Shown: in pieces, positions 1 through 64,000 of the stretch
How positions within the stretch are numbered: position 1 is the first letter of the stretch
Layout of the letters: each line of letters begins with the position of its first letter
Source of the DNA: Nitrosovibrio sp. Nv17
Lineage (GTDB): Bacteria; Pseudomonadota; Gammaproteobacteria; Burkholderiales; Nitrosomonadaceae
DNA: 64,000 nt
Reading direction: 5' to 3'
Assembly (NCBI RefSeq): GCF_900119085.1
Contig: NZ_FPIQ01000013.1
Location: 1-64,000 of the forward strand
The notes under the pieces: generated by a model
What the model was told of the DNA's origin: nothing
The model's database searches: none
Seen by the model: only the letters and a program-made list of their open reading frames with translations
Translations under genes and position numbers: made by a program

Positions 1-55
1 CAACGGGAACAGCAATCTGTGCAGGTGTTCCGGGTTCAGTCGTTTGAAGTGTCAT
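1..55 (-). CDS. N-terminus of an unrecognised protein, leaving the left edge
   Basis: Only the first 18 codons are in the window. An ATG at 55-53 on the minus strand is preceded by GAGGA with a six-base spacer, a good Shine-Dalgarno arrangement, and the frame MTLQTTEPGTPAQIAVPV stays open to the edge. The peptide is too short to assign a family. The opposite strand also has an open frame over bases 1-57 that would end a protein, so strand is not certain; the ribosome binding site favours the minus-strand reading. If right, the gene is divergent from the membrane protein at 527. Confidence 0.4.
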   Translation of the reverse strand, partial: MTLQTTEPGTPAQIAVPV

Positions 56-304
56 GATGAATCCTCGAATGAAGTCGCGATACAATGTCACGGGTTCCCC
101 GACCCTGCACACGCGCCTACCATCCTTGTGTATACAGGCTCAAAGCCTCGGATACTCCACGGTATTGGCGAATAGGGCGGGGAGCCAATCTACATCACAA
201 GCTCAGACCTTAAAAAACCTGTCTTCAGGATGGGACGGCTTCCCCAGTGAAGCATCATCTTACTTGCATCACAAACAAAATCTGAATATCTCTGATCATA
301 CAAG

Positions 305-331
305 GATGGGTGGAGCGCAGCGCAACCCATC
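305..331. repeat. Short inverted repeat (GATGGGT / ACCCATC)
   Basis: Seven-base arms GATGGGT and ACCCATC flank a GC-rich 13-base loop containing GGAGCGCAGCGC. It lies in noncoding sequence. The form recalls dispersed palindromic repeats of proteobacterial genomes, but only one copy is visible here, so repeat-family membership is inference. Confidence 0.45.
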
Positions 332-380
332 ACTCCTGCGGAATTTCCGGAGCTCGGTAAAGAACCGAATGCTCGCACGG

Positions 381-413
381 ATCGTATTGAAGAAAGGAAA
401 TCACAGCCAATGA
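381..413 (+). repeat. Degenerate copy of the gene-junction sequence at 1151-1183
   Basis: This 33-base segment matches 1151-1183 at 27 of 33 positions without gaps. In the downstream copy the segment carries the end of the membrane-protein gene, the ribosome binding site AAGGAGGG and the ATG of the 46-residue ORF. Here the site reads AAGAAAGG and the ATG is ACA, so the micropeptide start is lost. The frame still ends in GNHSQ-stop, against GNHGQ-stop in the intact copy. Confidence 0.6.
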
Positions 414-526
414 AACAATTCAACGGCTGCCGTGCTTTCCACCGGAAAGACTATCGATATGACAAAAAATAAGAGGCGCCTTGCTCATCCTCAGGCGTAT
501 CGTACTGATCGGTACCGGAGATGATC

Positions 527-1183
527 ATGAAGCGTGAGCAAACAGCCATCTCACCCGAGGAGCGCAGATTCCACAGAGTATCCCAAAGGGATCTATTGAT
601 TTTCTGCGTGCTGGGCTACGTATTGTACTTTACCGCGCGTTGGGGAGAGCCACCGACCTGGGCGCTGGCGGGGATCGAGACCCTGAAGCCGGTCCTCGGC
701 GCGCTCGGCAACGCCGCGCGCGTAAGTGACGTGCCCTTCCCAGCGCAGGTGATACTCATCTATTGCGCCTTCGGTTTCCCCTTCCTCACGGTCTGGGCCA
801 TGTACCGAGTTTTTGTGACTGAGGATCCAAGGAAGATCATCATGCCTGGAAAGAACGAACTGCCGCGCTGGAAGCTGGCGTGCCTAGGGGTGGGACAGCT
901 AGTGTTGATACTTTCTTTTATAGGAATCTGTATCCATGAGCACACTGGTTCTATCGGATGGGAGATGCACGCCTTCTTCTCGCCGGGTTTTGGCACGGCG
1001 ACCATACTGCTCATCGGCTACGGAGGCTTTGCCATGACCATACCGATAGTCTTTTACTGGCTGTGGATCGCGCTAGCGGGATATCCCGGAAAACACGTAG
1101 CCAGCAGTCCAGTCGACGATCCGATCGATCAGGAATCGGATGCACCCACCATCATATTGAAGGAGGGAAATCATGGCCAGTGA
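527..1183 (+). CDS. Unrecognised four-helix integral membrane protein
   Basis: This 218-residue protein has about four hydrophobic segments. They lie near residues 24-42, 75-97, 120-140 and 155-185, with a charged, Asp-rich tail (SPVDDPIDQESDAP). No family motif is recognised. The start at 527 is preferred over the in-frame ATG at 521 because GGAG at 517-520 gives a six-base spacing to 527. Its stop overlaps the next small gene by 11 bases, suggesting translational coupling. GC content is a little lower than in the exporter genes that follow. It probably sits in the inner membrane; its function is unknown. Confidence 0.6.
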   Translation: MKREQTAISPEERRFHRVSQRDLLIFCVLGYVLYFTARWGEPPTWALAGIETLKPVLGALGNAARVSDVPFPAQVILIYCAFGFPFLTVWAMYRVFVTEDPRKIIMPGKNELPRWKLACLGVGQLVLILSFIGICIHEHTGSIGWEMHAFFSPGFGTATILLIGYGGFAMTIPIVFYWLWIALAGYPGKHVASSPVDDPIDQESDAPTIILKEGNHGQ

Positions 1184-1313
1184 GGCGGATGAAAAGGAAC
1201 TGACATTCGACATCGTGTTCGGGCTCGGCGGCGAATTTTCAAGCACAGCCCTGAAGCTCGTCCAGGGGGCGCTGCTCGATGTATTCAAGGATGTCTTGAG
1301 TTATAAACGCTGA
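1173..1313 (+). CDS. 46-residue peptide coupled to the upstream membrane protein
   Basis: This ORF is preceded by a near-perfect Shine-Dalgarno (AAGGAGGG, 1160-1167) placed six bases before its ATG, and that ATG lies inside the end of the membrane-protein gene. The peptide starts MASEADEKELTFD and continues as a Gly/Leu/Val-rich stretch with regular spacing of hydrophobic residues (around IVFGLGGEF and LKLVQGALLDVF), ending DVLSYKR. It may form an amphipathic helix that sits at the membrane or binds the upstream protein. No family is recognised. The evidence for expression is the ribosome binding site and the overlap. Confidence 0.55.
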   Translation: MASEADEKELTFDIVFGLGGEFSSTALKLVQGALLDVFKDVLSYKR

Positions 1314-1556
1314 GACCGGCAATCTCAACTGGTACCAAGAGGCGGGTTTCTCCTCCCGTTTGACCGTCAGCTCCATCGTTCCTGCGGTCCCTGCAAGGAT
1401 TCGAGCACCCCGCACAGCCCAACACCCAGCCCGCCCTTCCGCCCCCTCCACGTAGACTCCTTCGGCCCTCTCGTCCGGAAAATTCCACCGGACGCCGGCT
1501 AGCCCCGGCACCGCTTCTACGCGATAATCACGCGTCGTACTTCCGGGACTCTGTCC
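1314..1556. other. Intergenic, no assigned gene
   Basis: There is no credible plus-strand gene. A minus-strand frame is open through the whole stretch and gives a fairly protein-like sequence around KREEKPASWYQLRLPVSAF, but it lacks a start signal and only stays open further because it is antisense to the GC-rich adaptor gene. It could be a relic. The promoter of the downstream exporter operon is expected here, but no clear -35/-10 pair was found. Confidence 0.4.
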
Positions 1557-2774
1557 GTGGCCAACGAAGACCTCTCCAGACTCAGGATCGACCGCACCGG
1601 CGGCGCCCGTCCGATCGGCCGGAAAAAGCCGCTGCGGACCGTGCCCGCGCTGGCCGCCGTCGCGGCGCTGGGGCTGCTCGCGGCGCTGTATCTGCGCACC
1701 CATGCCACGGTGGAAGTGCAAATCGGCACCGTGACCACGGCCTACCCGTCCCAGTCCCACACCCTGCTCAACGCCACGGGGTACGTCGTGGCCCAGCGCA
1801 AGGCGGCGGTGGCGTCCAAGGGCACCGGCCGGGTCGAATGGCTGGGCGTGACGGAAGGCAGCCGGGTGAAGCAGGGCGAGATCATCGCCCGGCTGGAAAA
1901 CACGGACGTGGGCGCCACGATGGAGCAGGCGGCCGCCAACGTCGGCGTCGCCCGTGCGAACCTGCAACAGGGAAAGGCGGAACTGATCGATGCCGAGGCG
2001 GCCCACCGGCGCAACGAGGAGCTGCTTGCCAAGGGTTTCATCTCGCAGTTCGCCTTCGACGCCGCGACCGCGCGCTTCCACAAGGCCCGGGCCGCGGTGC
2101 GCGGCTACGAGGCGGCGGTGGACGCGGCCGAGGCCAGCCACCGCGCCGCGCAGGTGGCGGTGGAGCAGACCCTGATCCGGGCGCCCTTCGACGGTATCGT
2201 GCTGACCAAGAGCGCGAACGTGGGCGACGTGATCACTCCTTTTTCCTCCGCCCTCGACGCCAAGGGCGCGGTCGTCACGATGGCGGACATGGACACGCTG
2301 GAAGTGGAGGCGGACGTTTCCGAATCCAGCCTGCCCAAGGTCAGGCTGGAGCAGCCGTGCGAGATCCAGCTGGACGCCATGCCGGACATGCGCTTCCGCG
2401 GCCTGGTGGAGCGCGTCGTGCCGACGGTGGACCGCGCCAAGGCCACCGTGATCGTGAAGATCCGCTTCCTCGACCGCGATCCCGGCATCCTGCCGGAGAT
2501 GAGCGCCAAGGTCGCCTTCCTGGAAAAGGAGATGGCTCCCGACGAGCGCACCGCCCGCACGGTCATCCCGCCGGAGGCCGTCGTCTCGCGCAATGGCCGC
2601 CAGGTGGCGTTCGTGGTGAAGGACGACGCCGCGATCGAGACACCCGTCGAGACGGGCGCGCGGATTGGCGACATGGTCGAGGTGCTGCGCGGCCCGGCGG
2701 CGGGCGACAAGGTCGTCCTGCACCCGGACGGCGGCCTGGGCCACGGCGACAGCGTCAAGGTGGCAGCGAAGTAG
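1557..2774 (+). CDS. HlyD/MacA-type periplasmic adaptor of an ABC exporter
   Basis: This 405-residue membrane fusion protein has a short cytoplasmic N-terminus, one anchor helix (about residues 32-48), a lipoyl-like half motif, a coiled-coil hairpin (about 120-200) rich in Ala/Glu/Arg, a second lipoyl half (TLIRAPFDGIV) and a beta-barrel region. Such proteins link an inner-membrane ABC permease to an outer-membrane channel. The start is GTG at 1557, with no strong ribosome binding site, so a nearby upstream start cannot be excluded. It begins a four-gene unit with an ATPase and two permeases. The substrate is not evident; no outer-membrane channel gene is adjacent. Confidence 0.85.
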   Translation: MANEDLSRLRIDRTGGARPIGRKKPLRTVPALAAVAALGLLAALYLRTHATVEVQIGTVTTAYPSQSHTLLNATGYVVAQRKAAVASKGTGRVEWLGVTEGSRVKQGEIIARLENTDVGATMEQAAANVGVARANLQQGKAELIDAEAAHRRNEELLAKGFISQFAFDAATARFHKARAAVRGYEAAVDAAEASHRAAQVAVEQTLIRAPFDGIVLTKSANVGDVITPFSSALDAKGAVVTMADMDTLEVEADVSESSLPKVRLEQPCEIQLDAMPDMRFRGLVERVVPTVDRAKATVIVKIRFLDRDPGILPEMSAKVAFLEKEMAPDERTARTVIPPEAVVSRNGRQVAFVVKDDAAIETPVETGARIGDMVEVLRGPAAGDKVVLHPDGGLGHGDSVKVAAK

Positions 2775-2781
2775 CGGACAC

Positions 2782-3474
2782 ATGGAATCCCCGGCCGAAC
2801 CCATCGTCCGCATCAGGAATCTCACCAAGAGCTACCGCCGCGGCGAGCAGCGGGTGCCGGTGCTGACGAACATTTCCTTCGACATCGCCGCCGGCGAGTT
2901 CATCGCGCTGATGGGGCCGTCGGGGTCGGGCAAGAGCACCCTGCTCAACCTGATCGCCGGCATCGACAAACCGGATGGCGGCTCGCTGACGGTGAACGGG
3001 ACCGACATCGCCACCCTTTCCGAGGCGGAGCTCGCGGACTGGCGCGCGGCCAACGTCGGGTTCATCTTCCAGTTCTACAACCTGATGCCGGTCCTGACCG
3101 CGTTCGAGAACGTCGAACTGCCCCTGCTGCTGACGTCGCTCGCGCGCGGCGAGCGCCAGGCGCGCGTGGACCTGGCCCTCTCCATGGTGGGGCTGGCCGA
3201 CCGCACCACCCACTATCCCTCGGAGCTGTCCGGGGGCCAGCAGCAGCGCGTGGCGATCGCCCGGGCTTTCATCACCGACCCCGTCATCCTGGTGGCGGAC
3301 GAGCCCACGGGCGACCTGGACCGCGCCTCGGCGAACGACATCCTCGCCCTGCTCGAGCGCCTGAACGCCGAACTGGGAAAAACCATCATCATGGTGACGC
3401 ACGATCCGCACGCAGCGCGCTCGGCGCACGCGATCCGGCATCTGGAAAAAGGGGAGCTCGACGTGGCGCCCTGA
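2782..3474 (+). CDS. ABC exporter ATP-binding protein (LolD/MacB-like)
   Basis: This 230-residue ATPase of the type that partners FtsX-like permeases shows Walker A GPSGSGKST, a Q-loop (FIFQFYN), the signature LSGGQQQR, Walker B VILVADEPTGDLD and a switch histidine (VTHD). The ATG at 2782, eight bases after the adaptor gene, gives the normal start for the family. It powers the two permeases that follow. Confidence 0.92.
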   Translation: MESPAEPIVRIRNLTKSYRRGEQRVPVLTNISFDIAAGEFIALMGPSGSGKSTLLNLIAGIDKPDGGSLTVNGTDIATLSEAELADWRAANVGFIFQFYNLMPVLTAFENVELPLLLTSLARGERQARVDLALSMVGLADRTTHYPSELSGGQQQRVAIARAFITDPVILVADEPTGDLDRASANDILALLERLNAELGKTIIMVTHDPHAARSAHAIRHLEKGELDVAP

Positions 3475-3493
3475 ATGCCGCGCCCGCACGCCC

Positions 3494-4651
3494 ATGCACT
3501 TCCTGAAACTCATACTCAGAAATGCCCTGCGCCACCGGCTGCGCACGGGGCTGACGGTGCTGGGCCTGGTGGTGGCCATCCTGGCGTTCGGGCTGCTGCG
3601 CACCGTGGTGGACGCCTGGTATTCGGGCGCTGAAGGCGCTTCCGCCGCGCGCCTGGTGACGCGCAACGCAATCTCGCTGGTGTTTCCCCTGCCGGTCAGC
3701 TACCGCGAGCGCATACGCCGCATGGAAGGCGTGACGGCCATCTCCTATGCGAACTGGTTCGGCGGCGTCTACGTGACGCCGAAGAATTTCTTTCCCCAGT
3801 TCGCCGTCGACGCGAAAACCTACTTCGACCTCTACCCCGAATACGTCATCCCGCCCGCCGAGATGAAGGCCTTCGTCATCGACCGCAAGGGCTGCGTGAT
3901 CGGCCGCAAGCTGGCGAATACCTACGGCTTCAAGGTCGGCGACGCCCTTCCGCTGCGCGGCACCATCTATCCGGGCACCTGGAATTTCACCGTCCGGGCG
4001 ATCTACGACGGCGCGCAGGCCAGCACCGACACGTCCCAGCTGTTCTTCCACTGGGACTATCTCAACGAGACCATGAAGAAGGCGGGCGCCCGCAAGACGG
4101 ACTGGGTGGGCGTCTACGTGATCGAGATCTCCGACCCCGACAATGCCGCCCAGATATCCACCGAGGTGGACGCCATGTTCCGCAATTCGCTCGCCGAGAC
4201 CCTCACCGAGACGGAGAAGGCCTTCCAGCTCGGGTTCGTCTCCATGACCGAGGCGATCGTGGTGGCGATACGCATCGTTTCCTTTCTCGTCATCTTCATC
4301 ATCCTGGCCGTCATGGCCAACACCATGGCCATGACGGCGCGGGAGCGCATCGCGGAGTACGCCACCCTCAAGGCGCTCGGGTTCGGCCCGGCCTTCCTGG
4401 CGGGGCTGATCTACGGCGAATCCCTCGCGATCGCGCTCGCCGGCGCGGTGCTGGGCATCGCCCTCACCTTTCCCGTGGCGCACGGATTCAGCAAGCAGGT
4501 GGGCACGCTGTTCCCGGTCTTCGGCGTGTCGCCCGAGACGATCTGGATGCAGGCCGCGGCCGCAGCCGCGGTGGGCGTCGCGGCGGCCGCGCTGCCCGCC
4601 TTTCGCGCCGCGCGGGTGCCCATCGTCGAGGGACTGAGGAGCATGGGCTGA
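3494..4651 (+). CDS. FtsX-like ABC exporter permease (first of two)
   Basis: The 385-residue permease has the usual FtsX/MacB layout: an N-terminal helix (about 18-40), a large periplasmic domain (about 45-255) and three C-terminal helices (about 262-285, 300-330, 350-370). The conserved TARERIAEYATLKALGF segment precedes the second C-terminal pair. It is followed one base later by a second permease, so the transporter is probably a heterodimer. Confidence 0.88.
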   Translation: MHFLKLILRNALRHRLRTGLTVLGLVVAILAFGLLRTVVDAWYSGAEGASAARLVTRNAISLVFPLPVSYRERIRRMEGVTAISYANWFGGVYVTPKNFFPQFAVDAKTYFDLYPEYVIPPAEMKAFVIDRKGCVIGRKLANTYGFKVGDALPLRGTIYPGTWNFTVRAIYDGAQASTDTSQLFFHWDYLNETMKKAGARKTDWVGVYVIEISDPDNAAQISTEVDAMFRNSLAETLTETEKAFQLGFVSMTEAIVVAIRIVSFLVIFIILAVMANTMAMTARERIAEYATLKALGFGPAFLAGLIYGESLAIALAGAVLGIALTFPVAHGFSKQVGTLFPVFGVSPETIWMQAAAAAAVGVAAAALPAFRAARVPIVEGLRSMG

Positions 4652-4652
4652 G

Positions 4653-5819
4653 ATGTCCGTTCCCCTCTCCTACATCTGGCGCAATCTCGCCGCCCGCAGG
4701 CTGACCACCCTGCTCACCGCGGGCGGCATGGCGCTGGTGGTGTTCGTCTTCGCCACGGTGCTGATGCTGGAGGAAGGGCTGCGGGTCACCCTGGTGGAAA
4801 CCGGCTCGCCGGGCAACGTGGTCGTGACCCGCCGCTCCGCCGGGACGGAGGTGCAGAGCATCATCGACCGGGAACAGGCGGCGATCGTGGAAAGCCAGCC
4901 CGAGATCGCGCTCGGCGAACACGGCCTGCAACTGGCCTCGAAGGAAACCGTGGTGCTGATCTCGCTCGCCAAGCGCGGCTCGGACAAGGCATCCAACGTG
5001 TTGATCCGCGGCGTCGGCTCGCACGGGCTCGAACTGCGCCCGCAGGTCAGCCTGCTGTCGGGGCGGATGTTCCGTCCCGGTTCGACGGAGATCATCGCCG
5101 GCAAGAGCGTGGCGGAGCGCTACCAGGGCACCGGCGTCGGCGAGACGCTGCGCTTCGGGCAGCGGGAATGGACCGTGGTCGGCATCATGGATGCGGGCAG
5201 GACCGGCTTCGACTCGGAGATATGGGGCGACGCGGACCAGCTGATGCAGGCGTTCCGCAGGTCGGTCTACTCGTCGGTGATCGTGAAGCTCGTCGACCCC
5301 GACCGGTTCCCGGAGTTCAGGGCCCGCCTTGAGGCCGATCCCCGCCTGACCCTGGACATCAAGCAGGAAAGCGTCTTCTATGCCGAGCAGTCGCAGCTGC
5401 TGGCGAACTTCATCAGCTACCTGGGCATGATCCTGTCGATCATCTTCTCCATCGGCGCGATCATCGGCGCCATGATCACCATGTACGCCTCCGTCGCCAA
5501 CCGCGCCACGGAGATCGGCACGCTGCGCGCGCTCGGGTTCCGCCGCGCCAACATCCTCGCCGCCTTCCTGGTGGAGGCCCTGATGCTGGGCGCCGCAGGC
5601 GGCGTGGCGGGGCTGGCGCTCGCCTCGTTCATGCAGTTCTTCACCATCTCCACCATGAACTGGCAGTCCTTTTCCGAGCTTGCGTTCAGCTTCACCCTGA
5701 ACGGCGAGATCGCGGCCAAGTCGCTGGCCTTCGCGCTGGTCATGGGCGTGGCCGGCGGATTCCTCCCCGCCGCCCGCGCCGCGCGGCTCGACATCGTGGA
5801 TTCGCTGCGGGCAGCCTGA
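4653..5819 (+). CDS. FtsX-like ABC exporter permease (second of two)
   Basis: The 388-residue partner has the same topology: an N-terminal helix (about 22-42), a periplasmic domain and three C-terminal helices. The coupling segment ANRATEIGTLRALGFRR is canonical for FtsX-like permeases. It starts one base after the previous stop. The four genes 1557-5819 resemble DevBCA/MacAB-type exporters for lipids, peptides or lipoproteins, but the substrate is unknown. Confidence 0.88.
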   Translation: MSVPLSYIWRNLAARRLTTLLTAGGMALVVFVFATVLMLEEGLRVTLVETGSPGNVVVTRRSAGTEVQSIIDREQAAIVESQPEIALGEHGLQLASKETVVLISLAKRGSDKASNVLIRGVGSHGLELRPQVSLLSGRMFRPGSTEIIAGKSVAERYQGTGVGETLRFGQREWTVVGIMDAGRTGFDSEIWGDADQLMQAFRRSVYSSVIVKLVDPDRFPEFRARLEADPRLTLDIKQESVFYAEQSQLLANFISYLGMILSIIFSIGAIIGAMITMYASVANRATEIGTLRALGFRRANILAAFLVEALMLGAAGGVAGLALASFMQFFTISTMNWQSFSELAFSFTLNGEIAAKSLAFALVMGVAGGFLPAARAARLDIVDSLRAA

Positions 5820-5840
5820 TCCGGTTCCCGATCGCGCGGA

Positions 5841-6380
5841 TCAGCCGCGAATCTCTTCGATCGTGCCCATGTGGAATCCCAGCCTGCCGCACTGGCGTTC
5901 CTCGAAGTAGCGCCTCAGCGGTTCGTGGATGACACGGAACGCGAGTTCCGTCCAGGGAATCTCCGTCTCCGCGAAGAGCCGCACGTCCAGGCTCTCGCTG
6001 CCCGGGCTGAAGTCCAGATCCAGCAGCCGCGCGCGAAACAGGACGTGCACCTGGTTGATGTGGGGTATGTTGTAGATGGCGTAGAGGTTCCCCATCTCGA
6101 CCCGCGCGTTCGCCTCCTCCAGCGTCTCCCGCGCCGCACCCTGCACCAGGGTCTCGGCGTTCTCCATGAAGCCCGAGGGCACGGTCCACAGGCCATGGCG
6201 CGGCTCGATGGCTCTTCGGCACAACAGTATCCTGTCCTCCCATTCGGGAATGCAGCCCACCACGATCTTGGGATTCTGGTAGTGGATGGTATGGCACGAG
6301 GGGCAGATGTAGCGGGGCAGCGCATCCCCTTCGGGAATGCGCCACTCCACCAGGCCGCCGCAATTGCTGCAGAATTTCAT
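5841..6380 (-). CDS. Nudix hydrolase with N-terminal zinc ribbon
   Basis: The 179-residue protein carries two CxxC pairs near the N-terminus (C4/C7 and C26/C29), a zinc ribbon like that of NudC-type and ADP-ribose-type Nudix proteins. A Nudix box follows at about residues 70-93, reading GFMENAETLVQGAARETLEE. The residue after EEA is Asn where Gly is usual. It is expected to cleave a nucleoside diphosphate linked to another group, using divalent metal. Its start overlaps the end of the DUF482 gene upstream by four bases, so the two are co-translated. Convergent with the ABC exporter. Confidence 0.85.
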   Translation of the reverse strand: MKFCSNCGGLVEWRIPEGDALPRYICPSCHTIHYQNPKIVVGCIPEWEDRILLCRRAIEPRHGLWTVPSGFMENAETLVQGAARETLEEANARVEMGNLYAIYNIPHINQVHVLFRARLLDLDFSPGSESLDVRLFAETEIPWTELAFRVIHEPLRRYFEERQCGRLGFHMGTIEEIRG

Positions 6381-7528
6381 CCGCTTCCCGCTTCCTTTCT
6401 GAATGGCGAACGCGCGTTCAGCGTGTCCAGGTACCGATCGACTCCCTGCGCCTCGTGCCTGACGTGGTGCCCGACCGCCGCCGCGAACTCGGGGTGCGCC
6501 AGCCAATGCGCCGACCAGGTACGCGCCGGCAGCAGGCCGCGCGCCAGCTTGTGCTCTCCCTGCGCGCCGCCCTCGAACAGGGCAAGGCCGCGGGCGATGC
6601 AGAATTCGATGGCCTGATAGTAGCAGGTCTCGAAATGCAATCCGGGAACGAACGCCATCGTACCCCAATAACGCCCGTACAGCGTACGGTCGTTGTGCAG
6701 GTTCAGGGCGGCGGCGATGGGCCGGCCCTCGCGCAACGCCAGTATCAGCAGCACGTTTTCGGGCATGTGCCGGCCGAGCCGCAGGAAAAAATCCAGGCTG
6801 AGATAGGGCGATGCGTGATGGTCGAAATAGGTCTTGTCGTAGCAGCCCGCGAAGAAGCGCCAGTGATCCGGCTGCGCGTCGTGCCCGGAAAGCCATTGGA
6901 AACGGATGCCCTCCGCCTGCAACCGGCGCCGCTCCTGCCGGATCTTCCTGCGCTTGTCGCGTTCGAGCGTGCCCAGAAACTCATCGAAATCGGCATACCC
7001 TCCATCCGGGCGGTTGCGCCAGTGGAACTGGACGCCTTGACGCAGCGCCAGGCCCGCTCCCTTCCACTCGGCCGCCTCCCCGTCCCCCGGAAACAGACAG
7101 TGGAACGACGACACGCCGGACTCCACGGCCATTTTCAGCGCGGCCCCGATCAGCATCCGGCGATGCTCCGCCGTGTCTGCCAGCAGGCGCCGGCCGGTCA
7201 CGGGGCTGAAGGGAACCGCGCTCAGCAGCTTGGGATAGTAGGCGTATCCACAGCGGCGATGGGCGTCCGCCCAGGCCCAGTCGAAGACGTACTCTCCGTA
7301 GGAATGGTCCTTCAGATACAGCGGCAGCGCACCCCGCAGGACACCTTCTTCCCGGAGCGCGAGGAAGCGCGGCCGCCAGCCTGTCTCCGGCGAGGCGCAG
7401 CCGCTGCCGTGCAGGGCGGAGAAGAGTTCATGCCGCAGGAAGGGATCGTCCCCGGCCAGTGTATTCCATGCCGCGACAGAAATGCCGTCCAGAGAATCGA
7501 GCGCCTCGATTTCGTACTTGGATGTCAT
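6377..7528 (-). CDS. DUF482/COG3146 predicted N-acyltransferase
   Basis: This 383-residue protein matches the DUF482 family (GNAT-fold, related to peptidoglycan-crossbridge FemAB-like enzymes). Recognisable points are the N-terminal WNTLAGDDPFLRHEFFS-like segment (here DDPFLRHELFSAL), the KRRKIRQERRR stretch and the C-terminal FEGGAQGEHKLARGL motif. The native substrate of this family is not established. It lies divergent from nadE and overlaps the Nudix gene by four bases. Confidence 0.85.
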   Translation of the reverse strand: MTSKYEIEALDSLDGISVAAWNTLAGDDPFLRHELFSALHGSGCASPETGWRPRFLALREEGVLRGALPLYLKDHSYGEYVFDWAWADAHRRCGYAYYPKLLSAVPFSPVTGRRLLADTAEHRRMLIGAALKMAVESGVSSFHCLFPGDGEAAEWKGAGLALRQGVQFHWRNRPDGGYADFDEFLGTLERDKRRKIRQERRRLQAEGIRFQWLSGHDAQPDHWRFFAGCYDKTYFDHHASPYLSLDFFLRLGRHMPENVLLILALREGRPIAAALNLHNDRTLYGRYWGTMAFVPGLHFETCYYQAIEFCIARGLALFEGGAQGEHKLARGLLPARTWSAHWLAHPEFAAAVGHHVRHEAQGVDRYLDTLNARSPFRKEAGSG

Positions 7529-7701
7529 GGAAATGTCCCACCCGGCACGCGCGTCCGATCGCGCACGCCCCGGATCCCGCCCCGGTCTCCTTGCAACGTT
7601 CTGGTAATATTATGCGATCCACGCGGCCACGGCCCCTCCGGGGCCCCGATCGCGATGACGTCCGACAGGCCCAGACCATAGCGCATACTCATGGCGCCAT
7701 C

Positions 7702-9315
7702 ATGAAACTCGCCATCGCCCAGATCAACTGCACCGTCGGCGACCTCGACGGCAATCTCCGCAGGATTCTCGACTTCACCCGCCAGGCCGAAGGCGCCGGA
7801 GCCCGCCTAGTCGTCACGCCGGAGCTGGCGCTGTCGGGATATCCGCCCGAAGACCTGCTGTTGCGGGACGGATTCCGCCTGGCGTGCCGGGACGCGCTCA
7901 TCCGCCTCGCCAGGGGCGTACACGGCACGGCATTGCTGGTCGGGCACCCTCATCTCCTGGACGGGAGGCTGTACAATGCGGCGTCGGTCATACGGGAAGG
8001 CAGGATCCTGGCCACCTATTTCAAGAATCATCTCTCCGGGCATGCGTCGCTCGACGAGCGGCGCTATTTCGAACCGGGCGCCGATCCCTGCGTATTCGAG
8101 CTGGATGGCGTGCGATTCGGCATCGCCATCTGCCAGGACATCTGGCAGCGGGACGTCGCCGCCCGCGTCCGCGCGGAAGGGGCCCAGGCACTCGTGGTGC
8201 TGAATGCCTCGCCCTACCACACCGGCAAGCTCATGCTGCGCCAGCAAGCTGCCCGCCAGCGCATCGAGGAAACAGGGCTGCCCATCGTCTACGCCAATCT
8301 CGTGGGTGGGCAGGACGAACTGGTATTCGACGGCGCATCGTTCGCGATGGACTCCCATGGAGACGTCACGCACCTGTTCGGGGCATTCACCGAGACCCTG
8401 GGCCTGGTCGAACTGCACCATGGCGCTCCCGTCACCGGCGCCATTGCAGCACCCCAGTCGCCGGAAGCCGATGTCTACCAGGCGCTGTGCCTGGGTCTCG
8501 GCGACTACGTCCGGAAAAACGGCATACCGGGCGTGCTGCTCGGGCTTTCCGGGGGCGTGGATTCCGCGCTGGTGCTGGCCGTCGCAGTGGATGCACTGGG
8601 CCCGGAGCGGGTTGAGGCGGTCATGATGCCTTCCCCTTTCACCGCCGACATCAGCTTCCAGGATGCACGTGCCATGGCCCGCACGTTCGGCGTGCGCTAT
8701 CGTGAACTGCCGATCCAGCCGCTGCTGGCGGCCTTCACGGAGACGCTTTCCGCGGCGTGGGCCGGATCGCCGGCCACGGCCGCGGACATCGTCCTGGAGA
8801 ACCTGCAGGCACGCATACGCGGCACCCTGCTGATGGCGCTTTCCAACCGCCGGGGCGCCATCGTGCTCACGACCGGCAACAAATCCGAAACGGCGGTGGG
8901 TTATTGTACGCTGTACGGCGACATGGCGGGCGGCTTCGCGGTGCTGAAGGACGTTCCCAAGACCCTGGTGTATCGGCTCTGCCGCCATCGCAACGCGCTG
9001 AGCGAGGTCATCCCGGAGCGCGTGCTGGCCCGGGCGCCCTCGGCCGAACTGCGCCCGGAGCAGACCGACCAGGACAGCCTGCCACCCTACGACGTCCTGG
9101 ACGGCATCGTCGAAGCCTACGTGGAACGCAGTCTGTCGGTACCACAGATCGTGTCCATGGAGCACTTTGAGGAAACCGACGTACGCCGCGTGGTGCGCCT
9201 GATCCGCCTCAGCGAACACAAGCGCCGCCAGAGCCCGCCCGGCCCTCGCGTCACTTCGCAGGGCTTCGGCAGGGACTGGCGCCATCCCATCACCTCGGGA
9301 TACCGTGAATTCTGA
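7702..9315 (+). CDS. nadE: Glutamine-dependent NAD(+) synthase
   Basis: This 537-residue, two-domain enzyme makes NAD from deamido-NAD, ATP and glutamine. The N-terminal CN-hydrolase domain supplies ammonia and shows the catalytic triad E41 (TPELALSGYPPEDLL), K108 (FKNHLSGHASLDERRYF) and C144 (AICQDIW). The C-terminal synthetase domain has the PP-loop SGGVDS (about 283-288) and the KSETAVGYCTLYGD segment. The ATG at 7702 starts exactly at the conserved MKLAIAQIN; longer in-frame extensions upstream have no conserved sequence. Followed 78 bases later by the P-II gene. Confidence 0.95.
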   Translation: MKLAIAQINCTVGDLDGNLRRILDFTRQAEGAGARLVVTPELALSGYPPEDLLLRDGFRLACRDALIRLARGVHGTALLVGHPHLLDGRLYNAASVIREGRILATYFKNHLSGHASLDERRYFEPGADPCVFELDGVRFGIAICQDIWQRDVAARVRAEGAQALVVLNASPYHTGKLMLRQQAARQRIEETGLPIVYANLVGGQDELVFDGASFAMDSHGDVTHLFGAFTETLGLVELHHGAPVTGAIAAPQSPEADVYQALCLGLGDYVRKNGIPGVLLGLSGGVDSALVLAVAVDALGPERVEAVMMPSPFTADISFQDARAMARTFGVRYRELPIQPLLAAFTETLSAAWAGSPATAADIVLENLQARIRGTLLMALSNRRGAIVLTTGNKSETAVGYCTLYGDMAGGFAVLKDVPKTLVYRLCRHRNALSEVIPERVLARAPSAELRPEQTDQDSLPPYDVLDGIVEAYVERSLSVPQIVSMEHFEETDVRRVVRLIRLSEHKRRQSPPGPRVTSQGFGRDWRHPITSGYREF

Positions 9316-9732
<417 letters not shown>

Positions 9733-9848
9733 GGTTGCCTGACGACCGGCCGACGCAACCCGCCGGCTGTCCGCGCCTTGCCCTCGCGTCTGCAGATGGC
9801 GATCCCGGCCAGCCGGAACTTCACTGCGGGCATCGCAATCCTATTCAC

Positions 9849-11528
9849 ATGATATACCGCTACCTGGCAGCGACTCTGGCACTGCTGCTGGCAACCGATC
9901 TGCCTGCCACCGGACTGCCCGATCTGGGTGAAGCATCGCAGGCAACCGTCTCGCCCCAACAGGAGCGGGAACTCGGACTGCGGATCATGGCGGAAATCCG
10001 CGCCGATCCCAGTTATCTCGACGACGCCGAGGTTGCCGGCTATCTTACCGGGCTCGGCACACGGCTGCTGCTGAATTCCAGCGAATCGCGCCCCGACCAG
10101 GAGTTCGAGTTCTTCGCGGTGAAGGATCCCATGATCAACGCCTTCGCCCTGCCCGGGGGATTCATGGGTTTCAATACCGGCCTCATCCTTGCCGCGCAGA
10201 GCGAATCCGAACTGGCGGGCGTGATGGCGCACGAAATCGCGCACGTGACCCAGAAGCACCTCGCACGCATGATCGCGGGGCAGAAGTATGCCTTCCTGAG
10301 CTCCCTGGGAGCGGTCGCGCTGGCGGTGCTGGCCTCTCGCAGCAACCCTCAGGCCGCGCAGGCGGTGCTGATCGGTTCGCAGGCGCGCCAGATCCAGTCG
10401 CAGCTGGACTTCACCCGCGAGCACGAGAAAGAGGCGGACCGAATCGGCCTCAACATCCTCGTCAGCGCCGGCCTGGACCCGCGCGGCATGTCGGGATTCT
10501 TCGAGCGCCTGCAGAGGGCCGGACGCTTCCGTGAGAGCAGTGCGCCGTCCTATCTGCGCACCCACCCCATCACGCACGAGCGCATTGCCGACATCGACAG
10601 CCGCACCCAGTCCCTCCCCTACCGCCAGATTCCCGACAGCCTCGACTTCCAGCTGGTGCGGGCCAAGCTGCGGGCTGCCATGGACACGCCGGGGAACGCC
10701 GTCGAGTTTTTCGACTCCGCGCTGCGTGAGAGACGCTATCGCAACGAGGCCGTGGAACGCTACGGATTGATCAACGCCCTGCTGCGGGACAGGAAGTTCA
10801 TGCGCGCGGACAAGGAATTGATGCGGCTGTACGAGAACCTGCAGTCCAGCGTCGATGACGCGCTGCAGAACCGTTCACCCGCCCTGATCGCGCACAGTAC
10901 ATACCGGGTGCCCCTCTCCAGCGACACCATCGAGGCGCTTGCCGAGCGCGCGCGCCTCGCCTTGGGCGAGGTCGAGGCGCACGGCATATTCAGCGGCGCC
11001 CCTCCGGACTCCGTTCAACCGGACGCGGACGGTATCCTGGAAAACCATCGCCTCGGTGCTACCATCCATATCACGCGCAAGCCGGCCCTGCCCAGCCCCA
11101 TGATCGAGACCCTCGCGGCAAAGGTCAAGCTGGCACTGGGCGAGACGGCGGAAGCACTCGATCTCTACGAGGCCGCACTGCAGATCTATCCCCAGCATCG
11201 CGCCCTGGTCTATGACTATGCCGAAACCCTGTTGCACAGGAAGGATCCCGCGGCTGCCCTCCGGTTCGTGAACCAGCAATTGCAGTTCCTGCCCGACGAC
11301 ACGCGCCTCTACCGGCTGCAGGCGCTGTGCCACGGCGCGCTGGGCAACACGTTGATGCAGCACCGTGCGCAGGCGGAAATCCACGTACGCCAGGGAGACA
11401 TCCCCGCCGCCATCGAGCAGTTGCAGATCGCGCTGAAGGACGAGGATGGCGATTTCTATCAGAAATCCGGCGCGGAGGCGCGTCTCAGGGAGCTGCGCAC
11501 CCTGGCCGACGCGAAGAAGAATGAGTGA
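9849..11528 (+). CDS. BepA-like M48 periplasmic metalloprotease with TPR domain
   Basis: This 559-residue secreted protein has a signal peptide (MIYRYLAATLALLLATDLPA), a zinc peptidase domain with HEIAH at residues 128-132 and the third ligand in EHEKEADRIG, and a C-terminal TPR half (from about residue 290). The architecture is that of BepA/YfgC, which proofreads outer-membrane protein assembly such as LptD. The ATG at 9849 is chosen because it begins the signal peptide; the longer frame from 9735 adds 38 residues of non-conserved sequence. Confidence 0.88.
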   Translation: MIYRYLAATLALLLATDLPATGLPDLGEASQATVSPQQERELGLRIMAEIRADPSYLDDAEVAGYLTGLGTRLLLNSSESRPDQEFEFFAVKDPMINAFALPGGFMGFNTGLILAAQSESELAGVMAHEIAHVTQKHLARMIAGQKYAFLSSLGAVALAVLASRSNPQAAQAVLIGSQARQIQSQLDFTREHEKEADRIGLNILVSAGLDPRGMSGFFERLQRAGRFRESSAPSYLRTHPITHERIADIDSRTQSLPYRQIPDSLDFQLVRAKLRAAMDTPGNAVEFFDSALRERRYRNEAVERYGLINALLRDRKFMRADKELMRLYENLQSSVDDALQNRSPALIAHSTYRVPLSSDTIEALAERARLALGEVEAHGIFSGAPPDSVQPDADGILENHRLGATIHITRKPALPSPMIETLAAKVKLALGETAEALDLYEAALQIYPQHRALVYDYAETLLHRKDPAAALRFVNQQLQFLPDDTRLYRLQALCHGALGNTLMQHRAQAEIHVRQGDIPAAIEQLQIALKDEDGDFYQKSGAEARLRELRTLADAKKNE

Positions 11529-11648
11529 GGTTTCCATCCGATCCGGCGCATCCCGAAGCCAGGATCGTTTCTAAACCGCCCGCCCTCAGGTAATATACCC
11601 GGTTTTCTTTTTTTCACCCACGTCAAGGGCGCATCGCCCGGGCCACGT

Positions 11649-12794
11649 ATGACATCCCCTTCGCCAGTCCGGCGATTTCTTTTCATCCTGGCGCTGCTGG
11701 CAGGTGCGGCGGGCATCTGGCACTGGCAGTCAGCATCGGATCCCGACGAGGCACGCTACCGGACCGAACCCGCGGACCGCGGCGAGATCGTGCAGAGCAT
11801 CACGGCGAACGGCACCCTCAATCCGGTCGTGCTGATCAACGTCGGCACCCAGGTGTCGGGTACGGTGTACAGGCTCCACGCCGACTTCAACGACCGCGTC
11901 GAGGAAGGACAGGTGCTCGCCGAACTCGATCCCGCATTGTTCCAGGCGCAGCTGCTCCAGTCCCAGGCCAGTGTGATGAATGGCCGCACCGCGCTCAAGC
12001 TGGCGCAGAACAAGATGGACCGCAATCGTACGTTGGTGGAGCAGGGTTTCATCTCCCCGGATGCGCTGGAAGCAGTGGAACAGCAGCTGGAGGCTGCCCG
12101 CGCCCAGCTCGCCATCAGCGAGGCGCAGCTTGCGCGCGATCGCGCCAACCTCGGCTACAGCGTGATCCGTTCGCCGATCTCAGGCGTGGTCATCGCGCGC
12201 GATGTCGACGTCGGCCAGACGGTGGCAGCCAGTTTCCAGACGCCCACGCTGTTCCTGATCGCGAAGGATCTGCGCCAGATGCAGATCGACACCAGCGTCG
12301 CGGAGGCGGATATCGGCCTGCTGCGCATCGGCCAGACGGTCGGCTTCACGGTCGACGCCTTCCCGGCGCGGGAATTCGAGGGTACCGTCCGGCAGGTGCG
12401 CCTCAACCCGGAGATCCAGCACAACGTGGTGTCATACAACGTCATCGTGGCGGTCTCAAACGACGAGGGCGTGTTGCTGCCGGGCATGACCGCCAATGTG
12501 CGCTTCATGGTCGATCGGCGCAGCGATGCGCTGCGCGTGCCCAACGCGGCCCTGCGCTACCGGCCGGCGGAACGCGACGGATCCCCGCCGGCGGCAGGCG
12601 GCGAGCGGCCTGGCACCCGGGTCTACCGGCTGGAACAGGGCAGACCCGTCGGGATCGACGTTCGCACGGGCATCGCAGATACCCGCCACACGGAGGTTCT
12701 GGAAGGCGACATCCATGCCGGCGACGCCCTGATCGTGCGCGAGACGGCGGAGGGGAGTGGCCCCGGCGGAAAATTCAGGTTCAAGATGTTCTGA
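11649..12794 (+). CDS. MacA-like periplasmic adaptor
   Basis: The 381-residue membrane fusion protein has an N-terminal anchor (about residues 9-24), the INVGTQVSGTV lipoyl segment, a coiled-coil hairpin (about 95-165) and a second lipoyl half (YSVIRSPISGVVIARDVD). This is close to MacA of the MacAB-TolC macrolide/peptide exporter. It overlaps the ATPase gene by one base, indicating an operon. A separate adaptor of a second exporter lies at 1557. Confidence 0.88.
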   Translation: MTSPSPVRRFLFILALLAGAAGIWHWQSASDPDEARYRTEPADRGEIVQSITANGTLNPVVLINVGTQVSGTVYRLHADFNDRVEEGQVLAELDPALFQAQLLQSQASVMNGRTALKLAQNKMDRNRTLVEQGFISPDALEAVEQQLEAARAQLAISEAQLARDRANLGYSVIRSPISGVVIARDVDVGQTVAASFQTPTLFLIAKDLRQMQIDTSVAEADIGLLRIGQTVGFTVDAFPAREFEGTVRQVRLNPEIQHNVVSYNVIVAVSNDEGVLLPGMTANVRFMVDRRSDALRVPNAALRYRPAERDGSPPAAGGERPGTRVYRLEQGRPVGIDVRTGIADTRHTEVLEGDIHAGDALIVRETAEGSGPGGKFRFKMF

Positions 12795-13528
12795 TGACGC
12801 ACCCGGCTCCCATTCCCGGCGGCCCTCTGATCCGGACCCGGGATCTCTGCAAGATCTACAGCCTGCAAGACGGCACCGGTGACGATACGGTCGACACCCA
12901 GGTACTGTTCGACGTGAGCCTCGCCATAGATCGCGGCGAGTTCGTGGCCATCATGGGCCACTCCGGCTCCGGAAAATCCACGCTCATGAACCTGCTCGGC
13001 TGCCTGGACACCCCCACCAGCGGGCACTACTGGCTGGAAGGGCATGACATCGCGGCGCTCTCCGATGACGACCTCGCCCGCGTGCGCAATCGCAGCATTG
13101 GCTTCGTCTTCCAGGGATTCAACCTGCTCAGGCGCATGACCGCCCTCGATAACGTGGCGGCGCCCCTGCTCTACGCCGGCTCCACCCGCGCACAGGCCCG
13201 CAGCCGTGCGCGGGAACTGCTGGAACGCACCGGCCTGGGCAGGTTCGCCGCCCACCAGCCCACCCAGCTGTCCGGGGGGCAACAGCAGCGCGTCGCCATC
13301 AGCCGCGCGCTCGTCAACAACCCGCCGCTGATCCTGGCGGATGAGCCCACCGGCAACCTCGATACCCAGACCAGCCACGAGATCATGGCGATCTTCGAGC
13401 AGCTCAACCGGGAAGAGGGCATCACCGTCGTTCTGGTCACGCACGAGGATGATATCGCGGCCCGCGCCCGGAGATTGATCCGCCTGCAGGACGGGAGGGT
13501 GGTGCACGATGGCGGGATCGGGGCATGA
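12794..13528 (+). CDS. MacB-like ABC ATPase, encoded separately
   Basis: The 244-residue ATP-binding subunit shows Walker A GHSGSGKST, Q-loop VFQGFN, signature LSGGQQQR, Walker B LILADEPTGNLD and switch VTHE. In E. coli MacB this domain is fused to the permease; here it is a separate gene that overlaps the permease by four bases (ATGA). Works with the flanking adaptor and permease. Confidence 0.92.
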   Translation: MTHPAPIPGGPLIRTRDLCKIYSLQDGTGDDTVDTQVLFDVSLAIDRGEFVAIMGHSGSGKSTLMNLLGCLDTPTSGHYWLEGHDIAALSDDDLARVRNRSIGFVFQGFNLLRRMTALDNVAAPLLYAGSTRAQARSRARELLERTGLGRFAAHQPTQLSGGQQQRVAISRALVNNPPLILADEPTGNLDTQTSHEIMAIFEQLNREEGITVVLVTHEDDIAARARRLIRLQDGRVVHDGGIGA

Positions 13529-14748
13529 ATCCGCTCGCCATCATCGGCGAAGCGCTGCGGGCGCTGCGCCTCAATCGCCTGCGCACCGGCCTGACCATGC
13601 TGGGCATGATCATCGGCGTGGCGGCGGTGGTGCTGATGCTCGCCGTGGGCCAGGGTGCGCAGACCGCAGTGAATCAGGCCATCAGCTCGATGGGCAGCAA
13701 CCTCTTCATCGTCATCCCCGGCGCGACCTCCTCCGGTGTACTGCGTTCCGGCGCGGGCGGAGTGCAGACCTTGACGATGGCGGACGCGCAGGCCATCACC
13801 CATCTGCCCTCGGTCAAGGCGACCGCACCGCTGCTCGGCAGCACCGCGCAGATCAACCATGGCGCGAACAACTGGAGCACTTCCGTCACCGGCGTCACCC
13901 CGGACTTTTTCCGGATACGCGACTGGCCGCTGGAACGGGGGGCGTTCTTCACCGAAACCGATCTCCGCGCCGCGGCGCGCGCCGCCATCCTGGGCCAGGT
14001 CAGCGCCGAGAACCTCTTCGGCACCGACGATCCCATCGGCAGGACGATACGCATCCAGAACAGCCCCTTCACGGTCGTGGGGATCCTCGCTCCCAAGGGG
14101 CGGGGGCTGGATGGCAACGACCAGGACGACGCCGTCTTCATCCCCATTACCACCGGACAGCGCCAGATCTTCGGTACCCAGTTCCCCGACACCATCCGCT
14201 TCATGATGATCCAGGCGGTATCCGCCGAGGCGATGGACGAGGCCGAGCGGGAGATCAACCAGCTGCTGCGTCAGCGACATCGCATCACAGAGGGTGCGGA
14301 AAACGACTTCACCGTGCGCAACATGGCGGCCATCGCCGCAGTGGCGACGGGAGCGGCCCGAATCATGTCCATCACGCTGGGCTCCATCGCTTCCATCTCG
14401 CTGCTGGTGGGCGGCATCGGCATCATGAACATCATGCTGGTGTCGGTCACGGAGCGCACCCGCGAGATCGGCATCCGCATGGCCATCGGCGCCAACCGCC
14501 GCGCCATCCTCGCGCAGTTCCTGCTGGAGGCGATGGTCATCTGCATCCTGGGCGGCCTGATCGGCATCGCCCTCGGCATCGGAGGCGCCTGGGCCGTGAG
14601 CATGGCCCTGGACATGGTCGTGGTGATCACCCTGGGCACCGTGCTCCTGGCGTTCACCTTCGCCTCGGCAGTGGGGATATTCTTCGGATTCTATCCCGCG
14701 AAGAAGGCAGCCGCGCTCAGGCCGGTGGAAGCGCTGCGATACGAATGA
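13525..14748 (+). CDS. MacB-like ABC permease, encoded separately
   Basis: This 407-residue permease has one N-terminal helix (about 18-42), a periplasmic domain and three C-terminal helices (about 280-305, 330-355, 365-390). The segment VTERTREIGIRMAIGANRR before the last helix pair is the MacB/FtsX coupling helix. It corresponds to the permease half of MacB. The unit 11649-14748 is a full tripartite exporter apart from the outer-membrane channel. Confidence 0.9.
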   Translation: MNPLAIIGEALRALRLNRLRTGLTMLGMIIGVAAVVLMLAVGQGAQTAVNQAISSMGSNLFIVIPGATSSGVLRSGAGGVQTLTMADAQAITHLPSVKATAPLLGSTAQINHGANNWSTSVTGVTPDFFRIRDWPLERGAFFTETDLRAAARAAILGQVSAENLFGTDDPIGRTIRIQNSPFTVVGILAPKGRGLDGNDQDDAVFIPITTGQRQIFGTQFPDTIRFMMIQAVSAEAMDEAEREINQLLRQRHRITEGAENDFTVRNMAAIAAVATGAARIMSITLGSIASISLLVGGIGIMNIMLVSVTERTREIGIRMAIGANRRAILAQFLLEAMVICILGGLIGIALGIGGAWAVSMALDMVVVITLGTVLLAFTFASAVGIFFGFYPAKKAAALRPVEALRYE

Positions 14749-14802
14749 TGACGGTGAGTCGCGTCCATTGCGCCCGCGGCACCTGAGGCCCTCGCATTGG
14801 GC

Positions 14803-14841
14803 CGAGGAGCATGCTCCTCGAGGGGAAAGGGAAAGGGAAAG
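14803..14841. repeat. Perfect palindrome followed by GGGAAA triplication
   Basis: CGAGGAGCATGCTCCTCG (14803-14820) is an 18-base perfect palindrome in the gap between the converging permease and glmS genes. It is followed by three GGGAAA units. A hairpin could help end transcription of either convergent unit, but there is no T-run on either side, so a classical terminator is not shown. Confidence 0.5.
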
Positions 14842-14852
14842 ACGGTGACCGC

Positions 14853-16697
14853 CTACTCCACCGTCACCGACTTCGCCAGGTTCCTCGGCTTGTCGACGTC
14901 GGTGCCCTTCTGCAGGGCCACGTGGTAGGCCAGCAGCTGCAGCGGAATGGTGTGCAGGATGGGACTGAGCGAACCGGCGTGCTCCGCCAGGCGGATGACG
15001 TGCACGCCCTCGCTTTCCTGGATGTGGGAATCGGCATCGGCGAAGACGTACAGCTCGCCGCCGCGCGCGCGCACTTCCTGCAGGTTGGACTTGAGCTTTT
15101 CCAGCAGGGCGTCGTTGGGGGCGATGGCGACCACCGGCATTTCCGTGTCCACCAGCGCCAGCGGGCCGTGCTTGAGCTCTCCCGCGGCGTAGGCCTCGGC
15201 GTGGATGTATGAAATCTCCTTGAGCTTGAGCGCACCCTCCATGGCGATGGGATAGTGCACCCCCCGCCCGAGGAACAGCGCGTGACGCTTCTGCGAGAAC
15301 CTGCCGGCCCAGACCTTGACCTGGGGCTCGACCTGCAGCGCATGCTGAAGAGCGACGGGCAGATGCCGCAGCGCGGCGATGATCTCACGCTCGCCTTCGC
15401 CCGACAGTTTTCCGCGAAGCTTGGCCAGCGTCATGGCGAGCAGCATCAGTGAGGCCAGCTGGGTGGTGAATGCCTTGGTGGAGGCGACGCCGATCTCGGG
15501 TCCGGCGCGGGTCAGGAAGCGCAGGTCGGTCTGCCGCACCAGCGCGCTTTCCGCCACGTTGCAGATGGCGAGGCTGTGGCGGTGCCCCAGCAGCCGGGCG
15601 TAGCCGAGCGCGGCCAGGGTGTCCGCCGTCTCCCCCGACTGGGAGATGCCTACCACCAGCGCGTCGGGATTGGCCACCGGCTCGCGATAGCGGTATTCGC
15701 TCGCGATCTCGACGTTGCAGGTGAGACCCGCCAGCGTCTCCAGCCAGTAGCGTGCCACCAGCCCGGCATGGTAGCTGGTGCCGCAGGCGAGGATCAGGAT
15801 GCCGTCGGTGGCATTGAAGATGGATTCCGCCTCGCTGCCGAACAGGCGCGGGGAGATGGAATGGGCGTTGAGCACCATCTCCAGGGTATTGGCCACGACG
15901 CCCGGCTGCTCGAATATCTCCTTCTGCATGAAGTGTGCATAGGGCCCCAGTTCCACCGACTCGTTGGTCAGCTCGCTCTCGTGGACGGGACGCGTCACTT
16001 CCTGGCGCATCCCGTCCCGAAGGCTGACGATGCGGTAGCCGTCGCGGCGCAGCTCGGCCACGTCGCCCTCTTCCAGGTAGATCATGTGCCGGGTCACCTG
16101 TAGCAGGGCGGAGGCGTCGGAGGCGGCATAGTGCCCCGATTCGCCCAGCCCCAGCAGCAGCGGCGCACCGTTGCGGGAAACGACGATGCGTTCGGGGTGC
16201 GCCTCTTCCATCACGGCGATGGCGTAGGCGCCCTGCAGTTCGCCCACCGAGCGGCACACGGCCTCGAACAGGTCGGAGGTCTCCCTCAGGTTGCGGGTGA
16301 CGAGATGGGCGATCACCTCGGTATCGGTATCGGACAGGAAGCGGAAACCCTCGTCCTGCAGGTGCTGCCGCAACGATTCATGGTTCTCGATGATGCCGTT
16401 GTGCACCACCGCGACCTTCGAGATCTCACCGGAGAAGTGGGGATGGGCATTGCGCTCGGAGGGGGCGCCGTGGGTCGCCCAGCGGGTATGGGCGATACCG
16501 ACCTCTCCCTGGAAATCCTGCTCGCCTGCCAGCTTGCTGAGTTCCGCCACCCGCCCGGTGGTGCGCAGCCGGTGCAGGCCGCCGTTCATCAGCGCCAGCC
16601 CGGCGGAGTCGTAGCCCCGGTATTCGAGGCGGCGCAGGCCTTCCAGCAGCGCCGGAACGACGTCGTGATGCGCCACCGCGCCGACTATTCCGCACAT
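14853..16697 (-). CDS. glmS: Glucosamine-6-phosphate synthase (isomerising)
   Basis: This 614-residue enzyme forms glucosamine-6-phosphate from fructose-6-phosphate and glutamine, the first step to UDP-GlcNAc. The N-terminal nucleophile is C2 (MCGIVGAV), followed by the glutaminase motifs [11 protein letters not shown] and HTRWATHG. Two SIS sugar-isomerase domains follow, and the protein ends in the conserved NLAKSVTVE. It lies 65 bases downstream of glmU on the same strand, probably one transcript. No glmS ribozyme can fit in that gap. Confidence 0.97.
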
Positions 16698-16762
16698 GAA
16701 TCGATACCTCCCTGTCTCACTCGAGAAATTGGCGAATCGGGATCAGTCCCGGCTGCCCGGTG

Positions 16763-18142
16763 CTACTGTCCGTCCCGGGGTTTCTTTACCGGCCGCTTCC
16801 ATCCGTCGATGCTCGTCTGCTTGACCCGCGACAGCGTGAGCGTCTCCGGCGGCGTATCCCGCGTGATGGTGGAACCTGCGCCGATGGTGGAACCCTGCGT
16901 CACCCGCACGGGCGCCACCAGTTGCGTGTCGGAACCGACGAAAACGTCATCCTCTATGATGGTCTGGTACTTGTTGGCGCCGTCGTAGTTGCAGGTGATC
17001 GTGCCGGCGCCGATGTTGACGTTCCGGCCCACCACGGAATCGCCGATGTAGCTCAGATGGTTGGCCTTGCTGGCTGCGGCGATGGTGCTGTTCTTGACTT
17101 CGACGAAGTTGCCGATATGGACGCCACTGTCGAGCCGGGTGCCGGGACGGATGCGAGCATACGGACCGATGCGGCAGTTCTCCCCGATTGCCGCCGACTC
17201 GATCAGGCTGAAGGGGGCGATCGCCGAGCCCGCCTCTACGCTGACGTCCTTCAGGACGCTGTAGGCACCCACCTTCACGCCGTCCCCCAGACGCACCCGA
17301 CCTTCGAAGATGCAGCCGACATCGATCTCCACGTCGCTGCCGCAGTCGAGCCATCCACGCACGTCGATGCGCTGCGCGTCGGCCAGCGTCACGCCCTGCT
17401 CCAGCAGCTTTCTTGCGCCCTCATGCTGGCAGATGCGTTCGAGCGCGGCAAGCTGTACCTTGCTGTTGACGCCGGCCACCTCCCATTCATGGCCGGGTTG
17501 AATTGCCTCCACGGCGACACCGTCCTCGACCGCCATCGCCACGATGTCGGTCAGGTAGTATTCTTTTTGCGCATTGTTGTTTTCCAGCCGGTGCAGCCAG
17601 CCGTGGAGATGCGCGTTCGGGATCGCCATGATGCCGGTATTGATCTCCCGTATTGCCCGCTGGGATGGGCCGGCGTCCTTTTCCTCGATGATGGCGGCGA
17701 TGCTGCCATCGCCGTTGCGCACGATCCGGCCGTAACCGGAAGGATCGGCAAGGTCCACCGTCAGCAGGGCGAGCTTTCCGGACTCTGCCATCCGGAAGAG
17801 TCTCCCCAGGGTCTCGGCCCCCGTCAAGGGAACATCGCCATACAGCACCATGGTCATGCCGGTGGTGTCCAGATGCGGTAGCGCCTGCATCACGGCGTGG
17901 CCGGTGCCCAACTGCGGCGACTGCAATACCCACGTGAGGCTGTCGTCTCCCATGGCCCGCGGCACCGCCTCGCCGCCATGCCCGTAGACCACGCAGATTC
18001 TATCCGGCGACAGTGCCCGCGCAGTATCGAGCACGTGCCCGAGCAGCGGTTTGCCGGCCAGACGGTGCAGGACCTTGGGCAGGGCCGAGTGCATGCGCTT
18101 GCCGAGCCCGGCGGCCAGGATGACGATATGCAGTGTAGGCAT
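16763..18142 (-). CDS. glmU: Bifunctional GlcNAc-1-P uridylyltransferase / GlcN-1-P acetyltransferase
   Basis: The 459-residue protein makes UDP-GlcNAc. The N-terminal pyrophosphorylase domain begins with the nucleotide-binding motif [18 protein letters not shown] and contains YGDVPL. The C-terminal half is a left-handed beta helix with hexapeptide repeats ([29 protein letters not shown]). It lies between the ATP synthase operon and glmS, the order common in Beta- and Gammaproteobacteria, and supplies the sugar donor needed by the polysaccharide genes further right. Confidence 0.96.
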
Positions 18143-18328
18143 GGAACGAGAGAACAGGTAAGGAACCAGTCATTGACAGGCGATGCCACGTTGCACATGG
18201 ACCGTGCGCCACCTCGATGATGCCGCCAATTTATCACACTGTGGGTGCAAGATCCAAGCTGGCTCGGCGACGGCGCCCGGCCTGCCTGCCTTGATCCCTT
18301 CGCACCGCGCGGCACGGGCGGCAAGTCC

Positions 18329-18358
18329 CACAAACAACAAAGGCGGCATGAGCCGCCC
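18329..18358 (-). terminator. Probable terminator of the ATP synthase operon
   Basis: On the minus strand GGCGGC-TCAT-GCCGCC (18357-18342) is followed by TTTGTTGTTTG. The hairpin is 28 bases past the atpC stop and 200 bases before glmU, as expected for a rho-independent terminator that separates the atp operon from glmU. Confidence 0.7.
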
Positions 18359-18384
18359 CTGCAATCCGCGACGCGGGGGGTGAA

Positions 18385-18816
18385 TCAGTGCCCGCGCTTT
18401 CTCAGTTTCTGGATGGCAGCCAGCTGGGCGATGGCCTCGCTGAGTTCGGCCTGCGCGCGGGCGTAGTCGAGGGCGGAGGAACGATCGCGCATGGCGTCTT
18501 CCGCGCGCTTCTTGGCCTCGTTCGCCTTGGCCTCGTCGAGGTTGGCTCCCCGCACGGCGGTATCAGCCAGGATGGTGACCACGTCCGGCTGTATCTCCAG
18601 CACGCCTCCCGAAACATAGACCAGTTCCTCTTCCTTCAGCGGCGCCTTGATGCGCACCGAGCCCGGCTTGATGCGCGTCAGCATGGGGGTATGCTGCGGG
18701 TAGATTCCGACCTCTCCCGCTTCCGCCGGAGCCACCAGGAACTCCGCCGGCCCCGAGTAGATCGACTCCTCCGCACTGACGATGTCAACGTGAAACACGC
18801 CCATTTTTCTTTCCAT
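18385..18816 (-). CDS. atpC: ATP synthase epsilon subunit
   Basis: The 143-residue central-stalk subunit has the N-terminal beta-sandwich ([32 protein letters not shown]) and a C-terminal helical hairpin (from about 90) that can inhibit ATP hydrolysis. Last gene of the operon, 63 bases after atpD. Confidence 0.96.
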
Positions 18817-18879
18817 TGCCGATCGGCCCGCCTGGCTGGTTGATCCGGGAAGCCGTATTTATGTTTAAGAGGAGGTCCG

Positions 18880-20280
<1,401 letters not shown>

Positions 20281-20289
20281 TCAAAACAG

Positions 20290-21171
20290 TCAGACCGCCG
20301 CCGCCCCGCCGACGATCTCCGAAAGCTCCTTGGTGATGGCCGCCTGGCGCGACTTGTTGTAGATCAGCGTCAACTCGTTGATCACGTTGCCGGCATTGTC
20401 CGAGGCGGCCTTCATCGCCACCATGCGGGCGGACTGCTCGGACGCCATGTTTTCCGTCAGCGCCTGGTAGATCAGCGCCTCGACGTAGCGCACCATGATG
20501 TCGTCGATCACCGGCTTGGCTTCCGGCTCGTAGATGTAGTCCCACACGCCGCGCTGCCCGGTGGGTCCGTCGCCGGACTTCAGGCGCTCGTCCGACAGCG
20601 GCAGCAATTGCTCCATCACCGGTTCCTGCTTCATGGTGTTGATGAAGCGCGTGTAGAAGATGTACACCCGGTCGAACCGATCCTGGGTGTAGCCGTCCAG
20701 CAGCACTTTCACCGCCCCGATCAGCCTTTCCAAGTCGGGCGTATCACCCAGCGCCACGACGTGGGAGATGACGCTGGCGCCGATGCGGCTCATGAATCCC
20801 AGTCCCTTGTTGCCGATGCAGCACGCTTCGATCTGTTCGCCTTCGGCTTCCCAGGCCTTCATCCTGCTCACGGCCATGCGCAGCACGTTCGTGTTGAGTC
20901 CGCCGCACAGGCCCTTGTCGGAGGTGACCACGACGATACCGATGCGCTTCACCGTGTCGCGCTCCACCAGGAAGGGATGCCGGTACTCGGTATAGGCCCG
21001 GCTCATGTGCGCGGCGACGTTGCGGATTTTCTCGCCATAGGGCCGCGCCTTCTTCATGCGCTCCTGCGCCTTGCGCATCTTGGAGGCCGCCACCATCTCC
21101 ATGGCGCGCGTGATCTTTTGCGTGTTCTTTACGCTCTTGATCTTGTTGCGTATTTCCCTGCTACCAGCCAT
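20290..21171 (-). CDS. atpG: ATP synthase gamma subunit
   Basis: The 293-residue rotor subunit has conserved termini: [20 protein letters not shown] at the start and the C-terminal [20 protein letters not shown] helix that turns inside the alpha3-beta3 ring. Conserved [10 protein letters not shown] is present. Three bases separate its ATG from the end of atpA. Confidence 0.96.
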
Positions 21172-21174
21172 CGG

Positions 21175-22716
21175 TCAATAGGTTCCGTTCTTCTTGAAAT
21201 CCTGGATCGCATCATCCAGCTCCTTTTCGGTCGCCGCGTCGAGATCCTTGCCGGTCTCGATCTTTTCCAGGATGGCGCCATATTTGCTGCGGATGTGCCC
21301 TTTCAGGGCGGACTCGAACGCCAGGGCGCGGGGTACCTCCACGTCGTCCAGGTAGCCCTTGTTGACGGCGAACAGCGTGATCGCCATCTCGGACACGCTC
21401 AGCGTGGAGTACTGCGCCTGCTTCATCAGTTCGGTCACCATCTTGCCGCGTTCCAGCTGCTTGCGCGTGGCTTCGTCGAGGTCCGACGCGAACTGGGCGA
21501 AGGCGGCAAGCTCGCGATACTGTGCCAGCGCCAGGCGCACGCCGCCCCCCAGCTTCTTGATGACCTTGGTCTGCGCGGCCCCGCCCACGCGCGACACCGA
21601 TACGCCGGCATTGATCGCGGGCCGGATCCCGGCGTTGAACAGATCCGTTTCCAGGAAGATCTGGCCGTCGGTGATCGAGATGACGTTGGTGGGCACGAAG
21701 GCGGTCACGTCACCGGCCTGGGTCTCGATCACCGGCAGCGCGGTCAGGGATCCCGTCTTGCCCTTGACCTCGCCGTTGGTGGCCTTTTCCACGTATGCCG
21801 CGCTGACCCGCGCCGCCCGCTCCAGCAGGCGCGAGTGCAGGTAGAACACGTCCCCGGGATAGGCCTCCCGGCCGGGCGGCCGCCTCAGCAGCAGGGATAT
21901 CTGGCGATAGGCCCATGCCTGCTTGGTCAGGTCGTCATAGATGATGAGGGCGTCCTCGCCACGGTCGCGGAAGTATTCGCCCATGGTGCAGCCGGAGTAG
22001 GGCGCGATGAACTGCATCGCCGCCGATTCCGAGGCGGTGGCTGCCACCACGATGGTGTAGGCCATCGCCCCGTGCTCCTCGAGCTTGCGCACCACGTTGG
22101 CAATGGAGGAGGCCTTCTGCCCCACCGCCACGTAGATGCATATCATGTTCTCGCCCTTCTGGTTGATGATCGCATCCACCGCGACGGCGGTCTTGCCGGT
22201 CTGGCGGTCGCCGATGATCAGTTCGCGCTGGCCCCGTCCGATGGGCACCATGGAGTCGATGGATTTCAGTCCGGTCTGCACCGGCTGGTTCACCGACTGG
22301 CGCCAGATCACCCCGGGCGCGATCTTCTCGATCGGCTCCGAGCCTTGCGCGGCGATGGGCCCCTTGCCGTCGATCGGCTGGCCCAGCGCGTTGACGACCC
22401 GCCCCACCAGCGCCTCGCCCACCGGCACTTCCAGAATGCGGCCGGTACACTTGACGATGTCGCCTTCGGTGATGTGCTCGTACGAGCCCAGAATCACCGC
22501 GCCCACGGAATCGCGTTCGAGGTTGAGCGCAAGGCCGAAGGTGTTGCCCGGAAACTCCAGCATTTCCCCCTGCATCACGTCGGAAAGCCCATGGACGCGC
22601 ACGATGCCGTCGGTCACCGAGACGATGGTGCCCTGCGTACGGACTTCCGCGGAAACGGCAAGCCCTTCGATTCTGCTTTTGATCAGCTCGCTGATCTCGG
22701 ATGGATTTAACTGCAT
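21175..22716 (-). CDS. atpA: ATP synthase alpha subunit
   Basis: The 513-residue non-catalytic F1 subunit has Walker A GDRQTGKT (169-176), the [20 protein letters not shown] segment and the signature [14 protein letters not shown]. Length and numbering match the E. coli protein. Confidence 0.97.
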
Positions 22717-22727
22717 TTCTGAGACTC

Positions 22728-23264
22728 CTAGCTTTTGAGAGCGACGGCCATGGCTTCCAGCCTACCACGCACGGAGGCATCCAGCACCTCGTCGCCTATT
22801 TCAACCTTTACTCCGCCTATCAGTTCCGGATCGATGCTCACCGTGGCGTCTATCTTGCGCTTGAACCTGCTCTCCAGGCTGGCGACCAGATCATCCCGCT
22901 GCACGTCGCTCAGTGCGAACGCCGTGGCGATCCTCGCGTCCAACACGCCCTCATGCGCGGTCTTCAACTGTTCGAACAGATCGCTCACTTCGGGCAACAA
23001 CTGAATGCGACCGTTCTCCGCCAGCAGCAGGATGAAATTCTTCGCCGCTGCGTCGAACCGGTCGCCGCCGATGTCGAGCAGCAACTCGGCCAATCGTCGG
23101 GCTGGCACGTTCGGATCACCCGTGAGCGCACGCAGTTGCTCGTCGGCCGCGATGGAGGCGGCCAACCGCAACGTGTCGGACCACTCCTGGAGCGCATTGC
23201 CCTCGCGGGCGAGCCTGAAAACCGCCTCCGCGTAGGGACGTGCGATCGTGCGGGCCTCGGCCAT
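22728..23264 (-). CDS. atpH: ATP synthase delta subunit
   Basis: The 178-residue peripheral-stalk subunit (OSCP-like) has an N-terminal six-helix domain starting [15 protein letters not shown] and a C-terminal domain with the conserved [19 protein letters not shown]. The ATG at 23264 gives the standard start; the frame extends upstream only through overlap with atpF. Two bases separate it from atpF. Confidence 0.95.
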
Positions 23265-23266
23265 CG

Positions 23267-23737
23267 TCAAAGCTCCGTCTTGATGGAGGCTAACAGATCG
23301 GCGTGAGCCTTGGCATCCACCTCGCGATGCAGAATCTTCGCTGCACCTGCCAGCGCGAGATCCGCAACCTGCTGCCGCAATGCCTCCCTGGCACGAAAGA
23401 CTTCCTGCTCCACCTCGGCTCGTGCGCCGACAAGTATGCGGTCGCCTTCTTCCCTTGCCGCGGTCTTGGCTTCGTCCACGATTTCCGCGGCACGCTTTTC
23501 GGCCTGCGCCACGATGTCGACTGCCCGCTGCTTGGCTTCCCGCACCACGTCGGCGGAGCGCTGGCTCGCCAGTTCCAGTTCGTGCCTGCCGCGCTCGCCC
23601 GCCGCCAGACCTTCGGCGATGGTTTTTTGCCGGTTCTCGGTCGCGCGCAGCAGGGGGGGCCAGACGAACCGGGCCGTAAACCAGATGAATACGGCGAATA
23701 CCACCGCCTGTGAGAGTAGGGTGAGATTGATGTTCAT
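23267..23737 (-). CDS. atpF: ATP synthase b subunit
   Basis: The 156-residue stator subunit has one N-terminal membrane helix (about 5-26, [20 protein letters not shown]) followed by a long Ala/Glu/Arg-rich coiled coil that dimerises and reaches to delta. Normal length, in the expected place between c and delta. Confidence 0.95.
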
Positions 23738-23779
23738 GACTGGCCTCTGATGACGGTCCCGGGAATGTGCGCGGCTGCC

Positions 23780-24925
<1,146 letters not shown>

Positions 24926-24955
24926 TTAATTAAGATTTAAAATATCAGTTTAGCA

Positions 24956-25351
24956 TCAAGTCTGTTCGACCCCGGCGGTACCTGCTTCGTCGGTGACGAA
25001 CAGCGCCATGCCGAAAACCAGTACCGTGATCGCGAAGGTGGCGACGAGCCCTCCCGCAACCACATCTTCATAAAGCGTCAGGGCAAGCCACAGCAATCCC
25101 GTCATGGTGACGATCTTGGCCGCTTCCGCCTTCAGGGCGGTAATCAGGACGCTTCCCGCGGTCGTGCCACGGTGGCGCGCGGTCATGCCCGCGAAGACAG
25201 CCGCGGAAACCATGCTGACCGCACCGCCCAGCAACGCGGAAACCGCGCCGTGTGTCCCCGAAGTCAGGCCGAAAAGCAGCACCATCGCCATCGTGACAAT
25301 CAACTGCCAGCGCATGACGACGCGCACTGGCTTGCTTCTTATCCAGGTCAT
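24956..25351 (-). CDS. atpI: ATP synthase I-like protein
   Basis: The 131-residue protein has four predicted membrane helices and is the first gene of the operon, 45 bases before atpB. AtpI helps assemble the c ring and is poorly conserved; the GAVSMVSAAVFA segment fits the family. Assignment rests largely on position and topology. Confidence 0.8.
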   Translation of the reverse strand: MTWIRSKPVRVVMRWQLIVTMAMVLLFGLTSGTHGAVSALLGGAVSMVSAAVFAGMTARHRGTTAGSVLITALKAEAAKIVTMTGLLWLALTLYEDVVAGGLVATFAITVLVFGMALFVTDEAGTAGVEQT

Positions 25352-25462
25352 AGGTGGTGTCGGTCAGAAAACGGCGGCTTGGCTTAGCACGGACACAGGA
25401 CGGATTGAAATTTCCTATGATGATCTCTCGATCCTCAACCGCGTCCCCTGGCGGAATTCATT

Positions 25463-25476
25463 TTGACTGCGGTCAA
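25463..25476. promoter_or_regulatory. FNR/CRP-type palindrome upstream of atpI
   Basis: TTGACTGCGGTCAA is a perfect 5-4-5 inverted repeat (TTGAC/GTCAA). It has the layout of FNR-family sites (TTGAT-N4-ATCAA) and lies 112 bases upstream of the atpI start, in the only sizeable gap before the operon. Binding by an oxygen- or nitrogen-oxide-responsive regulator is inference. Confidence 0.35.
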
Positions 25477-25665
25477 CCAGAATACGAAACTCCTGACCAG
25501 ACAAAATAGATGGATTTTAATCCGCTTGCCCGTGCCAGTCAATGGAAAGTCGCTCCTCCCGATTCATCCACAGGCGTGAAAGGATCCAACAAGGATCCGG
25601 TTTTTCGGCCAAGACCCTGCTTCCCGCATGGAATAGCGAAATTATAGGCTCATCGGGGATCTTTG

Positions 25666-26139
25666 TCATGCCGGAGCCTGATCCGGCATCCGGTAGAATT
25701 CGACGAAGAATCGCACCGGACCCAGGGGTTCGACGCTGTGCAACACCTCGGGCACGACGATTCCGATGATGCCTGGCGACAGATCCATCTGGGTTCCGAG
25801 TATCGGCACCCGGTAGCACAACCTGCCCTCCACGACGTTGATCTTCGCCCAGACGCCGGTCTTGGTGGAATGATCCCGGGTCAGGGCCGCCGGTACCGAT
25901 GTCTCGGTGAATTCGGCGGTACGCTTGTAGGCAACGAAATCATCCGGCAGCTCGAATTTCTCGCACCGGACACAATCGAGCATCTTCCCCAGCATGCTGC
26001 GGCGGCCCTGTTCATCCATCACCCACGGACGATTGATGAAAGGGGGCTGATGCCGGACGTGCTGGGGATGGCCGCAGCTCAGGATGGCGACTGGATCGCC
26101 TTCCCCATCCATGCCGAATCCCGTGATTGGGCGCTCCAT
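25666..26139 (-). CDS. DUF3565-DUF1971 fusion protein
   Basis: The 157-residue protein joins two small families. Residues 1-65 are DUF3565-like (GFGMDGEGDPVAILSCGHPQHVRH, shown only in part: ILSCGHPQHVRHQPPF and RPWVMDEQGR), with cysteines that may bind metal (C22 and the DCVRC pair). Residues about 70-157 are DUF1971-like, a cupin-type domain related to YeaR and the N-terminal part of TehB-like proteins (TEFTETSVPAALTRDHSTK, EVLHSVEPLGPVRFFVEFYR). YeaR-type genes respond to nitrate/nitrite in enterobacteria. Biochemical role is unknown. Confidence 0.8.
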   Translation of the reverse strand: MERPITGFGMDGEGDPVAILSCGHPQHVRHQPPFINRPWVMDEQGRRSMLGKMLDCVRCEKFELPDDFVAYKRTAEFTETSVPAALTRDHSTKTGVWAKINVVEGRLCYRVPILGTQMDLSPGIIGIVVPEVLHSVEPLGPVRFFVEFYRMPDQAPA

Positions 26140-26151
26140 GTTTCCTCCTGG

Positions 26152-27150
26152 TCAGACCGTATCGACGGATTTAAGCATATTCTGAACCATACGCAGCCCG
26201 AAGCGCAACGGATGGCGATCCCAGGGCGTGAAACGAGGCAGCTGGTATGGATCGCTGGTCATCCGCGCGGCACCGTGGGCGGTGGATACCGCCGCCTCGA
26301 AGCCGATCTGCCTGACCATGCCGACGTGCTGGGGGAGATAATCCCGCCCCGGCTTGCCGTTGGGATAGGCGAAGAACCGTATCCGCGCGCGGATGATGCT
26401 TTCCAACACCTCCTTGCCATGAGCGATCTCGGCATGGGCAGCCGCGGGATCCTCCATGCTCGCCAGGATGGGATGGTTGACCGTATGCCCGCCGATTTCC
26501 ATGCCGGCGCCGTGCAGGTGCCGCACCTGATCGGACGTCATCATCAGGTTGTCGGGCAGCGATACGGCGACGAGGGCCCGTATCGCTTCGACCCGCAACC
26601 GGCGTTGCTCGAACGGCAAGTGCTTGAGGGCGCCGATCACGTCATCGATCGCCCCCCGCCGCTGCGCGTCCGTCCCGACCTCCAGTTGCCCCAGCCCCGC
26701 TTCGGTCAGGTCGAGCGTGGTACCGGGCGCGCGGCGGATCAGTTCGATGATGGTATCGTTCCACATGCGTCCTCCATCGAGTACGCCCGAGGCCACGAAA
26801 AACGTTGCGGGAATCCCGTGCTTCCTCAGTACCGGCAGGGCGATTTCCGCATTGTCGGCGTACCCGTCGTCGAACGTGACGCAGGCGGCACGGGCCGGCA
26901 GCTTTCCCTTGCGCAGCCCCCGCAATGCCTCGTGCAGCGGAATGACGTTGAAGCAGTCGGTCACCTGCCCCATCTGGCGATCGAACGCCTCGACATCGTT
27001 TTCCTCGGGGAACAGCGGATCGGGTTCCGACAGGACGCGATGATAGATCAGGATGGTCAGCCGTCCACGCGACGCACCGGGAGACAGCAGGCCAAGGCCT
27101 GCACGCGCCAGGGAGGCGGCCCAGGAGCGATCGGGCTCACGCACCGGCAT
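26152..27150 (-). CDS. Polysaccharide deacetylase (NodB homology)
   Basis: This 332-residue carbohydrate esterase family 4 protein has motif 1 TFDDGYADN (metal and catalytic aspartates), motif 2 GGHTVNH (metal histidines) and FFAYPNGKPG further on. It probably removes acetyl groups from an amino sugar in the polysaccharide made by this locus. No signal peptide is evident. It lies just upstream of the O-ligase gene's 3' end on the same strand, so both may be one unit. Confidence 0.88.
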   Translation of the reverse strand: MPVREPDRSWAASLARAGLGLLSPGASRGRLTILIYHRVLSEPDPLFPEENDVEAFDRQMGQVTDCFNVIPLHEALRGLRKGKLPARAACVTFDDGYADNAEIALPVLRKHGIPATFFVASGVLDGGRMWNDTIIELIRRAPGTTLDLTEAGLGQLEVGTDAQRRGAIDDVIGALKHLPFEQRRLRVEAIRALVAVSLPDNLMMTSDQVRHLHGAGMEIGGHTVNHPILASMEDPAAAHAEIAHGKEVLESIIRARIRFFAYPNGKPGRDYLPQHVGMVRQIGFEAAVSTAHGAARMTSDPYQLPRFTPWDRHPLRFGLRMVQNMLKSVDTV

Positions 27151-27209
27151 GTCCGTCCCGGGCCTCCACCATCGGACGCGCGGTCAAGCGGCTTCCCAGG
27201 CCCATGTCG

Positions 27210-28547
27210 TTATCCGGAGCCTCGAAGCGTGCGTTGCGACTGCGGCAAATTGAGTCTCCCGGGCTGGCCTCGAACATTGGTCGCAGTCCCGCTCCTCGAC
27301 CCGGCCTTTTCCCTGAGGTCCTTTTCGACCAGGATGCGCGTCACCACCATCGCCGCCATCAGGTAATAGGGCACGTCGAAATAGAGCAGGCTGAGGAAGG
27401 TGCCCCCCACGGCAAACCCTATCAGGCTCACCTGGATCATGCTCGCCAGGTTGCGGGCCCAGACATGATCCTCGTTTCCGGCAGTATTGCGGATGATCCA
27501 CGACCCCGTCCGCCAGGTCATGAAGCCCAGCAGCAGATATATCCCCAGCCCGATGAACCCATGCTCTCCCAGCGCCTGGAAATAGATGCTGTGCGCCGCG
27601 TGGATGTCAAAGGGATCGGGTGCGTAGCGGAAGAACAGATCGGGTGTCGTGACCTCGAATCCGCCACCGGTCAATGGCCGCTCCTTCGCCAGGTTGTATG
27701 CCATCCACCAGGCGTTGAAGCGCCCCTGGACCGACTCGTCCTCCTCGTAGGTATTGATGGTGTCCATTCTCTTCGACCATTGTTCCGGCATGAAGGCCAG
27801 CAGGAGAGGAACGGACATGACCGCCAGCAGGCCCAGCCCGGCCTTCTGCCGGCTCTTGAGCCAGAGAAATCCGCTCATGGCGACGATCGCGAGCAAGGCA
27901 CCGCGCGAGTACGTTCCGATGGCGGCCACCGCGCACAACAGCATGGATACGGTCAATCCGCGACGCACCCACTTGTTCGGGGATATGGTCTGCAGGTAGT
28001 GCATCAGGGGAATCGTCATGATGAGCGCCAGCGCGATCTCGTTGTTTCCCTCGATGAAGGTGCTCATGGGTCCCCATACCATCTCTCCGCCCCCGCTCCT
28101 GATGGTGAAAACCCCTCCCTTGACGCCGTAGTAGCCCAACGATACGACAATGACCCAGATGAGATGCTGGATCTGCTCTTTGGTTTTGATCAGCATGAGA
28201 ACGATGAAATTCATCAGCATGATCTTCATCACCTTGTTCCACTGGTCATACACAGCGTCGGGATAGATGGCGAAAACCGTGGTGACATTCATCCACAGCA
28301 CGAAAAGAATGAGCAGCCAGGTAAGCGGGGTGAGGGGCAGGTTCTTCGGTTCCCTGCTGAGGAACATGCTCAGCAGGGTGACCCCGGCGATGATGGCGGC
28401 AAACGGAAACGTGGTTGCAAATCCCCAGCCCTGGGTGTGGGGATTCATGACACTGATCCACACCCACATCAGCGCACCGAAGTACGGTCGCTTGAAGGCA
28501 TAGGGAAGCATGCCGAAGACGAGAATGGTGACGAAGACGTCCCTCAT
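27210..28547 (-). CDS. Exosortase A-associated O-glycosylation ligase (Wzy/O-ligase family)
   Basis: This 445-residue membrane protein has about 10-12 helices and a large periplasmic loop (about 250-335). The N-terminal MRDVFVTILVFGMLPYAFKRP and the segment GRFNAWWMAYNLAKERPLTGGGFE match the O-ligase family found specifically with exosortase A systems (TIGR03097 type). It may polymerise or ligate the polysaccharide, or glycosylate PEP-CTERM proteins. The C-terminal tail (about 410-445) is basic and Gly/Ser-rich. Confidence 0.88.
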   Translation of the reverse strand: MRDVFVTILVFGMLPYAFKRPYFGALMWVWISVMNPHTQGWGFATTFPFAAIIAGVTLLSMFLSREPKNLPLTPLTWLLILFVLWMNVTTVFAIYPDAVYDQWNKVMKIMLMNFIVLMLIKTKEQIQHLIWVIVVSLGYYGVKGGVFTIRSGGGEMVWGPMSTFIEGNNEIALALIMTIPLMHYLQTISPNKWVRRGLTVSMLLCAVAAIGTYSRGALLAIVAMSGFLWLKSRQKAGLGLLAVMSVPLLLAFMPEQWSKRMDTINTYEEDESVQGRFNAWWMAYNLAKERPLTGGGFEVTTPDLFFRYAPDPFDIHAAHSIYFQALGEHGFIGLGIYLLLGFMTWRTGSWIIRNTAGNEDHVWARNLASMIQVSLIGFAVGGTFLSLLYFDVPYYLMAAMVVTRILVEKDLREKAGSRSGTATNVRGQPGRLNLPQSQRTLRGSG

Positions 28548-29075
28548 GGGCGCGCCTCATCCGGGGAATCTCCCGGGATTTCCGATGCCGATGACAGAGG
28601 GCACGTAAAGGTCAGCATGCAATGAATTTCACGAACTGGCGATATATTGTCGCGCTATGATATATTGCTCCGCATCCTGGAGCCGATATCGCATCTCGCC
28701 TGGATTTTCGATACGGAATGGCTGAATGGCCCTGGATGGAGGCGAAGCGATGAAACGACCATGGGTGCGGCCACGCAGGGAATCCCGTAATGGGGCCGTT
28801 TGTGAGTGGAGCACCCCCAATATCATATCAATTTCATCGATACTCACAACTGGACTTTGGTACATTCACGTATCCGATGGGGTGATATAACGTCATGCCG
28901 CCGACAACAGACGCCGTCGCCAGGGAGCGGCCACGCGCTTCTGGCCCCAAATATCGATGACAATTCCTGAATCTCGACGCCCTTATCGGTCCCGCACCAT
29001 GTGCACGGCGGTGAGGGCGATCATGGGTCAGCCTGCTGAAGGCGTTCCGGATGTTCCCCCCAGCAGGAGCCTGTC
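28548..29075. other. Divergent intergenic region of the polysaccharide locus
   Basis: This 528-base region separates the minus-strand O-ligase from the plus-strand glycosyltransferase and should carry both promoters. It contains two GATATATTG direct repeats (28642-28650 and 28660-28668), AT-rich patches and no credible ORF. Nothing else was recognised in it. Confidence 0.5.
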
Positions 29076-30131
29076 TTGAGAATCGCAGTTACAACCTATC
29101 CGATGCTGTGGCAGAGAACAGGCGGCCTGCAGGTACAGATACTCAGGACGGTCGCACATCTGGCCCGGAAAGGCGTGGACGCCAGACTGTTCGACAGCCT
29201 GGGCGCACGCCTCGGAGACTACGATCTGGTACACGTCTTCTCGGCCATCAATGGTGCACATCTGATCCTTCGCGAAGCCCGGGCACAGAATGTGCCGACG
29301 GTGCTCAGTCCAATACTGCAGCCCGGCTACAACTGGCCGAAATTCATGCGCTACCGCGCGGCAAGCAGCCTGACGGGAAAATTGACCGCCTACGAGAACC
29401 GCACGACCTATGACGACATCCTTTCGGCGGTCAGCTGCAGCGATCGCCTGATCGCGCTCAGCGAAGCGGAGCGGCGGGTGTTGACGAATGGCTACTCCGC
29501 CGAGGACAGATTTGTCACCACGATTCCGAACGGCGTGGACGCCGCTTTCTTTTCGGCAACGCCCCATGCGTTCACCGGCCATTTCAACATCCTGTCCGGC
29601 TTCGTGCTGGTGGTCGGCTCAATCTCTTCCTACAAGAACCAGCTCGGAGTGATTCGCGCAACCTTGCAGGTCAGCGAGCGTGACGTTCTGTTGATCGGCC
29701 CCGTCGAGGACGCAGGCTACCTGGAACGCTGCCTGAAGGAAGGAGGAGAGCGGGTGCGGCATCTGGGCATGCTCGCCCACGATGATCCTCTGCTGGGCTC
29801 GGCCTATGCCTCCGCAGGCGTCACGGTGTTGGCAAGCGCAGGCGAAACTTTCGGCCTCACCGCCGTGGAATCACTGGCATCCGGTACCCCCGCGATCATC
29901 ACCGCGGCAAATGGTCTCGGCCTGTCTCCGCAGCCTCCCTGGCTGCAGTACGTCGATCCGGGCGATGCCGGGGATCTCGGACGGGCGATCGGGGCCGCCC
30001 TCTCCGCTCCCATGCCCACGACCGGTCCATGCCGCCAACTGGTCGCCCACCTCGACTGGAAGGCAACGGCGGACAGGATCCTGGAGGTATACCGGGATTT
30101 GACGGGAGCGGGAGCCGGCGCCGCCTCATGA
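29076..30131 (+). CDS. Glycosyltransferase family 4 protein
   Basis: The 351-residue GT-B enzyme has the C-terminal donor-site motif ETFGLTAVE (E-x7-E, about 251-259) and PNGVDAAFF in the linker. The start is TTG at 29076, supported by AGGAG seven to eight bases upstream and by the N-terminal beta strand MRIAVTTYPM. It overlaps the next glycosyltransferase by four bases (ATGA). The sugar donor and acceptor are not evident from sequence. Confidence 0.88.
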   Translation: MRIAVTTYPMLWQRTGGLQVQILRTVAHLARKGVDARLFDSLGARLGDYDLVHVFSAINGAHLILREARAQNVPTVLSPILQPGYNWPKFMRYRAASSLTGKLTAYENRTTYDDILSAVSCSDRLIALSEAERRVLTNGYSAEDRFVTTIPNGVDAAFFSATPHAFTGHFNILSGFVLVVGSISSYKNQLGVIRATLQVSERDVLLIGPVEDAGYLERCLKEGGERVRHLGMLAHDDPLLGSAYASAGVTVLASAGETFGLTAVESLASGTPAIITAANGLGLSPQPPWLQYVDPGDAGDLGRAIGAALSAPMPTTGPCRQLVAHLDWKATADRILEVYRDLTGAGAGAAS

Positions 30132-31396
30132 ATATACGCCACGCCAACGTAAGCAGGGATGAACGCAGCCGCATCCTTTTCATCTCGCCGGTCCCGCCCG
30201 GCCCGGATGGGATCGGCGTCGAGCTGCGTGCATGGTTCCACCTGGAAACCCTGGCAGCCATCGCCGATGTCGATGCAATACTGGCGATGACGCCGGCCCA
30301 GCTCGCCCGGCCCATGGACCTCGACCGACCCCGCGCCCTGTGTCGAAGCCTGAGCGTACTGAAGCTCGATCCGAACCACGAAGCGCCGGGAAGGCGCGTG
30401 CGTGGCCCCAGGCTGCTGGGACGCGTCCTCGACCTGAGCAAGCCTGCCTTCCGGCTGGCGCCGGACGAAGCCGGAAATCTGCGGTCGGTGCTTAGCGACA
30501 GCCACTTCGAAATTGTGTTCTGCTTCCGGATCCGGTCCTACGAGATCCTGGAAAGCCTGGGGGACTTGCCGAACTGGCGGGACAGCCGCCTATTCGTGGA
30601 TTTCGACGATATCGAATCGCTTTCCATGCGTCGGGAGCTGCCTTTCATCAAGCGGACGCTGGGTTTCGAAAGAACGCTCATCGCCCGCCTCGACACCCTC
30701 GAGACATCCCGCCTGGAATCGCGCATCGCGCGCCGGGCCGACATGATCAGCGTGTGCTCGGAAGTGGATCGGCAACGTCTCGTCGAGCGAGAAGGCCATG
30801 CCAGGATCACCGTCATACCGAATTCATACCCCCTCATGCCCGCGCTGCCGTTGCGCCCCATCGGACCGGCTGCAAAGCTGCTTTTTCTCGGAACGCTGTC
30901 CTATCCTCCCAATGAGGATGCCGTCCTGTTCTTCTGCAGGCAGATCTATCCCCGCATACGCCAGATATATGCCGGACGCGTACGGCTGACCATTGTGGGA
31001 AGGCGTCCCGGCAGCAGGGTACGCGCACTGGCGGAAGATCCGTCGATCGTGGTGGCGGGGGATGTGGAATCGGTCGAACCCTACTACGACGAGGCAGACC
31101 TGGTGGTCGCCCCCATCCGGTTCGGCGGTGGCACCCGCATCAAAATCCTGGAGGCGCTCTCGTTCGGGCGCGCCGTGGTCTCCACCACCCTGGGCGCGGA
31201 AGGGCTCGACCTGACGCCTGGGCACGACTTGCGGCTTGCCGACGAACCAGAAAGCTTTGCAGATGCGTGCGTGGAATTGCTGCAGGACCAGGACGCACGC
31301 TTCCGGCTTGCCACTGCGGGCAGGGCCCGCGTTGCCGCGGGATATGGGCGTTCCCACATACAACGCATCCTGGCGCAGCAGATCCTGGACTTATAA
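30128..31396 (+). CDS. Glycosyltransferase (GT4-like) of the exopolysaccharide locus
   Basis: This 422-residue protein has the GT-B motifs FLGTLSYPPNEDAVLFF, VGRRPGSRVRALAED and FGGGTRIKILEA in the C-terminal half, typical of sugar transferases of PEP-CTERM/exosortase polysaccharide clusters. The ATG at 30128 overlaps the previous stop, so the two enzymes are co-translated. Its last six bases overlap the end of the convergent pyruvyl transferase gene. Confidence 0.85.
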   Translation: MNIRHANVSRDERSRILFISPVPPGPDGIGVELRAWFHLETLAAIADVDAILAMTPAQLARPMDLDRPRALCRSLSVLKLDPNHEAPGRRVRGPRLLGRVLDLSKPAFRLAPDEAGNLRSVLSDSHFEIVFCFRIRSYEILESLGDLPNWRDSRLFVDFDDIESLSMRRELPFIKRTLGFERTLIARLDTLETSRLESRIARRADMISVCSEVDRQRLVEREGHARITVIPNSYPLMPALPLRPIGPAAKLLFLGTLSYPPNEDAVLFFCRQIYPRIRQIYAGRVRLTIVGRRPGSRVRALAEDPSIVVAGDVESVEPYYDEADLVVAPIRFGGGTRIKILEALSFGRAVVSTTLGAEGLDLTPGHDLRLADEPESFADACVELLQDQDARFRLATAGRARVAAGYGRSHIQRILAQQILDL

Positions 31397-32608
31397 ACCC
31401 GAAAAATTCTCTCTGGAAAGCTCCCTGATCGCTGCGATGCGATGAGCGATGCGCTCCCGGTATTCCGGGAGCGCCGGCAGTGCTTCGAGGACCCGCGCCG
31501 GCAGTGCATGTTCCTCGTAAGCGGCCACCGGATCGACCAGCAGGGCCTCCAGTCCGAAGTACCCCAGCAAACCCTCGAACTTGCCCATGTAGCCGATGCC
31601 GATGACCGGTGTACCGCTTCCCAGCCCCGCAATGGCGAAATGCATGCGGCCGGTGACGACCAGATCGCTGGCTGCGGCGACGGCCTTGGCGTCCCAGGCG
31701 TGCAGGGGGGATTCCAGCAGGAGGGTCCGCGGCTTCGCCCTCTCGTCGAGCCGCGACACGATCTCCAGATGACAGAGATGATCCGATTCCCTGCCGCGAA
31801 AATCGTGGGGCACCAGCACGAAACGCAGCGTGGCGTCCTGCGCCGCCAGACCATTGATCATCTCCGCATAGGCGGCATGGATGGCGCCGGGCGTGGAAGG
31901 GTAGGTCAGGACATTGCCGTTGAGTGCGAGGATCCTCGCGCCCCCGGCATGCTCATCCCGCATCCAGGCCAGCGCACGCAGGGCGGCCGGACTCTCGGCC
32001 CTTGCGGTGACCAGAAAGGCCAGATCCGCCACCTGCCTGGCCGATCGTCCGGTGAATTCTTCAAAGCGTCTGCGCGACACGGGATCGCGTGAGCAGCACA
32101 CAATTTGCGGTGCAAGGGATTTGAATCTTTCGACCACGCAGGGATTCGGTTTCTCCGAGAAACTGAATCCGAGCAGGCGGGAAGGAATGCCCGCGGAAGC
32201 CGCCAGGTCGAGCGCACGCAGGTAATACAAGGCCTGGCCCTCGTCGTAACGACCGTCTATCACGTCGGCCCCCAGCACGCAGAACAGTCTGGCATGGCGC
32301 AATGCCAGCAGGAGGCGCAGATCCGAAAGCGTACCGGGGCAAACCGCGATCGAATGGACTCCTCCTTCCAGTAGGGTAATCGCCTCGTAGTTGGGCAGCA
32401 ACACCTGGCGAAGCCGGCAATTCCAGCCCTTCGCGAGGCCATCGTTCAGTCCCTGGAGAAGCGCCTGGTCCCCCAGGCTGCCGGCGGATGCGGGGGGTGC
32501 CACCAGAATTTCCATCTGCTTCCAGGGTGCCAGACGCCGATGGATCCGCACGTATGCACGGGTCATCGACAACAGCAGTCCAGCAATGAGTCTCTTGATC
32601 ATGATCAC
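31391..32608 (-). CDS. Polysaccharide pyruvyl transferase family protein
   Basis: The 405-residue protein fits the PF04230 family (CsaB/WcaK type) that transfers pyruvate from PEP to sugars to give ketals. Visible points are the N-terminal GSLGDQALLQGL loop, VADLAFLVTA, LVPHDFRGRESDH and the C-terminal VTGRMHFAIAGLGSGTPVIGIGY, which holds the conserved RxHxxI region. It could add acidic pyruvate groups to the exported polymer. The start may be 32608 or the ATG two codons later. Confidence 0.85.
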   Translation of the reverse strand: MIMIKRLIAGLLLSMTRAYVRIHRRLAPWKQMEILVAPPASAGSLGDQALLQGLNDGLAKGWNCRLRQVLLPNYEAITLLEGGVHSIAVCPGTLSDLRLLLALRHARLFCVLGADVIDGRYDEGQALYYLRALDLAASAGIPSRLLGFSFSEKPNPCVVERFKSLAPQIVCCSRDPVSRRRFEEFTGRSARQVADLAFLVTARAESPAALRALAWMRDEHAGGARILALNGNVLTYPSTPGAIHAAYAEMINGLAAQDATLRFVLVPHDFRGRESDHLCHLEIVSRLDERAKPRTLLLESPLHAWDAKAVAAASDLVVTGRMHFAIAGLGSGTPVIGIGYMGKFEGLLGYFGLEALLVDPVAAYEEHALPARVLEALPALPEYRERIAHRIAAIRELSRENFSGL

Positions 32609-32686
32609 GTTCTTCCACTCAGGTTACGGCGGCGAAATGATGCGGCCGGCCGAAGCACACGCACCGGTAACGGTTCCTCCGGGGAA

Positions 32687-34156
32687 TCAACGCTCCCCTT
32701 TTCCTTTCGGCAGGAACGCGGACAGATGGCGGCGCAGGGTTTCGATCTCGGAGCGGAGCGGATGGCGGAGCCAGTACACCCCGATCAACCAGGCCGTCAT
32801 CGCCAGGATACCGGCTATCGTCAATTGCCAGAAACTTCCCGGGTACATCCCCGTCATCCTCGAACCGACAAGCAGCATGCCCGGGCCGGAAACGGCGATC
32901 GCCGCCAGCGCGTAGCTTCGCCAGATGCACCGGAACAATCCGGAAAACCCCAACCCGATCGCCTTCTTCATGGCAGCCAGGTAGATATTCACCTCGATGC
33001 AGTATGCCAGACCCAGAACCAGGACCATACTCTCCAGATCGATGATCACCGTCGTCGATATGACCAGGATGCGGATGCCCTGAATCCATAGCTGGGTACG
33101 CATGAAGATGTCTATCTTGCCACAGGCCACCAGCGCGACACCTGTCAGGACAAACGGAGCGGTCAGCATCGCGTACGCGCACAAGAGACTCGCGAGCGGC
33201 GCCGAACGGTCCCACTGGGATCCGAACAGGAAATGGATCAGGGGCTCTGCGAGCAGCGCGAACACCGCGAGCAGGGGAACCGTCAATCCGGTCAGTTGAG
33301 TGATCCCCTGCAGATAGATGGCCGAAGGGCTCGCTCCCTCCCGCACGCGCCTGGCAAAGGCGGGAAAGAATACGCCCCGGACGATGTTGGTGAAATCCGA
33401 CATCACCAGATTCATGACGCCCCAGGCACGGCTGTAGAAAGCCACCTCCGCGAAACCCAGCGTTCCACCGATGATGAGATCGGGAGCAGCCGAACCAACC
33501 TGCCCCGCCAGCGATGCCACGCTGGAGCGGGCCCCAAAATGGAATATTTCCCTCATTCCCGCCAGACGCGGCATCAGCAGCGCATCGGCGGGGCGCATCG
33601 CGACGAGTATCGCCGTGGTCGCAAGGACGCCGGCAAGGGAGCCCCACGCCATGCTCATGTAGCTGAATCCGTTCAACGCAAGAGAAACGGTGACCGCCAG
33701 CTGCACCACGTTGGCACTGATACTGACCAGCGCTATGCGATCGAACCGCATCTCGCGGCGCAGCATCGAGAGCAAGGGCGCGCCAAAAGGCAAAATGGCG
33801 AAATTGAGGGCCAGGACGGCGAGTATCTCGGCAATGCCGGCGTTCTGGTAGAACCCGGCTGCGGGCTGGCGGGCCAGAAAAAAAAGGAGCGCCACCGACC
33901 ACGAGATGAGGATCATCATGGTGCTGGCACTGCGCAGGCGATCGCGGCTGATCTCCGCGGCCTGAACAAGATACTGGCCGATACCGAAATCCCGGAAGAC
34001 GTGACCGAATGCGATCAACGAAAGCGATACCGAGAACAGTCCGATTTCTTCCGGAGTCAGCAGGCGGGCAACGACGACAGAACCGGTCAGGCCCAGCAGG
34101 AACGAAGCGCCCTGGCTGGCGCCGTTGATAAGCAGCGAACGGCGTACTGTCGTCAA
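32687..34156 (-). CDS. Wzx-type polysaccharide flippase
   Basis: The 489-residue protein of the polysaccharide transporter (PST/MATE-fold) family has about 12-14 membrane helices and the usual N-terminus (NGASQGASFLLGLTGSVVVARLLTPEEIG in parts). It flips lipid-linked repeat units across the inner membrane. The start is TTG at 34156, and the sequence TTGA there overlaps the stop of a possible 35-residue ORF upstream, which supports this start. A basic C-terminal tail follows the last helix. Confidence 0.88.
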   Translation of the reverse strand: MTTVRRSLLINGASQGASFLLGLTGSVVVARLLTPEEIGLFSVSLSLIAFGHVFRDFGIGQYLVQAAEISRDRLRSASTMMILISWSVALLFFLARQPAAGFYQNAGIAEILAVLALNFAILPFGAPLLSMLRREMRFDRIALVSISANVVQLAVTVSLALNGFSYMSMAWGSLAGVLATTAILVAMRPADALLMPRLAGMREIFHFGARSSVASLAGQVGSAAPDLIIGGTLGFAEVAFYSRAWGVMNLVMSDFTNIVRGVFFPAFARRVREGASPSAIYLQGITQLTGLTVPLLAVFALLAEPLIHFLFGSQWDRSAPLASLLCAYAMLTAPFVLTGVALVACGKIDIFMRTQLWIQGIRILVISTTVIIDLESMVLVLGLAYCIEVNIYLAAMKKAIGLGFSGLFRCIWRSYALAAIAVSGPGMLLVGSRMTGMYPGSFWQLTIAGILAMTAWLIGVYWLRHPLRSEIETLRRHLSAFLPKGKGER

Positions 34157-34260
34157 CTCGAACTCTCGATGGACGCTTCAGCCATGCGCATGGAGACATA
34201 CGCCGCAGCAAACGCAAAAAACACGAATAAACGATAATGGTATAGGATATATGGATTCAT
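34153..34260 (-). CDS. Possible 35-residue single-helix peptide upstream of the flippase
   Basis: The ORF begins MNPYILYHYRLFVFFAFAAA and ends MAEASIESSS. It has one hydrophobic segment long enough to span the membrane. Its TGA overlaps the flippase TTG start (TTGA), a typical coupling arrangement. No clear ribosome binding site precedes it, so it may be a coupling leader rather than a functional peptide, or chance. Confidence 0.3.
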   Translation of the reverse strand: MNPYILYHYRLFVFFAFAAAYVSMRMAEASIESSS

Positions 34261-34496
34261 ATCGTGCTGCCGTAACGGGCGTGGCGGCTCCCGGGCCCAG
34301 GCGGTTCGAGCCTGCCTCGATGGGAGCATGCCCGAAGCGCCAGCGAACCGCCGGCATGTGAAGGGAAGACCGTCACGGGCCGGACTCCGGGCCAACCCAT
34401 CATCCTGCAAGTCGGTTCCATGCCATTGGCGACCTTCGTCCCGTCAATCCGGTGGAAGCTCCCCTGCCCGGCGATGATACAAAGGATACAAGAAGA

Positions 34497-35726
34497 ATGC
34501 TGATCCAGAATGTTCGCAGAATCGACAACGATGAACGCACCTCCGTGATCGCCTCCGTCACCTACGAGCAACGGCAGGCAGACACCCAGGATATCAGCGT
34601 TTCCATTCCCGCCAGCCACGCCAGCCTGCTTGGCTGCAGCTATGAAGCCTTTTTGCTGATGGTTTTTTCGGCCGCCCTGTTCCATCGAGAGGAGCGCATC
34701 CACGTCGAGGGTCCAGCCTGCCCCGTACTCATGAACAACCTGCGCGCCGCGATGCGGCTCCAGCGCAACTGGTTCCAGCCCGCAGACCCGCTACCCGTAC
34801 TGTCGGCCGCGGAAGAGAAAGTGAACCCCGGCGGATCCGTCGACCGAAAGGTCGGAGCCTTCTACTCCGGCGGCATCGATTCGACGGCAGCGTTGCTGTC
34901 GCATGCCTGGACGTTCGACACGGAGCATCGGGAAGCCCTCGAGTATGCATTCCTGGTCTATGGGCTCGATATCGGCGATCCCAGCCGCGAACCCGGCCAT
35001 GAATTGTTCGATCATGCCCTGCGCACCCAGGGCAAGGTTGCCTCCGAACTTGGAATCGAAATGGTACCGATCTGGACAAACGTCAGGTTACTGGAACCGG
35101 ACAGCCATCTGTACGCACGTTACCAATTCGGGGCGATCCTGTCCGGAATCGCTCACTGCATGAGCCAGTGTATCAGGAAAGTTCATATGGCATACAATAA
35201 CATCATCGATATGTATGAACCCTGGGGAGACCATCCTACGCTGGTTCCCCTGCTCTCCAGCACCCACCTGGCGTTCTCGGGCGCACTGCTCCACCTTACC
35301 CGTTTCGAGAAGCTTGCGATCATCGCAAGATCCGAGACCGCACTTTCCAACCTGCGCGTATGCTGGAACACCGATTTCATACCGGATGGCTATCTCAACT
35401 GCGGCCGATGCGAAAAATGCCTTCGCACCAAGCTCGAACTGCTGGCCATCGGCATTCCGGAGATGGGGGTGATGTTCCCGGATTCACGAATAGATCCCGA
35501 TATGCTCCGGTCGTTGCATGCAGACCACTTTCCCGAAAACGAGTACTACAGGGAACTCATAGAACCTCTCCACCAACGCGGATATCACGAACTCTCGGAC
35601 ATCATTCGATTGATCACGCGGCAGCCAACCACCGGCCTGTGGCCATCCTATGCGAGGATGATGGTGAAAAGAAGGTACTGGAAGATGCTCGGATCGCTTC
35701 AGGATTCCTCCTCGAAAAAAAAATGA
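34497..35726 (+). CDS. PP-loop ATP pyrophosphatase-like protein with CxxC tail
   Basis: The 409-residue soluble protein has the PP-loop motif SGGIDST (about residues 124-130), as in enzymes that adenylate a substrate with ATP (asparagine synthase C-domain, QueC, ExsB). A CGRCEKCLRTK motif near residue 308 is similar to the Zn or thiol motif at the end of QueC-like proteins. No glutaminase domain is attached. It stands alone among sugar genes, transcribed opposite to both neighbours, and ends 24 bases before the convergent ligase. Substrate is unknown; amide or thio modification of a polymer component is possible. The ATG at 34497 is preferred over 34452. Confidence 0.65.
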   Translation: MLIQNVRRIDNDERTSVIASVTYEQRQADTQDISVSIPASHASLLGCSYEAFLLMVFSAALFHREERIHVEGPACPVLMNNLRAAMRLQRNWFQPADPLPVLSAAEEKVNPGGSVDRKVGAFYSGGIDSTAALLSHAWTFDTEHREALEYAFLVYGLDIGDPSREPGHELFDHALRTQGKVASELGIEMVPIWTNVRLLEPDSHLYARYQFGAILSGIAHCMSQCIRKVHMAYNNIIDMYEPWGDHPTLVPLLSSTHLAFSGALLHLTRFEKLAIIARSETALSNLRVCWNTDFIPDGYLNCGRCEKCLRTKLELLAIGIPEMGVMFPDSRIDPDMLRSLHADHFPENEYYRELIEPLHQRGYHELSDIIRLITRQPTTGLWPSYARMMVKRRYWKMLGSLQDSSSKKK

Positions 35727-35750
35727 TCCCGGGGATGCTGCCCTGCCTGG

Positions 35751-37139
35751 CTACTGCGATCTCGCTGCGTCATTCGATGGCGCCCCCGGTCCCGAGGAGA
35801 TGCGACTCACCACATAGCGGAATTTTCCCGATCTTTCCGCCGGAATCTCCGGCACCTGCTCGACGGCAATCTCGACCCGCTCACCCAACCTGGCCCGAAA
35901 CCCTTGCTGGATCGCGTCGATGAGCGCCGGAGCGGCAACGGATTCGGAAACCACCAGCACGCGAGTCAAATCCAGGCTCTCCTGAATGATCTTGAATGCC
36001 TGGACCTGGGGAAGATCGCGCAGAATGTAGATCAGAGCCAGGCCATGCATGACGGTCCCGTCCTGCGCCACCAGAAAATCCGTGCTGCGGCCCTGGATCT
36101 CCCTGAGCAGAGGCAAGCCGCGACCGCAGCCACACATCTGGCTGTCCAGTACCCCGATATCACCGGTGCGATAGCGTATGAAAGGAAAATCCGGCGTGGC
36201 GAGATGAGTCACGACGATCTCCCCTGCTTCGCCTTCCGGCAACGGGACTCCCTCCTGGTCCACGATCTCGACGATGACGTCCTCGGCCGTCAGGTGCATG
36301 CCGCCCTCCGGGCATTCGTGCGCGATGAAACCCGCATCGCGGCCGCCATAGCCGTTTGCCACCGGGCATCCGAAGGTTCCCCCGATCTGCCGGCGCTGCT
36401 CGTCGTACAGCCGTTCCGATGTCACGAAGGCCACGCGTATGCCCAGATCGTCCATGCGCCGCCCCGTCGACTCGGCATGGCGGGCGATATGCGAAAGAGC
36501 GGATGGATAGCCGAACAGCATTCGGGGGCGTACTCTACGAATCTCCTCCAGGAATCGATCGAGCTTCTGTGCCGACATCTCGAAGGCGGGCAGCAACCGG
36601 GTCCGGAACAGCCTGTCGCGCAGGGCGCGCAATCCATCCTGCGCCCCGAGTTCGATGGGAGAGCCCCATACCACGATCTCCGGATCGCCGATGTCAACCC
36701 CCCACCAGCGCGTCGCGCGCCACTTGGCTGCGACGTCGTGACTGACGCGCTCGCTGCCGATGTGGAAGATCAGTGGCACACCACTGGAACCCCCCGTGTT
36801 GAAACGTGCCAGACCAACCGCCCGCTCCGACTTGAGCGCGTCGAGATGCTGGCGTATAACGGCCTTGTCGAGCATGGGCAGACCCGGAAGCTCCGAAATC
36901 GAGCGAATGGCGTCGGGGACGAACCCGATTCGCTTGAAGAGGTTCCGGTAGTACGGCACGTGCGTTCCCGCATGGTCGAGCAGCCGGTGCAGCCGGCGCA
37001 GGCGGAGCGCTTCCAGGCGATCCCGGTCCCACCATTGGGAACTCTCCATGTCCCTGCGCACCGCCAGGCTGCTGTGCCGCTTGAGGCGTTCGTGCAACGG
37101 GAAAATCAGTCCGGATATCAACGAGGTATACCAGTCCAT
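35751..37139 (-). CDS. PaaK/CapK-like adenylate-forming enzyme
   Basis: The 462-residue protein resembles phenylacetate-CoA ligase and CapK of capsule clusters. It has the phosphate-binding loop FNTGGSSGVPL, the GYGGRDAGFIAHECPEGG segment with conserved cysteine, and the C-terminal hinge FIRYRTGDIG. Members activate a carboxylic acid as acyl-AMP, then pass it to CoA or a carrier. An acyl carrier protein lies further right (43176) and could be the acceptor; this link is inference. Start ATG 37139, with 37154 possible. It lies five bases after the glycosyltransferase stop. Confidence 0.8.
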   Translation of the reverse strand: MDWYTSLISGLIFPLHERLKRHSSLAVRRDMESSQWWDRDRLEALRLRRLHRLLDHAGTHVPYYRNLFKRIGFVPDAIRSISELPGLPMLDKAVIRQHLDALKSERAVGLARFNTGGSSGVPLIFHIGSERVSHDVAAKWRATRWWGVDIGDPEIVVWGSPIELGAQDGLRALRDRLFRTRLLPAFEMSAQKLDRFLEEIRRVRPRMLFGYPSALSHIARHAESTGRRMDDLGIRVAFVTSERLYDEQRRQIGGTFGCPVANGYGGRDAGFIAHECPEGGMHLTAEDVIVEIVDQEGVPLPEGEAGEIVVTHLATPDFPFIRYRTGDIGVLDSQMCGCGRGLPLLREIQGRSTDFLVAQDGTVMHGLALIYILRDLPQVQAFKIIQESLDLTRVLVVSESVAAPALIDAIQQGFRARLGERVEIAVEQVPEIPAERSGKFRYVVSRISSGPGAPSNDAARSQ

Positions 37140-37143
37140 GTCC

Positions 37144-38265
37144 TCAGCCAGCATCCTCGCGGCTTCCCGCCGTGCGTTGCTCGAGCGCCCCCGCATAGAC
37201 TTCCAGCAGACGTGGCCGCACCTGCGGCCATGCATACCGCCGAACTGCGACAAGTCCCGCCGCACGGATCCGTTCCGCCCTGCCTGGATCGCCGAGCAGC
37301 GCAAGCACGGCATCGGCCATGGCCGAGTGATCCCCGGCCGGCACCAGCAGTGCGGTCTCCCCGTGTGTGACGAGGTGCGGCACGCCCCCAACGTCGGTGC
37401 TGACGACCGGAACACCGCTGGCCAACGCCTCCAGGATCGAGATCGGCATGTTGTCGGCCAGACTGGGGTTGATCATGATGTCGGCGCGACGATAGATCTC
37501 GGCCATGCCCGCATTGTCCACACGACCGGTAAACGTCACTGCGTCCACGACGCCGAGCTCCGCCGCCAGCCCGGCCAGAAACCGGTGCTGCGGCCCGGTC
37601 CCCGCGATGGTGAGCGTGGCCGCGGGAAATACCCGCCGGATCCGGTCGAAGGCCCTCAATGCCGTCGCATTATCGTAGATGGGCTCCAGGTTGCGGCTCA
37701 CGACGAGGTGGGGCGCCGCGGCCTTCAGCGGCATCGGCCGGCCGACTCCGCCCGGGAATCGGTCGAGATCGATGATGTTGGGCACGACATGGACGGGAAA
37801 ACCCCACTTGCCGAACACCTCTTCCAGGAAGGCGGACGGCACGACGATGGCGCTCGCCCGGCGCAGGCTGGGCCCGATCCAGGCGAAGGACCGCTCGAAG
37901 AAGACGTCCGCTTCGCCGCCACGGTAGTTGACGATGACCGGTATCTGCCGGATCCAGGCGATCCAGATCGCAGGTGCGGCGAACAGATGCCACGACCATC
38001 CTGAGTTGGCCATCACGTGGAACAGCCGCACGCGGCCGGAGGCCCGCCACAGATGCGTCAGGTAGGGGACCAGCCGGAACAAGGCCCTGAGTCCCTTCAA
38101 GCGGCCGATCCCGGGCGGGCGGTAGGGACGGTTGACCTGGATCAGGTCCACCACGATGCCTTCCCTGCGCAACAGCCCCGCCAATTGCAGCGTCTGGTTG
38201 GCCATGCCTCCGGACGGCGGCGGCAGGGGGCCTACCAGCCCGATATGCAGATCGGAGGGGATCAC
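37144..38265 (-). CDS. Glycosyltransferase family 4 protein
   Basis: The 373-residue GT-B enzyme has the N-terminal glycine-rich loop GPLPPPSGGMANQTLQL and the C-terminal donor motif NMPISILEALASGVPVVSTDVGG. It overlaps the next upstream gene by four bases, so genes 35751-41896 form one minus-strand run. Donor and linkage are not evident. Confidence 0.9.
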   Translation of the reverse strand: MIPSDLHIGLVGPLPPPSGGMANQTLQLAGLLRREGIVVDLIQVNRPYRPPGIGRLKGLRALFRLVPYLTHLWRASGRVRLFHVMANSGWSWHLFAAPAIWIAWIRQIPVIVNYRGGEADVFFERSFAWIGPSLRRASAIVVPSAFLEEVFGKWGFPVHVVPNIIDLDRFPGGVGRPMPLKAAAPHLVVSRNLEPIYDNATALRAFDRIRRVFPAATLTIAGTGPQHRFLAGLAAELGVVDAVTFTGRVDNAGMAEIYRRADIMINPSLADNMPISILEALASGVPVVSTDVGGVPHLVTHGETALLVPAGDHSAMADAVLALLGDPGRAERIRAAGLVAVRRYAWPQVRPRLLEVYAGALEQRTAGSREDAG

Positions 38266-39482
38266 CCCGGCGGATCCGGGTTGTGAACCAGGGCGGCATA
38301 GATTCCCTCATAGCGGGCCACGCTGCCGCGCCAGGTGCGCTGCGTTTCCACGAAGCTGCGGGCCGCGCTCCGCAGCCCGGGCCATCGGTGCGGGCTGGCC
38401 AGCAGATCCAGAGCCTTTTCCGCCAGATCCGATGAAGATCCCGCTGCGAAAAGTATGCCGGTCCGGCCGTCCTCGATGAGCTCGCGATGCCCGCCGACGT
38501 TGGATGCCACCACCAGTCGCCCCTGCGCCATGGCCTCCAGCGGCTTGAGGGGTGTGACTAAGTCGGTCAGGCGCATCCGCAGCCTCGGATAAACGAGCAC
38601 GTCGACCAGATCGTAATACCGTTGCACCTGGCCGTGGGGGACGCGCCCGGTGAAGACCACCCGATCCTGCAGACCCAGTTCGGCGGCAAGAGCCCTGAGT
38701 GCCCGCTCCTGGGGGCCTCCTCCCACCAGCAGCACGCGAATGTCGGGATTGCGGGCCAGCAGTTGCGGCAGCGCCCGCAGCAGGATCTCCAGTCCCTCGT
38801 AGGCGTAAAAGGAGCCAATGAACCCCAGCACTTGCCTGCCCGCCAATCCCAGCGAGCCGGCAAGCTGCGGATCAGCTGCGCCACCCATGCTGAAATCCGC
38901 GATGTTCACGGCATTGGGAATGACCGTCACCTTCTCCGGCGCGATGCCTCGACCGAGAATGTCGTTGCGCAGTCCTTCGCATATGGTGGTCACGGCGTCG
39001 GCCCGGCGCAAGGCATGGCTCTCCAGTCCCCGGGTCAGGCGATAGCGGATGCTTCCTTCCCTGCTGGTGCCATGATCCACGGCCGCGTCTTCCCAGAACG
39101 CCCTGACCTCGTAGACCACCGGAATACCCTGGCGCCGGCCCACGCGCAAGGCGGGCAGGGCGTTCAGCACGGGGGAGTGGGCGTGCAGGACGTCCGGTCT
39201 GACGATCCCCGCCACTTCATCCAGCCGTTGCGCCAGACGCTCGACGACCGCGAGCTGATTCACGACCGGCATCTTCGATGCCAGGCCGGTCGCGGGAGGG
39301 GTACGATGGAAAAACCATCCATCGACCTCCTCCTCGCGGGCAGTACCGCCGCCCTGCTTTGGACCAGTCAGATGGAAGGTCTCCCATCCACGCGCGCGCT
39401 GCTCCGCCAGGATCGACAGCGTGCGGAAGGTGTAGCCGCTGTGCAGCGGCAGGGAATGATCCAGGATGTGCAGAATGCGCAT
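38262..39482 (-). CDS. Exosortase A-associated glycosyltransferase (Daro_2409-like)
   Basis: The 406-residue GT4 protein starts MRILHILDHSLPLHSGYTFR and carries TPLKPLEAMAQGRLVVASNVGG, both characteristic of the glycosyltransferase family seen almost only with exosortase A (TIGR04063 type). The ATG at 39482 begins this conserved sequence; the frame upstream is overlap with the next gene. It makes part of the polysaccharide coupled to PEP-CTERM protein sorting. Confidence 0.88.
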   Translation of the reverse strand: MRILHILDHSLPLHSGYTFRTLSILAEQRARGWETFHLTGPKQGGGTAREEEVDGWFFHRTPPATGLASKMPVVNQLAVVERLAQRLDEVAGIVRPDVLHAHSPVLNALPALRVGRRQGIPVVYEVRAFWEDAAVDHGTSREGSIRYRLTRGLESHALRRADAVTTICEGLRNDILGRGIAPEKVTVIPNAVNIADFSMGGAADPQLAGSLGLAGRQVLGFIGSFYAYEGLEILLRALPQLLARNPDIRVLLVGGGPQERALRALAAELGLQDRVVFTGRVPHGQVQRYYDLVDVLVYPRLRMRLTDLVTPLKPLEAMAQGRLVVASNVGGHRELIEDGRTGILFAAGSSSDLAEKALDLLASPHRWPGLRSAARSFVETQRTWRGSVARYEGIYAALVHNPDPPG

Positions 39483-39486
39483 GGCG

Positions 39487-40791
39487 TCAATCGCCCCTGC
39501 GGGATAAGCGCATTCCCAGCACGACGGCTGCCCAGGCGGCATACATGATGATCCACGGCATCGCCGGGAAATGGAATCGCGACTGCCCGGAAAACACCAC
39601 GGATATGAGCGTGAGGTATGCCATGAGGCAGTAGCCGATCGATACCCAGGGCCACGCAACGTCGTGTTTTCCCCTGGACAGCAGAACGAGGGTCACGAGG
39701 GAGCCGACCAGCATCAGGGCATAGAGGACCTGATTCGCCCACCTGATCGAGCGGAAGAGGGACTGATGGCGCGGATAATGGGGATAGCCTGCCTGATAAG
39801 CCCATTCGGCCTCGCCGTCCTTGGCCCAAAGATGCCACATCTTGAGCGGAATCAACTCGACGAACCGACCGGGATTCTCCCTGATCCACGCAAGGGCCAG
39901 CTGCTTTGCCCTGCGATCCGACTCCACCTGACGCCGCGTTGAAAAATCACGTTGCAGCACCAGCGGATCGTTTTCTATGTAGCTCCCGTCCGCGCTGGGA
40001 TTGTTTCCGGTCAGCAGCGTCGCACCGCCATTGGTGGAAATGAGCACCACTTCGCCGAACACTAGCGTATTGCGCACGGCCCATGGCACGAGCACGCCGG
40101 CCATGACCAGATAGATGCAGCAGCCCTTGACGACGGTCTCCGCCAGGCTTGTCTCGCGACCGGCGGCAACGATGCGGAAAAGTATCAGGAGTGCCGGCAG
40201 GAACACGATCTGCGGTTTGGTCAGGGCGGCGAATCCGAAGACCAGGCCCGATCCGAATACCCAGCCCCATCCGTTCCGGGAGATGTACAGATAAACGCCG
40301 AGCAGCAACAGGAAGGTGAAGTAGATCTCGGTGAGCAGCAGCGGCGTATAGGCGATGTTGTTGGGATACAGGGCGAGCAGCAGGACCCCCAGGCGGGCGG
40401 TTGTCTCGCTGCGGAAAAGCTGGCGCGTCAATTTCAACTGCAGGAGGAAGATTCCCGCGGCCATCAGCAGGTTGGCCAGCTGGCCGACGATTTGATGGGG
40501 ACCCGCCAGATGGAAGAGTATCCCCAGGAACCCCGGATAGCCGACGGGCCAGTAGGCTGTGGGATGGCCGTCCTCGACATACCCCTCGCCATTCGCGATG
40601 CCCAGCGCGCGATTGAGATACCAGCGCGAATCCGAGTCCATCTCGAGCGGAACAGCGAAGATCAGGGCAGCACGGAGCCCGATGAACAGGATGAAACACA
40701 GGGGAATGAAGTAGGGTGAGTCCAGCACGCGAAACGGTGCAGCGGCCGATCCGGATTTCCTCCCAAGACTATTTTCCGGGACCGGGAGCAT
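39487..40791 (-). CDS. ArnT/PMT-like membrane glycosyltransferase (GT39 type)
   Basis: The 434-residue membrane protein has about ten helices. The first periplasmic loop holds the acidic pair in EMDSDSRWYLNRALGIA, the usual place for the catalytic Asp of GT-C enzymes, followed by TAYWPVGYPGFLG. It probably uses a polyprenyl-phosphate sugar made by the adjacent DPM-like enzyme (40769), which it overlaps by 23 bases. Confidence 0.8.
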   Translation of the reverse strand: MLPVPENSLGRKSGSAAAPFRVLDSPYFIPLCFILFIGLRAALIFAVPLEMDSDSRWYLNRALGIANGEGYVEDGHPTAYWPVGYPGFLGILFHLAGPHQIVGQLANLLMAAGIFLLQLKLTRQLFRSETTARLGVLLLALYPNNIAYTPLLLTEIYFTFLLLLGVYLYISRNGWGWVFGSGLVFGFAALTKPQIVFLPALLILFRIVAAGRETSLAETVVKGCCIYLVMAGVLVPWAVRNTLVFGEVVLISTNGGATLLTGNNPSADGSYIENDPLVLQRDFSTRRQVESDRRAKQLALAWIRENPGRFVELIPLKMWHLWAKDGEAEWAYQAGYPHYPRHQSLFRSIRWANQVLYALMLVGSLVTLVLLSRGKHDVAWPWVSIGYCLMAYLTLISVVFSGQSRFHFPAMPWIIMYAAWAAVVLGMRLSRRGD

Positions 40792-41896
40792 GCTTGAACG
40801 TCCAGTAGGAGTTCAGGAAATAATTGATGAGCATGGCGGGTGCGATGCCGGCCAACTGGTGAACGGTCGGCGGCGTTTCCGGGAAAAGCATCGAGAGGGT
40901 CACGAACGTGGAATAGCTGACCAGCAGGGAGACGAGCGAAACCATATTGAATTTCAGGCCCTTGATGCGCACATGATCCTGCGATCTCCGCCAGCGGAAG
41001 GTCCAGTAATTGTTCAGCAGAAAATTGGTGATGATCGATACCTCGATCGAAATGGGAGAGGCCAGGTATTTGTTCACTCCGGCCTGGAGCAGCAGCGTGA
41101 ACACGCCGAGGTTCACGATGACGCCTGACAGTCCCACGATGGCGAACTTGATGAAAGTCTTCGAACTGTGCAGTCGAATCCACCAGGCGTTCAGGATGAA
41201 CTCGACGATATCCGAGATCCCGAGCTTGGATTCCCCCTCGGTGCGATCGATGAAATCCACCGGCACTTCCCTGATCGTCGCACCGAGCGATGCCGCCTTG
41301 TGCAGCAGCGCCACCTGGAAGGCATACCCCTGCACCCGGAGATCCTCGAACACGATCTTCCTGAGCAGCGGCGTCCTGATCGCCCGGAATCCTGCGGTGC
41401 AGTCACGAATCCCGTACAGGCCCGCGACATAGCGTCCCACGATGTTCCCACCCAACGAGTTCAGGCGACGCAGCAGGCCCCATTCCTTGGGGATCGATCC
41501 TCCCTTGACGTAGCGGCTGCCGATGACGAAGTCAGCGCCTTCCACCAAGGCTGCCATCAGCCGCGGAACGTCCTCCGGCTTGTGCGAGAAATCGGCATCC
41601 ATCTCGAATACAACGTCTGCCTTCAACGCATCCATGGAGTGCATCATGCCGCGAATGTATGCAGCCCCCAATCCCGCCTTCTGTCCCATCAGAAGATGCA
41701 CATTGGCATTCTTCGCGTCAGTCTGCTTCAGGCGCACGATATCCGCCGTGCCATCGGGCGAATTGTCATCCACCACGAGAATATGCATGTCATGCCGCAT
41801 ATGCTGGAACTGTGCCTGCAGGGCGTCGATGATGGACCCGATGTTATTCCGCTCGTTGTATGTGGGTAGAATTACGACCGCTTTGAGGCACGTCAT
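40769..41896 (-). CDS. Dolichol-phosphate mannosyltransferase-like GT2 fused to GtrA domain
   Basis: This 375-residue protein has an N-terminal GT2 catalytic domain (VVILPTYNERNNIGSII, VVDDNSPDGTADIV, DxD-like EMDADFSHKPEDV and RTEGESKLG) and, from about residue 245, a four-helix GtrA domain (KFAIVGLSGVIVNLGVF, NNYWTFRW). It transfers a hexose to a polyprenyl phosphate and helps bring it across the membrane for GT-C enzymes such as the next gene. Its start is at the left of a divergent intergenic region. Confidence 0.9.
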   Translation of the reverse strand: MTCLKAVVILPTYNERNNIGSIIDALQAQFQHMRHDMHILVVDDNSPDGTADIVRLKQTDAKNANVHLLMGQKAGLGAAYIRGMMHSMDALKADVVFEMDADFSHKPEDVPRLMAALVEGADFVIGSRYVKGGSIPKEWGLLRRLNSLGGNIVGRYVAGLYGIRDCTAGFRAIRTPLLRKIVFEDLRVQGYAFQVALLHKAASLGATIREVPVDFIDRTEGESKLGISDIVEFILNAWWIRLHSSKTFIKFAIVGLSGVIVNLGVFTLLLQAGVNKYLASPISIEVSIITNFLLNNYWTFRWRRSQDHVRIKGLKFNMVSLVSLLVSYSTFVTLSMLFPETPPTVHQLAGIAPAMLINYFLNSYWTFKHAPGPGK

Positions 41897-42419
41897 GAAG
41901 TCATGAGACTGATTCGTAAGAGAAGTTCACTTGTTCGGCTCTGGATCGAGAACCCGAACGGTGTATGCGAGCATGCCGGAATACGAGGCAGGGGCTCCGG
42001 ATGGACATTCTCGAACTCCCTGCGCAATCCGAAGGTTGTGATGCCTATAGGGTCTTGCGGTAAGCGATCCGTCGGACCCCGCTCTTGAGCCTGGATGATA
42101 CCAGAAAACGGATTCATGCCGATTTCCTTGGAACCGCCACCCCCCGGTCGCTTGAAATGACCCAGAAGCAGAGCATATTGGTCAATGATCACCCACGCGT
42201 TGTAGTACTATTCGTTTTTTCGAATATTTCTGGAAAGCTTTGAAAAAGCTCGGAACGCCGGTTTAACCTGACGGATGGGAACACTTAGGTAACCAACGTG
42301 CGAAGCTCCCGGCAGTTCAATCCGCCCAGATTACGAGAAATCCGAGGGAAACACCCGGGTTTGTGAGAAGGCATCCGGCCCTCGATGGGTACCGATGGTG
42401 CATCCCGTCCCGCAATCCA
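41897..42419. other. Divergent intergenic region, no gene seen
   Basis: The 523 bases between the GT2-GtrA gene and the plus-strand GNAT-like gene contain no credible ORF. A small inverted repeat ATTCG-T6-CGAAT lies around 42209-42224 and is followed by AAAGCTTTGAAAAAGCT. Promoters for both directions should be here, but none could be assigned with confidence. Confidence 0.45.
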
Positions 42420-43148
42420 ATGGCATCCATAGCGGAACGAAAAAATGAGTTGTACCATATGGCACGGCAATGGGGTTGGTTCAATGCCGGCTTTTTCGTG
42501 CTCAGCAGACTCCTGGCCGTGGTTTCGATGGGAAGCCTGCGCATCTACAAGTATTACTTGATAGCCCAGCCTGTCTCCCGGAAAAGCCTGCTTCCATCGG
42601 GCAGGGGCAAGAAGATAGAAATCCGGATGATCCATCAGGACGACATCGTCATCCGGCAATTTCCGCGGCCGGCAGCGGTGATCCGGGAGCGATTCCGGCA
42701 GGGTGCGCAGTGCCTGGCCGCCTTCAAGGATGAACGATTCGTCGGTTTCCTCTGGTTGCTGACAGGAAGCTACCAGGAGGATGAGGTCCGTGCGCGCTAT
42801 GTTCTCCACCCCCAATACCAGGCAGCATGGGATTTCGACGTGTACGTCGCGCCCGAGTCTCGCCTGGGGTTGACGTTTCCGCGTCTGTGGGATGAAGCGA
42901 ATCGTTATCTAACCGGAAAGGGCATCTCATGGTCATGCAGCCGCATCTCGGCATTCAATCCGGGTTCGCTCGGAGCCCATGCACGGCTTGGAACGGTGTC
43001 GATGGGCAGCGCCGTTTTTTTTTGCGCCGGCCGGTGGCAAGTCATGCTCTCCTCCGTTCCTCCCTATTTTCATCTTTCCGCGGAAGCGGCCTCCTTCCCG
43101 GAATTCCGTCTGGATACGCAGAATCTTGAAAAAGAGTCCCGTACCTAA
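42420..43148 (+). CDS. GNAT-like acyltransferase of the exosortase polysaccharide locus
   Basis: The 242-residue protein has an alpha/beta pattern like GNAT N-acyltransferases: an acceptor strand (CLAAFKDERFVGFLWLL), a central strand (DFDVYVAPESRLGLTFPRLWDEA) and a later part consistent with the CoA or ACP cleft (SAFNPGSLGAHARLG). The start ATG at 42420 is preferred over 42363 on sequence character. It lies 27 bases before the acyl carrier protein gene, so an acyl-ACP donor is plausible. Substrate unknown. Confidence 0.65.
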   Translation: MASIAERKNELYHMARQWGWFNAGFFVLSRLLAVVSMGSLRIYKYYLIAQPVSRKSLLPSGRGKKIEIRMIHQDDIVIRQFPRPAAVIRERFRQGAQCLAAFKDERFVGFLWLLTGSYQEDEVRARYVLHPQYQAAWDFDVYVAPESRLGLTFPRLWDEANRYLTGKGISWSCSRISAFNPGSLGAHARLGTVSMGSAVFFCAGRWQVMLSSVPPYFHLSAEAASFPEFRLDTQNLEKESRT

Positions 43149-43175
43149 CATCTTCAACCCATCATGGAGCAGGCA

Positions 43176-43427
43176 ATGCAGCATTTGGAAGCTGTCAGGA
43201 ATATCCTGACCGATGTACTGAATCTCGGTGATCGTGGCGGCACGCTCACCGAGAACTCGATTCTGCTGGGGAGTCTTCCCGAGCTGGATTCGATGGCGGT
43301 CGTGAACGTGATCACCGCCATCGAGGAACACTTCGACATCAGCGTGGACGATGACGAGATCAGTGCGAGCACATTCGAAACACTGGGCAGCCTGGCCCGC
43401 TTCATCAAGCAAAAGCTGGGTGAATGA
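43176..43427 (+). CDS. Acyl carrier protein of the exosortase A locus
   Basis: The 83-residue protein is a four-helix carrier with the phosphopantetheine serine in LPELDSMAVVNVI. The ATG at 43176 is chosen because GGAG lies six bases upstream; an earlier in-frame ATG at 43164 lacks such a site. The gene overlaps the first hydrolase by four bases. It probably carries an acyl or aminoacyl group for modifying the polysaccharide rather than serving fatty acid synthesis. Confidence 0.88.
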   Translation: MQHLEAVRNILTDVLNLGDRGGTLTENSILLGSLPELDSMAVVNVITAIEEHFDISVDDDEISASTFETLGSLARFIKQKLGE

Positions 43428-44281
43428 AAGGATCGCCCGGGACGCCCTCGGCCCAGCCCTTCTTCCTACAGACCGACTACGGGAAACGGTTCTGCCTGTA
43501 TCATGAACCGCACGAGGGCGCAGCGTACCGGGCAGCGCTGATCTACATCCCCCCTTTCGGCGAGGAAATGAACAAATCCCGCCGCATGGCAGCGCTGCAG
43601 GCCCGAGCATTCGCCGCAAACGGGATAGGCGTGCTGCAGATGGATCTCTTCGGATGCGGTGACAGCAGCGGAGAATTTGCGGACGCACGATGGGACGTCT
43701 GGAAACGCGACGTCGACTACGCGCTCGGCTGGCTCAATGACAGGACCGCCGTCCCGATCGGTCTCTGGGGCCTGCGCCTGGGTGCGCTGCTCACCCTGGA
43801 CATCGCCCGGGAGCGGCAGCATGCGCTCGACAAGATCGTTCTTTGGCAACCGATAGTCAACGGGGCATCATTTCTTACCCAATTCCTGCGACTGCAGTTG
43901 GCGAACGAAATGCTCGCGAACGATGGAGACACTGCCAAAACATCGGGAACGCGTGCAATGCGGGATGCCCTGGCGAACGGCGAAACCCTGGAGATCGCGG
44001 GTTATGCGCTGGCACCGGACCTCGCTGCGGCAATCGATGAGCTGAAGGCTTCGGAATTCGTTATTGCCCGCAAGCCCATACACTGGTTCGAGATCGTGTC
44101 CGAGGCAGGGCGCCCCATGTCTTCCGCGGGACTCAAGGTGGCAGATGCCTGGAAGCGGAACGCGGTCGAACTGCATGTGCACCTCGTGCCGGGCCTTCCG
44201 TTCTGGGCGACCCAGGAGATCTCGGAATGCGCGCCGCTGATAGCCGCCACGACGGAAGTCGTGGCGGGGGAAATTCCATGA
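43424..44281 (+). CDS. Exosortase A system-associated hydrolase 2
   Basis: This 285-residue alpha/beta-hydrolase-fold protein corresponds to the TIGR03101 type seen with exosortase A. Marker segments are YIPPFGEEMNKSRRM, DLFGCGDSSGEF and IGLWGLRLGALL. At the nucleophile elbow, where GxSxG is expected, the sequence is GLRLG, so the catalytic serine is absent; the C-terminal part also lacks an obvious catalytic histidine. It may be a non-catalytic or unusual member. Overlaps genes on both sides by four bases. Confidence 0.85.
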   Translation: MKGSPGTPSAQPFFLQTDYGKRFCLYHEPHEGAAYRAALIYIPPFGEEMNKSRRMAALQARAFAANGIGVLQMDLFGCGDSSGEFADARWDVWKRDVDYALGWLNDRTAVPIGLWGLRLGALLTLDIARERQHALDKIVLWQPIVNGASFLTQFLRLQLANEMLANDGDTAKTSGTRAMRDALANGETLEIAGYALAPDLAAAIDELKASEFVIARKPIHWFEIVSEAGRPMSSAGLKVADAWKRNAVELHVHLVPGLPFWATQEISECAPLIAATTEVVAGEIP

Positions 44282-45147
44282 CCATCGAGGAACGCGCCGT
44301 CGCGTTCCCCTGCAACGGCGACTGGCTGTACGGTATCCTGAGCCAGCCCGGGCCCGCTTCCTCCTCCAAGGGGGTGCTGATCGTGGTAGGTGGGCCCCAA
44401 TACCGGGTCGGCAGCCACCGGCAGTTCGTGCTGCTCGCACGCCACCTCGCCTTTCACGGCATACCCGTGCTGCGCTTCGACTATCGCGGCATGGGAGACA
44501 GCGAGGGCGACGCCAGGACGTTCGAAGACCTGGAGGACGACCTGCGTTGCGCCATCGACCATTTTTTCGAAATCGCCCCTTCGCTCGGCGAAGTAGTGAT
44601 GTGGGGATTGTGCGATGCCGCCTCCGCAGCGCTGTTCTACGCCCATCGTGACGAACGGGTGACAGGGCTGGTGCTGCTGAACCCCTGGGCACGAACGGAC
44701 GGGGGGTTTGCCAGAACCCATCTGAAGCACTACTATGCGAACCGATTGTTCGAGAAGCGCCTCTGGGAAAAAATACTGCGCGGGCGCTTCGACTATGTGG
44801 AAGCGGTACGTTCCCTCGCACGAACCGTCGGCGCCTCCATCGGAAGCAGGCGATCGAACGCGGTGGAGCAGGACACGGCAGGCGCTGCGGATGCCTGCGC
44901 CCTGCCGGAACGCATGCGTGCCGGCCTCGCGCTTTTCAGCGGAAAGGTACTGCTCGTCACCAGCGGCAACGACCTCACGGCTCGGGAATTCCTGGACACG
45001 GTGGAGGCCTCGCCCCGCTGGCGGGAGCTGCTGGCCTCCCCGCGCGTATCCCGATTCCATCTGCCGCTGGCGACCCACACCTTCTCCCGGCGCGAGTGGC
45101 GCGACCAGGTCGCGACCCACACGGCGGAATGGATGCGGTCATGGTGA
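44278..45147 (+). CDS. Exosortase A system-associated hydrolase 1
   Basis: The 289-residue alpha/beta hydrolase matches the TIGR03100 type: GVLIVVGGPQYRVGSHRQF, RFDYRGMGDSEGD and the nucleophile elbow MWGLCDAASAAL. Here Cys replaces Ser at the elbow. An Asp (SGNDLTAREF) and a late His (THTFSRREWR) could complete a triad. The ATG at 44278 overlaps the previous stop (ATGA). Probably acts on the acyl group handled by the adjacent carrier protein; this is inference. Confidence 0.87.
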   Translation: MTIEERAVAFPCNGDWLYGILSQPGPASSSKGVLIVVGGPQYRVGSHRQFVLLARHLAFHGIPVLRFDYRGMGDSEGDARTFEDLEDDLRCAIDHFFEIAPSLGEVVMWGLCDAASAALFYAHRDERVTGLVLLNPWARTDGGFARTHLKHYYANRLFEKRLWEKILRGRFDYVEAVRSLARTVGASIGSRRSNAVEQDTAGAADACALPERMRAGLALFSGKVLLVTSGNDLTAREFLDTVEASPRWRELLASPRVSRFHLPLATHTFSRREWRDQVATHTAEWMRSW

Positions 45148-46391
45148 AACGGGTACTGATGATCGCGTTCCACTTCCCACCTCTGCGCGGAAGCAGCGGC
45201 ATCCTGCGAACACTCAAGTTCTGCCGCTATCTCCCCGAATTCGGCTGGGAGCCCATCATACTGACCGTACACCCTCGGGCCTATCCCAGCACCGGCGACG
45301 ACCATCGCAAGGACATCGCGAACCAGGCTGCAGTACATCGGGCGTTCGGGCTGGACGCGTCCCGCCACCTGTCCTGCATGGGGCACTATCCTGCCCTGCT
45401 GGCTCTGCCGGACCGCTGGGCCTCATGGACACTCGGTGCGCTCCCCATGGGCTTGCACCTGATCCGTAAATACCGGCCGGCAGTCATATGGTCGACCTAT
45501 CCCATCGCCACCGCCCATCTGATCGGCCTGGGGCTGGAACGCATGAGCGGACTACCCTGGGTTGCCGATTTCAGGGACCCCATGACCGACGTCGACTATC
45601 CGCCCGACCCGGTGACCCGGCGGGTATTCCGGTGGATCGAAAAAGAAGCGGTACGGAAATGCAACCGGGCAATCCTCACCACCGCCGGCGCGATCGCGGA
45701 CCACAGGCGCCGGTTTCCGGAGGTACCCGCCTCCCGCTTTCATCTCATCGAGAACGGCTATGACGAGGACAATTTTCTCGAAGCCGAGGCGCATCCTGCA
45801 ACCAGATCGGACGACGGCTCGCGGCTCGTTCTGGTCCACAGCGGGATCGTCTATCCGTCCGAACGGGACCCGACGCAATTGTTCGCGGCATTGGCGATGC
45901 TCATCCGGCAGGGGTCCCTCGGGCACGGCGATCTGCACGTGATCCTGCGGGCCACGGCTCACGATGAGTACCTGCGTCCGCTGATAGAACGATATGGAAT
46001 CGACGACATCGTATCGCTCGCGCCACCCCTTCCCTACCGGGAGGCCCTCTCCGAAATGCTGTCTGCCGATGGTCTGCTCATCCTCCAGGCTGCCAACTGC
46101 AACAACCAGATCCCTGCGAAGCTCTATGAGTACCTGCGCACCCGGCGTCCCATCCTGGCCCTGACCGATCCTGCCGGAAACACGGCGGCCGCGCTGCGCA
46201 ACGCGGGCATCGACACGATCGCCCCTCTGGATTCCAGGGATGCTATCATGCAGGAAATATCGCGCTTCGTGGCACTGATCAGGGCCAACGACGCGCCCAT
46301 AGCGTCGGTGGACAGTGTGCTGGCGGCCTCGCGCAGATCGAGAACGCGGGAACTCGGCGCACTTCTCGACGACGTGAGTTCGACAACGTGA
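45141..46391 (+). CDS. Glycosyltransferase (GT4-like)
   Basis: The roughly 416-residue GT-B protein starts VKRVLMIAFHFPPLRGSSG after its ATG, the common opening of this group. It has FRDPMTDVDYPPDP, HSGIVYPSERDP and the C-terminal IPAKLYEYLRTRRPILAL. The ATG at 45141 overlaps the end of hydrolase 1; an ATG at 45129 is also possible. Same operon as the ACP and hydrolases. Confidence 0.85.
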   Translation: MVKRVLMIAFHFPPLRGSSGILRTLKFCRYLPEFGWEPIILTVHPRAYPSTGDDHRKDIANQAAVHRAFGLDASRHLSCMGHYPALLALPDRWASWTLGALPMGLHLIRKYRPAVIWSTYPIATAHLIGLGLERMSGLPWVADFRDPMTDVDYPPDPVTRRVFRWIEKEAVRKCNRAILTTAGAIADHRRRFPEVPASRFHLIENGYDEDNFLEAEAHPATRSDDGSRLVLVHSGIVYPSERDPTQLFAALAMLIRQGSLGHGDLHVILRATAHDEYLRPLIERYGIDDIVSLAPPLPYREALSEMLSADGLLILQAANCNNQIPAKLYEYLRTRRPILALTDPAGNTAAALRNAGIDTIAPLDSRDAIMQEISRFVALIRANDAPIASVDSVLAASRRSRTRELGALLDDVSSTT

Positions 46392-46454
46392 CGCCGGATA
46401 CTCTGGCGAATGCCTGCCACCGCTCGGGCCGGCCACCCTCGGAGGGAGTGTTCC

Positions 46455-47087
46455 ATGAAGCACCATCTGCTCCATCAATTGGCGGCACTCGCCGTCCTCG
46501 CGTTCTCTGCAAGCCTTCATGCCGCGGCGCCCTTCTGCGGCGGACTCGAAAACGCCTATGGTCCCTACGACTACATGGACCCCGACGCCCGGCAAACCAA
46601 GCTGCCCCTCGTCGAACAGTACCACTTCACGCCCAACATCGAAAACCTGGTCAAGGGGAATTCAGGAGCCATCGGCGGAGAGCTGGACTATACGCTGAGA
46701 GCCTTTCCCAATCACCATCGGGCGCTCAGCACGCTCGTCAAGCTCGCTCTGCGGGACAAGACTATCAAACCGGCCGGCGCGAAGTACTCCGTGGAATGCT
46801 ATTTCGATCGCGCGATCCGCTTCAAGTCGAACGATGCCGCGGTGCGGACGATATACAGCAACTATCTGCTGAAGCAGGGCCACACCGACAAGGCGATCGA
46901 GCAACTGGGTGCGGCGATCGAGCTTCAACCGGAAGATCCCACCATCAACTACAACATCGGCCTGCTGTACGTACAGAAAAAGGACTACGAGCAGGCGCTC
47001 ATCCACGCAAAAAAGGCCTATGAACTCGGCTTTCCTCTCCCCGGCCTCAGAAACAAGCTGGTGGAAGCAGGGAAGTGGCGGGAATAG
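46455..47087 (+). CDS. Secreted TPR protein of unknown function
   Basis: The 210-residue protein has a signal peptide (MKHHLLHQLAALAVLAFSAS, cleaved near HAAA), then FCGGLENAYGPYDYMD, a motif seen in small TPR proteins of Proteobacteria, and two to three TPR units between about 115 and 200 (IYSNYLLKQGHTDKAIEQL, INYNIGLLYVQKKDYEQAL). The start is supported by GGAGGGAG seven bases upstream. It may be a periplasmic scaffold in polymer or protein export. Confidence 0.75.
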   Translation: MKHHLLHQLAALAVLAFSASLHAAAPFCGGLENAYGPYDYMDPDARQTKLPLVEQYHFTPNIENLVKGNSGAIGGELDYTLRAFPNHHRALSTLVKLALRDKTIKPAGAKYSVECYFDRAIRFKSNDAAVRTIYSNYLLKQGHTDKAIEQLGAAIELQPEDPTINYNIGLLYVQKKDYEQALIHAKKAYELGFPLPGLRNKLVEAGKWRE

Positions 47088-47106
47088 AAGCGGCCTGTCC
47101 CGGGAG

Positions 47107-48183
47107 CTATCGTCTGGATTGCCGCCTGCCTGGGGAACCAGGCTCTTCCCGATCGGGCGCAAGATGGGCCACATACCACGCCAGCGCCTCAGTCAACCCC
47201 TCTTCGATCCGATGGGTCGGGGAAAAGCCCAGCATCGCTGCAGCCCTGGAAATATCCGCCTGCGAATGCCGTACGTCGCCCTTGCGAAAATCCACATACG
47301 TCGGCTCATGATGCCGCAGATGGGGGAAAGTCTCCTGTAGCAGTCCGCGTATCATCTCATAGAGCCGGTTGAGACTGGTGCGCTCGTTCAGCGCGACGTT
47401 GTAAACCTGGTTGACAGCCTCGGCATTGTCGGTCAGTGCCGCCAGCAGGTTGATCTGGATCACATTCTCTATGAAACAGAAGTCCCGGCTGGTCTCCCCG
47501 TCACCATTGATATACAGCGGCCTGTTTTCCACCAGGGCAGCGACCCACTGGGGAATCACCGCCGCATACGCGCCGTTCGGATCCTGCCTCGGGCCGAAGA
47601 CATTGAAATAGCGCAGCCCTATCGAGTTCGTGCCATAGCAGCGGGCGAAAACATCCGCGTACAGTTCGTTGACGTACTTGGTCACCGCGTAGGGCGAAAG
47701 CGGCCGGCCGATCACCGGCTCCACCTTGGGCAAATCCGGATGATCCCCGTAGGTGGAACTCGACGCCGCGTAGACGAAACGCCTCACGGATGCATCCCGG
47801 GATGCCACCAACATGTTCAGGAATCCCGATATGTTGTTCTCGTTGGTGCGCACCGGATCCTGGATGGAACGGGGGACCGACCCCAGGGCCGCCTGGTGCA
47901 GCACGTACTCCACGCCCCTGCACGCCTCGATGCACGCCTCCGGCTGACGGATATCGCCCTCGATCAGCGTGAAGCTCCGCCAGGCCCGCTCCCCGACCAG
48001 ATCGCGGACCTGCTCCAGGTTGTACCGATGGCCCGTGGAAAGATTGTCCAGTCCGACCACCTCCTGGCCATGCCTCAGCAAGGCTTCCAGCAAATTGGAA
48101 CCAATGAATCCGGCGACACCCGTCACCAGCCATCGATGGCGATGATCCTCCAGGTATTCCAGAACGCCTTGGTACGCTGTCAT
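47107..48183 (-). CDS. UDP-GlcNAc/UDP-GlcNAcA 4-epimerase (WbpP/TviC-like)
   Basis: The 358-residue extended SDR protein has the Rossmann motif [10 protein letters not shown], the serine triplet [10 protein letters not shown] and YAVTKYVNE (YxxxK). The N-terminal lead before the Rossmann motif is typical for WbpP and TviC, which act on UDP-N-acetylhexosamines. With the dehydrogenase at 48322 it would give UDP-GalNAcA-type precursors, as in Vi antigen synthesis. Confidence 0.88.
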
Positions 48184-48321
48184 ATCCCGTCGCCCGTCTT
48201 TTTCACATGGATCGGCCCGTGAGCGGTCCCGTCACCGAAATGGAAGCCCATGGGGTTGCGCGCGCAGGCCGGAGTACCGGAGATTCTCCACCCGTGCCGA
48301 ACCACAGGTTTCGGGATAGCA

Positions 48322-49602
48322 CTAAAGCCGCCAGACGTTGAGCCCTGCCGCTTTCAACGCAACCGGATCGAGCTGGGACTTGACGTCGATGAAGCATCCC
48401 CGGTCGGTAACCTTGGACTGGAATTCGGGCAATGGCCTGCTGACGAATTCGTGATGCGAAACCGCGAGGATGATCGCATCGGCACGCGGCAACTGCTCCC
48501 AGGACTCCAGTGCCAGCCCGTACTCCTCCCGGGCCTCGTCGGGATCCGCGACGGGATCGTGCACATGGATCTCCACTCCATACGATTCGAGCTCCCGCAC
48601 CAGGTCGGCAACCTTGGAATTCCTCAGGTCGGGGCAATTCTCCTTGAAGGACAGGCCCAGCACATTCACGCGCGCACCCCGGACGTTGATGCCCGCCTTG
48701 ATGATCTGCTTGACCGTCTGCTCCGCGACGAACTTCGCCATGCTGTCGTTGATGCGGCGCCCGGCCAGGATGACCTGCGGAATGTAGCCGATCATTTCCG
48801 CCTTGTGCGTCAGGTAGTAGGGATCGACTCCGATGCAATGTCCCCCCACCAAGCCCGGGCGGAAGGGAAGAAAATTCCATTTGGTTCCCGCGGCCCGTAG
48901 TACCTCTGCGGTATCGATCTCAAGCTTGTCGAAGATGATGGCCAGCTCGTTCATCAGGGCGATGTTCAGGTCCCGTTGCGTATTCTCGATCACCTTGGCG
49001 GCCTCCGCGACCTTGATGCTGGAAGCGCGATGGACGCCCGCCGTCACCACGCTTTCATACAGGGCAGCGATCTTCTCCAGGGTATCCTCGTCATCCCCCG
49101 AAACGACCTTCAGGATAGTGGTCAGCCGGTGCTGCCTGTCGCCGGGGTTGATGCGCTCGGGGGAAAACCCGACATGGAAATCGGTTTTCCATTTCATGCC
49201 GGAGTACTTTTCCAGAACCGGGATGCAGATCTCCTCCGTCGCGCCCGGATACACCGTGGATTCGTAGATGACGATCGCACCCCGTTTCATGTGTTTCGCC
49301 ACGGCCTGGCTGGCACCGGTGAGCGCGGTGAAGTCGGGCTGGTGGGCGAGATCCACCGGGGTGGGAACGGCGACCACGATGTAATCGGCCTGAGCCAGTT
49401 CCGCAGCATCGGTGGTGACGACGAGCTGCCCGGCCGCCGCGAAATCTTCGGTCGGCACCTCGCCGGTGGGGTCCACCTGACGCCGGTAGCTCTCGATCTT
49501 GCTGGTGGAAAGATCGTAGCCTATGGTATGCCGCTTCTTGCCGAATTCGACAGCCAGCGGAAGTCCCACATAACCCAGCCCCACCACCGCCACTACGCTC
49601 AT
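48322..49602 (-). CDS. tviB: UDP-N-acetylglucosamine C-6 dehydrogenase (TviB/WbpO-like)
   Basis: The 426-residue NAD-dependent enzyme oxidises the C6 of a UDP-HexNAc to the uronic acid. It has GLGYVGLPLAVEFG, VVAVPTPVD, STVYPGATEE, NPGDRQHRLT and the catalytic cysteine in GGHCIGVDPYYLTHK, all close to TviB/VipA. GlcNAc versus GalNAc preference cannot be told from sequence. It is followed by the 4-epimerase on the same strand after a 138-base gap. Confidence 0.9.
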   Translation of the reverse strand: MSVVAVVGLGYVGLPLAVEFGKKRHTIGYDLSTSKIESYRRQVDPTGEVPTEDFAAAGQLVVTTDAAELAQADYIVVAVPTPVDLAHQPDFTALTGASQAVAKHMKRGAIVIYESTVYPGATEEICIPVLEKYSGMKWKTDFHVGFSPERINPGDRQHRLTTILKVVSGDDEDTLEKIAALYESVVTAGVHRASSIKVAEAAKVIENTQRDLNIALMNELAIIFDKLEIDTAEVLRAAGTKWNFLPFRPGLVGGHCIGVDPYYLTHKAEMIGYIPQVILAGRRINDSMAKFVAEQTVKQIIKAGINVRGARVNVLGLSFKENCPDLRNSKVADLVRELESYGVEIHVHDPVADPDEAREEYGLALESWEQLPRADAIILAVSHHEFVSRPLPEFQSKVTDRGCFIDVKSQLDPVALKAAGLNVWRL

Positions 49603-49634
49603 ACGCGACCTCCGCTGTTATATGTTCCGGAAAC

Positions 49635-49660
49635 GACAGATAGACATGACAGATAGACAT
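49635..49660. repeat. Tandem 13-bp repeat
   Basis: GACAGATAGACAT occurs twice head to tail (49635-49647, 49648-49660), just upstream of the dehydrogenase gene and about 250 bases before prsT. It could be an operator or a slippage product. Confidence 0.6.
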
Positions 49661-49905
49661 GATACACGGCATTATCAACCGGCTTCGTCTCGAAGTAACC
49701 TGTACCAAAGACCAATTCTATCCGCGGTGCAGCCAGCATATCATACCGGGCAATGATGGTGATAAGATGACGTGTATATAAGCCTCAGACCGGCTTGATT
49801 CCTCGGTGCTGGCCCCAGCATCCGATTCCCGTGCAGTCCGCGGAACTCAAGTTTCCAAGATGCATTGAATGCAACCAGAACCGTCGCTGGAAAGGAGAGA
49901 CCCGC

Positions 49906-52695
49906 ATGCGTAATCCCGGCATCGTGACCACACTCAAAGATTTCATGATGCTCGCCGCCTCGAGCGTACTGATCGCTGCCGCTATCAGCGGCTGCGAAAA
50001 ACCCGGGGATCCCGAGACCCTCATGTCGGAAGCCAGGGCATACGAGCAGAAAGGGGACGACAAGGCCGCCATCATCCAGCTCAAGAACATACTGCAGAAC
50101 AATCCGGATGACATCGATGCCCGCTATCTGCTCGGCACCATCTACAACCGGACCGGAGATCTGCAATCGGCGGAAAAAGAATTGCGCAAGGCACTGAGCC
50201 TGGGCATGGCGCCCGAGAAGGTATTGCCGGACCTGGGGAAGACACTGCTGAATCTTGGCCAGTTTCAACAGATTCTGGATGAAACAGGCAAACTGCCCGA
50301 AAGCGCGCAGACTCCGGAAATCTCGGTATTGCGTGGCAGTGCCCATCTGGCGCTAGGCAACGCCAGGAAGGCCAAGGAGTTGTTCGAGCACGCGCTGCAA
50401 GGCAAGCCGGACTTCCCCGACGCATTGATCGGACTGGCCCGCCATGCACTGGTGGACAAGGACGTCGATTCCGCGGCGCGCCATGTGGAGCAGGCGGTAA
50501 CCCGGAATCCCGACAACGTCGACGCCTGGCTCTTCAAGGGCGACCTGCTGCGCACCGAAGGAAAAATGGATGAAGCCCTTGCGGCCTACGACAGGGTGAT
50601 CAAGCTGAGGCCGGACAGCATCTCCGCGCTGATCAACAAGGCCTTCATAGAAACCAATACCGAACGGTTCGACGCCGCCCAGTCCTCCATCGACACGGCA
50701 CGCAAGGCAGCACCGGGCCATCTGCTCACCCACTATGCCCAGGCGTTGCTGGACTATACCCAGAAAAGATACGCTGCCGCGCTGGAGCCCCTGCAGCAGG
50801 TATTGAGCAAGTCGCCGGAACATCTGCCGAGCGTGCTGCTCGCCGGAGCGGTCCAGTTCGAACTGGGGTCGCTGACGCAGGCCGAACAGCATCTGAAGCT
50901 CTACCTTGAAAAGGACCCCGGAAACCTCTACGCCCGCAAGCTGATGGCGTCGGTGTTACTGAAAAGTCGCCAGCCGCAGCGGGCCATCGCCCTGCTGGCA
51001 CCCGCCCTCAAGCAAGCACCCCGCGATCCGCAGCTGTTCGCCCTGGCGGGGGAAGCGCACATGCAGATCCGGGATTTCGGCAAGGCCACCGAATACTTTG
51101 AAACGGCCAGCGGCATCGCGCCCGAAAGCGCCATGCTGCGCACCGCCCTGAGCATGAGCAAGCTGGGGGAAGGGGACAGCACCCGCGCCATCGCCGAACT
51201 GGAGCGCGCGACCCGGCTGGATCCTCAGTCCGCGCACGCCGGCATCCTGCTGGTCATGGCCCATCTGCGCCTCAATGAATTCGACAAGGCGCTTGCCGCG
51301 GTCAAGGGGATCGAAAAAGAACACCCGGACAATCCCTTCATCCAGAATCTCAAGGGTGGCGTCTATCTGAGCAGGAAGGATACGTCGAATGCCCGCGCGA
51401 GCTTTGAAAAGGCACTCGCCATTCAGTCCACCTACTTTCCCGCCATCGCCAATCTTGCACGGCTCGATCTGCAGGACAAGAAGCCGGAGGCAGCCAGGCA
51501 GCGTTTCGAGGACATTCTGAAGAAGGACAAAAAGAACATTCAGGCGATGAACGCGCTCTCCAGCCTGGCACTCGGCCTGGGACGGGAAAAGGAAGCAACG
51601 GACTGGCTGGAAAAAGCTCATCAGGAAAATCCCGACACGCTCCAGCCGGCGATCGCCCTGGCAACACACTATCTGCGTCTGGGAGAGAATCAGAAATCCC
51701 TGAATTTCGTAAAAAAACTCCAGGGAATCCATCCCGATGACGCCAATGTGCTGGATCTGCTGGCACAGGCCCAGTTCGCCAGCGATGACAAGAACGGCGC
51801 ACTGGAAAGCTACCAGCGACTGGCCATGCTGCTGCCCGAATCACCCGTGGTGCAGTTCCACCTGGCGGCCCTTCATACCACCATGGAGAATCTGTCCGCC
51901 GCTTCGGAAGCACTCAAGAAAGCACTGGTGCTGAAGCCGGACTATCTGGATGCGCAAATGGCACAAATCATGCTGGAGGCGCGCAAGGGAAACACCCAGG
52001 GGGCGCTTGCCGTCTCCCGGCAGATACAGAAACAGCATCCGCGCTCGCCGGTTGGCCACATCGCCGAAGGCGATCTGCAGATGGGACAGAAAAATCCCGC
52101 AGCCGCGGCGAAATCCTACGAACAGGCGCTGGCACTCGGCAAGGACTCATCGGTCGCGATCAAGCTGCACGCCGCGCTCAGCCAGTCGGGGAAAAACAGG
52201 GAGGGGGATGCGCGCCTGCTCCAGTGGCTGAAGGAACAGCCGAAGGATACGGCCGCCCGCGCGTACCTGGCGGGCATCTACCTTGCCAACCGGCAGACCG
52301 GTTCCGCCATAGAGCAGTATCGCATCATCCTGCAGGAGAATCCGGGCTACGTCCCTGCACTGAACAACCTGGCGACGGCCTATCAGCAGGAAAGCAATCC
52401 ACAGGCCCTGGAGTTCGCCGAGAAAGCCTACAAGCTGGCGCCGGAAAACCCGGCGGTACTGGATACGCTGGGATGGATACTGGTGGAGCGAAACGACATC
52501 AAGCGGGCGTTGCCGCTGCTGCAGAAAGCGGTGTCGCTGGCACCCGACATGGAGGAAATCCGCTACCATCTCGCCCAGGTCCTGGCCAAATCGGGCGACA
52601 AGGCCAAGGCACGCAAGGAACTCGAACTAGTGCTGGCCACGGGCAAGAATCTCCCTTTCACCGATGAGGCGAAGGCCCTGCTGCAGCAGCTATAG
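49906..52695 (+). CDS. prsT: PEP-CTERM system TPR-repeat lipoprotein PrsT
   Basis: The 929-residue protein is almost wholly made of TPR units (roughly 20). It has a lipoprotein signal whose lipobox ends at C30 (AISGC). Length and arrangement match PrsT (TIGR02917), which accompanies exosortase A and its polysaccharide genes. It probably scaffolds export or assembly at the outer membrane. The ATG at 49906 is set by AAAGGAGAG six to nine bases upstream; the frame from 49795 adds a non-conserved leader. Confidence 0.93.
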   Translation: MRNPGIVTTLKDFMMLAASSVLIAAAISGCEKPGDPETLMSEARAYEQKGDDKAAIIQLKNILQNNPDDIDARYLLGTIYNRTGDLQSAEKELRKALSLGMAPEKVLPDLGKTLLNLGQFQQILDETGKLPESAQTPEISVLRGSAHLALGNARKAKELFEHALQGKPDFPDALIGLARHALVDKDVDSAARHVEQAVTRNPDNVDAWLFKGDLLRTEGKMDEALAAYDRVIKLRPDSISALINKAFIETNTERFDAAQSSIDTARKAAPGHLLTHYAQALLDYTQKRYAAALEPLQQVLSKSPEHLPSVLLAGAVQFELGSLTQAEQHLKLYLEKDPGNLYARKLMASVLLKSRQPQRAIALLAPALKQAPRDPQLFALAGEAHMQIRDFGKATEYFETASGIAPESAMLRTALSMSKLGEGDSTRAIAELERATRLDPQSAHAGILLVMAHLRLNEFDKALAAVKGIEKEHPDNPFIQNLKGGVYLSRKDTSNARASFEKALAIQSTYFPAIANLARLDLQDKKPEAARQRFEDILKKDKKNIQAMNALSSLALGLGREKEATDWLEKAHQENPDTLQPAIALATHYLRLGENQKSLNFVKKLQGIHPDDANVLDLLAQAQFASDDKNGALESYQRLAMLLPESPVVQFHLAALHTTMENLSAASEALKKALVLKPDYLDAQMAQIMLEARKGNTQGALAVSRQIQKQHPRSPVGHIAEGDLQMGQKNPAAAAKSYEQALALGKDSSVAIKLHAALSQSGKNREGDARLLQWLKEQPKDTAARAYLAGIYLANRQTGSAIEQYRIILQENPGYVPALNNLATAYQQESNPQALEFAEKAYKLAPENPAVLDTLGWILVERNDIKRALPLLQKAVSLAPDMEEIRYHLAQVLAKSGDKAKARKELELVLATGKNLPFTDEAKALLQQL

Positions 52696-52720
52696 GCGCA
52701 CCTCTCCTGCTTTCCAGCAT

Positions 52721-53830
52721 TCAGGCATTCTCGCGCCTGGGTCCCGCATCCTCCAATGCAGGACCAGGCAGGGCCGCATCTCGCGACGCCGAGGAGACCG
52801 CAGCCTCGTTCCAGATGCGTCGCAGCGCATCCCACATTCCGGTGCGCATGGTTTCCAGATACAGGGAATTGTCACTCAGGCCTGCCAGGAGGCGGCGCTG
52901 CGCTTCACCCAGGTTATGGTAGGGCAGGCTCATGAAGAGGTGATGGGTCGCATGGTAGCGCAGGCCCACCGGCGCCCACAGGGCGGTGAGAAACCGGTTG
53001 CCGGGCACGTTGATGGAGTCGAGAAACTGCTCCGCGAATTCCATCTGCCGATCCCCCGGATTGCGATAGGCATGGGCGCTGAGCGTACGCAAGGCATTCA
53101 CGAAGAAGATGAACATCGCGATCACGTACCACAGGATCAGTGCTTCAGGGGCCAGCACTCCCCCCGCGATGCACGCGGCGGCAATCGCCGCGAACACGAA
53201 GGCGGAGAATTCCTGCAAGCGCCAATGGCTGTCGTTGCGGATCGCATCCGGCGCGCGGCGATAGTTCATGTCTATCGTCAGCGACGAGGCCCGTTCCCAG
53301 AGAAGACGCCGCAATGGCGGGATCACGTAGGACAGCGGGGTAAGCAGGAGGAACCGGACGATGAAGAATACGGGCAGGATGAACGACAGCATCACATAGC
53401 CGACCATCACCGCCGGCCTCAGGGTGGCGAAGGGAATGTACTCGCCGTCCCTGCTCGTGCCATAGACGTCGCGCCGGTGGTGATCGTTATGCACGCCATC
53501 GTAGGTGAAGGAGGGAATCAGCAGCGGGATGCCGCAGATGACGTTCCACACGAGGCGGAAGAACCCGAACGTCCCTTTCTTGAGGTGGGCCAGCTCATGA
53601 ATGAAGATCGCCGCCCGGTAGAAGGCAAACGTGGCGACGATCACGGCCAGGATCTGCCAGATCGAAAACCGCGGCGCCGACAACGCGGCAACGAAGGTCG
53701 CCCAGCCCAGCGTGATATGGAACAGGAAGTCGCCCCAGTAGATCCAGGGATTGGGCGTCATCAGGTCGCGCACCAGCGCGTGCGCTTCCCGCAGCGGAAA
53801 CTCTTTCTTGCCTGTGGCTGTCTCCATCAT
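52721..53830 (-). CDS. Membrane fatty acid desaturase family protein
   Basis: The 369-residue membrane di-iron protein has the three histidine boxes HELAH, HNDHH and HATHH, with paired hydrophobic segments between them. It would use oxygen to introduce a double bond or hydroxyl into a lipid or acyl group. It lies convergent to prsT and beside the rhamnose genes, so a role in modifying a lipid carrier or acyl substituent of the polymer is possible but unproven. Met 1 or Met 2 may be the start. Confidence 0.85.
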   Translation of the reverse strand: MMETATGKKEFPLREAHALVRDLMTPNPWIYWGDFLFHITLGWATFVAALSAPRFSIWQILAVIVATFAFYRAAIFIHELAHLKKGTFGFFRLVWNVICGIPLLIPSFTYDGVHNDHHRRDVYGTSRDGEYIPFATLRPAVMVGYVMLSFILPVFFIVRFLLLTPLSYVIPPLRRLLWERASSLTIDMNYRRAPDAIRNDSHWRLQEFSAFVFAAIAAACIAGGVLAPEALILWYVIAMFIFFVNALRTLSAHAYRNPGDRQMEFAEQFLDSINVPGNRFLTALWAPVGLRYHATHHLFMSLPYHNLGEAQRRLLAGLSDNSLYLETMRTGMWDALRRIWNEAAVSSASRDAALPGPALEDAGPRRENA

Positions 53831-53936
53831 CCCTTCCGGTTCGGGAAATCCGCCCGACTGCCTATTTTATCAACAACTCCGCGGCGGCGGCGAAAACTTG
53901 CCCTGCCCTTCCGGCCTCTTCCCGCAGGCATGGATT

Positions 53937-54488
53937 TCATGGAAACACCTGGGCATCGACCAAGCGGGGCGCTTTCCCGTCCTTGACGGACACGAGCGGC
54001 CGCCCCTGCCCGCGAGTCGGCCAGGCGATGCCGATCTCGGGATCGTTCCATGCAATACCGCGCTCGAGCGCGGGCGCGTAGTAATCCGTGGTCTTGTACA
54101 GGAAATCGGCTGAGCTGCTGAGCACGTAGAACCCATGGGCAAAGCCAGGCGGTATCCACAGCTGGCGATGGTTCTCCTCGCTCAGGTCGAAGCCGACCCA
54201 ACGGCCGAAGGTGGGGGACGATCGACGCACATCCACCGCCACGTCGAACACCGCGCCACGCACTACACGCACCAGCTTCCCCTGCGGCTGCCCGATCTGG
54301 TAGTGCAGGCCACGCAGCACGCCCTGTGCCGAGCGGCTGTGATTATCCTGCACGAACGCGACATCCAGCCCAAGGGTTCGATTGAATACCTCGAGATTGA
54401 AACTCTCGAAAAAAAACCCCCGGTCATCGCCGAAAACCTTCGGCTCGAGGATGACCACGCCGGGAATACCGGTGGGAATGGCGTTCAC
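53937..54488 (-). CDS. rfbC: dTDP-4-dehydrorhamnose 3,5-epimerase
   Basis: The 183-residue cupin-type epimerase (RmlC) shows FVQDNHSRSAQGVLRGLHYQ with its catalytic histidine, VDVRRSSPTFGRWVG and WIPPGFAHGF. It is third in the path to dTDP-L-rhamnose. Ninety-one bases separate it from rfbA. Confidence 0.95.
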   Translation of the reverse strand: MNAIPTGIPGVVILEPKVFGDDRGFFFESFNLEVFNRTLGLDVAFVQDNHSRSAQGVLRGLHYQIGQPQGKLVRVVRGAVFDVAVDVRRSSPTFGRWVGFDLSEENHRQLWIPPGFAHGFYVLSSSADFLYKTTDYYAPALERGIAWNDPEIGIAWPTRGQGRPLVSVKDGKAPRLVDAQVFP

Positions 54489-54579
54489 CCGGAATCCCCG
54501 TCCTGCAGGCCGCGGTATCCCCTTGCCGGCGGGTGCGGCGCACCTTTCCCGATCGTTCGACCACTTCCCCGGTGCGGGA

Positions 54580-55467
54580 TCATGGCGCCGTGTGCTCCTT
54601 CAGCAGGCGCAGCAGATACTTCCCGTAGCCATTCCGGGTCAGCGGCTGGGCCAGTGCCTCCAGTTGCGCGGCATCGATGAACCCCTGGCGGTAGGCGATC
54701 TCCTCGGGGCAGGCCACCTTGAGCCCCTGCCGGTGCTCGATGGTCTCGATGAAGTTGCTCGCCTCGATCAGGCTCTCGTGGGTACCGGTATCCAGCCACG
54801 CATAGCCCCGGCCCATGATCTCGACACCCAGCTGGCCGCGCTCGAGGTAGGCGCGATTCACGTCGGTGATCTCCAGTTCGCCACGGGCGGAAGGCCGAAG
54901 ATCATCCACGATGTCGACGACCTGATTGTCGTAGAAGTACAGGCCAGTCACGGCATAGTTGCTTCGCGGCTGGGCCGGCTTCTCCTCCAGGGAGGTGACG
55001 CGGCCCTGCGCATCGAAGGCGGCGACGCCGTAGCGTTGCGGATCCTGTACGTGGTAGGCGAATATGGTGGCCCCCTCGGGCCGTGCGGCGGCTCGCCTGA
55101 GCCGGACCTGCAGATCGTGGCCGTAGAAGATGTTGTCGCCCAGCACCAGCGCGCTGGTGCGGCTGCCGACAAACGCCCTGCCGATGGTGAACGCCTGGGC
55201 CAGTCCCTCGGGCGCGGGCTGCACCGCATACTGCAGGCTCAGCCCCCAGTCGCTGCCATCGCCCAGCAACTGCGCGAAACGCGGCGTGTCCTGCGGGGTG
55301 GAGATGACGAGGATGTCGCGAATATCTGCCAGCATGAGCGTGCTCAGGGGATAGTAGATCATCGGCTTGTCGTAGATCGGCAGGAGCTGTTTCGAGACCG
55401 CCTTGGTCACCGGGTACAGGCGCGTGCCGGAGCCACCGGCGAGGATGATGCCCCTGCGCGCGGTCAT
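54580..55467 (-). CDS. rfbA: Glucose-1-phosphate thymidylyltransferase
   Basis: The 295-residue RmlA has the nucleotide-binding motif [44 protein letters not shown] and [20 protein letters not shown]. It makes dTDP-glucose. The ATG at 55467 overlaps the rfbD stop by four bases. Confidence 0.96.
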
Positions 55468-56366
55468 GGCCGATCTCCGAGGATCTCGTCCAGCATGCGC
55501 GCCACCCCCGTCTGCCACACCGGCGGGTGCAGCCCGAACGCGGTGCGCAGCTTGGCGGTGTTCAGGCGTGAATTGGCGGGCCGTGCGGCGGGCGTCGGGA
55601 ATGCGCTGGCCGGCACGGGCTGGATGTCTTCCGGTGCGACCTTGAGCGCGACGCCCGCCTGGCGGGCCCGATCCAGCACGAACCAGGCGTAGCCGTACCA
55701 CGAGGTCTCCCCCGCTGCGGCAAGGTGATAGACGCCGGCGACGTCTCGCTGGTACAGGGCGCGCCGAATGGCGTGGGCGGTCACGTCCGCAAGCAGGTCC
55801 GCGCCCGTGGGCGCGCCGACCTGGTCGTCGACGACGCTCAAATCGGTGCGCGCCTGCGCCAGGCGCAGCATGGTGCGCGCGAAATTCCCGCCGCGGGCGG
55901 CATATACCCAGCTGGTGCGGAAGATCAGGTGCCGGCATCCCGAAGCGAGGATCGCTGCCTCCCCCTCCAGTTTGGTGGCACCGTATACGTTGAGCGGCCC
56001 GGTGGGGTCGGCTTCCGTCCATGGCGCGCTTCCGCTGCCGTCGAACACGTAGTCGGTCGAGTAGTGGATCAGCCAGGCATCGAGCCTTCGGCATGCCCGG
56101 GCCAGCGCGGCGGGAGCCTGCGCGTTGATCAGGCGGGCGCGTTGCGCCTCGGATTCAGCCCGGTCCACGGCGGTATGCGCGGCGGCATTCACGACGACGT
56201 CGGGCACGACCGCCCGGACGGTTTCGGCGATGTCCTCGGGGCGAGTGAAGTCGCCGCACAGATCCCGGCTGTCGGCATCCAGTGCCACCAGCTCGCCCAG
56301 CGGAGCCAGGCTGCGCTGCAGCTCCCAGCCGACCTGTCCGCTCTTGCCGAACAGCAGGATCTTCAT
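55464..56366 (-). CDS. rfbD: dTDP-4-dehydrorhamnose reductase
   Basis: The 300-residue SDR (RmlD) has [30 protein letters not shown] and YGATKLEGE (YxxxK). It performs the last step to dTDP-L-rhamnose. It overlaps rfbB and rfbA by four bases each. Confidence 0.95.
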
Positions 56367-57427
56367 CCGACATGCCGCGGATAGTGCGCGTCGATCCAGG
56401 CGCGGTAGGCGCCGGTCTGCACGTTGCGTACCCAAGCCGGATTGTCGAGGTACCACTGCACGGTCTTGCGGATGCCGCTCTCGAACGTTTCCGCGGGTCT
56501 CCAGCCCAGTTCGCGTTCGATCCTGCCGGCATCGATGGCGTAGCGGCGGTCGTGCCCGGGACGGTCGGCCACGTGGGTGATCAGTTCGCGGCAGGATCCG
56601 CGGGCAAGCGGCCTCAGTTCGTCCAACAGGACGCAGACCGTGCGCACGATGTCGATGTTGGGTATCTCGTTCCAGCCACCCACGTTGTAGGTCTCCCCGG
56701 GCACCCCCGCCTCCAGCACCCGGCGAATGGCGCTGCAGTGGTCGCCGACGTACAGCCAGTCGCGGATCTGCCGGCCGTCGCCGTACACGGGCAGAGGCTT
56801 GCCGGCCAGAGCATTGACGATCATCAGGGGAATGAGCTTCTCGGGAAACTGATACGGCCCATAGTTGTTGGAGCAGTTGCTCGTCAGGACCGGCAGGCCG
56901 TAGGTGTGGTGGTAGGCACGCACCAGATGGTCGCTCGCGGCCTTGCTCGCGGAATAGGGACTGTTGGGCTCGTAGCGATGGGTCTCATCGAATGCAGGTT
57001 CATCTTCTGCCAGAGAGCCATAGACCTCGTCGGTCGATACATGCACGAACCGGAACTGCTGTCGCACCCTGCCGTCCAACCCGCTCCAGTAGGCCCGTGC
57101 GGCTTCGAGCAGGCGAAAGGTCCCCAGGATGTTGGTCTGGATGAACGCCTCTGGCCCATGAATCGAGCGGTCCACGTGGCTTTCCGCAGCGAAATGGATG
57201 ATGGCGCGGGGATGGTGCCGGGCAAGCAGGCCGGCCACCAGTTCGGCATCGCCGATGTCGCCCTGCACGAAGGTATAGCGCTCATCGGCCGCTGCCGCGG
57301 CCAGGTTCTCCGGATTTCCAGCATAGGTGAGCGCATCGAGATTGATCACCGCCTCATCGGCACGCGCAAGCCAGTCCAGTATGAAATTCGCGCCGATGAA
57401 GCCGGATCCTCCCGTGACGAGTATCAT
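56363..57427 (-). CDS. rfbB: dTDP-glucose 4,6-dehydratase
   Basis: The 354-residue SDR (RmlB) has [32 protein letters not shown] and [13 protein letters not shown] (YxxxK). It is first in the operon rfbB-rfbD-rfbA-rfbC, which together convert glucose-1-phosphate to dTDP-L-rhamnose for the polysaccharide. Confidence 0.96.
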
Positions 57428-57485
57428 CCGCTATTCCAACCGCCCGCCAGTGTTCATGCCGATCTCCCGGTCCATGCCATTCGCG

Positions 57486-58217
57486 TCAGAATACCTCATC
57501 TTTCCCCAGATAACGCCACCTTCCAGTCGGAAGCGAGCCCAGCCTGACCCGGCCGATGCGCACACGCTTCAAGCCGATCACCTTCAATCCCACCAGTTCG
57601 CACATCCGCCGGATCTGGCGCTTCCTGCCTTCCCGCAGGATGAAGCGAAGCTGATCCCGATTCTGCCACGCCACCTCGGCCCGCTTCAATGGCCGGCCAT
57701 CGAGATTCAAGCCATGATTCAGCAGATCCAGCCCCTGCGGGGAAAGCCTGCCCTGCACGCGTACCAGATACTCCTTGTCCATCCCCGAATCCGCACCGAT
57801 CAATCGCCGGGCGATGCGGCCGTCCTGGGTGAATACCAGCAGCCCGGAGGAATCGATGTCCAGCCGGCCCGCTGGGGCCAGCTCCTTCAAATGGGCCGGG
57901 CTGAACGGCCGCGCTGCCGTTTCCACAGGAGAATAGGACTCGCGGTGTATCAGGCCTACCGCCGGCAGATATCCCGGCTCAGGCTGGCCGGATACGTACC
58001 CCACCGGCTTGTTCAACAGTATCGTGACTCGATCCTGCTGCCGGGTCCGGGCGTACTCGCCAAGCTCTATCCTCTGGGTGGGGAGAATGCGCACGCCCAG
58101 CTCGGCGACACGCTCGCCGTCGACGAATACCCAGCCGCGCTCGATGTAGTCGTCCGCCTCCCTGCGGGAGCACAGCCCCCTCTGCGACATGAGCTTGGAC
58201 AGCCTGATTTTTTCCAT
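57486..58217 (-). CDS. RsuA/RluB/RluF-family rRNA pseudouridine synthase
   Basis: The 243-residue protein has an N-terminal S4 RNA-binding domain ([20 protein letters not shown]) and a catalytic domain with the active-site aspartate in [17 protein letters not shown], then [11 protein letters not shown]. These place it in the RsuA group acting on 16S or 23S rRNA; the exact site cannot be assigned. It is unrelated to the sugar operon in function. Confidence 0.9.
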
Positions 58218-58294
58218 GAATCCGTCCGCCGCCGCGATGGCTTCTCACAGGATTCTACATCGAAGCGAGGCTATCAGCCTGACATTATATAAGT

Positions 58295-58323
58295 TTGAAC
58301 CCCGATCCCGTTTCGGATAGAAT
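58295..58323 (+). promoter_or_regulatory. Sigma-70-type promoter of tRNA-Val
   Basis: TTGAAC (58295-58300) and TAGAAT (58318-58323) are 17 bases apart, with the tRNA starting ten bases after the -10 box. This is a near-consensus promoter placed correctly for a short tRNA leader. Confidence 0.75.
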
Positions 58324-58333
58324 CTACTGGCCC

Positions 58334-58410
58334 AGGCGCGTAGCTCAGCTGGTTAGAGCACCACCTTGACATGGTGGGGGTCGTTGGTTCGAGTCCAATC
58401 GCGCCTACCA
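58334..58410 (+). tRNA. tRNA-Val (GAC)
   Basis: The 77-base gene folds as a normal cloverleaf: acceptor AGGCGCG pairs with CGCGCCT, followed by A and an encoded CCA. The anticodon stem CCACC/GGTGG holds the loop TTGACAT with anticodon GAC (58368-58370). The T-arm GTTGG-TTCGAGT-CCAAT is intact. Confidence 0.97.
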
Positions 58411-58455
58411 TTCGATATTTTCAAATCAACGACTTGAGACCTCCACTTCGGTCTC

Positions 58456-58740
58456 TTATCCGATTTTCCCCGACTGTGCTGAAAATGTGCCGTGAAAGCA
58501 GGCGGCACTGTCGACCACCAGCCTTAGCGCTGGCTTGCTCATCCATGCCCGCAGGAGCTTTGACGAGAGGCGGACAAAGCGCTACACCGTTCTGATACTG
58601 AACCAAGCTCCGAGCTTCTGGAATACATGGAGCAGGAGTGCCCTCCTGCACGTACCAGCTGGCCCAGGTATGGCGCAGACCATGCCGGTGGAATCCACCA
58701 GCCCTGCCCTAGCAACCGCCTGCCGGAACGTGACGTTTTC
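58456..58740 (-). pseudogene. Decayed tyrosine recombinase (phage-type integrase), C-terminal part
   Basis: On the minus strand the frame contains HGLRHTWASWYVQEGTP, a clear match to the integrase active-site block (consensus HDLRHTWASWHVQ-GTP, with Gly for Asp). Upstream, FRQAVARAGLVDS in another frame fits the segment that normally precedes it; downstream, HVFQKLGAWFS then FSAQSGKIG-stop fit the end of the protein in yet another frame. Frameshifts and an in-frame stop show that it is dead. It ends 46 bases from the 3' end of tRNA-Val, the usual place for an integrated element. Confidence 0.75.
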
Positions 58741-58829
58741 CCCGAGACCGGACGGTTTTAAGCTGGAGGCGAATCGCTTCTGACGTTGCCCGGGAGATGT
58801 CAATTGAATTAACAAAGATGCGGCGAAGC

Positions 58830-59050
58830 TTACACTACCGCAGAGATATCCAGCGCTTCGGGCACCAGCTTCACGCTGCCGTTCCGCCTAGGATCTGACG
58901 ATGGGAGGGTGATCAATTCCTCGTATGGTTGTCCTTCGCCGCAAAATCGTGCCGCCACCGTCCCGGCGTAGCAATCACGGCATCCTTCCAACACGCACGA
59001 ACGTCCGCGCACGGGGTTCCACGTCACATCCGTCCACTGAATTTTTTCTT
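58830..59050 (-). pseudogene. Decayed phage Gp37/Gp68-like (DUF5131) gene, N-terminal part
   Basis: The minus-strand frame reads KIQWTDVTWNPVRGRS, then VLEGCRDCYAGTVAARF, GEGQPYEEL and KLVPEALD before a stop. This follows the start of the DUF5131/Gp37-Gp68 family, including the CxxC-type cysteines, but lacks the rest of the roughly 250-residue protein. A stop codon precedes it a few codons upstream. Together with the integrase relic it marks an eroded mobile element beside tRNA-Val. Confidence 0.65.
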
Positions 59051-59226
59051 ACCACCCATCCATCTATCCCATGCTTCGTAAGCTGGTATCCGCCTCGCGG
59101 GCAACTCCAGTTGACCCAATAAAGGATCAGGTGAAATACTTTCACCCCATGAGCCTTCCTCGTTTCTGGAAGTCTCATGCCGGTTTCAAACCGGGTATTC
59201 CTAACAAATTTTCGTAGGAGTCTTCC

Positions 59227-59430
59227 ATGTACTTTTACCTCTACAAAAGTGCCGTTGACGAACAATGGCGCTGGAACCTCAAAACCAAAAATCACGAATC
59301 AATAGCCGACGGCACCGAGGTTTATCAAAATAAGGAAGATGCAATTCATGGCATCCATCTGCTGAAAGCCAAGGCCAATGCTGCCCAGGTATTCGATGCC
59401 TCAACCAATTCCTTGCTATCTTCCAACTGA
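59227..59430 (+). CDS. Small DUF1508 (YegP-like) protein
   Basis: The 67-residue protein has one DUF1508 unit: YFYLYKSAVDEQWRWNLKT, then IADGTEVYQNKEDAIHGI. YegP-like proteins usually have two such units; this is a single-unit form. A TAGGAG site precedes the ATG and a strong terminator follows the stop, so the gene looks intact. It sits in the eroded island and has lower GC than its neighbours, which suggests arrival with the element. Function is unknown. Confidence 0.8.
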   Translation: MYFYLYKSAVDEQWRWNLKTKNHESIADGTEVYQNKEDAIHGIHLLKAKANAAQVFDASTNSLLSSN

Positions 59431-59436
59431 CCCCTA

Positions 59437-59462
59437 CAAACCCGCTTCGGCGGGTTTTTTCT
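59437..59462 (+). terminator. Rho-independent terminator after the DUF1508 gene
   Basis: AACCCGC-TTCG-GCGGGTT is followed by a T-run (TTTTTTCTC) six bases after the stop codon. The stable tetraloop hairpin and T-run are classical. Confidence 0.9.
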
Positions 59463-59792
59463 CAAACTCATGCCCTACCCCGCATTAGAGATCCAACATC
59501 GTCGGCTTCTGCCGAGCGCTCGGCATCGATCACAGACTCGGACAATCTGGAAGGATACGACTTTCAGGAAAGAGTGCGAGAGGCATTTTCGACCTCGCCC
59601 TTAACGCCAACCTCGTCCGCATCAAGCGGGACGAGTGCCGGGCGTGAGCAGCAGGTATTCTCTGAATGCGAGAAGATTGATTTAGCCGAGTCCGAAGATA
59701 GGCTGTTCTGCTCATTTACATTTCTCTAGAGCAATGTTAAATCTTCAGCAGGGCAATATTAAATATCTCTGTCTCATGCTGGAGTAGAAACC
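59461..59792. other. Intergenic region before the HAF-repeat gene
   Basis: There is no intact gene. A plus-strand fragment reading LALNANLVRIKRDE could be a relic of an unidentified gene. The last 65 bases carry paired direct repeats (59731-59764) listed separately. Confidence 0.4.
59731..59764. promoter_or_regulatory. Direct repeats GCAATRTTAAAT spaced two helical turns
   Basis: GCAATGTTAAAT (59731-59742) and GCAATATTAAAT (59753-59764) differ at one base and begin 22 bases apart. They lie 29-62 bases upstream of the PEP-CTERM gene at 59793, a place and spacing that suit a regulator binding the same face of DNA. Function is inference. Confidence 0.45.
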
Positions 59793-61058
59793 ATGAAAAT
59801 CACGGGTATTTCTAAAATCCAAAGTCTGATCCTGTGGACAGCGCTGAGCATTGGACTGTGTTTTGTTTCCACTGCCTCGGCACGTAATCTGTACCTCCTC
59901 TTAGACTCCGACGGTAAAGTACTCGTCGACTTTGGAGCATCGAGTGGAATTTATTTTTCCGGCTCTGCAATCAACAACGCTGGACAAGTAGCGGGATTTT
60001 CCAGCTGGGCCGAAAGTAGTCCCCACGCTTCCGTTACTGGTCCCAATGGCGTAGATATAACCGATCTTGGGACACTTGGCAGAGAATCTAGTTACGCCAG
60101 TGGCATCAACTCTGCTGGACAAGTGGTAGGATCTTACCATACACCTGCATATTCGGGTCGCGCATTCATTACCGGTCCAAATGGCGTGGGTATGACAGAT
60201 CTTGGGACGCTGGGCAGAGACGACAGCGACGCCTCTGCCATCAACAATGCCGGCCAAGTGGTAGGAATTTCCCTTACAGCCAGAGATGAGTATCATGCTT
60301 TCATCACTGGCCCTAATGGCGTAGGCATGATCGATCTCGGGACGTTAGGTGGGAGTTATAGTTACGCTTTTGGCATTAATGATGCTGGGCGGGTAGTAGG
60401 AATGTCTCTTACAGCAGAAAAGGCCACTCACGCCTTCATTACCGGTCCCAACGGCATAGATATGACCGATCTCGGGACATTAGGTGGAAATTATAGTATC
60501 GCGTATGACATCAACAATGCCGGGCAGGTGGTAGGATATTCCTATATAGCTGGAGGTATCCCTCATGCTTTCATCACAGGTCCCAATGGTGTAGGAATGA
60601 CCGATCTTGGGACATTGGATGGAAATAGAAGTTTTGCCTCTGCCATTAATGATGTCGGACAGGTAGTAGGGTATTACTACACGGCTGCAGGTGATCGTTC
60701 TGCTTTTATCACGGGTCCCAATGGTGTAGGGATAACCGATCTAAATTCGCTAACAGAGTTGCCGACCGGGTATCTTCTAACGGAGGCAATTGATATCAAT
60801 AACAAAGGTCAGATTCTTGTTGCTGCTGTTATCCCTGTTCCTGAGCCTCAGATCTATGCTTTGATGCTCGTAGGCCTAATCTTGATCGAGGTTCTGGCGT
60901 TGCGTCGTCAGAAATCGGAAATTGATAAAGATCCTATCGACCCCGCCCTTGCGGCCATTGAACGCCGGATCCACCCAATAACCAATGAAGACGGCCCCTG
61001 TATGGGGCCGTCTTCATTTCAGAATCGACTTCGTTCGGAATTGATTACGTGCGTTTGA
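59793..61058 (+). CDS. PEP-CTERM protein with HAF-type tandem repeats
   Basis: The 421-residue exported protein has a signal peptide (to about residue 30, TASARN) and seven units of about 45 residues with the core GPNGVGMTDLGTLGG, AINNAGQVVG and HAFIT, the extracellular HAF repeat. A PEP-CTERM sorting signal follows (PVPEPQIYALMLVGLILIEV, then LALRRQ). Normally the protein would stop just after the basic residues, but the frame runs on for about 50 more, through the hairpin at 60985-61017 and into the 3' end of the convergent gene. The stop may have been lost. GC content is lower than in the rest of the window. Confidence 0.82.
   Translation: MKITGISKIQSLILWTALSIGLCFVSTASARNLYLLLDSDGKVLVDFGASSGIYFSGSAINNAGQVAGFSSWAESSPHASVTGPNGVDITDLGTLGRESSYASGINSAGQVVGSYHTPAYSGRAFITGPNGVGMTDLGTLGRDDSDASAINNAGQVVGISLTARDEYHAFITGPNGVGMIDLGTLGGSYSYAFGINDAGRVVGMSLTAEKATHAFITGPNGIDMTDLGTLGGNYSIAYDINNAGQVVGYSYIAGGIPHAFITGPNGVGMTDLGTLDGNRSFASAINDVGQVVGYYYTAAGDRSAFITGPNGVGITDLNSLTELPTGYLLTEAIDINNKGQILVAAVIPVPEPQIYALMLVGLILIEVLALRRQKSEIDKDPIDPALAAIERRIHPITNEDGPCMGPSSFQNRLRSELITCV
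60039..60713 (+). repeat. Five full 135-bp coding repeats (HAF units)
   Basis: The sequence repeats with a 135-base period, each unit beginning with GG(T/C)CC(C/A)AA(T/C)GG and encoding GPNG. Partial units flank both sides, giving about seven in the protein. Units differ enough that recent expansion is unlikely. Confidence 0.85.
60985..61017 (-). terminator. Strong hairpin between convergent PEP-CTERM genes
   Basis: A perfect 14-base stem (ATGAAGACGGCCCC and its complement) with loop TGTAT. On the minus strand it starts 28 bases after the stop of the gene at 61045, the same place as the hairpin after the paralogous gene at 62674, so it most likely terminates the minus-strand gene. The plus-strand HAF gene is read through it. 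Confidence 0.75.
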
Positions 61059-61611
61059 CCGCGTTCCTCCGCCGTACCATCGCACCCATCAGCCCCAGGC
61101 CAGCCAGCAGCATGGCGTAGGTTTCCGCTTCGGGAACGGGCGATACGCTGATTGCGCCATTGTACAGACCACCCAGCGTGCCCTCCGTCTCCCCGACGAC
61201 ATTGAGGTAAGCCGGACCAATAATGGGCTGATCCCACGACAGGACGAGGGAATTCGGAGAGTTCCCTTCGGAAGAATACTCGACGGCCTTCAGAAGCACC
61301 TCGTCCCCAGTACCAAGGATGCCATCCGCGTTGGTGTACAGCGACAACTTGACCAACAGCGTATCGAACGTTCCGACACCGATGTCCAACGCAAAATCAA
61401 TGACGCTGTAACCCGACCCCACATGGGGTTCCGGGATATGGAAGGTGAAGATGTCGTTGAAGACCTCGCCGCTTCCCAGCACAGTCCCATTAAAGGCCTT
61501 CGGGAAGACGGACGTTACCGCACCCAGATCCTCGATCTTTGCCTGCGCACCGGTGCCGAATCCTACCAGCACTGCGGCGACAACCGCCTGTTTAAAAGTA
61601 AACCTGATCAT
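61045..61611 (-). CDS. PEP-CTERM sorting domain protein (copy 1)
   Basis: The 188-residue exported protein has a signal peptide (KQAVVAAVLVGFGTGAQA), a beta-rich middle (FNDIFTFHIPEPHVGSGYSV, LLVKLSLYTNADG) and a C-terminal sorting signal VSPVPEAETYAMLLAGLGLM followed by RRR. It is expected to be processed by an exosortase and released or anchored outside the cell. It is a close paralog of the protein at 62674, in inverted orientation, with homologous upstream DNA. The ribosome binding site is GAGAGGAG. Confidence 0.9.
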   Translation of the reverse strand: MIRFTFKQAVVAAVLVGFGTGAQAKIEDLGAVTSVFPKAFNGTVLGSGEVFNDIFTFHIPEPHVGSGYSVIDFALDIGVGTFDTLLVKLSLYTNADGILGTGDEVLLKAVEYSSEGNSPNSLVLSWDQPIIGPAYLNVVGETEGTLGGLYNGAISVSPVPEAETYAMLLAGLGLMGAMVRRRNAVKRT

Positions 61612-61838
61612 GTTTTTTGCTCCTCTCTTAACAGAATATTATTTGATATGCATATCTATCTCATCTGTTGTATCGTTGTTGTTCATTGTTCGTTGTGCGT
61701 TGTGCGTTTTTTACGCATCTGTACACTCGTGCCACTCGATGGCCATAACCACCATCTCCCCCAAAATCATCACTCCTGACTATCCGCTGGATATACCGGC
61801 CGATCACTGAAGATTCCGAATTCATAAAATGAAATCGA

Positions 61839-61911
61839 GATTCGAAGATGAGTGAACCTCAACTTTGTGTAAGCTATACCAAACAATGGATCAGCCCAAT
61901 AGACCGATCGG
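61839..61911 (-). repeat. Upstream conserved block, arm A of inverted pair
   Basis: This 73-base block, 228 bases before the copy 1 start, matches 62420-62492 as an inverted repeat of equal length. It has 17 identical bases at one end (CCGATCGGTCTATTGGG) and CTTCGAATC at the other; about three quarters of the whole matches by eye. Confidence 0.8.
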
Positions 61912-62020
61912 ACCAACAGAAAAATCTCTGTTTTAACAATAAATTAAATTATATAAACAGCAGTCTCCACCCAGATGGAGGGAACGAGAAGCAGAGTTTC
62001 TCACTGAAGAGCCCTATCCC

Positions 62021-62240
62021 ATGAAAAGATCGAGACTCACAGACCGCAGGATCACCGAGTCGATGAAGTGAGAGCCACCGGGTTAGGGACACTCGAGATT
62101 CGTCGAAAGCTGGACATCGTACGGCGAGCTTGCATGAGTAGCGCGCTCCATCCGGGAGATTGACGCATCGCTAACGAAGGGGGCCCAAAACCGGCCGGAA
62201 ACCAGAAAATGCTCCAAAACCAGGAGATGCTGCAGAAACG
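62021..62240 (+). pseudogene. Possible relic of an IS3-family transposase OrfA
   Basis: The ATG at 62021 begins MKRSRLTDRRITESMK before a stop; IS3-group OrfA proteins often begin MKRSRFTDSQIMAVLK. Immediately after, another frame gives RATGLGTLEIRRKLDIVRRA, which can be aligned to the usual helix-turn-helix (AGLPVPELCRKLGISSAT), and then DASLTK as in MDASLMK-like segments. Each match is short, so this is tentative. Confidence 0.35.
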
Positions 62241-62290
62241 CGGCTGCGCATAATTATGTTGCGAGCACCGCGCCAGGCGTTTGGCCTGAA

Positions 62291-62317
62291 TGACCGGCGG
62301 TTGACCATGATTGACCG
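62291..62317. repeat. Three TGACC repeats at about one-turn spacing
   Basis: TGACC occurs at 62291, 62302 and 62312, within TGACCGG, TTGACC and TTGACCGG. The 10-11 base spacing places them on one face of the helix. They lie about 360 bases before the copy 2 start; a protein-binding site is possible but unproven. Confidence 0.35.
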
Positions 62318-62419
62318 GATCAGTTCTACTCCCCTTTCCAAAAAATGATGATTAAAGTCCCCTTTTTTGTAACGTGGGTGTAAGATAACCCCTTGCGAGA
62401 TCGAAATTTTTCCGCTAGC

Positions 62420-62492
62420 CCGATCGGTCTATTGGGTTATTTTATTTCTAGGTGTAACTTACACGGCGTCGGGGTTCATTCATCTTCGAATC
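62420..62492 (+). repeat. Upstream conserved block, arm B of inverted pair
   Basis: The counterpart of 61839-61911. It lies 182 bases before the copy 2 start. Homology continues from here to the gene start (for example ACGATACA-GATGA-ATAGATG and the AGGAGCAA ribosome binding region in both). Confidence 0.8.
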
Positions 62493-62673
62493 CCGATTTC
62501 TTCTTGGATTCGAAATTTTCAGTGTGGTCATCCCGAGTATCCAGTCAAGTAGTAGGGGGATGTGGTGATTTTGACTGTCAAGTAGCACAGCTGCATAGAT
62601 GCGTTTACAACAAACGATACAGCGGATGAAATAGATGAATATCGAGTATATTCTGATAGATAGGAGCAAGAAT

Positions 62674-63246
62674 ATGATCAAATCTTCTTTGAAGCAGGCA
62701 GTTGCCGCCGCGGTCCTGGTAGGATTCGGCACCGGTGCGCATGCAGCGGTCACCGACGTGGGTGAAGTAACGTCCGCTTTCCCGGTGTCTTTTAATGGGG
62801 CTGTGCTGGGGGGTGCCCAGACCTTCAGCGATATCTTCACTTTCAATATTTCCGAACCCAATGTGGGCTCCGGCTACAGCGTGGTCAATTTCCCTGTGAG
62901 CATTCCTGATGTGGGATCGTTCGGAACGATACTCGCCACTCTGTCGTTGCTCACCTATGGTGACGATGGAATTCGCGGCACGGACGATGACGTGCTGTTG
63001 AAGTCCACGGTGCTTCCTTCCACCGGAAACTCTCCTGATTCCCTCAGCCTTTCGTGGGATCAGCCTCTTATCGGGCCGGCATACCTCAATATCACCGGGG
63101 TAACGAGTGGCACGCTGGGGGGCCTGTATAGCGGTTCGATCAGCGTATCGCCGGTTCCCGAAACGGAAACCTACGCCATGCTGCTGGCTGGCCTGGGGCT
63201 GATGGGTGCGGTGGTACGGCGGCGGAACGCAGCCAAGCGCATGTAA
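62674..63246 (+). CDS. PEP-CTERM sorting domain protein (copy 2)
   Basis: The 190-residue protein parallels copy 1 throughout: signal peptide (KQAVAAAVLVGFGTGAHA), FSDIFTFNISEPNVGSGYSV, LSWDQPLIGPAYLN and the sorting signal VSPVPETETYAMLLAGLGLM with RRR. The ATG at 62674 is chosen because it aligns with copy 1 and follows TAGGAG; an ATG at 62635 is upstream in frame. Expected exosortase cargo. Confidence 0.9.
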   Translation: MIKSSLKQAVAAAVLVGFGTGAHAAVTDVGEVTSAFPVSFNGAVLGGAQTFSDIFTFNISEPNVGSGYSVVNFPVSIPDVGSFGTILATLSLLTYGDDGIRGTDDDVLLKSTVLPSTGNSPDSLSLSWDQPLIGPAYLNITGVTSGTLGGLYSGSISVSPVPETETYAMLLAGLGLMGAVVRRRNAAKRM

Positions 63247-63277
63247 GGCAACAGCGCCTGGGTTCCCCTGTGGAATA

Positions 63278-63303
63278 GAAACGGCCCCGGTTGGGGCCGT
63301 TTC
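63278..63303 (+). terminator. Rho-independent terminator after PEP-CTERM copy 2
   Basis: GAAACGGCCCC-GGTT-GGGGCCGTTTC lies 32 bases after the stop and is followed by CGTTTTC. It is the counterpart of the hairpin after copy 1. Confidence 0.85.
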
Positions 63304-63458
63304 CGTTTTCATCGGTAATGGATATTATGATCCGGGAGGTCGGCTGCAGCTTTGCATAGCGCAGGAATCAGGATCGCGATCAACTTATTCTGCCGAGTTC
63401 AGCAGGCCAGGAAAGCCAGCTGACGGTGCCATTCTTCAAATCACAAAAGCTGGGCAGA

Positions 63459-64000
63459 TCACCCCTCCTTCCTGCCATAGATATCTTCGAAACGCACGAT
63501 ATCGTCTTCCCCGAGGTAGGAGCCGGACTGGACCTCGATCATCTCGAGCGGCACGCAGCCTGGATTTTCGAGACGGTGGCGGGTTCCCAGGGGAATGAAG
63601 GTGGATTCGTTCTCGGAGACCAGGTAATTCGTGTCGCCACGCGTCACCCGGGCTGTGCCGCGCACGACGATCCAGTGCTCCGCCCGGTGGTGGTGCATCT
63701 GCAGCGACAGGGCCGCGCCAGGGTTGACCACGATGCGCTTGACCTGGAATCGTTCGCCGGCATCCACGCCGTCATACCAGCCCCAGGGACGGAATACCTT
63801 GCGGTGCAACTGGCTTTCGGGACGCCCCTCGCGCTTGAGGCTGTCAACGACTTTCTTCACGTCCTGGGTCCTGTCCATGCGTGCAACCAGGATCGCATCC
63901 GGGGTCTCGACGACCACCATGTCCTCTATCCCGACGCACGCCACGAGCCGGTCCCGAGACATGATCAGCGTATTGCGGCAATCCTGCAACAGGGCATCGC
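63459..64000 (-). CDS. manC: Mannose-1-phosphate guanylyltransferase / mannose-6-phosphate isomerase, 3' part
   Basis: The frame is open to the right edge and encodes the C-terminal 180 residues of a type II ManC/AlgA/CpsB protein. Visible segments are [29 protein letters not shown], the [10 protein letters not shown] start of the cupin domain and the metal-site region [16 protein letters not shown]. The nucleotidyltransferase half lies outside. The enzyme supplies GDP-mannose for polysaccharide synthesis. The TTG at 63989 is only an internal codon. Confidence 0.88.

Follow-up and report, generated by a model that had tools for sequence, protein, structure and literature searches.

A QueC-like PP-loop protein of an unnamed family in an exopolysaccharide locus, with a possible role in activating glycan carboxylates

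What might a PP-loop protein do among the genes for an exopolysaccharide? The question is raised by an open reading frame of Nitrosovibrio sp. Nv17, found in a 64,000-nucleotide stretch of contig NZ_FPIQ01000013.1 that was analysed as a whole and is called the window below. An initial annotation, made from the letters alone, had read the motifs SGGIDST and CGRCEKC as marks of a PP-loop enzyme in an exopolysaccharide locus and suggested that it might amidate, thiolate or ligate a polymer or sugar-nucleotide component. The gene does lie in an exopolysaccharide locus, as the annotation had it; family-model scans show this locus to be of the exosortase-A type, with the TIGR03097 ligase accompanied by glycosyltransferases, a flippase and a protein of the PF04230 family. 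The genes concerned are as follows.

27210 to 28547, minus strand: O-glycosylation ligase, exosortase A system-associated (TIGR03097; 537 bits against a cut-off of 188.1, scored at 27213-28547)
29076 to 30131, plus strand: GT4 glycosyltransferase (Pfam scan)
30131 to 31396, plus strand: GT4 glycosyltransferase (Pfam scan)
31391 to 32608, minus strand: PF04230 polysaccharide pyruvyl-transferase family protein (PF04230 E 1.6e-15)
32687 to 34156, minus strand: polysaccharide flippase (Polysacc_synt_3, E 8.5e-58)
34497 to 35726, plus strand: predicted QueC-superfamily PP-loop protein, 409 aa (ORF, motif, alignment and structure-model evidence)
35751 to 37415, minus strand: AMP-binding CoA-ligase-like protein, PaaK type (listed GTG start probably too far upstream)
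37144 to 38265, minus strand: GT4 glycosyltransferase (Pfam scan)
38262 to 39482, minus strand: GT4 glycosyltransferase (Pfam scan)
39487 to 40791, minus strand: PMT_2-type membrane glycosyltransferase (Pfam scan)
40769 to 41896, minus strand: GT2 glycosyltransferase with GtrA membrane domain (Pfam scan)
47107 to 48183, minus strand: TviC-like UDP-HexNAcA C4-epimerase homologue (478.6 bits, below the model cut-off of 760)
48322 to 49602, minus strand: TviB-like nucleotide-sugar dehydrogenase, a possible source of a sugar carboxylate (TIGR03026 383.2 against a cut-off of 189.8; TviB model 493.9, below 592)

The PF04230 gene lies two genes from the PP-loop gene on the opposite strand, those for the TviC-like and TviB-like proteins follow 11-13 kb downstream of it, and a further GT4 glycosyltransferase is encoded at about 45 kb, beyond the four between 29 and 39.5 kb. 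As the initial annotation had stated, tRNA-modification genes were not found among the window neighbours scanned; nor did the ten scanned (glycosyltransferases, flippase, PF04230, AMP-binding) include qatA, qatD, a Mur ligase or an adjacent murD2. Rfam, at gathering scores, placed one tRNA in the window. The PaaK-like AMP ligase at 35751-37415, which sits beside the PP-loop gene, is likewise of an adenylating type.

The PP-loop frame opens with an ATG at 34497, and an in-frame GTG lies upstream at 34452. Because Met1 of the ATG form falls in a 90%-conserved column of a 40-row family alignment, 34497 is the likely start. Three regions of the protein bear on its function.

34497 to 34832, plus strand: predicted N-terminal alpha/beta domain, residues 1-112 (model pLDDT 94.6; best PDB Z 5.9, not significant)
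34866 to 34883, plus strand: PP-loop SGGIDS, residues 124-129, predicted to bind the ATP pyrophosphate (motif, alignment)
35361 to 35420, plus strand: putative zinc-type four-cysteine (Cys4) site C289, C302, C305, C308 (40 of 40 rows; QueC profile match there)

SGGIDST spans residues 124-130 (34866-34886) and CGRCEKC residues 302-308 (35400-35420); together with C289 (35361-35363), the latter gives the spacing C-x12-C-x2-C-x2-C. What had been described as a CxxC tail is thus present but internal, at residues 289-308 of 409, and is part of a four-cysteine site. All four cysteines are invariant across the 40-row alignment (40/40), and C-x(5-22)-CxxCxxC occurs in 132/132 family rows (132 of 136 copies, short ones omitted), of which 125 keep [ST]GGxD[SAGC] and 98 keep SGGxDS. 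Since both motifs are near-invariant across the family rows, they stand far above chance, and their reading as marks of a PP-loop enzyme is borne out.

Family models gave the protein no name. Pfam and NCBIfam scans matched 0 families at E up to 10, and the amidotransferase domain is absent, in line with the initial annotation; a PDB sequence search gave no match. The gathering score of PF06508 (QueC) was not reached by any of ten relatives scanned (top 14.9 bits against 22). NF041925 (QatC) did not match the window protein, and relatives reached at most 11.8 bits against a cut-off of 280, while NF041275 (MurL) left the window protein unmatched at E up to 10. No orthologous relation to any known enzyme of tRNA or cofactor metabolism, the outcome that the initial annotation had named as a refutation of its reading, emerged from the Pfam and NCBIfam scans; the genome (2.84 Mb, 56 contigs) encodes a separate, true QueC elsewhere, at 247 bits. 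An asparagine-synthase reading was also considered and rejected, as neither the Asn_synthase model nor a glutaminase domain was matched (Pfam, E up to 10). Of the annotation's "QueC/asparagine-synthase type", therefore, the first half stands, in that the protein is QueC/QatC-like by fold and cysteine site, and the second does not.

The fold was assessed on a structure model built from the 40-row alignment (pLDDT 90.3, pTM 0.88), in which SGGIDS directly follows a strand at residues 118-122. Foldseek found no match in the PDB at E 0.001 or better. Among structure models, four viral ones of QueC or ThiI type did pass that threshold. With VIA-align, the comparison that had been suggested from the outset placed QatC first (Z 14.8; 4.6 A, 291 aligned, model residues 1-373), followed by QueC (Z 12.5; 3.3 A, 180) and Cap9 (Z 11.4; 3.1 A, 171), with the next rows at about 10 and LarE among the matches. 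The 50 rows shown range from Z 8.6 to 14.8, cover mostly residues from about 115 to 350 and are titled as PP-loop enzymes, YcfA among them. On the evidence of the model, the core is predicted to be HUP/Rossmann-like and of the PP-loop (N-type ATP pyrophosphatase) superfamily. Searched by itself, the N-terminal domain gave only RNase H/integrase-like arrangements at Z up to 5.9, none significant.

Sequence profiles point the same core toward QueC. The family matched QueC (PF06508) most strongly, at the Cys4 site (E 5.6e-5 and 4.2e-8; 0 of 60 column shuffles scored as high), and QatC weakly (hhalign E 0.0023-0.0082). Like QueC, the window protein has a PP-loop core and a Cys4 site; unlike QueC, it carries about 110 residues before the core and lacks the substrate motifs. 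Because YxQxHxxE, VPxRN and YPDC occur in 0/132 family rows, carboxy-deazaguanine is an unlikely substrate. Cap9, from type IV CBASS, shares the QueC core with its PP-loop and Cys4, but it is of minimal length and retains its CDG-binding motifs, according to the accessible part of PMC13329287. QatC, from the qatABCD anti-phage defence system, combines that core with an N-terminal extension (PMC13279940, in the portion available). Its first cysteine spacer differs, being x19 as printed in the available portions of PMC13279940 and PMC13329287 and x9-x10 in three QatC rows, against x12 in the window protein. The printed pattern C(x)19CGxCxxRR, found in 0/132 family rows, fails these three QatC rows as well and so does not tell the two apart. 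The QatC sequence profile hardly matches the family. With NF041925 unmatched and qatA and qatD absent from the window neighbours scanned, QatC was ruled out as an orthologue.

The chemistry of these relatives is instructive. In QueC and Cap9, a carboxylate is activated and then attacked by an amine, and the same has been proposed for QatC, as far as the accessible text describes (PMC13279940, PMC13329287). The latter source also places WbpG, an N-sugar amidotransferase of an O-antigen pathway, in the QueC family; its text does not mention polysaccharide, pyruvyl, ATP-grasp or MurL. WbpG shares with the window protein a PP-loop and a surface-polysaccharide pathway, while its cysteine motif differs and no model of it matches the window protein. 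With WbpG as a PP-loop enzyme of such a pathway, PP-loop chemistry in these loci is not entirely without precedent, which qualifies the annotation's remark that it knew of no such chemistry there (PMC13329287). A lysine is reportedly kept in QueC (K165) and QatC (a TK motif), again from the accessible part of PMC13329287. K272 of the window protein, which is K in 38 of 40 rows and R in 2, is a candidate counterpart of it by alignment, the alignment of positions being uncertain.

The window protein belongs, by sequence searches, to a large and patchy family that has no name and forms a new branch of an enzyme superfamily already known. Counting its own genome each time, the family was found in 7/229 class genomes (protein search), in 14/299 phylum genomes (profile search) and in 8/399 order genomes; seven of the 14 phylum genomes gave weak matches only (E 9.7e-5 to 7.0e-4), which by inspection are GMP synthase, TilS and QueC. 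In the order-level search, it was absent from the one congener and eleven other listed genomes of the same taxonomic family. It also occurs on 14 plasmid records, and a scan of a contig collection with one pattern matched at least 589 stretches, at least 542 of which encode relatives; no stretch of the viral contigs matched the peptide patterns. On a tree of 132 rows, the window protein groups with the copies of L042 (42% identity) and L043, a grouping marked 100*. Tandem copies occur in several loci. For example, a Nitrospirales locus (L086:8470-16559) has the gene in tandem, with four complete copies and at least two partial ones, and at L045:2573-3775 an enolase-type protein (PF00113) lies between tandem PP-loop copies. 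A second, divergent copy was observed in the Nitrosovibrio genome itself, on contig 29 (L138:9567-11270), with a degenerate loop SLGVDS and an over-extended listed ORF start; the ORFs around it look by eye like ordinary metabolic genes, with no recognised polysaccharide neighbours, and a Pfam scan of two of them gave nothing.

Gene neighbourhoods were compared across 117 loci with 136 copies, many of the loci being short and the short duplicates L001-L012, L018-L041 and L122-L130 being omitted; the loci taken from the contig collection are the best 80 of at least 542 relatives and lean to Desulfobacterota. Two settings emerged. A RimK-type ATP-grasp or GNAT gene lies within three genes in 50 of the 117 loci, nearly all of them in Desulfobacterota-type or 'Deltaproteobacteria' genomes, and the same-strand order GNAT, RimK, PP-loop is kept in 37 of 50 copies (e.g., L107:8939-11119), with RimK and the PP-loop gene overlapping by 4 bases in 9/44. 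The RimK of L107 scores 194.6 bits on TIGR00768 against a cut-off of 143.4. The remaining 67 are either polysaccharide-like or without assignment; counted among them, despite its RimK and GNAT genes, is L061, whose PP-loop ORF was lost in gene picking. On the tree, the RimK/GNAT rows require one label change when set against the PF04230 rows and four when set against all rows, and L064, L091 and L111 fall in the RimK clade, yet carry no RimK/GNAT labels. AsnO acts with GNAT and RimK in the synthesis of NAGGN, and the Desulfobacterota-type operon resembles that logic of GNAT, RimK and PP-loop; it differs in having no glutaminase domain and a RimK that scores 35.7 against a cut-off of 569 on TIGR03103. 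The gene order itself brings to mind a pathway for an acylated dipeptide or a compatible solute.

By local profile, PF04230 is present in 19/117 loci and absent from 98/117, and a flippase is present in 12/117. In Pfam tallies of two sets of flanking proteins (75 and 101; 176 of 216 listed, the 25 commonest families), PF04230 was counted 7 and 5 times, Polysacc_synt_3 3 and 5 times and GT2 4 and 7 times. When gene order was shuffled within loci, with four near-duplicate loci omitted and with profiles seeded partly from known neighbours, PF04230 adjoined the PP-loop gene in 10/12 loci against 2.35 expected and the flippase in 9/12 against 2.16, whereas GT4, the comparison, showed no enrichment (3/18 against 4.33). 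Seeding bias was checked by shuffling without the five seed loci, which left PF04230 adjacent in 7/7 loci against 1.64 expected, and by a Pfam-based search of 20 family-bearing genomes. The latter gave 31 PF04230 matches in 14 genomes; the gene was adjacent or fused to the PP-loop gene in 4 genomes and within 3 kb in 5, and none lay within 3 kb in 15. An accident within a single lineage does not account for the pairing, because the tree shows at least 11 changes of the PF04230 label, a number that short loci may inflate. There is one true PP-loop/PF04230 fusion (G177, L011/L148; PF04230 E 1.1e-12). A second candidate, in L135 (741 aa), was rejected as an over-long ORF in which the family match covers residues 355-703 and Pfam finds nothing. 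In Azospirillum, the PF04230 and PP-loop genes lie together outside any obvious polysaccharide locus.

Other neighbours vary. An ABC-transporter ATPase precedes the PP-loop gene in L046, L089, L057 and L049 (two Chloroflexota, one Nitrospirales and one Desulfobacterales), and carboxylate-amine ligases lie near some members: RimK, an ATP-grasp in L152, an annotated Mur-ligase-family gene in L017 and, by local profile, a similar one in L086. The window's nucleotide-sugar dehydrogenase was rejected as a general partner: a single-seed search, which undercounts, found homologues of this UDP-sugar dehydrogenase in 2/67 non-RimK loci, window included, and missed the annotated UDP-glucose/GDP-mannose dehydrogenase of the Priestia loci. 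Its AMP ligase was likewise set aside (2/67 non-RimK loci, window included, single-seed search). Uronic acid is therefore unsupported as a general substrate, dehydrogenase homologues being found in few loci, though undercounted. The association with polysaccharide genes beyond the window, which the initial annotation had left to be surveyed, does recur in other loci, but the RimK/GNAT context accounts for 50/117 loci and PF04230 for only 19/117. For part of the family, a role in polysaccharide assembly has good support.

Enzymes of the PF04230 family put a carboxylate on sugars, and enzymes with the core described here use ATP to activate a carboxyl or carbonyl group, which is followed by amine attack in QueC and Cap9 and by inversion of the neighbouring carbon in MurL. 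For these two reasons, adenylation of a carboxylate on a glycan is likely to be the shared step. Tentatively, at a little less than an even chance, we propose that the PP-loop enzyme adenylates a glycan carboxylate, which an amine then captures, during surface-polysaccharide assembly. ATP would be held by the SGGIDS loop, and a carboxylate on a sugar, sugar nucleotide or lipid-linked repeat unit would be adenylated. The best candidate would be the carboxylate added as a pyruvyl ketal by the PF04230 protein, with a uronic acid also possible in the window. Ammonia or an amino compound would then capture the acyl-adenylate to yield an amide, before or around the step at which the neighbouring flippase flips the unit. 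The predicted fold class, the intact ATP and Cys4 motifs, the missing QueC substrate motifs and the specific neighbourhood in part of the family are observed; from there, we infer the carboxylate target, the amine nucleophile and the identity of the substrate. The observation behind the initial annotation is confirmed and its interpretation partly supported: "amidate or ligate" remains the best guess for the reaction, and thiolation is weaker.

A further option, one that the initial annotation did not include, is now live. In MurL-type epimerisation, the glycan carboxylate would be adenylated, the adjacent carbon would lose a proton and take one up on the opposite face, and the adenylate would be hydrolysed, giving a one-way, ATP-driven inversion. 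MurL is a one-way peptidoglycan epimerase that makes AMP from ATP and, according to two reviews, lacks known domains (PMC5808125, PMC8788868); a Pfam scan of MurL likewise gave no family. For MurL of Salinispora tropica, the activity is reported to have been confirmed (PMC8788868). A protein beside a MurD-type ligase in L225 (6092-7528) is MurL by NF041275 (810.6 bits against a cut-off of 700), and its relative in L226 (5889-7250) scores 546.6, below that cut-off; relatives occur in 7/229 class genomes, 5 of them strong. MurL resembles the window protein in length, in having an N-terminal part before the PP-loop and in a Cys4 that ends in CxxCxKC; it acts on a glycan-linked carboxylate, as is proposed for the window protein. 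In most profile comparisons, MurL and the family can be aligned co-linearly from the PP-loop through to the Cys4 site: hhalign covered 170-176 columns with the A1 alignment (E 2.1e-6) and with the 131-row and 81-row alignments (E 0.0084 and 0.0055), and re-cut A1 and 81-row alignments gave E 8.5e-4 and 0.0055, with 0/60 column shuffles as high. The pairing of RimK with the Desulfobacterota-type members also mirrors that of MurD2 with MurL, which adjoins a MurD-type gene in L225, L226 and L227; in G163, they are on separate contigs.

The profile match to MurL is weak, however, and alignment-dependent, with only 23 columns aligned at E 0.006 when the A3 alignment is used. The loop is SGGxDS in 98/132 family rows against GGGKDS in 4/4 MurL rows, where the cysteines read SSCN...CGVCPKC, and the Cys4 region scores nearer QueC (48.3) than MurL (35.4). 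The MurL stretch comparable to the K272 region reads RPxSEL in 4/4 rows, the alignment of positions again being uncertain. The match is read, on profile evidence, as distant kinship and not as proof that the functions are equal; inversion by this family is rather unlikely, though it is the chief rival to amide formation. Fold and motifs leave amide formation and inversion undecided, because MurL, which aligns over the PP-loop domain, is an epimerase; amide formation is the more likely outcome of adenylating a glycan carboxylate. From the perspective of MurL itself, the link offers an ATP-dependent epimerase a likely fold, ATP site and metal site. No paper pairing MurL with QueC or a PP-loop was found in the open-access literature.

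Two other outcomes of the same core chemistry are improbable. The first is modification of a protein N-terminus, as in Cap9 and as proposed for QatC, by which a small carboxylic acid would be joined to the N-terminus of a partner such as the PF04230 protein or the flippase. QatC is the best structural match, with the full-model alignment taking in its N-terminal extension but the N-terminal domain alone finding no significant match, and the gene pairing is tight, with one PF04230 fusion; yet the partners vary by locus among PF04230, flippase, ABC transporter and RimK, and the CDG-recognition motif YPDC is missing in 132/132 rows, though QatC lacks it too, according to the accessible part of PMC13329287. 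Sulfur transfer of the LarE, TtuA, NcsA or ThiI type, in which an adenylated glycan carboxylate or carbonyl would be thiolated, has small odds as well. The PP-loop fold is shared and LarE, TtuA and NcsA are among the structural matches, but the cysteines match the QueC site by profile and not the three-cysteine [4Fe-4S] motif of LarE (PMC13329287, in the portion available), and the scanned neighbours included none named as a sulfur carrier or desulfurase, the tallies being of the 25 commonest families.

HisH/HisF-like proteins, the ammonia source of WbpG, were not named among the scanned neighbours either. Synthesis of an acetamidino or amidine group on an N-acetyl sugar is very improbable, even with WbpG as a PP-loop enzyme of an O-antigen pathway, since the window protein has no NCBIfam match at E up to 10 and, by inspection, no CxxC(x)6CxC, the motif given for the WbpG cluster in the accessible part of PMC13329287.

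If glycan carboxylates are indeed activated as proposed, polysaccharide groups that are amide-linked or stereochemically inverted would have a candidate enzyme in this family. It is conceivable, if doubtful, that QueC-like PP-loop enzymes, MurL included, form a widespread and unnamed class of glycan-carboxylate activators, whose exopolysaccharide members would act with PF04230 either to amidate the fresh carboxylate or to invert the adjacent carbon. We know of no enzyme class for such a modification of polysaccharides. In the open-access literature, no paper joined PP-loop, pyruvyl transferase and polysaccharide, and those found for QueC-like with polysaccharide, or for PP-loop with exopolysaccharide, were on other subjects, going by titles and the opening of abstracts. 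A large protein family with neither a Pfam nor an NCBIfam model appears to have a part in building the surface polymers of bacteria.

Some minor observations concern plasmids and the far end of the window. A Priestia plasmid that carries the family (L161:16243-16702) also encodes an annotated DUF6395 protein; no paper on DUF6395 was found in the open-access literature, and its match to the Cys4 region, seen in some members of the family, is weak. Within window positions 61045-63246, two similar secreted-looking proteins are encoded on opposite strands (61045-61611 and 62635-63246), and near this pair lies an ORF of low third-position GC (59793-61058).
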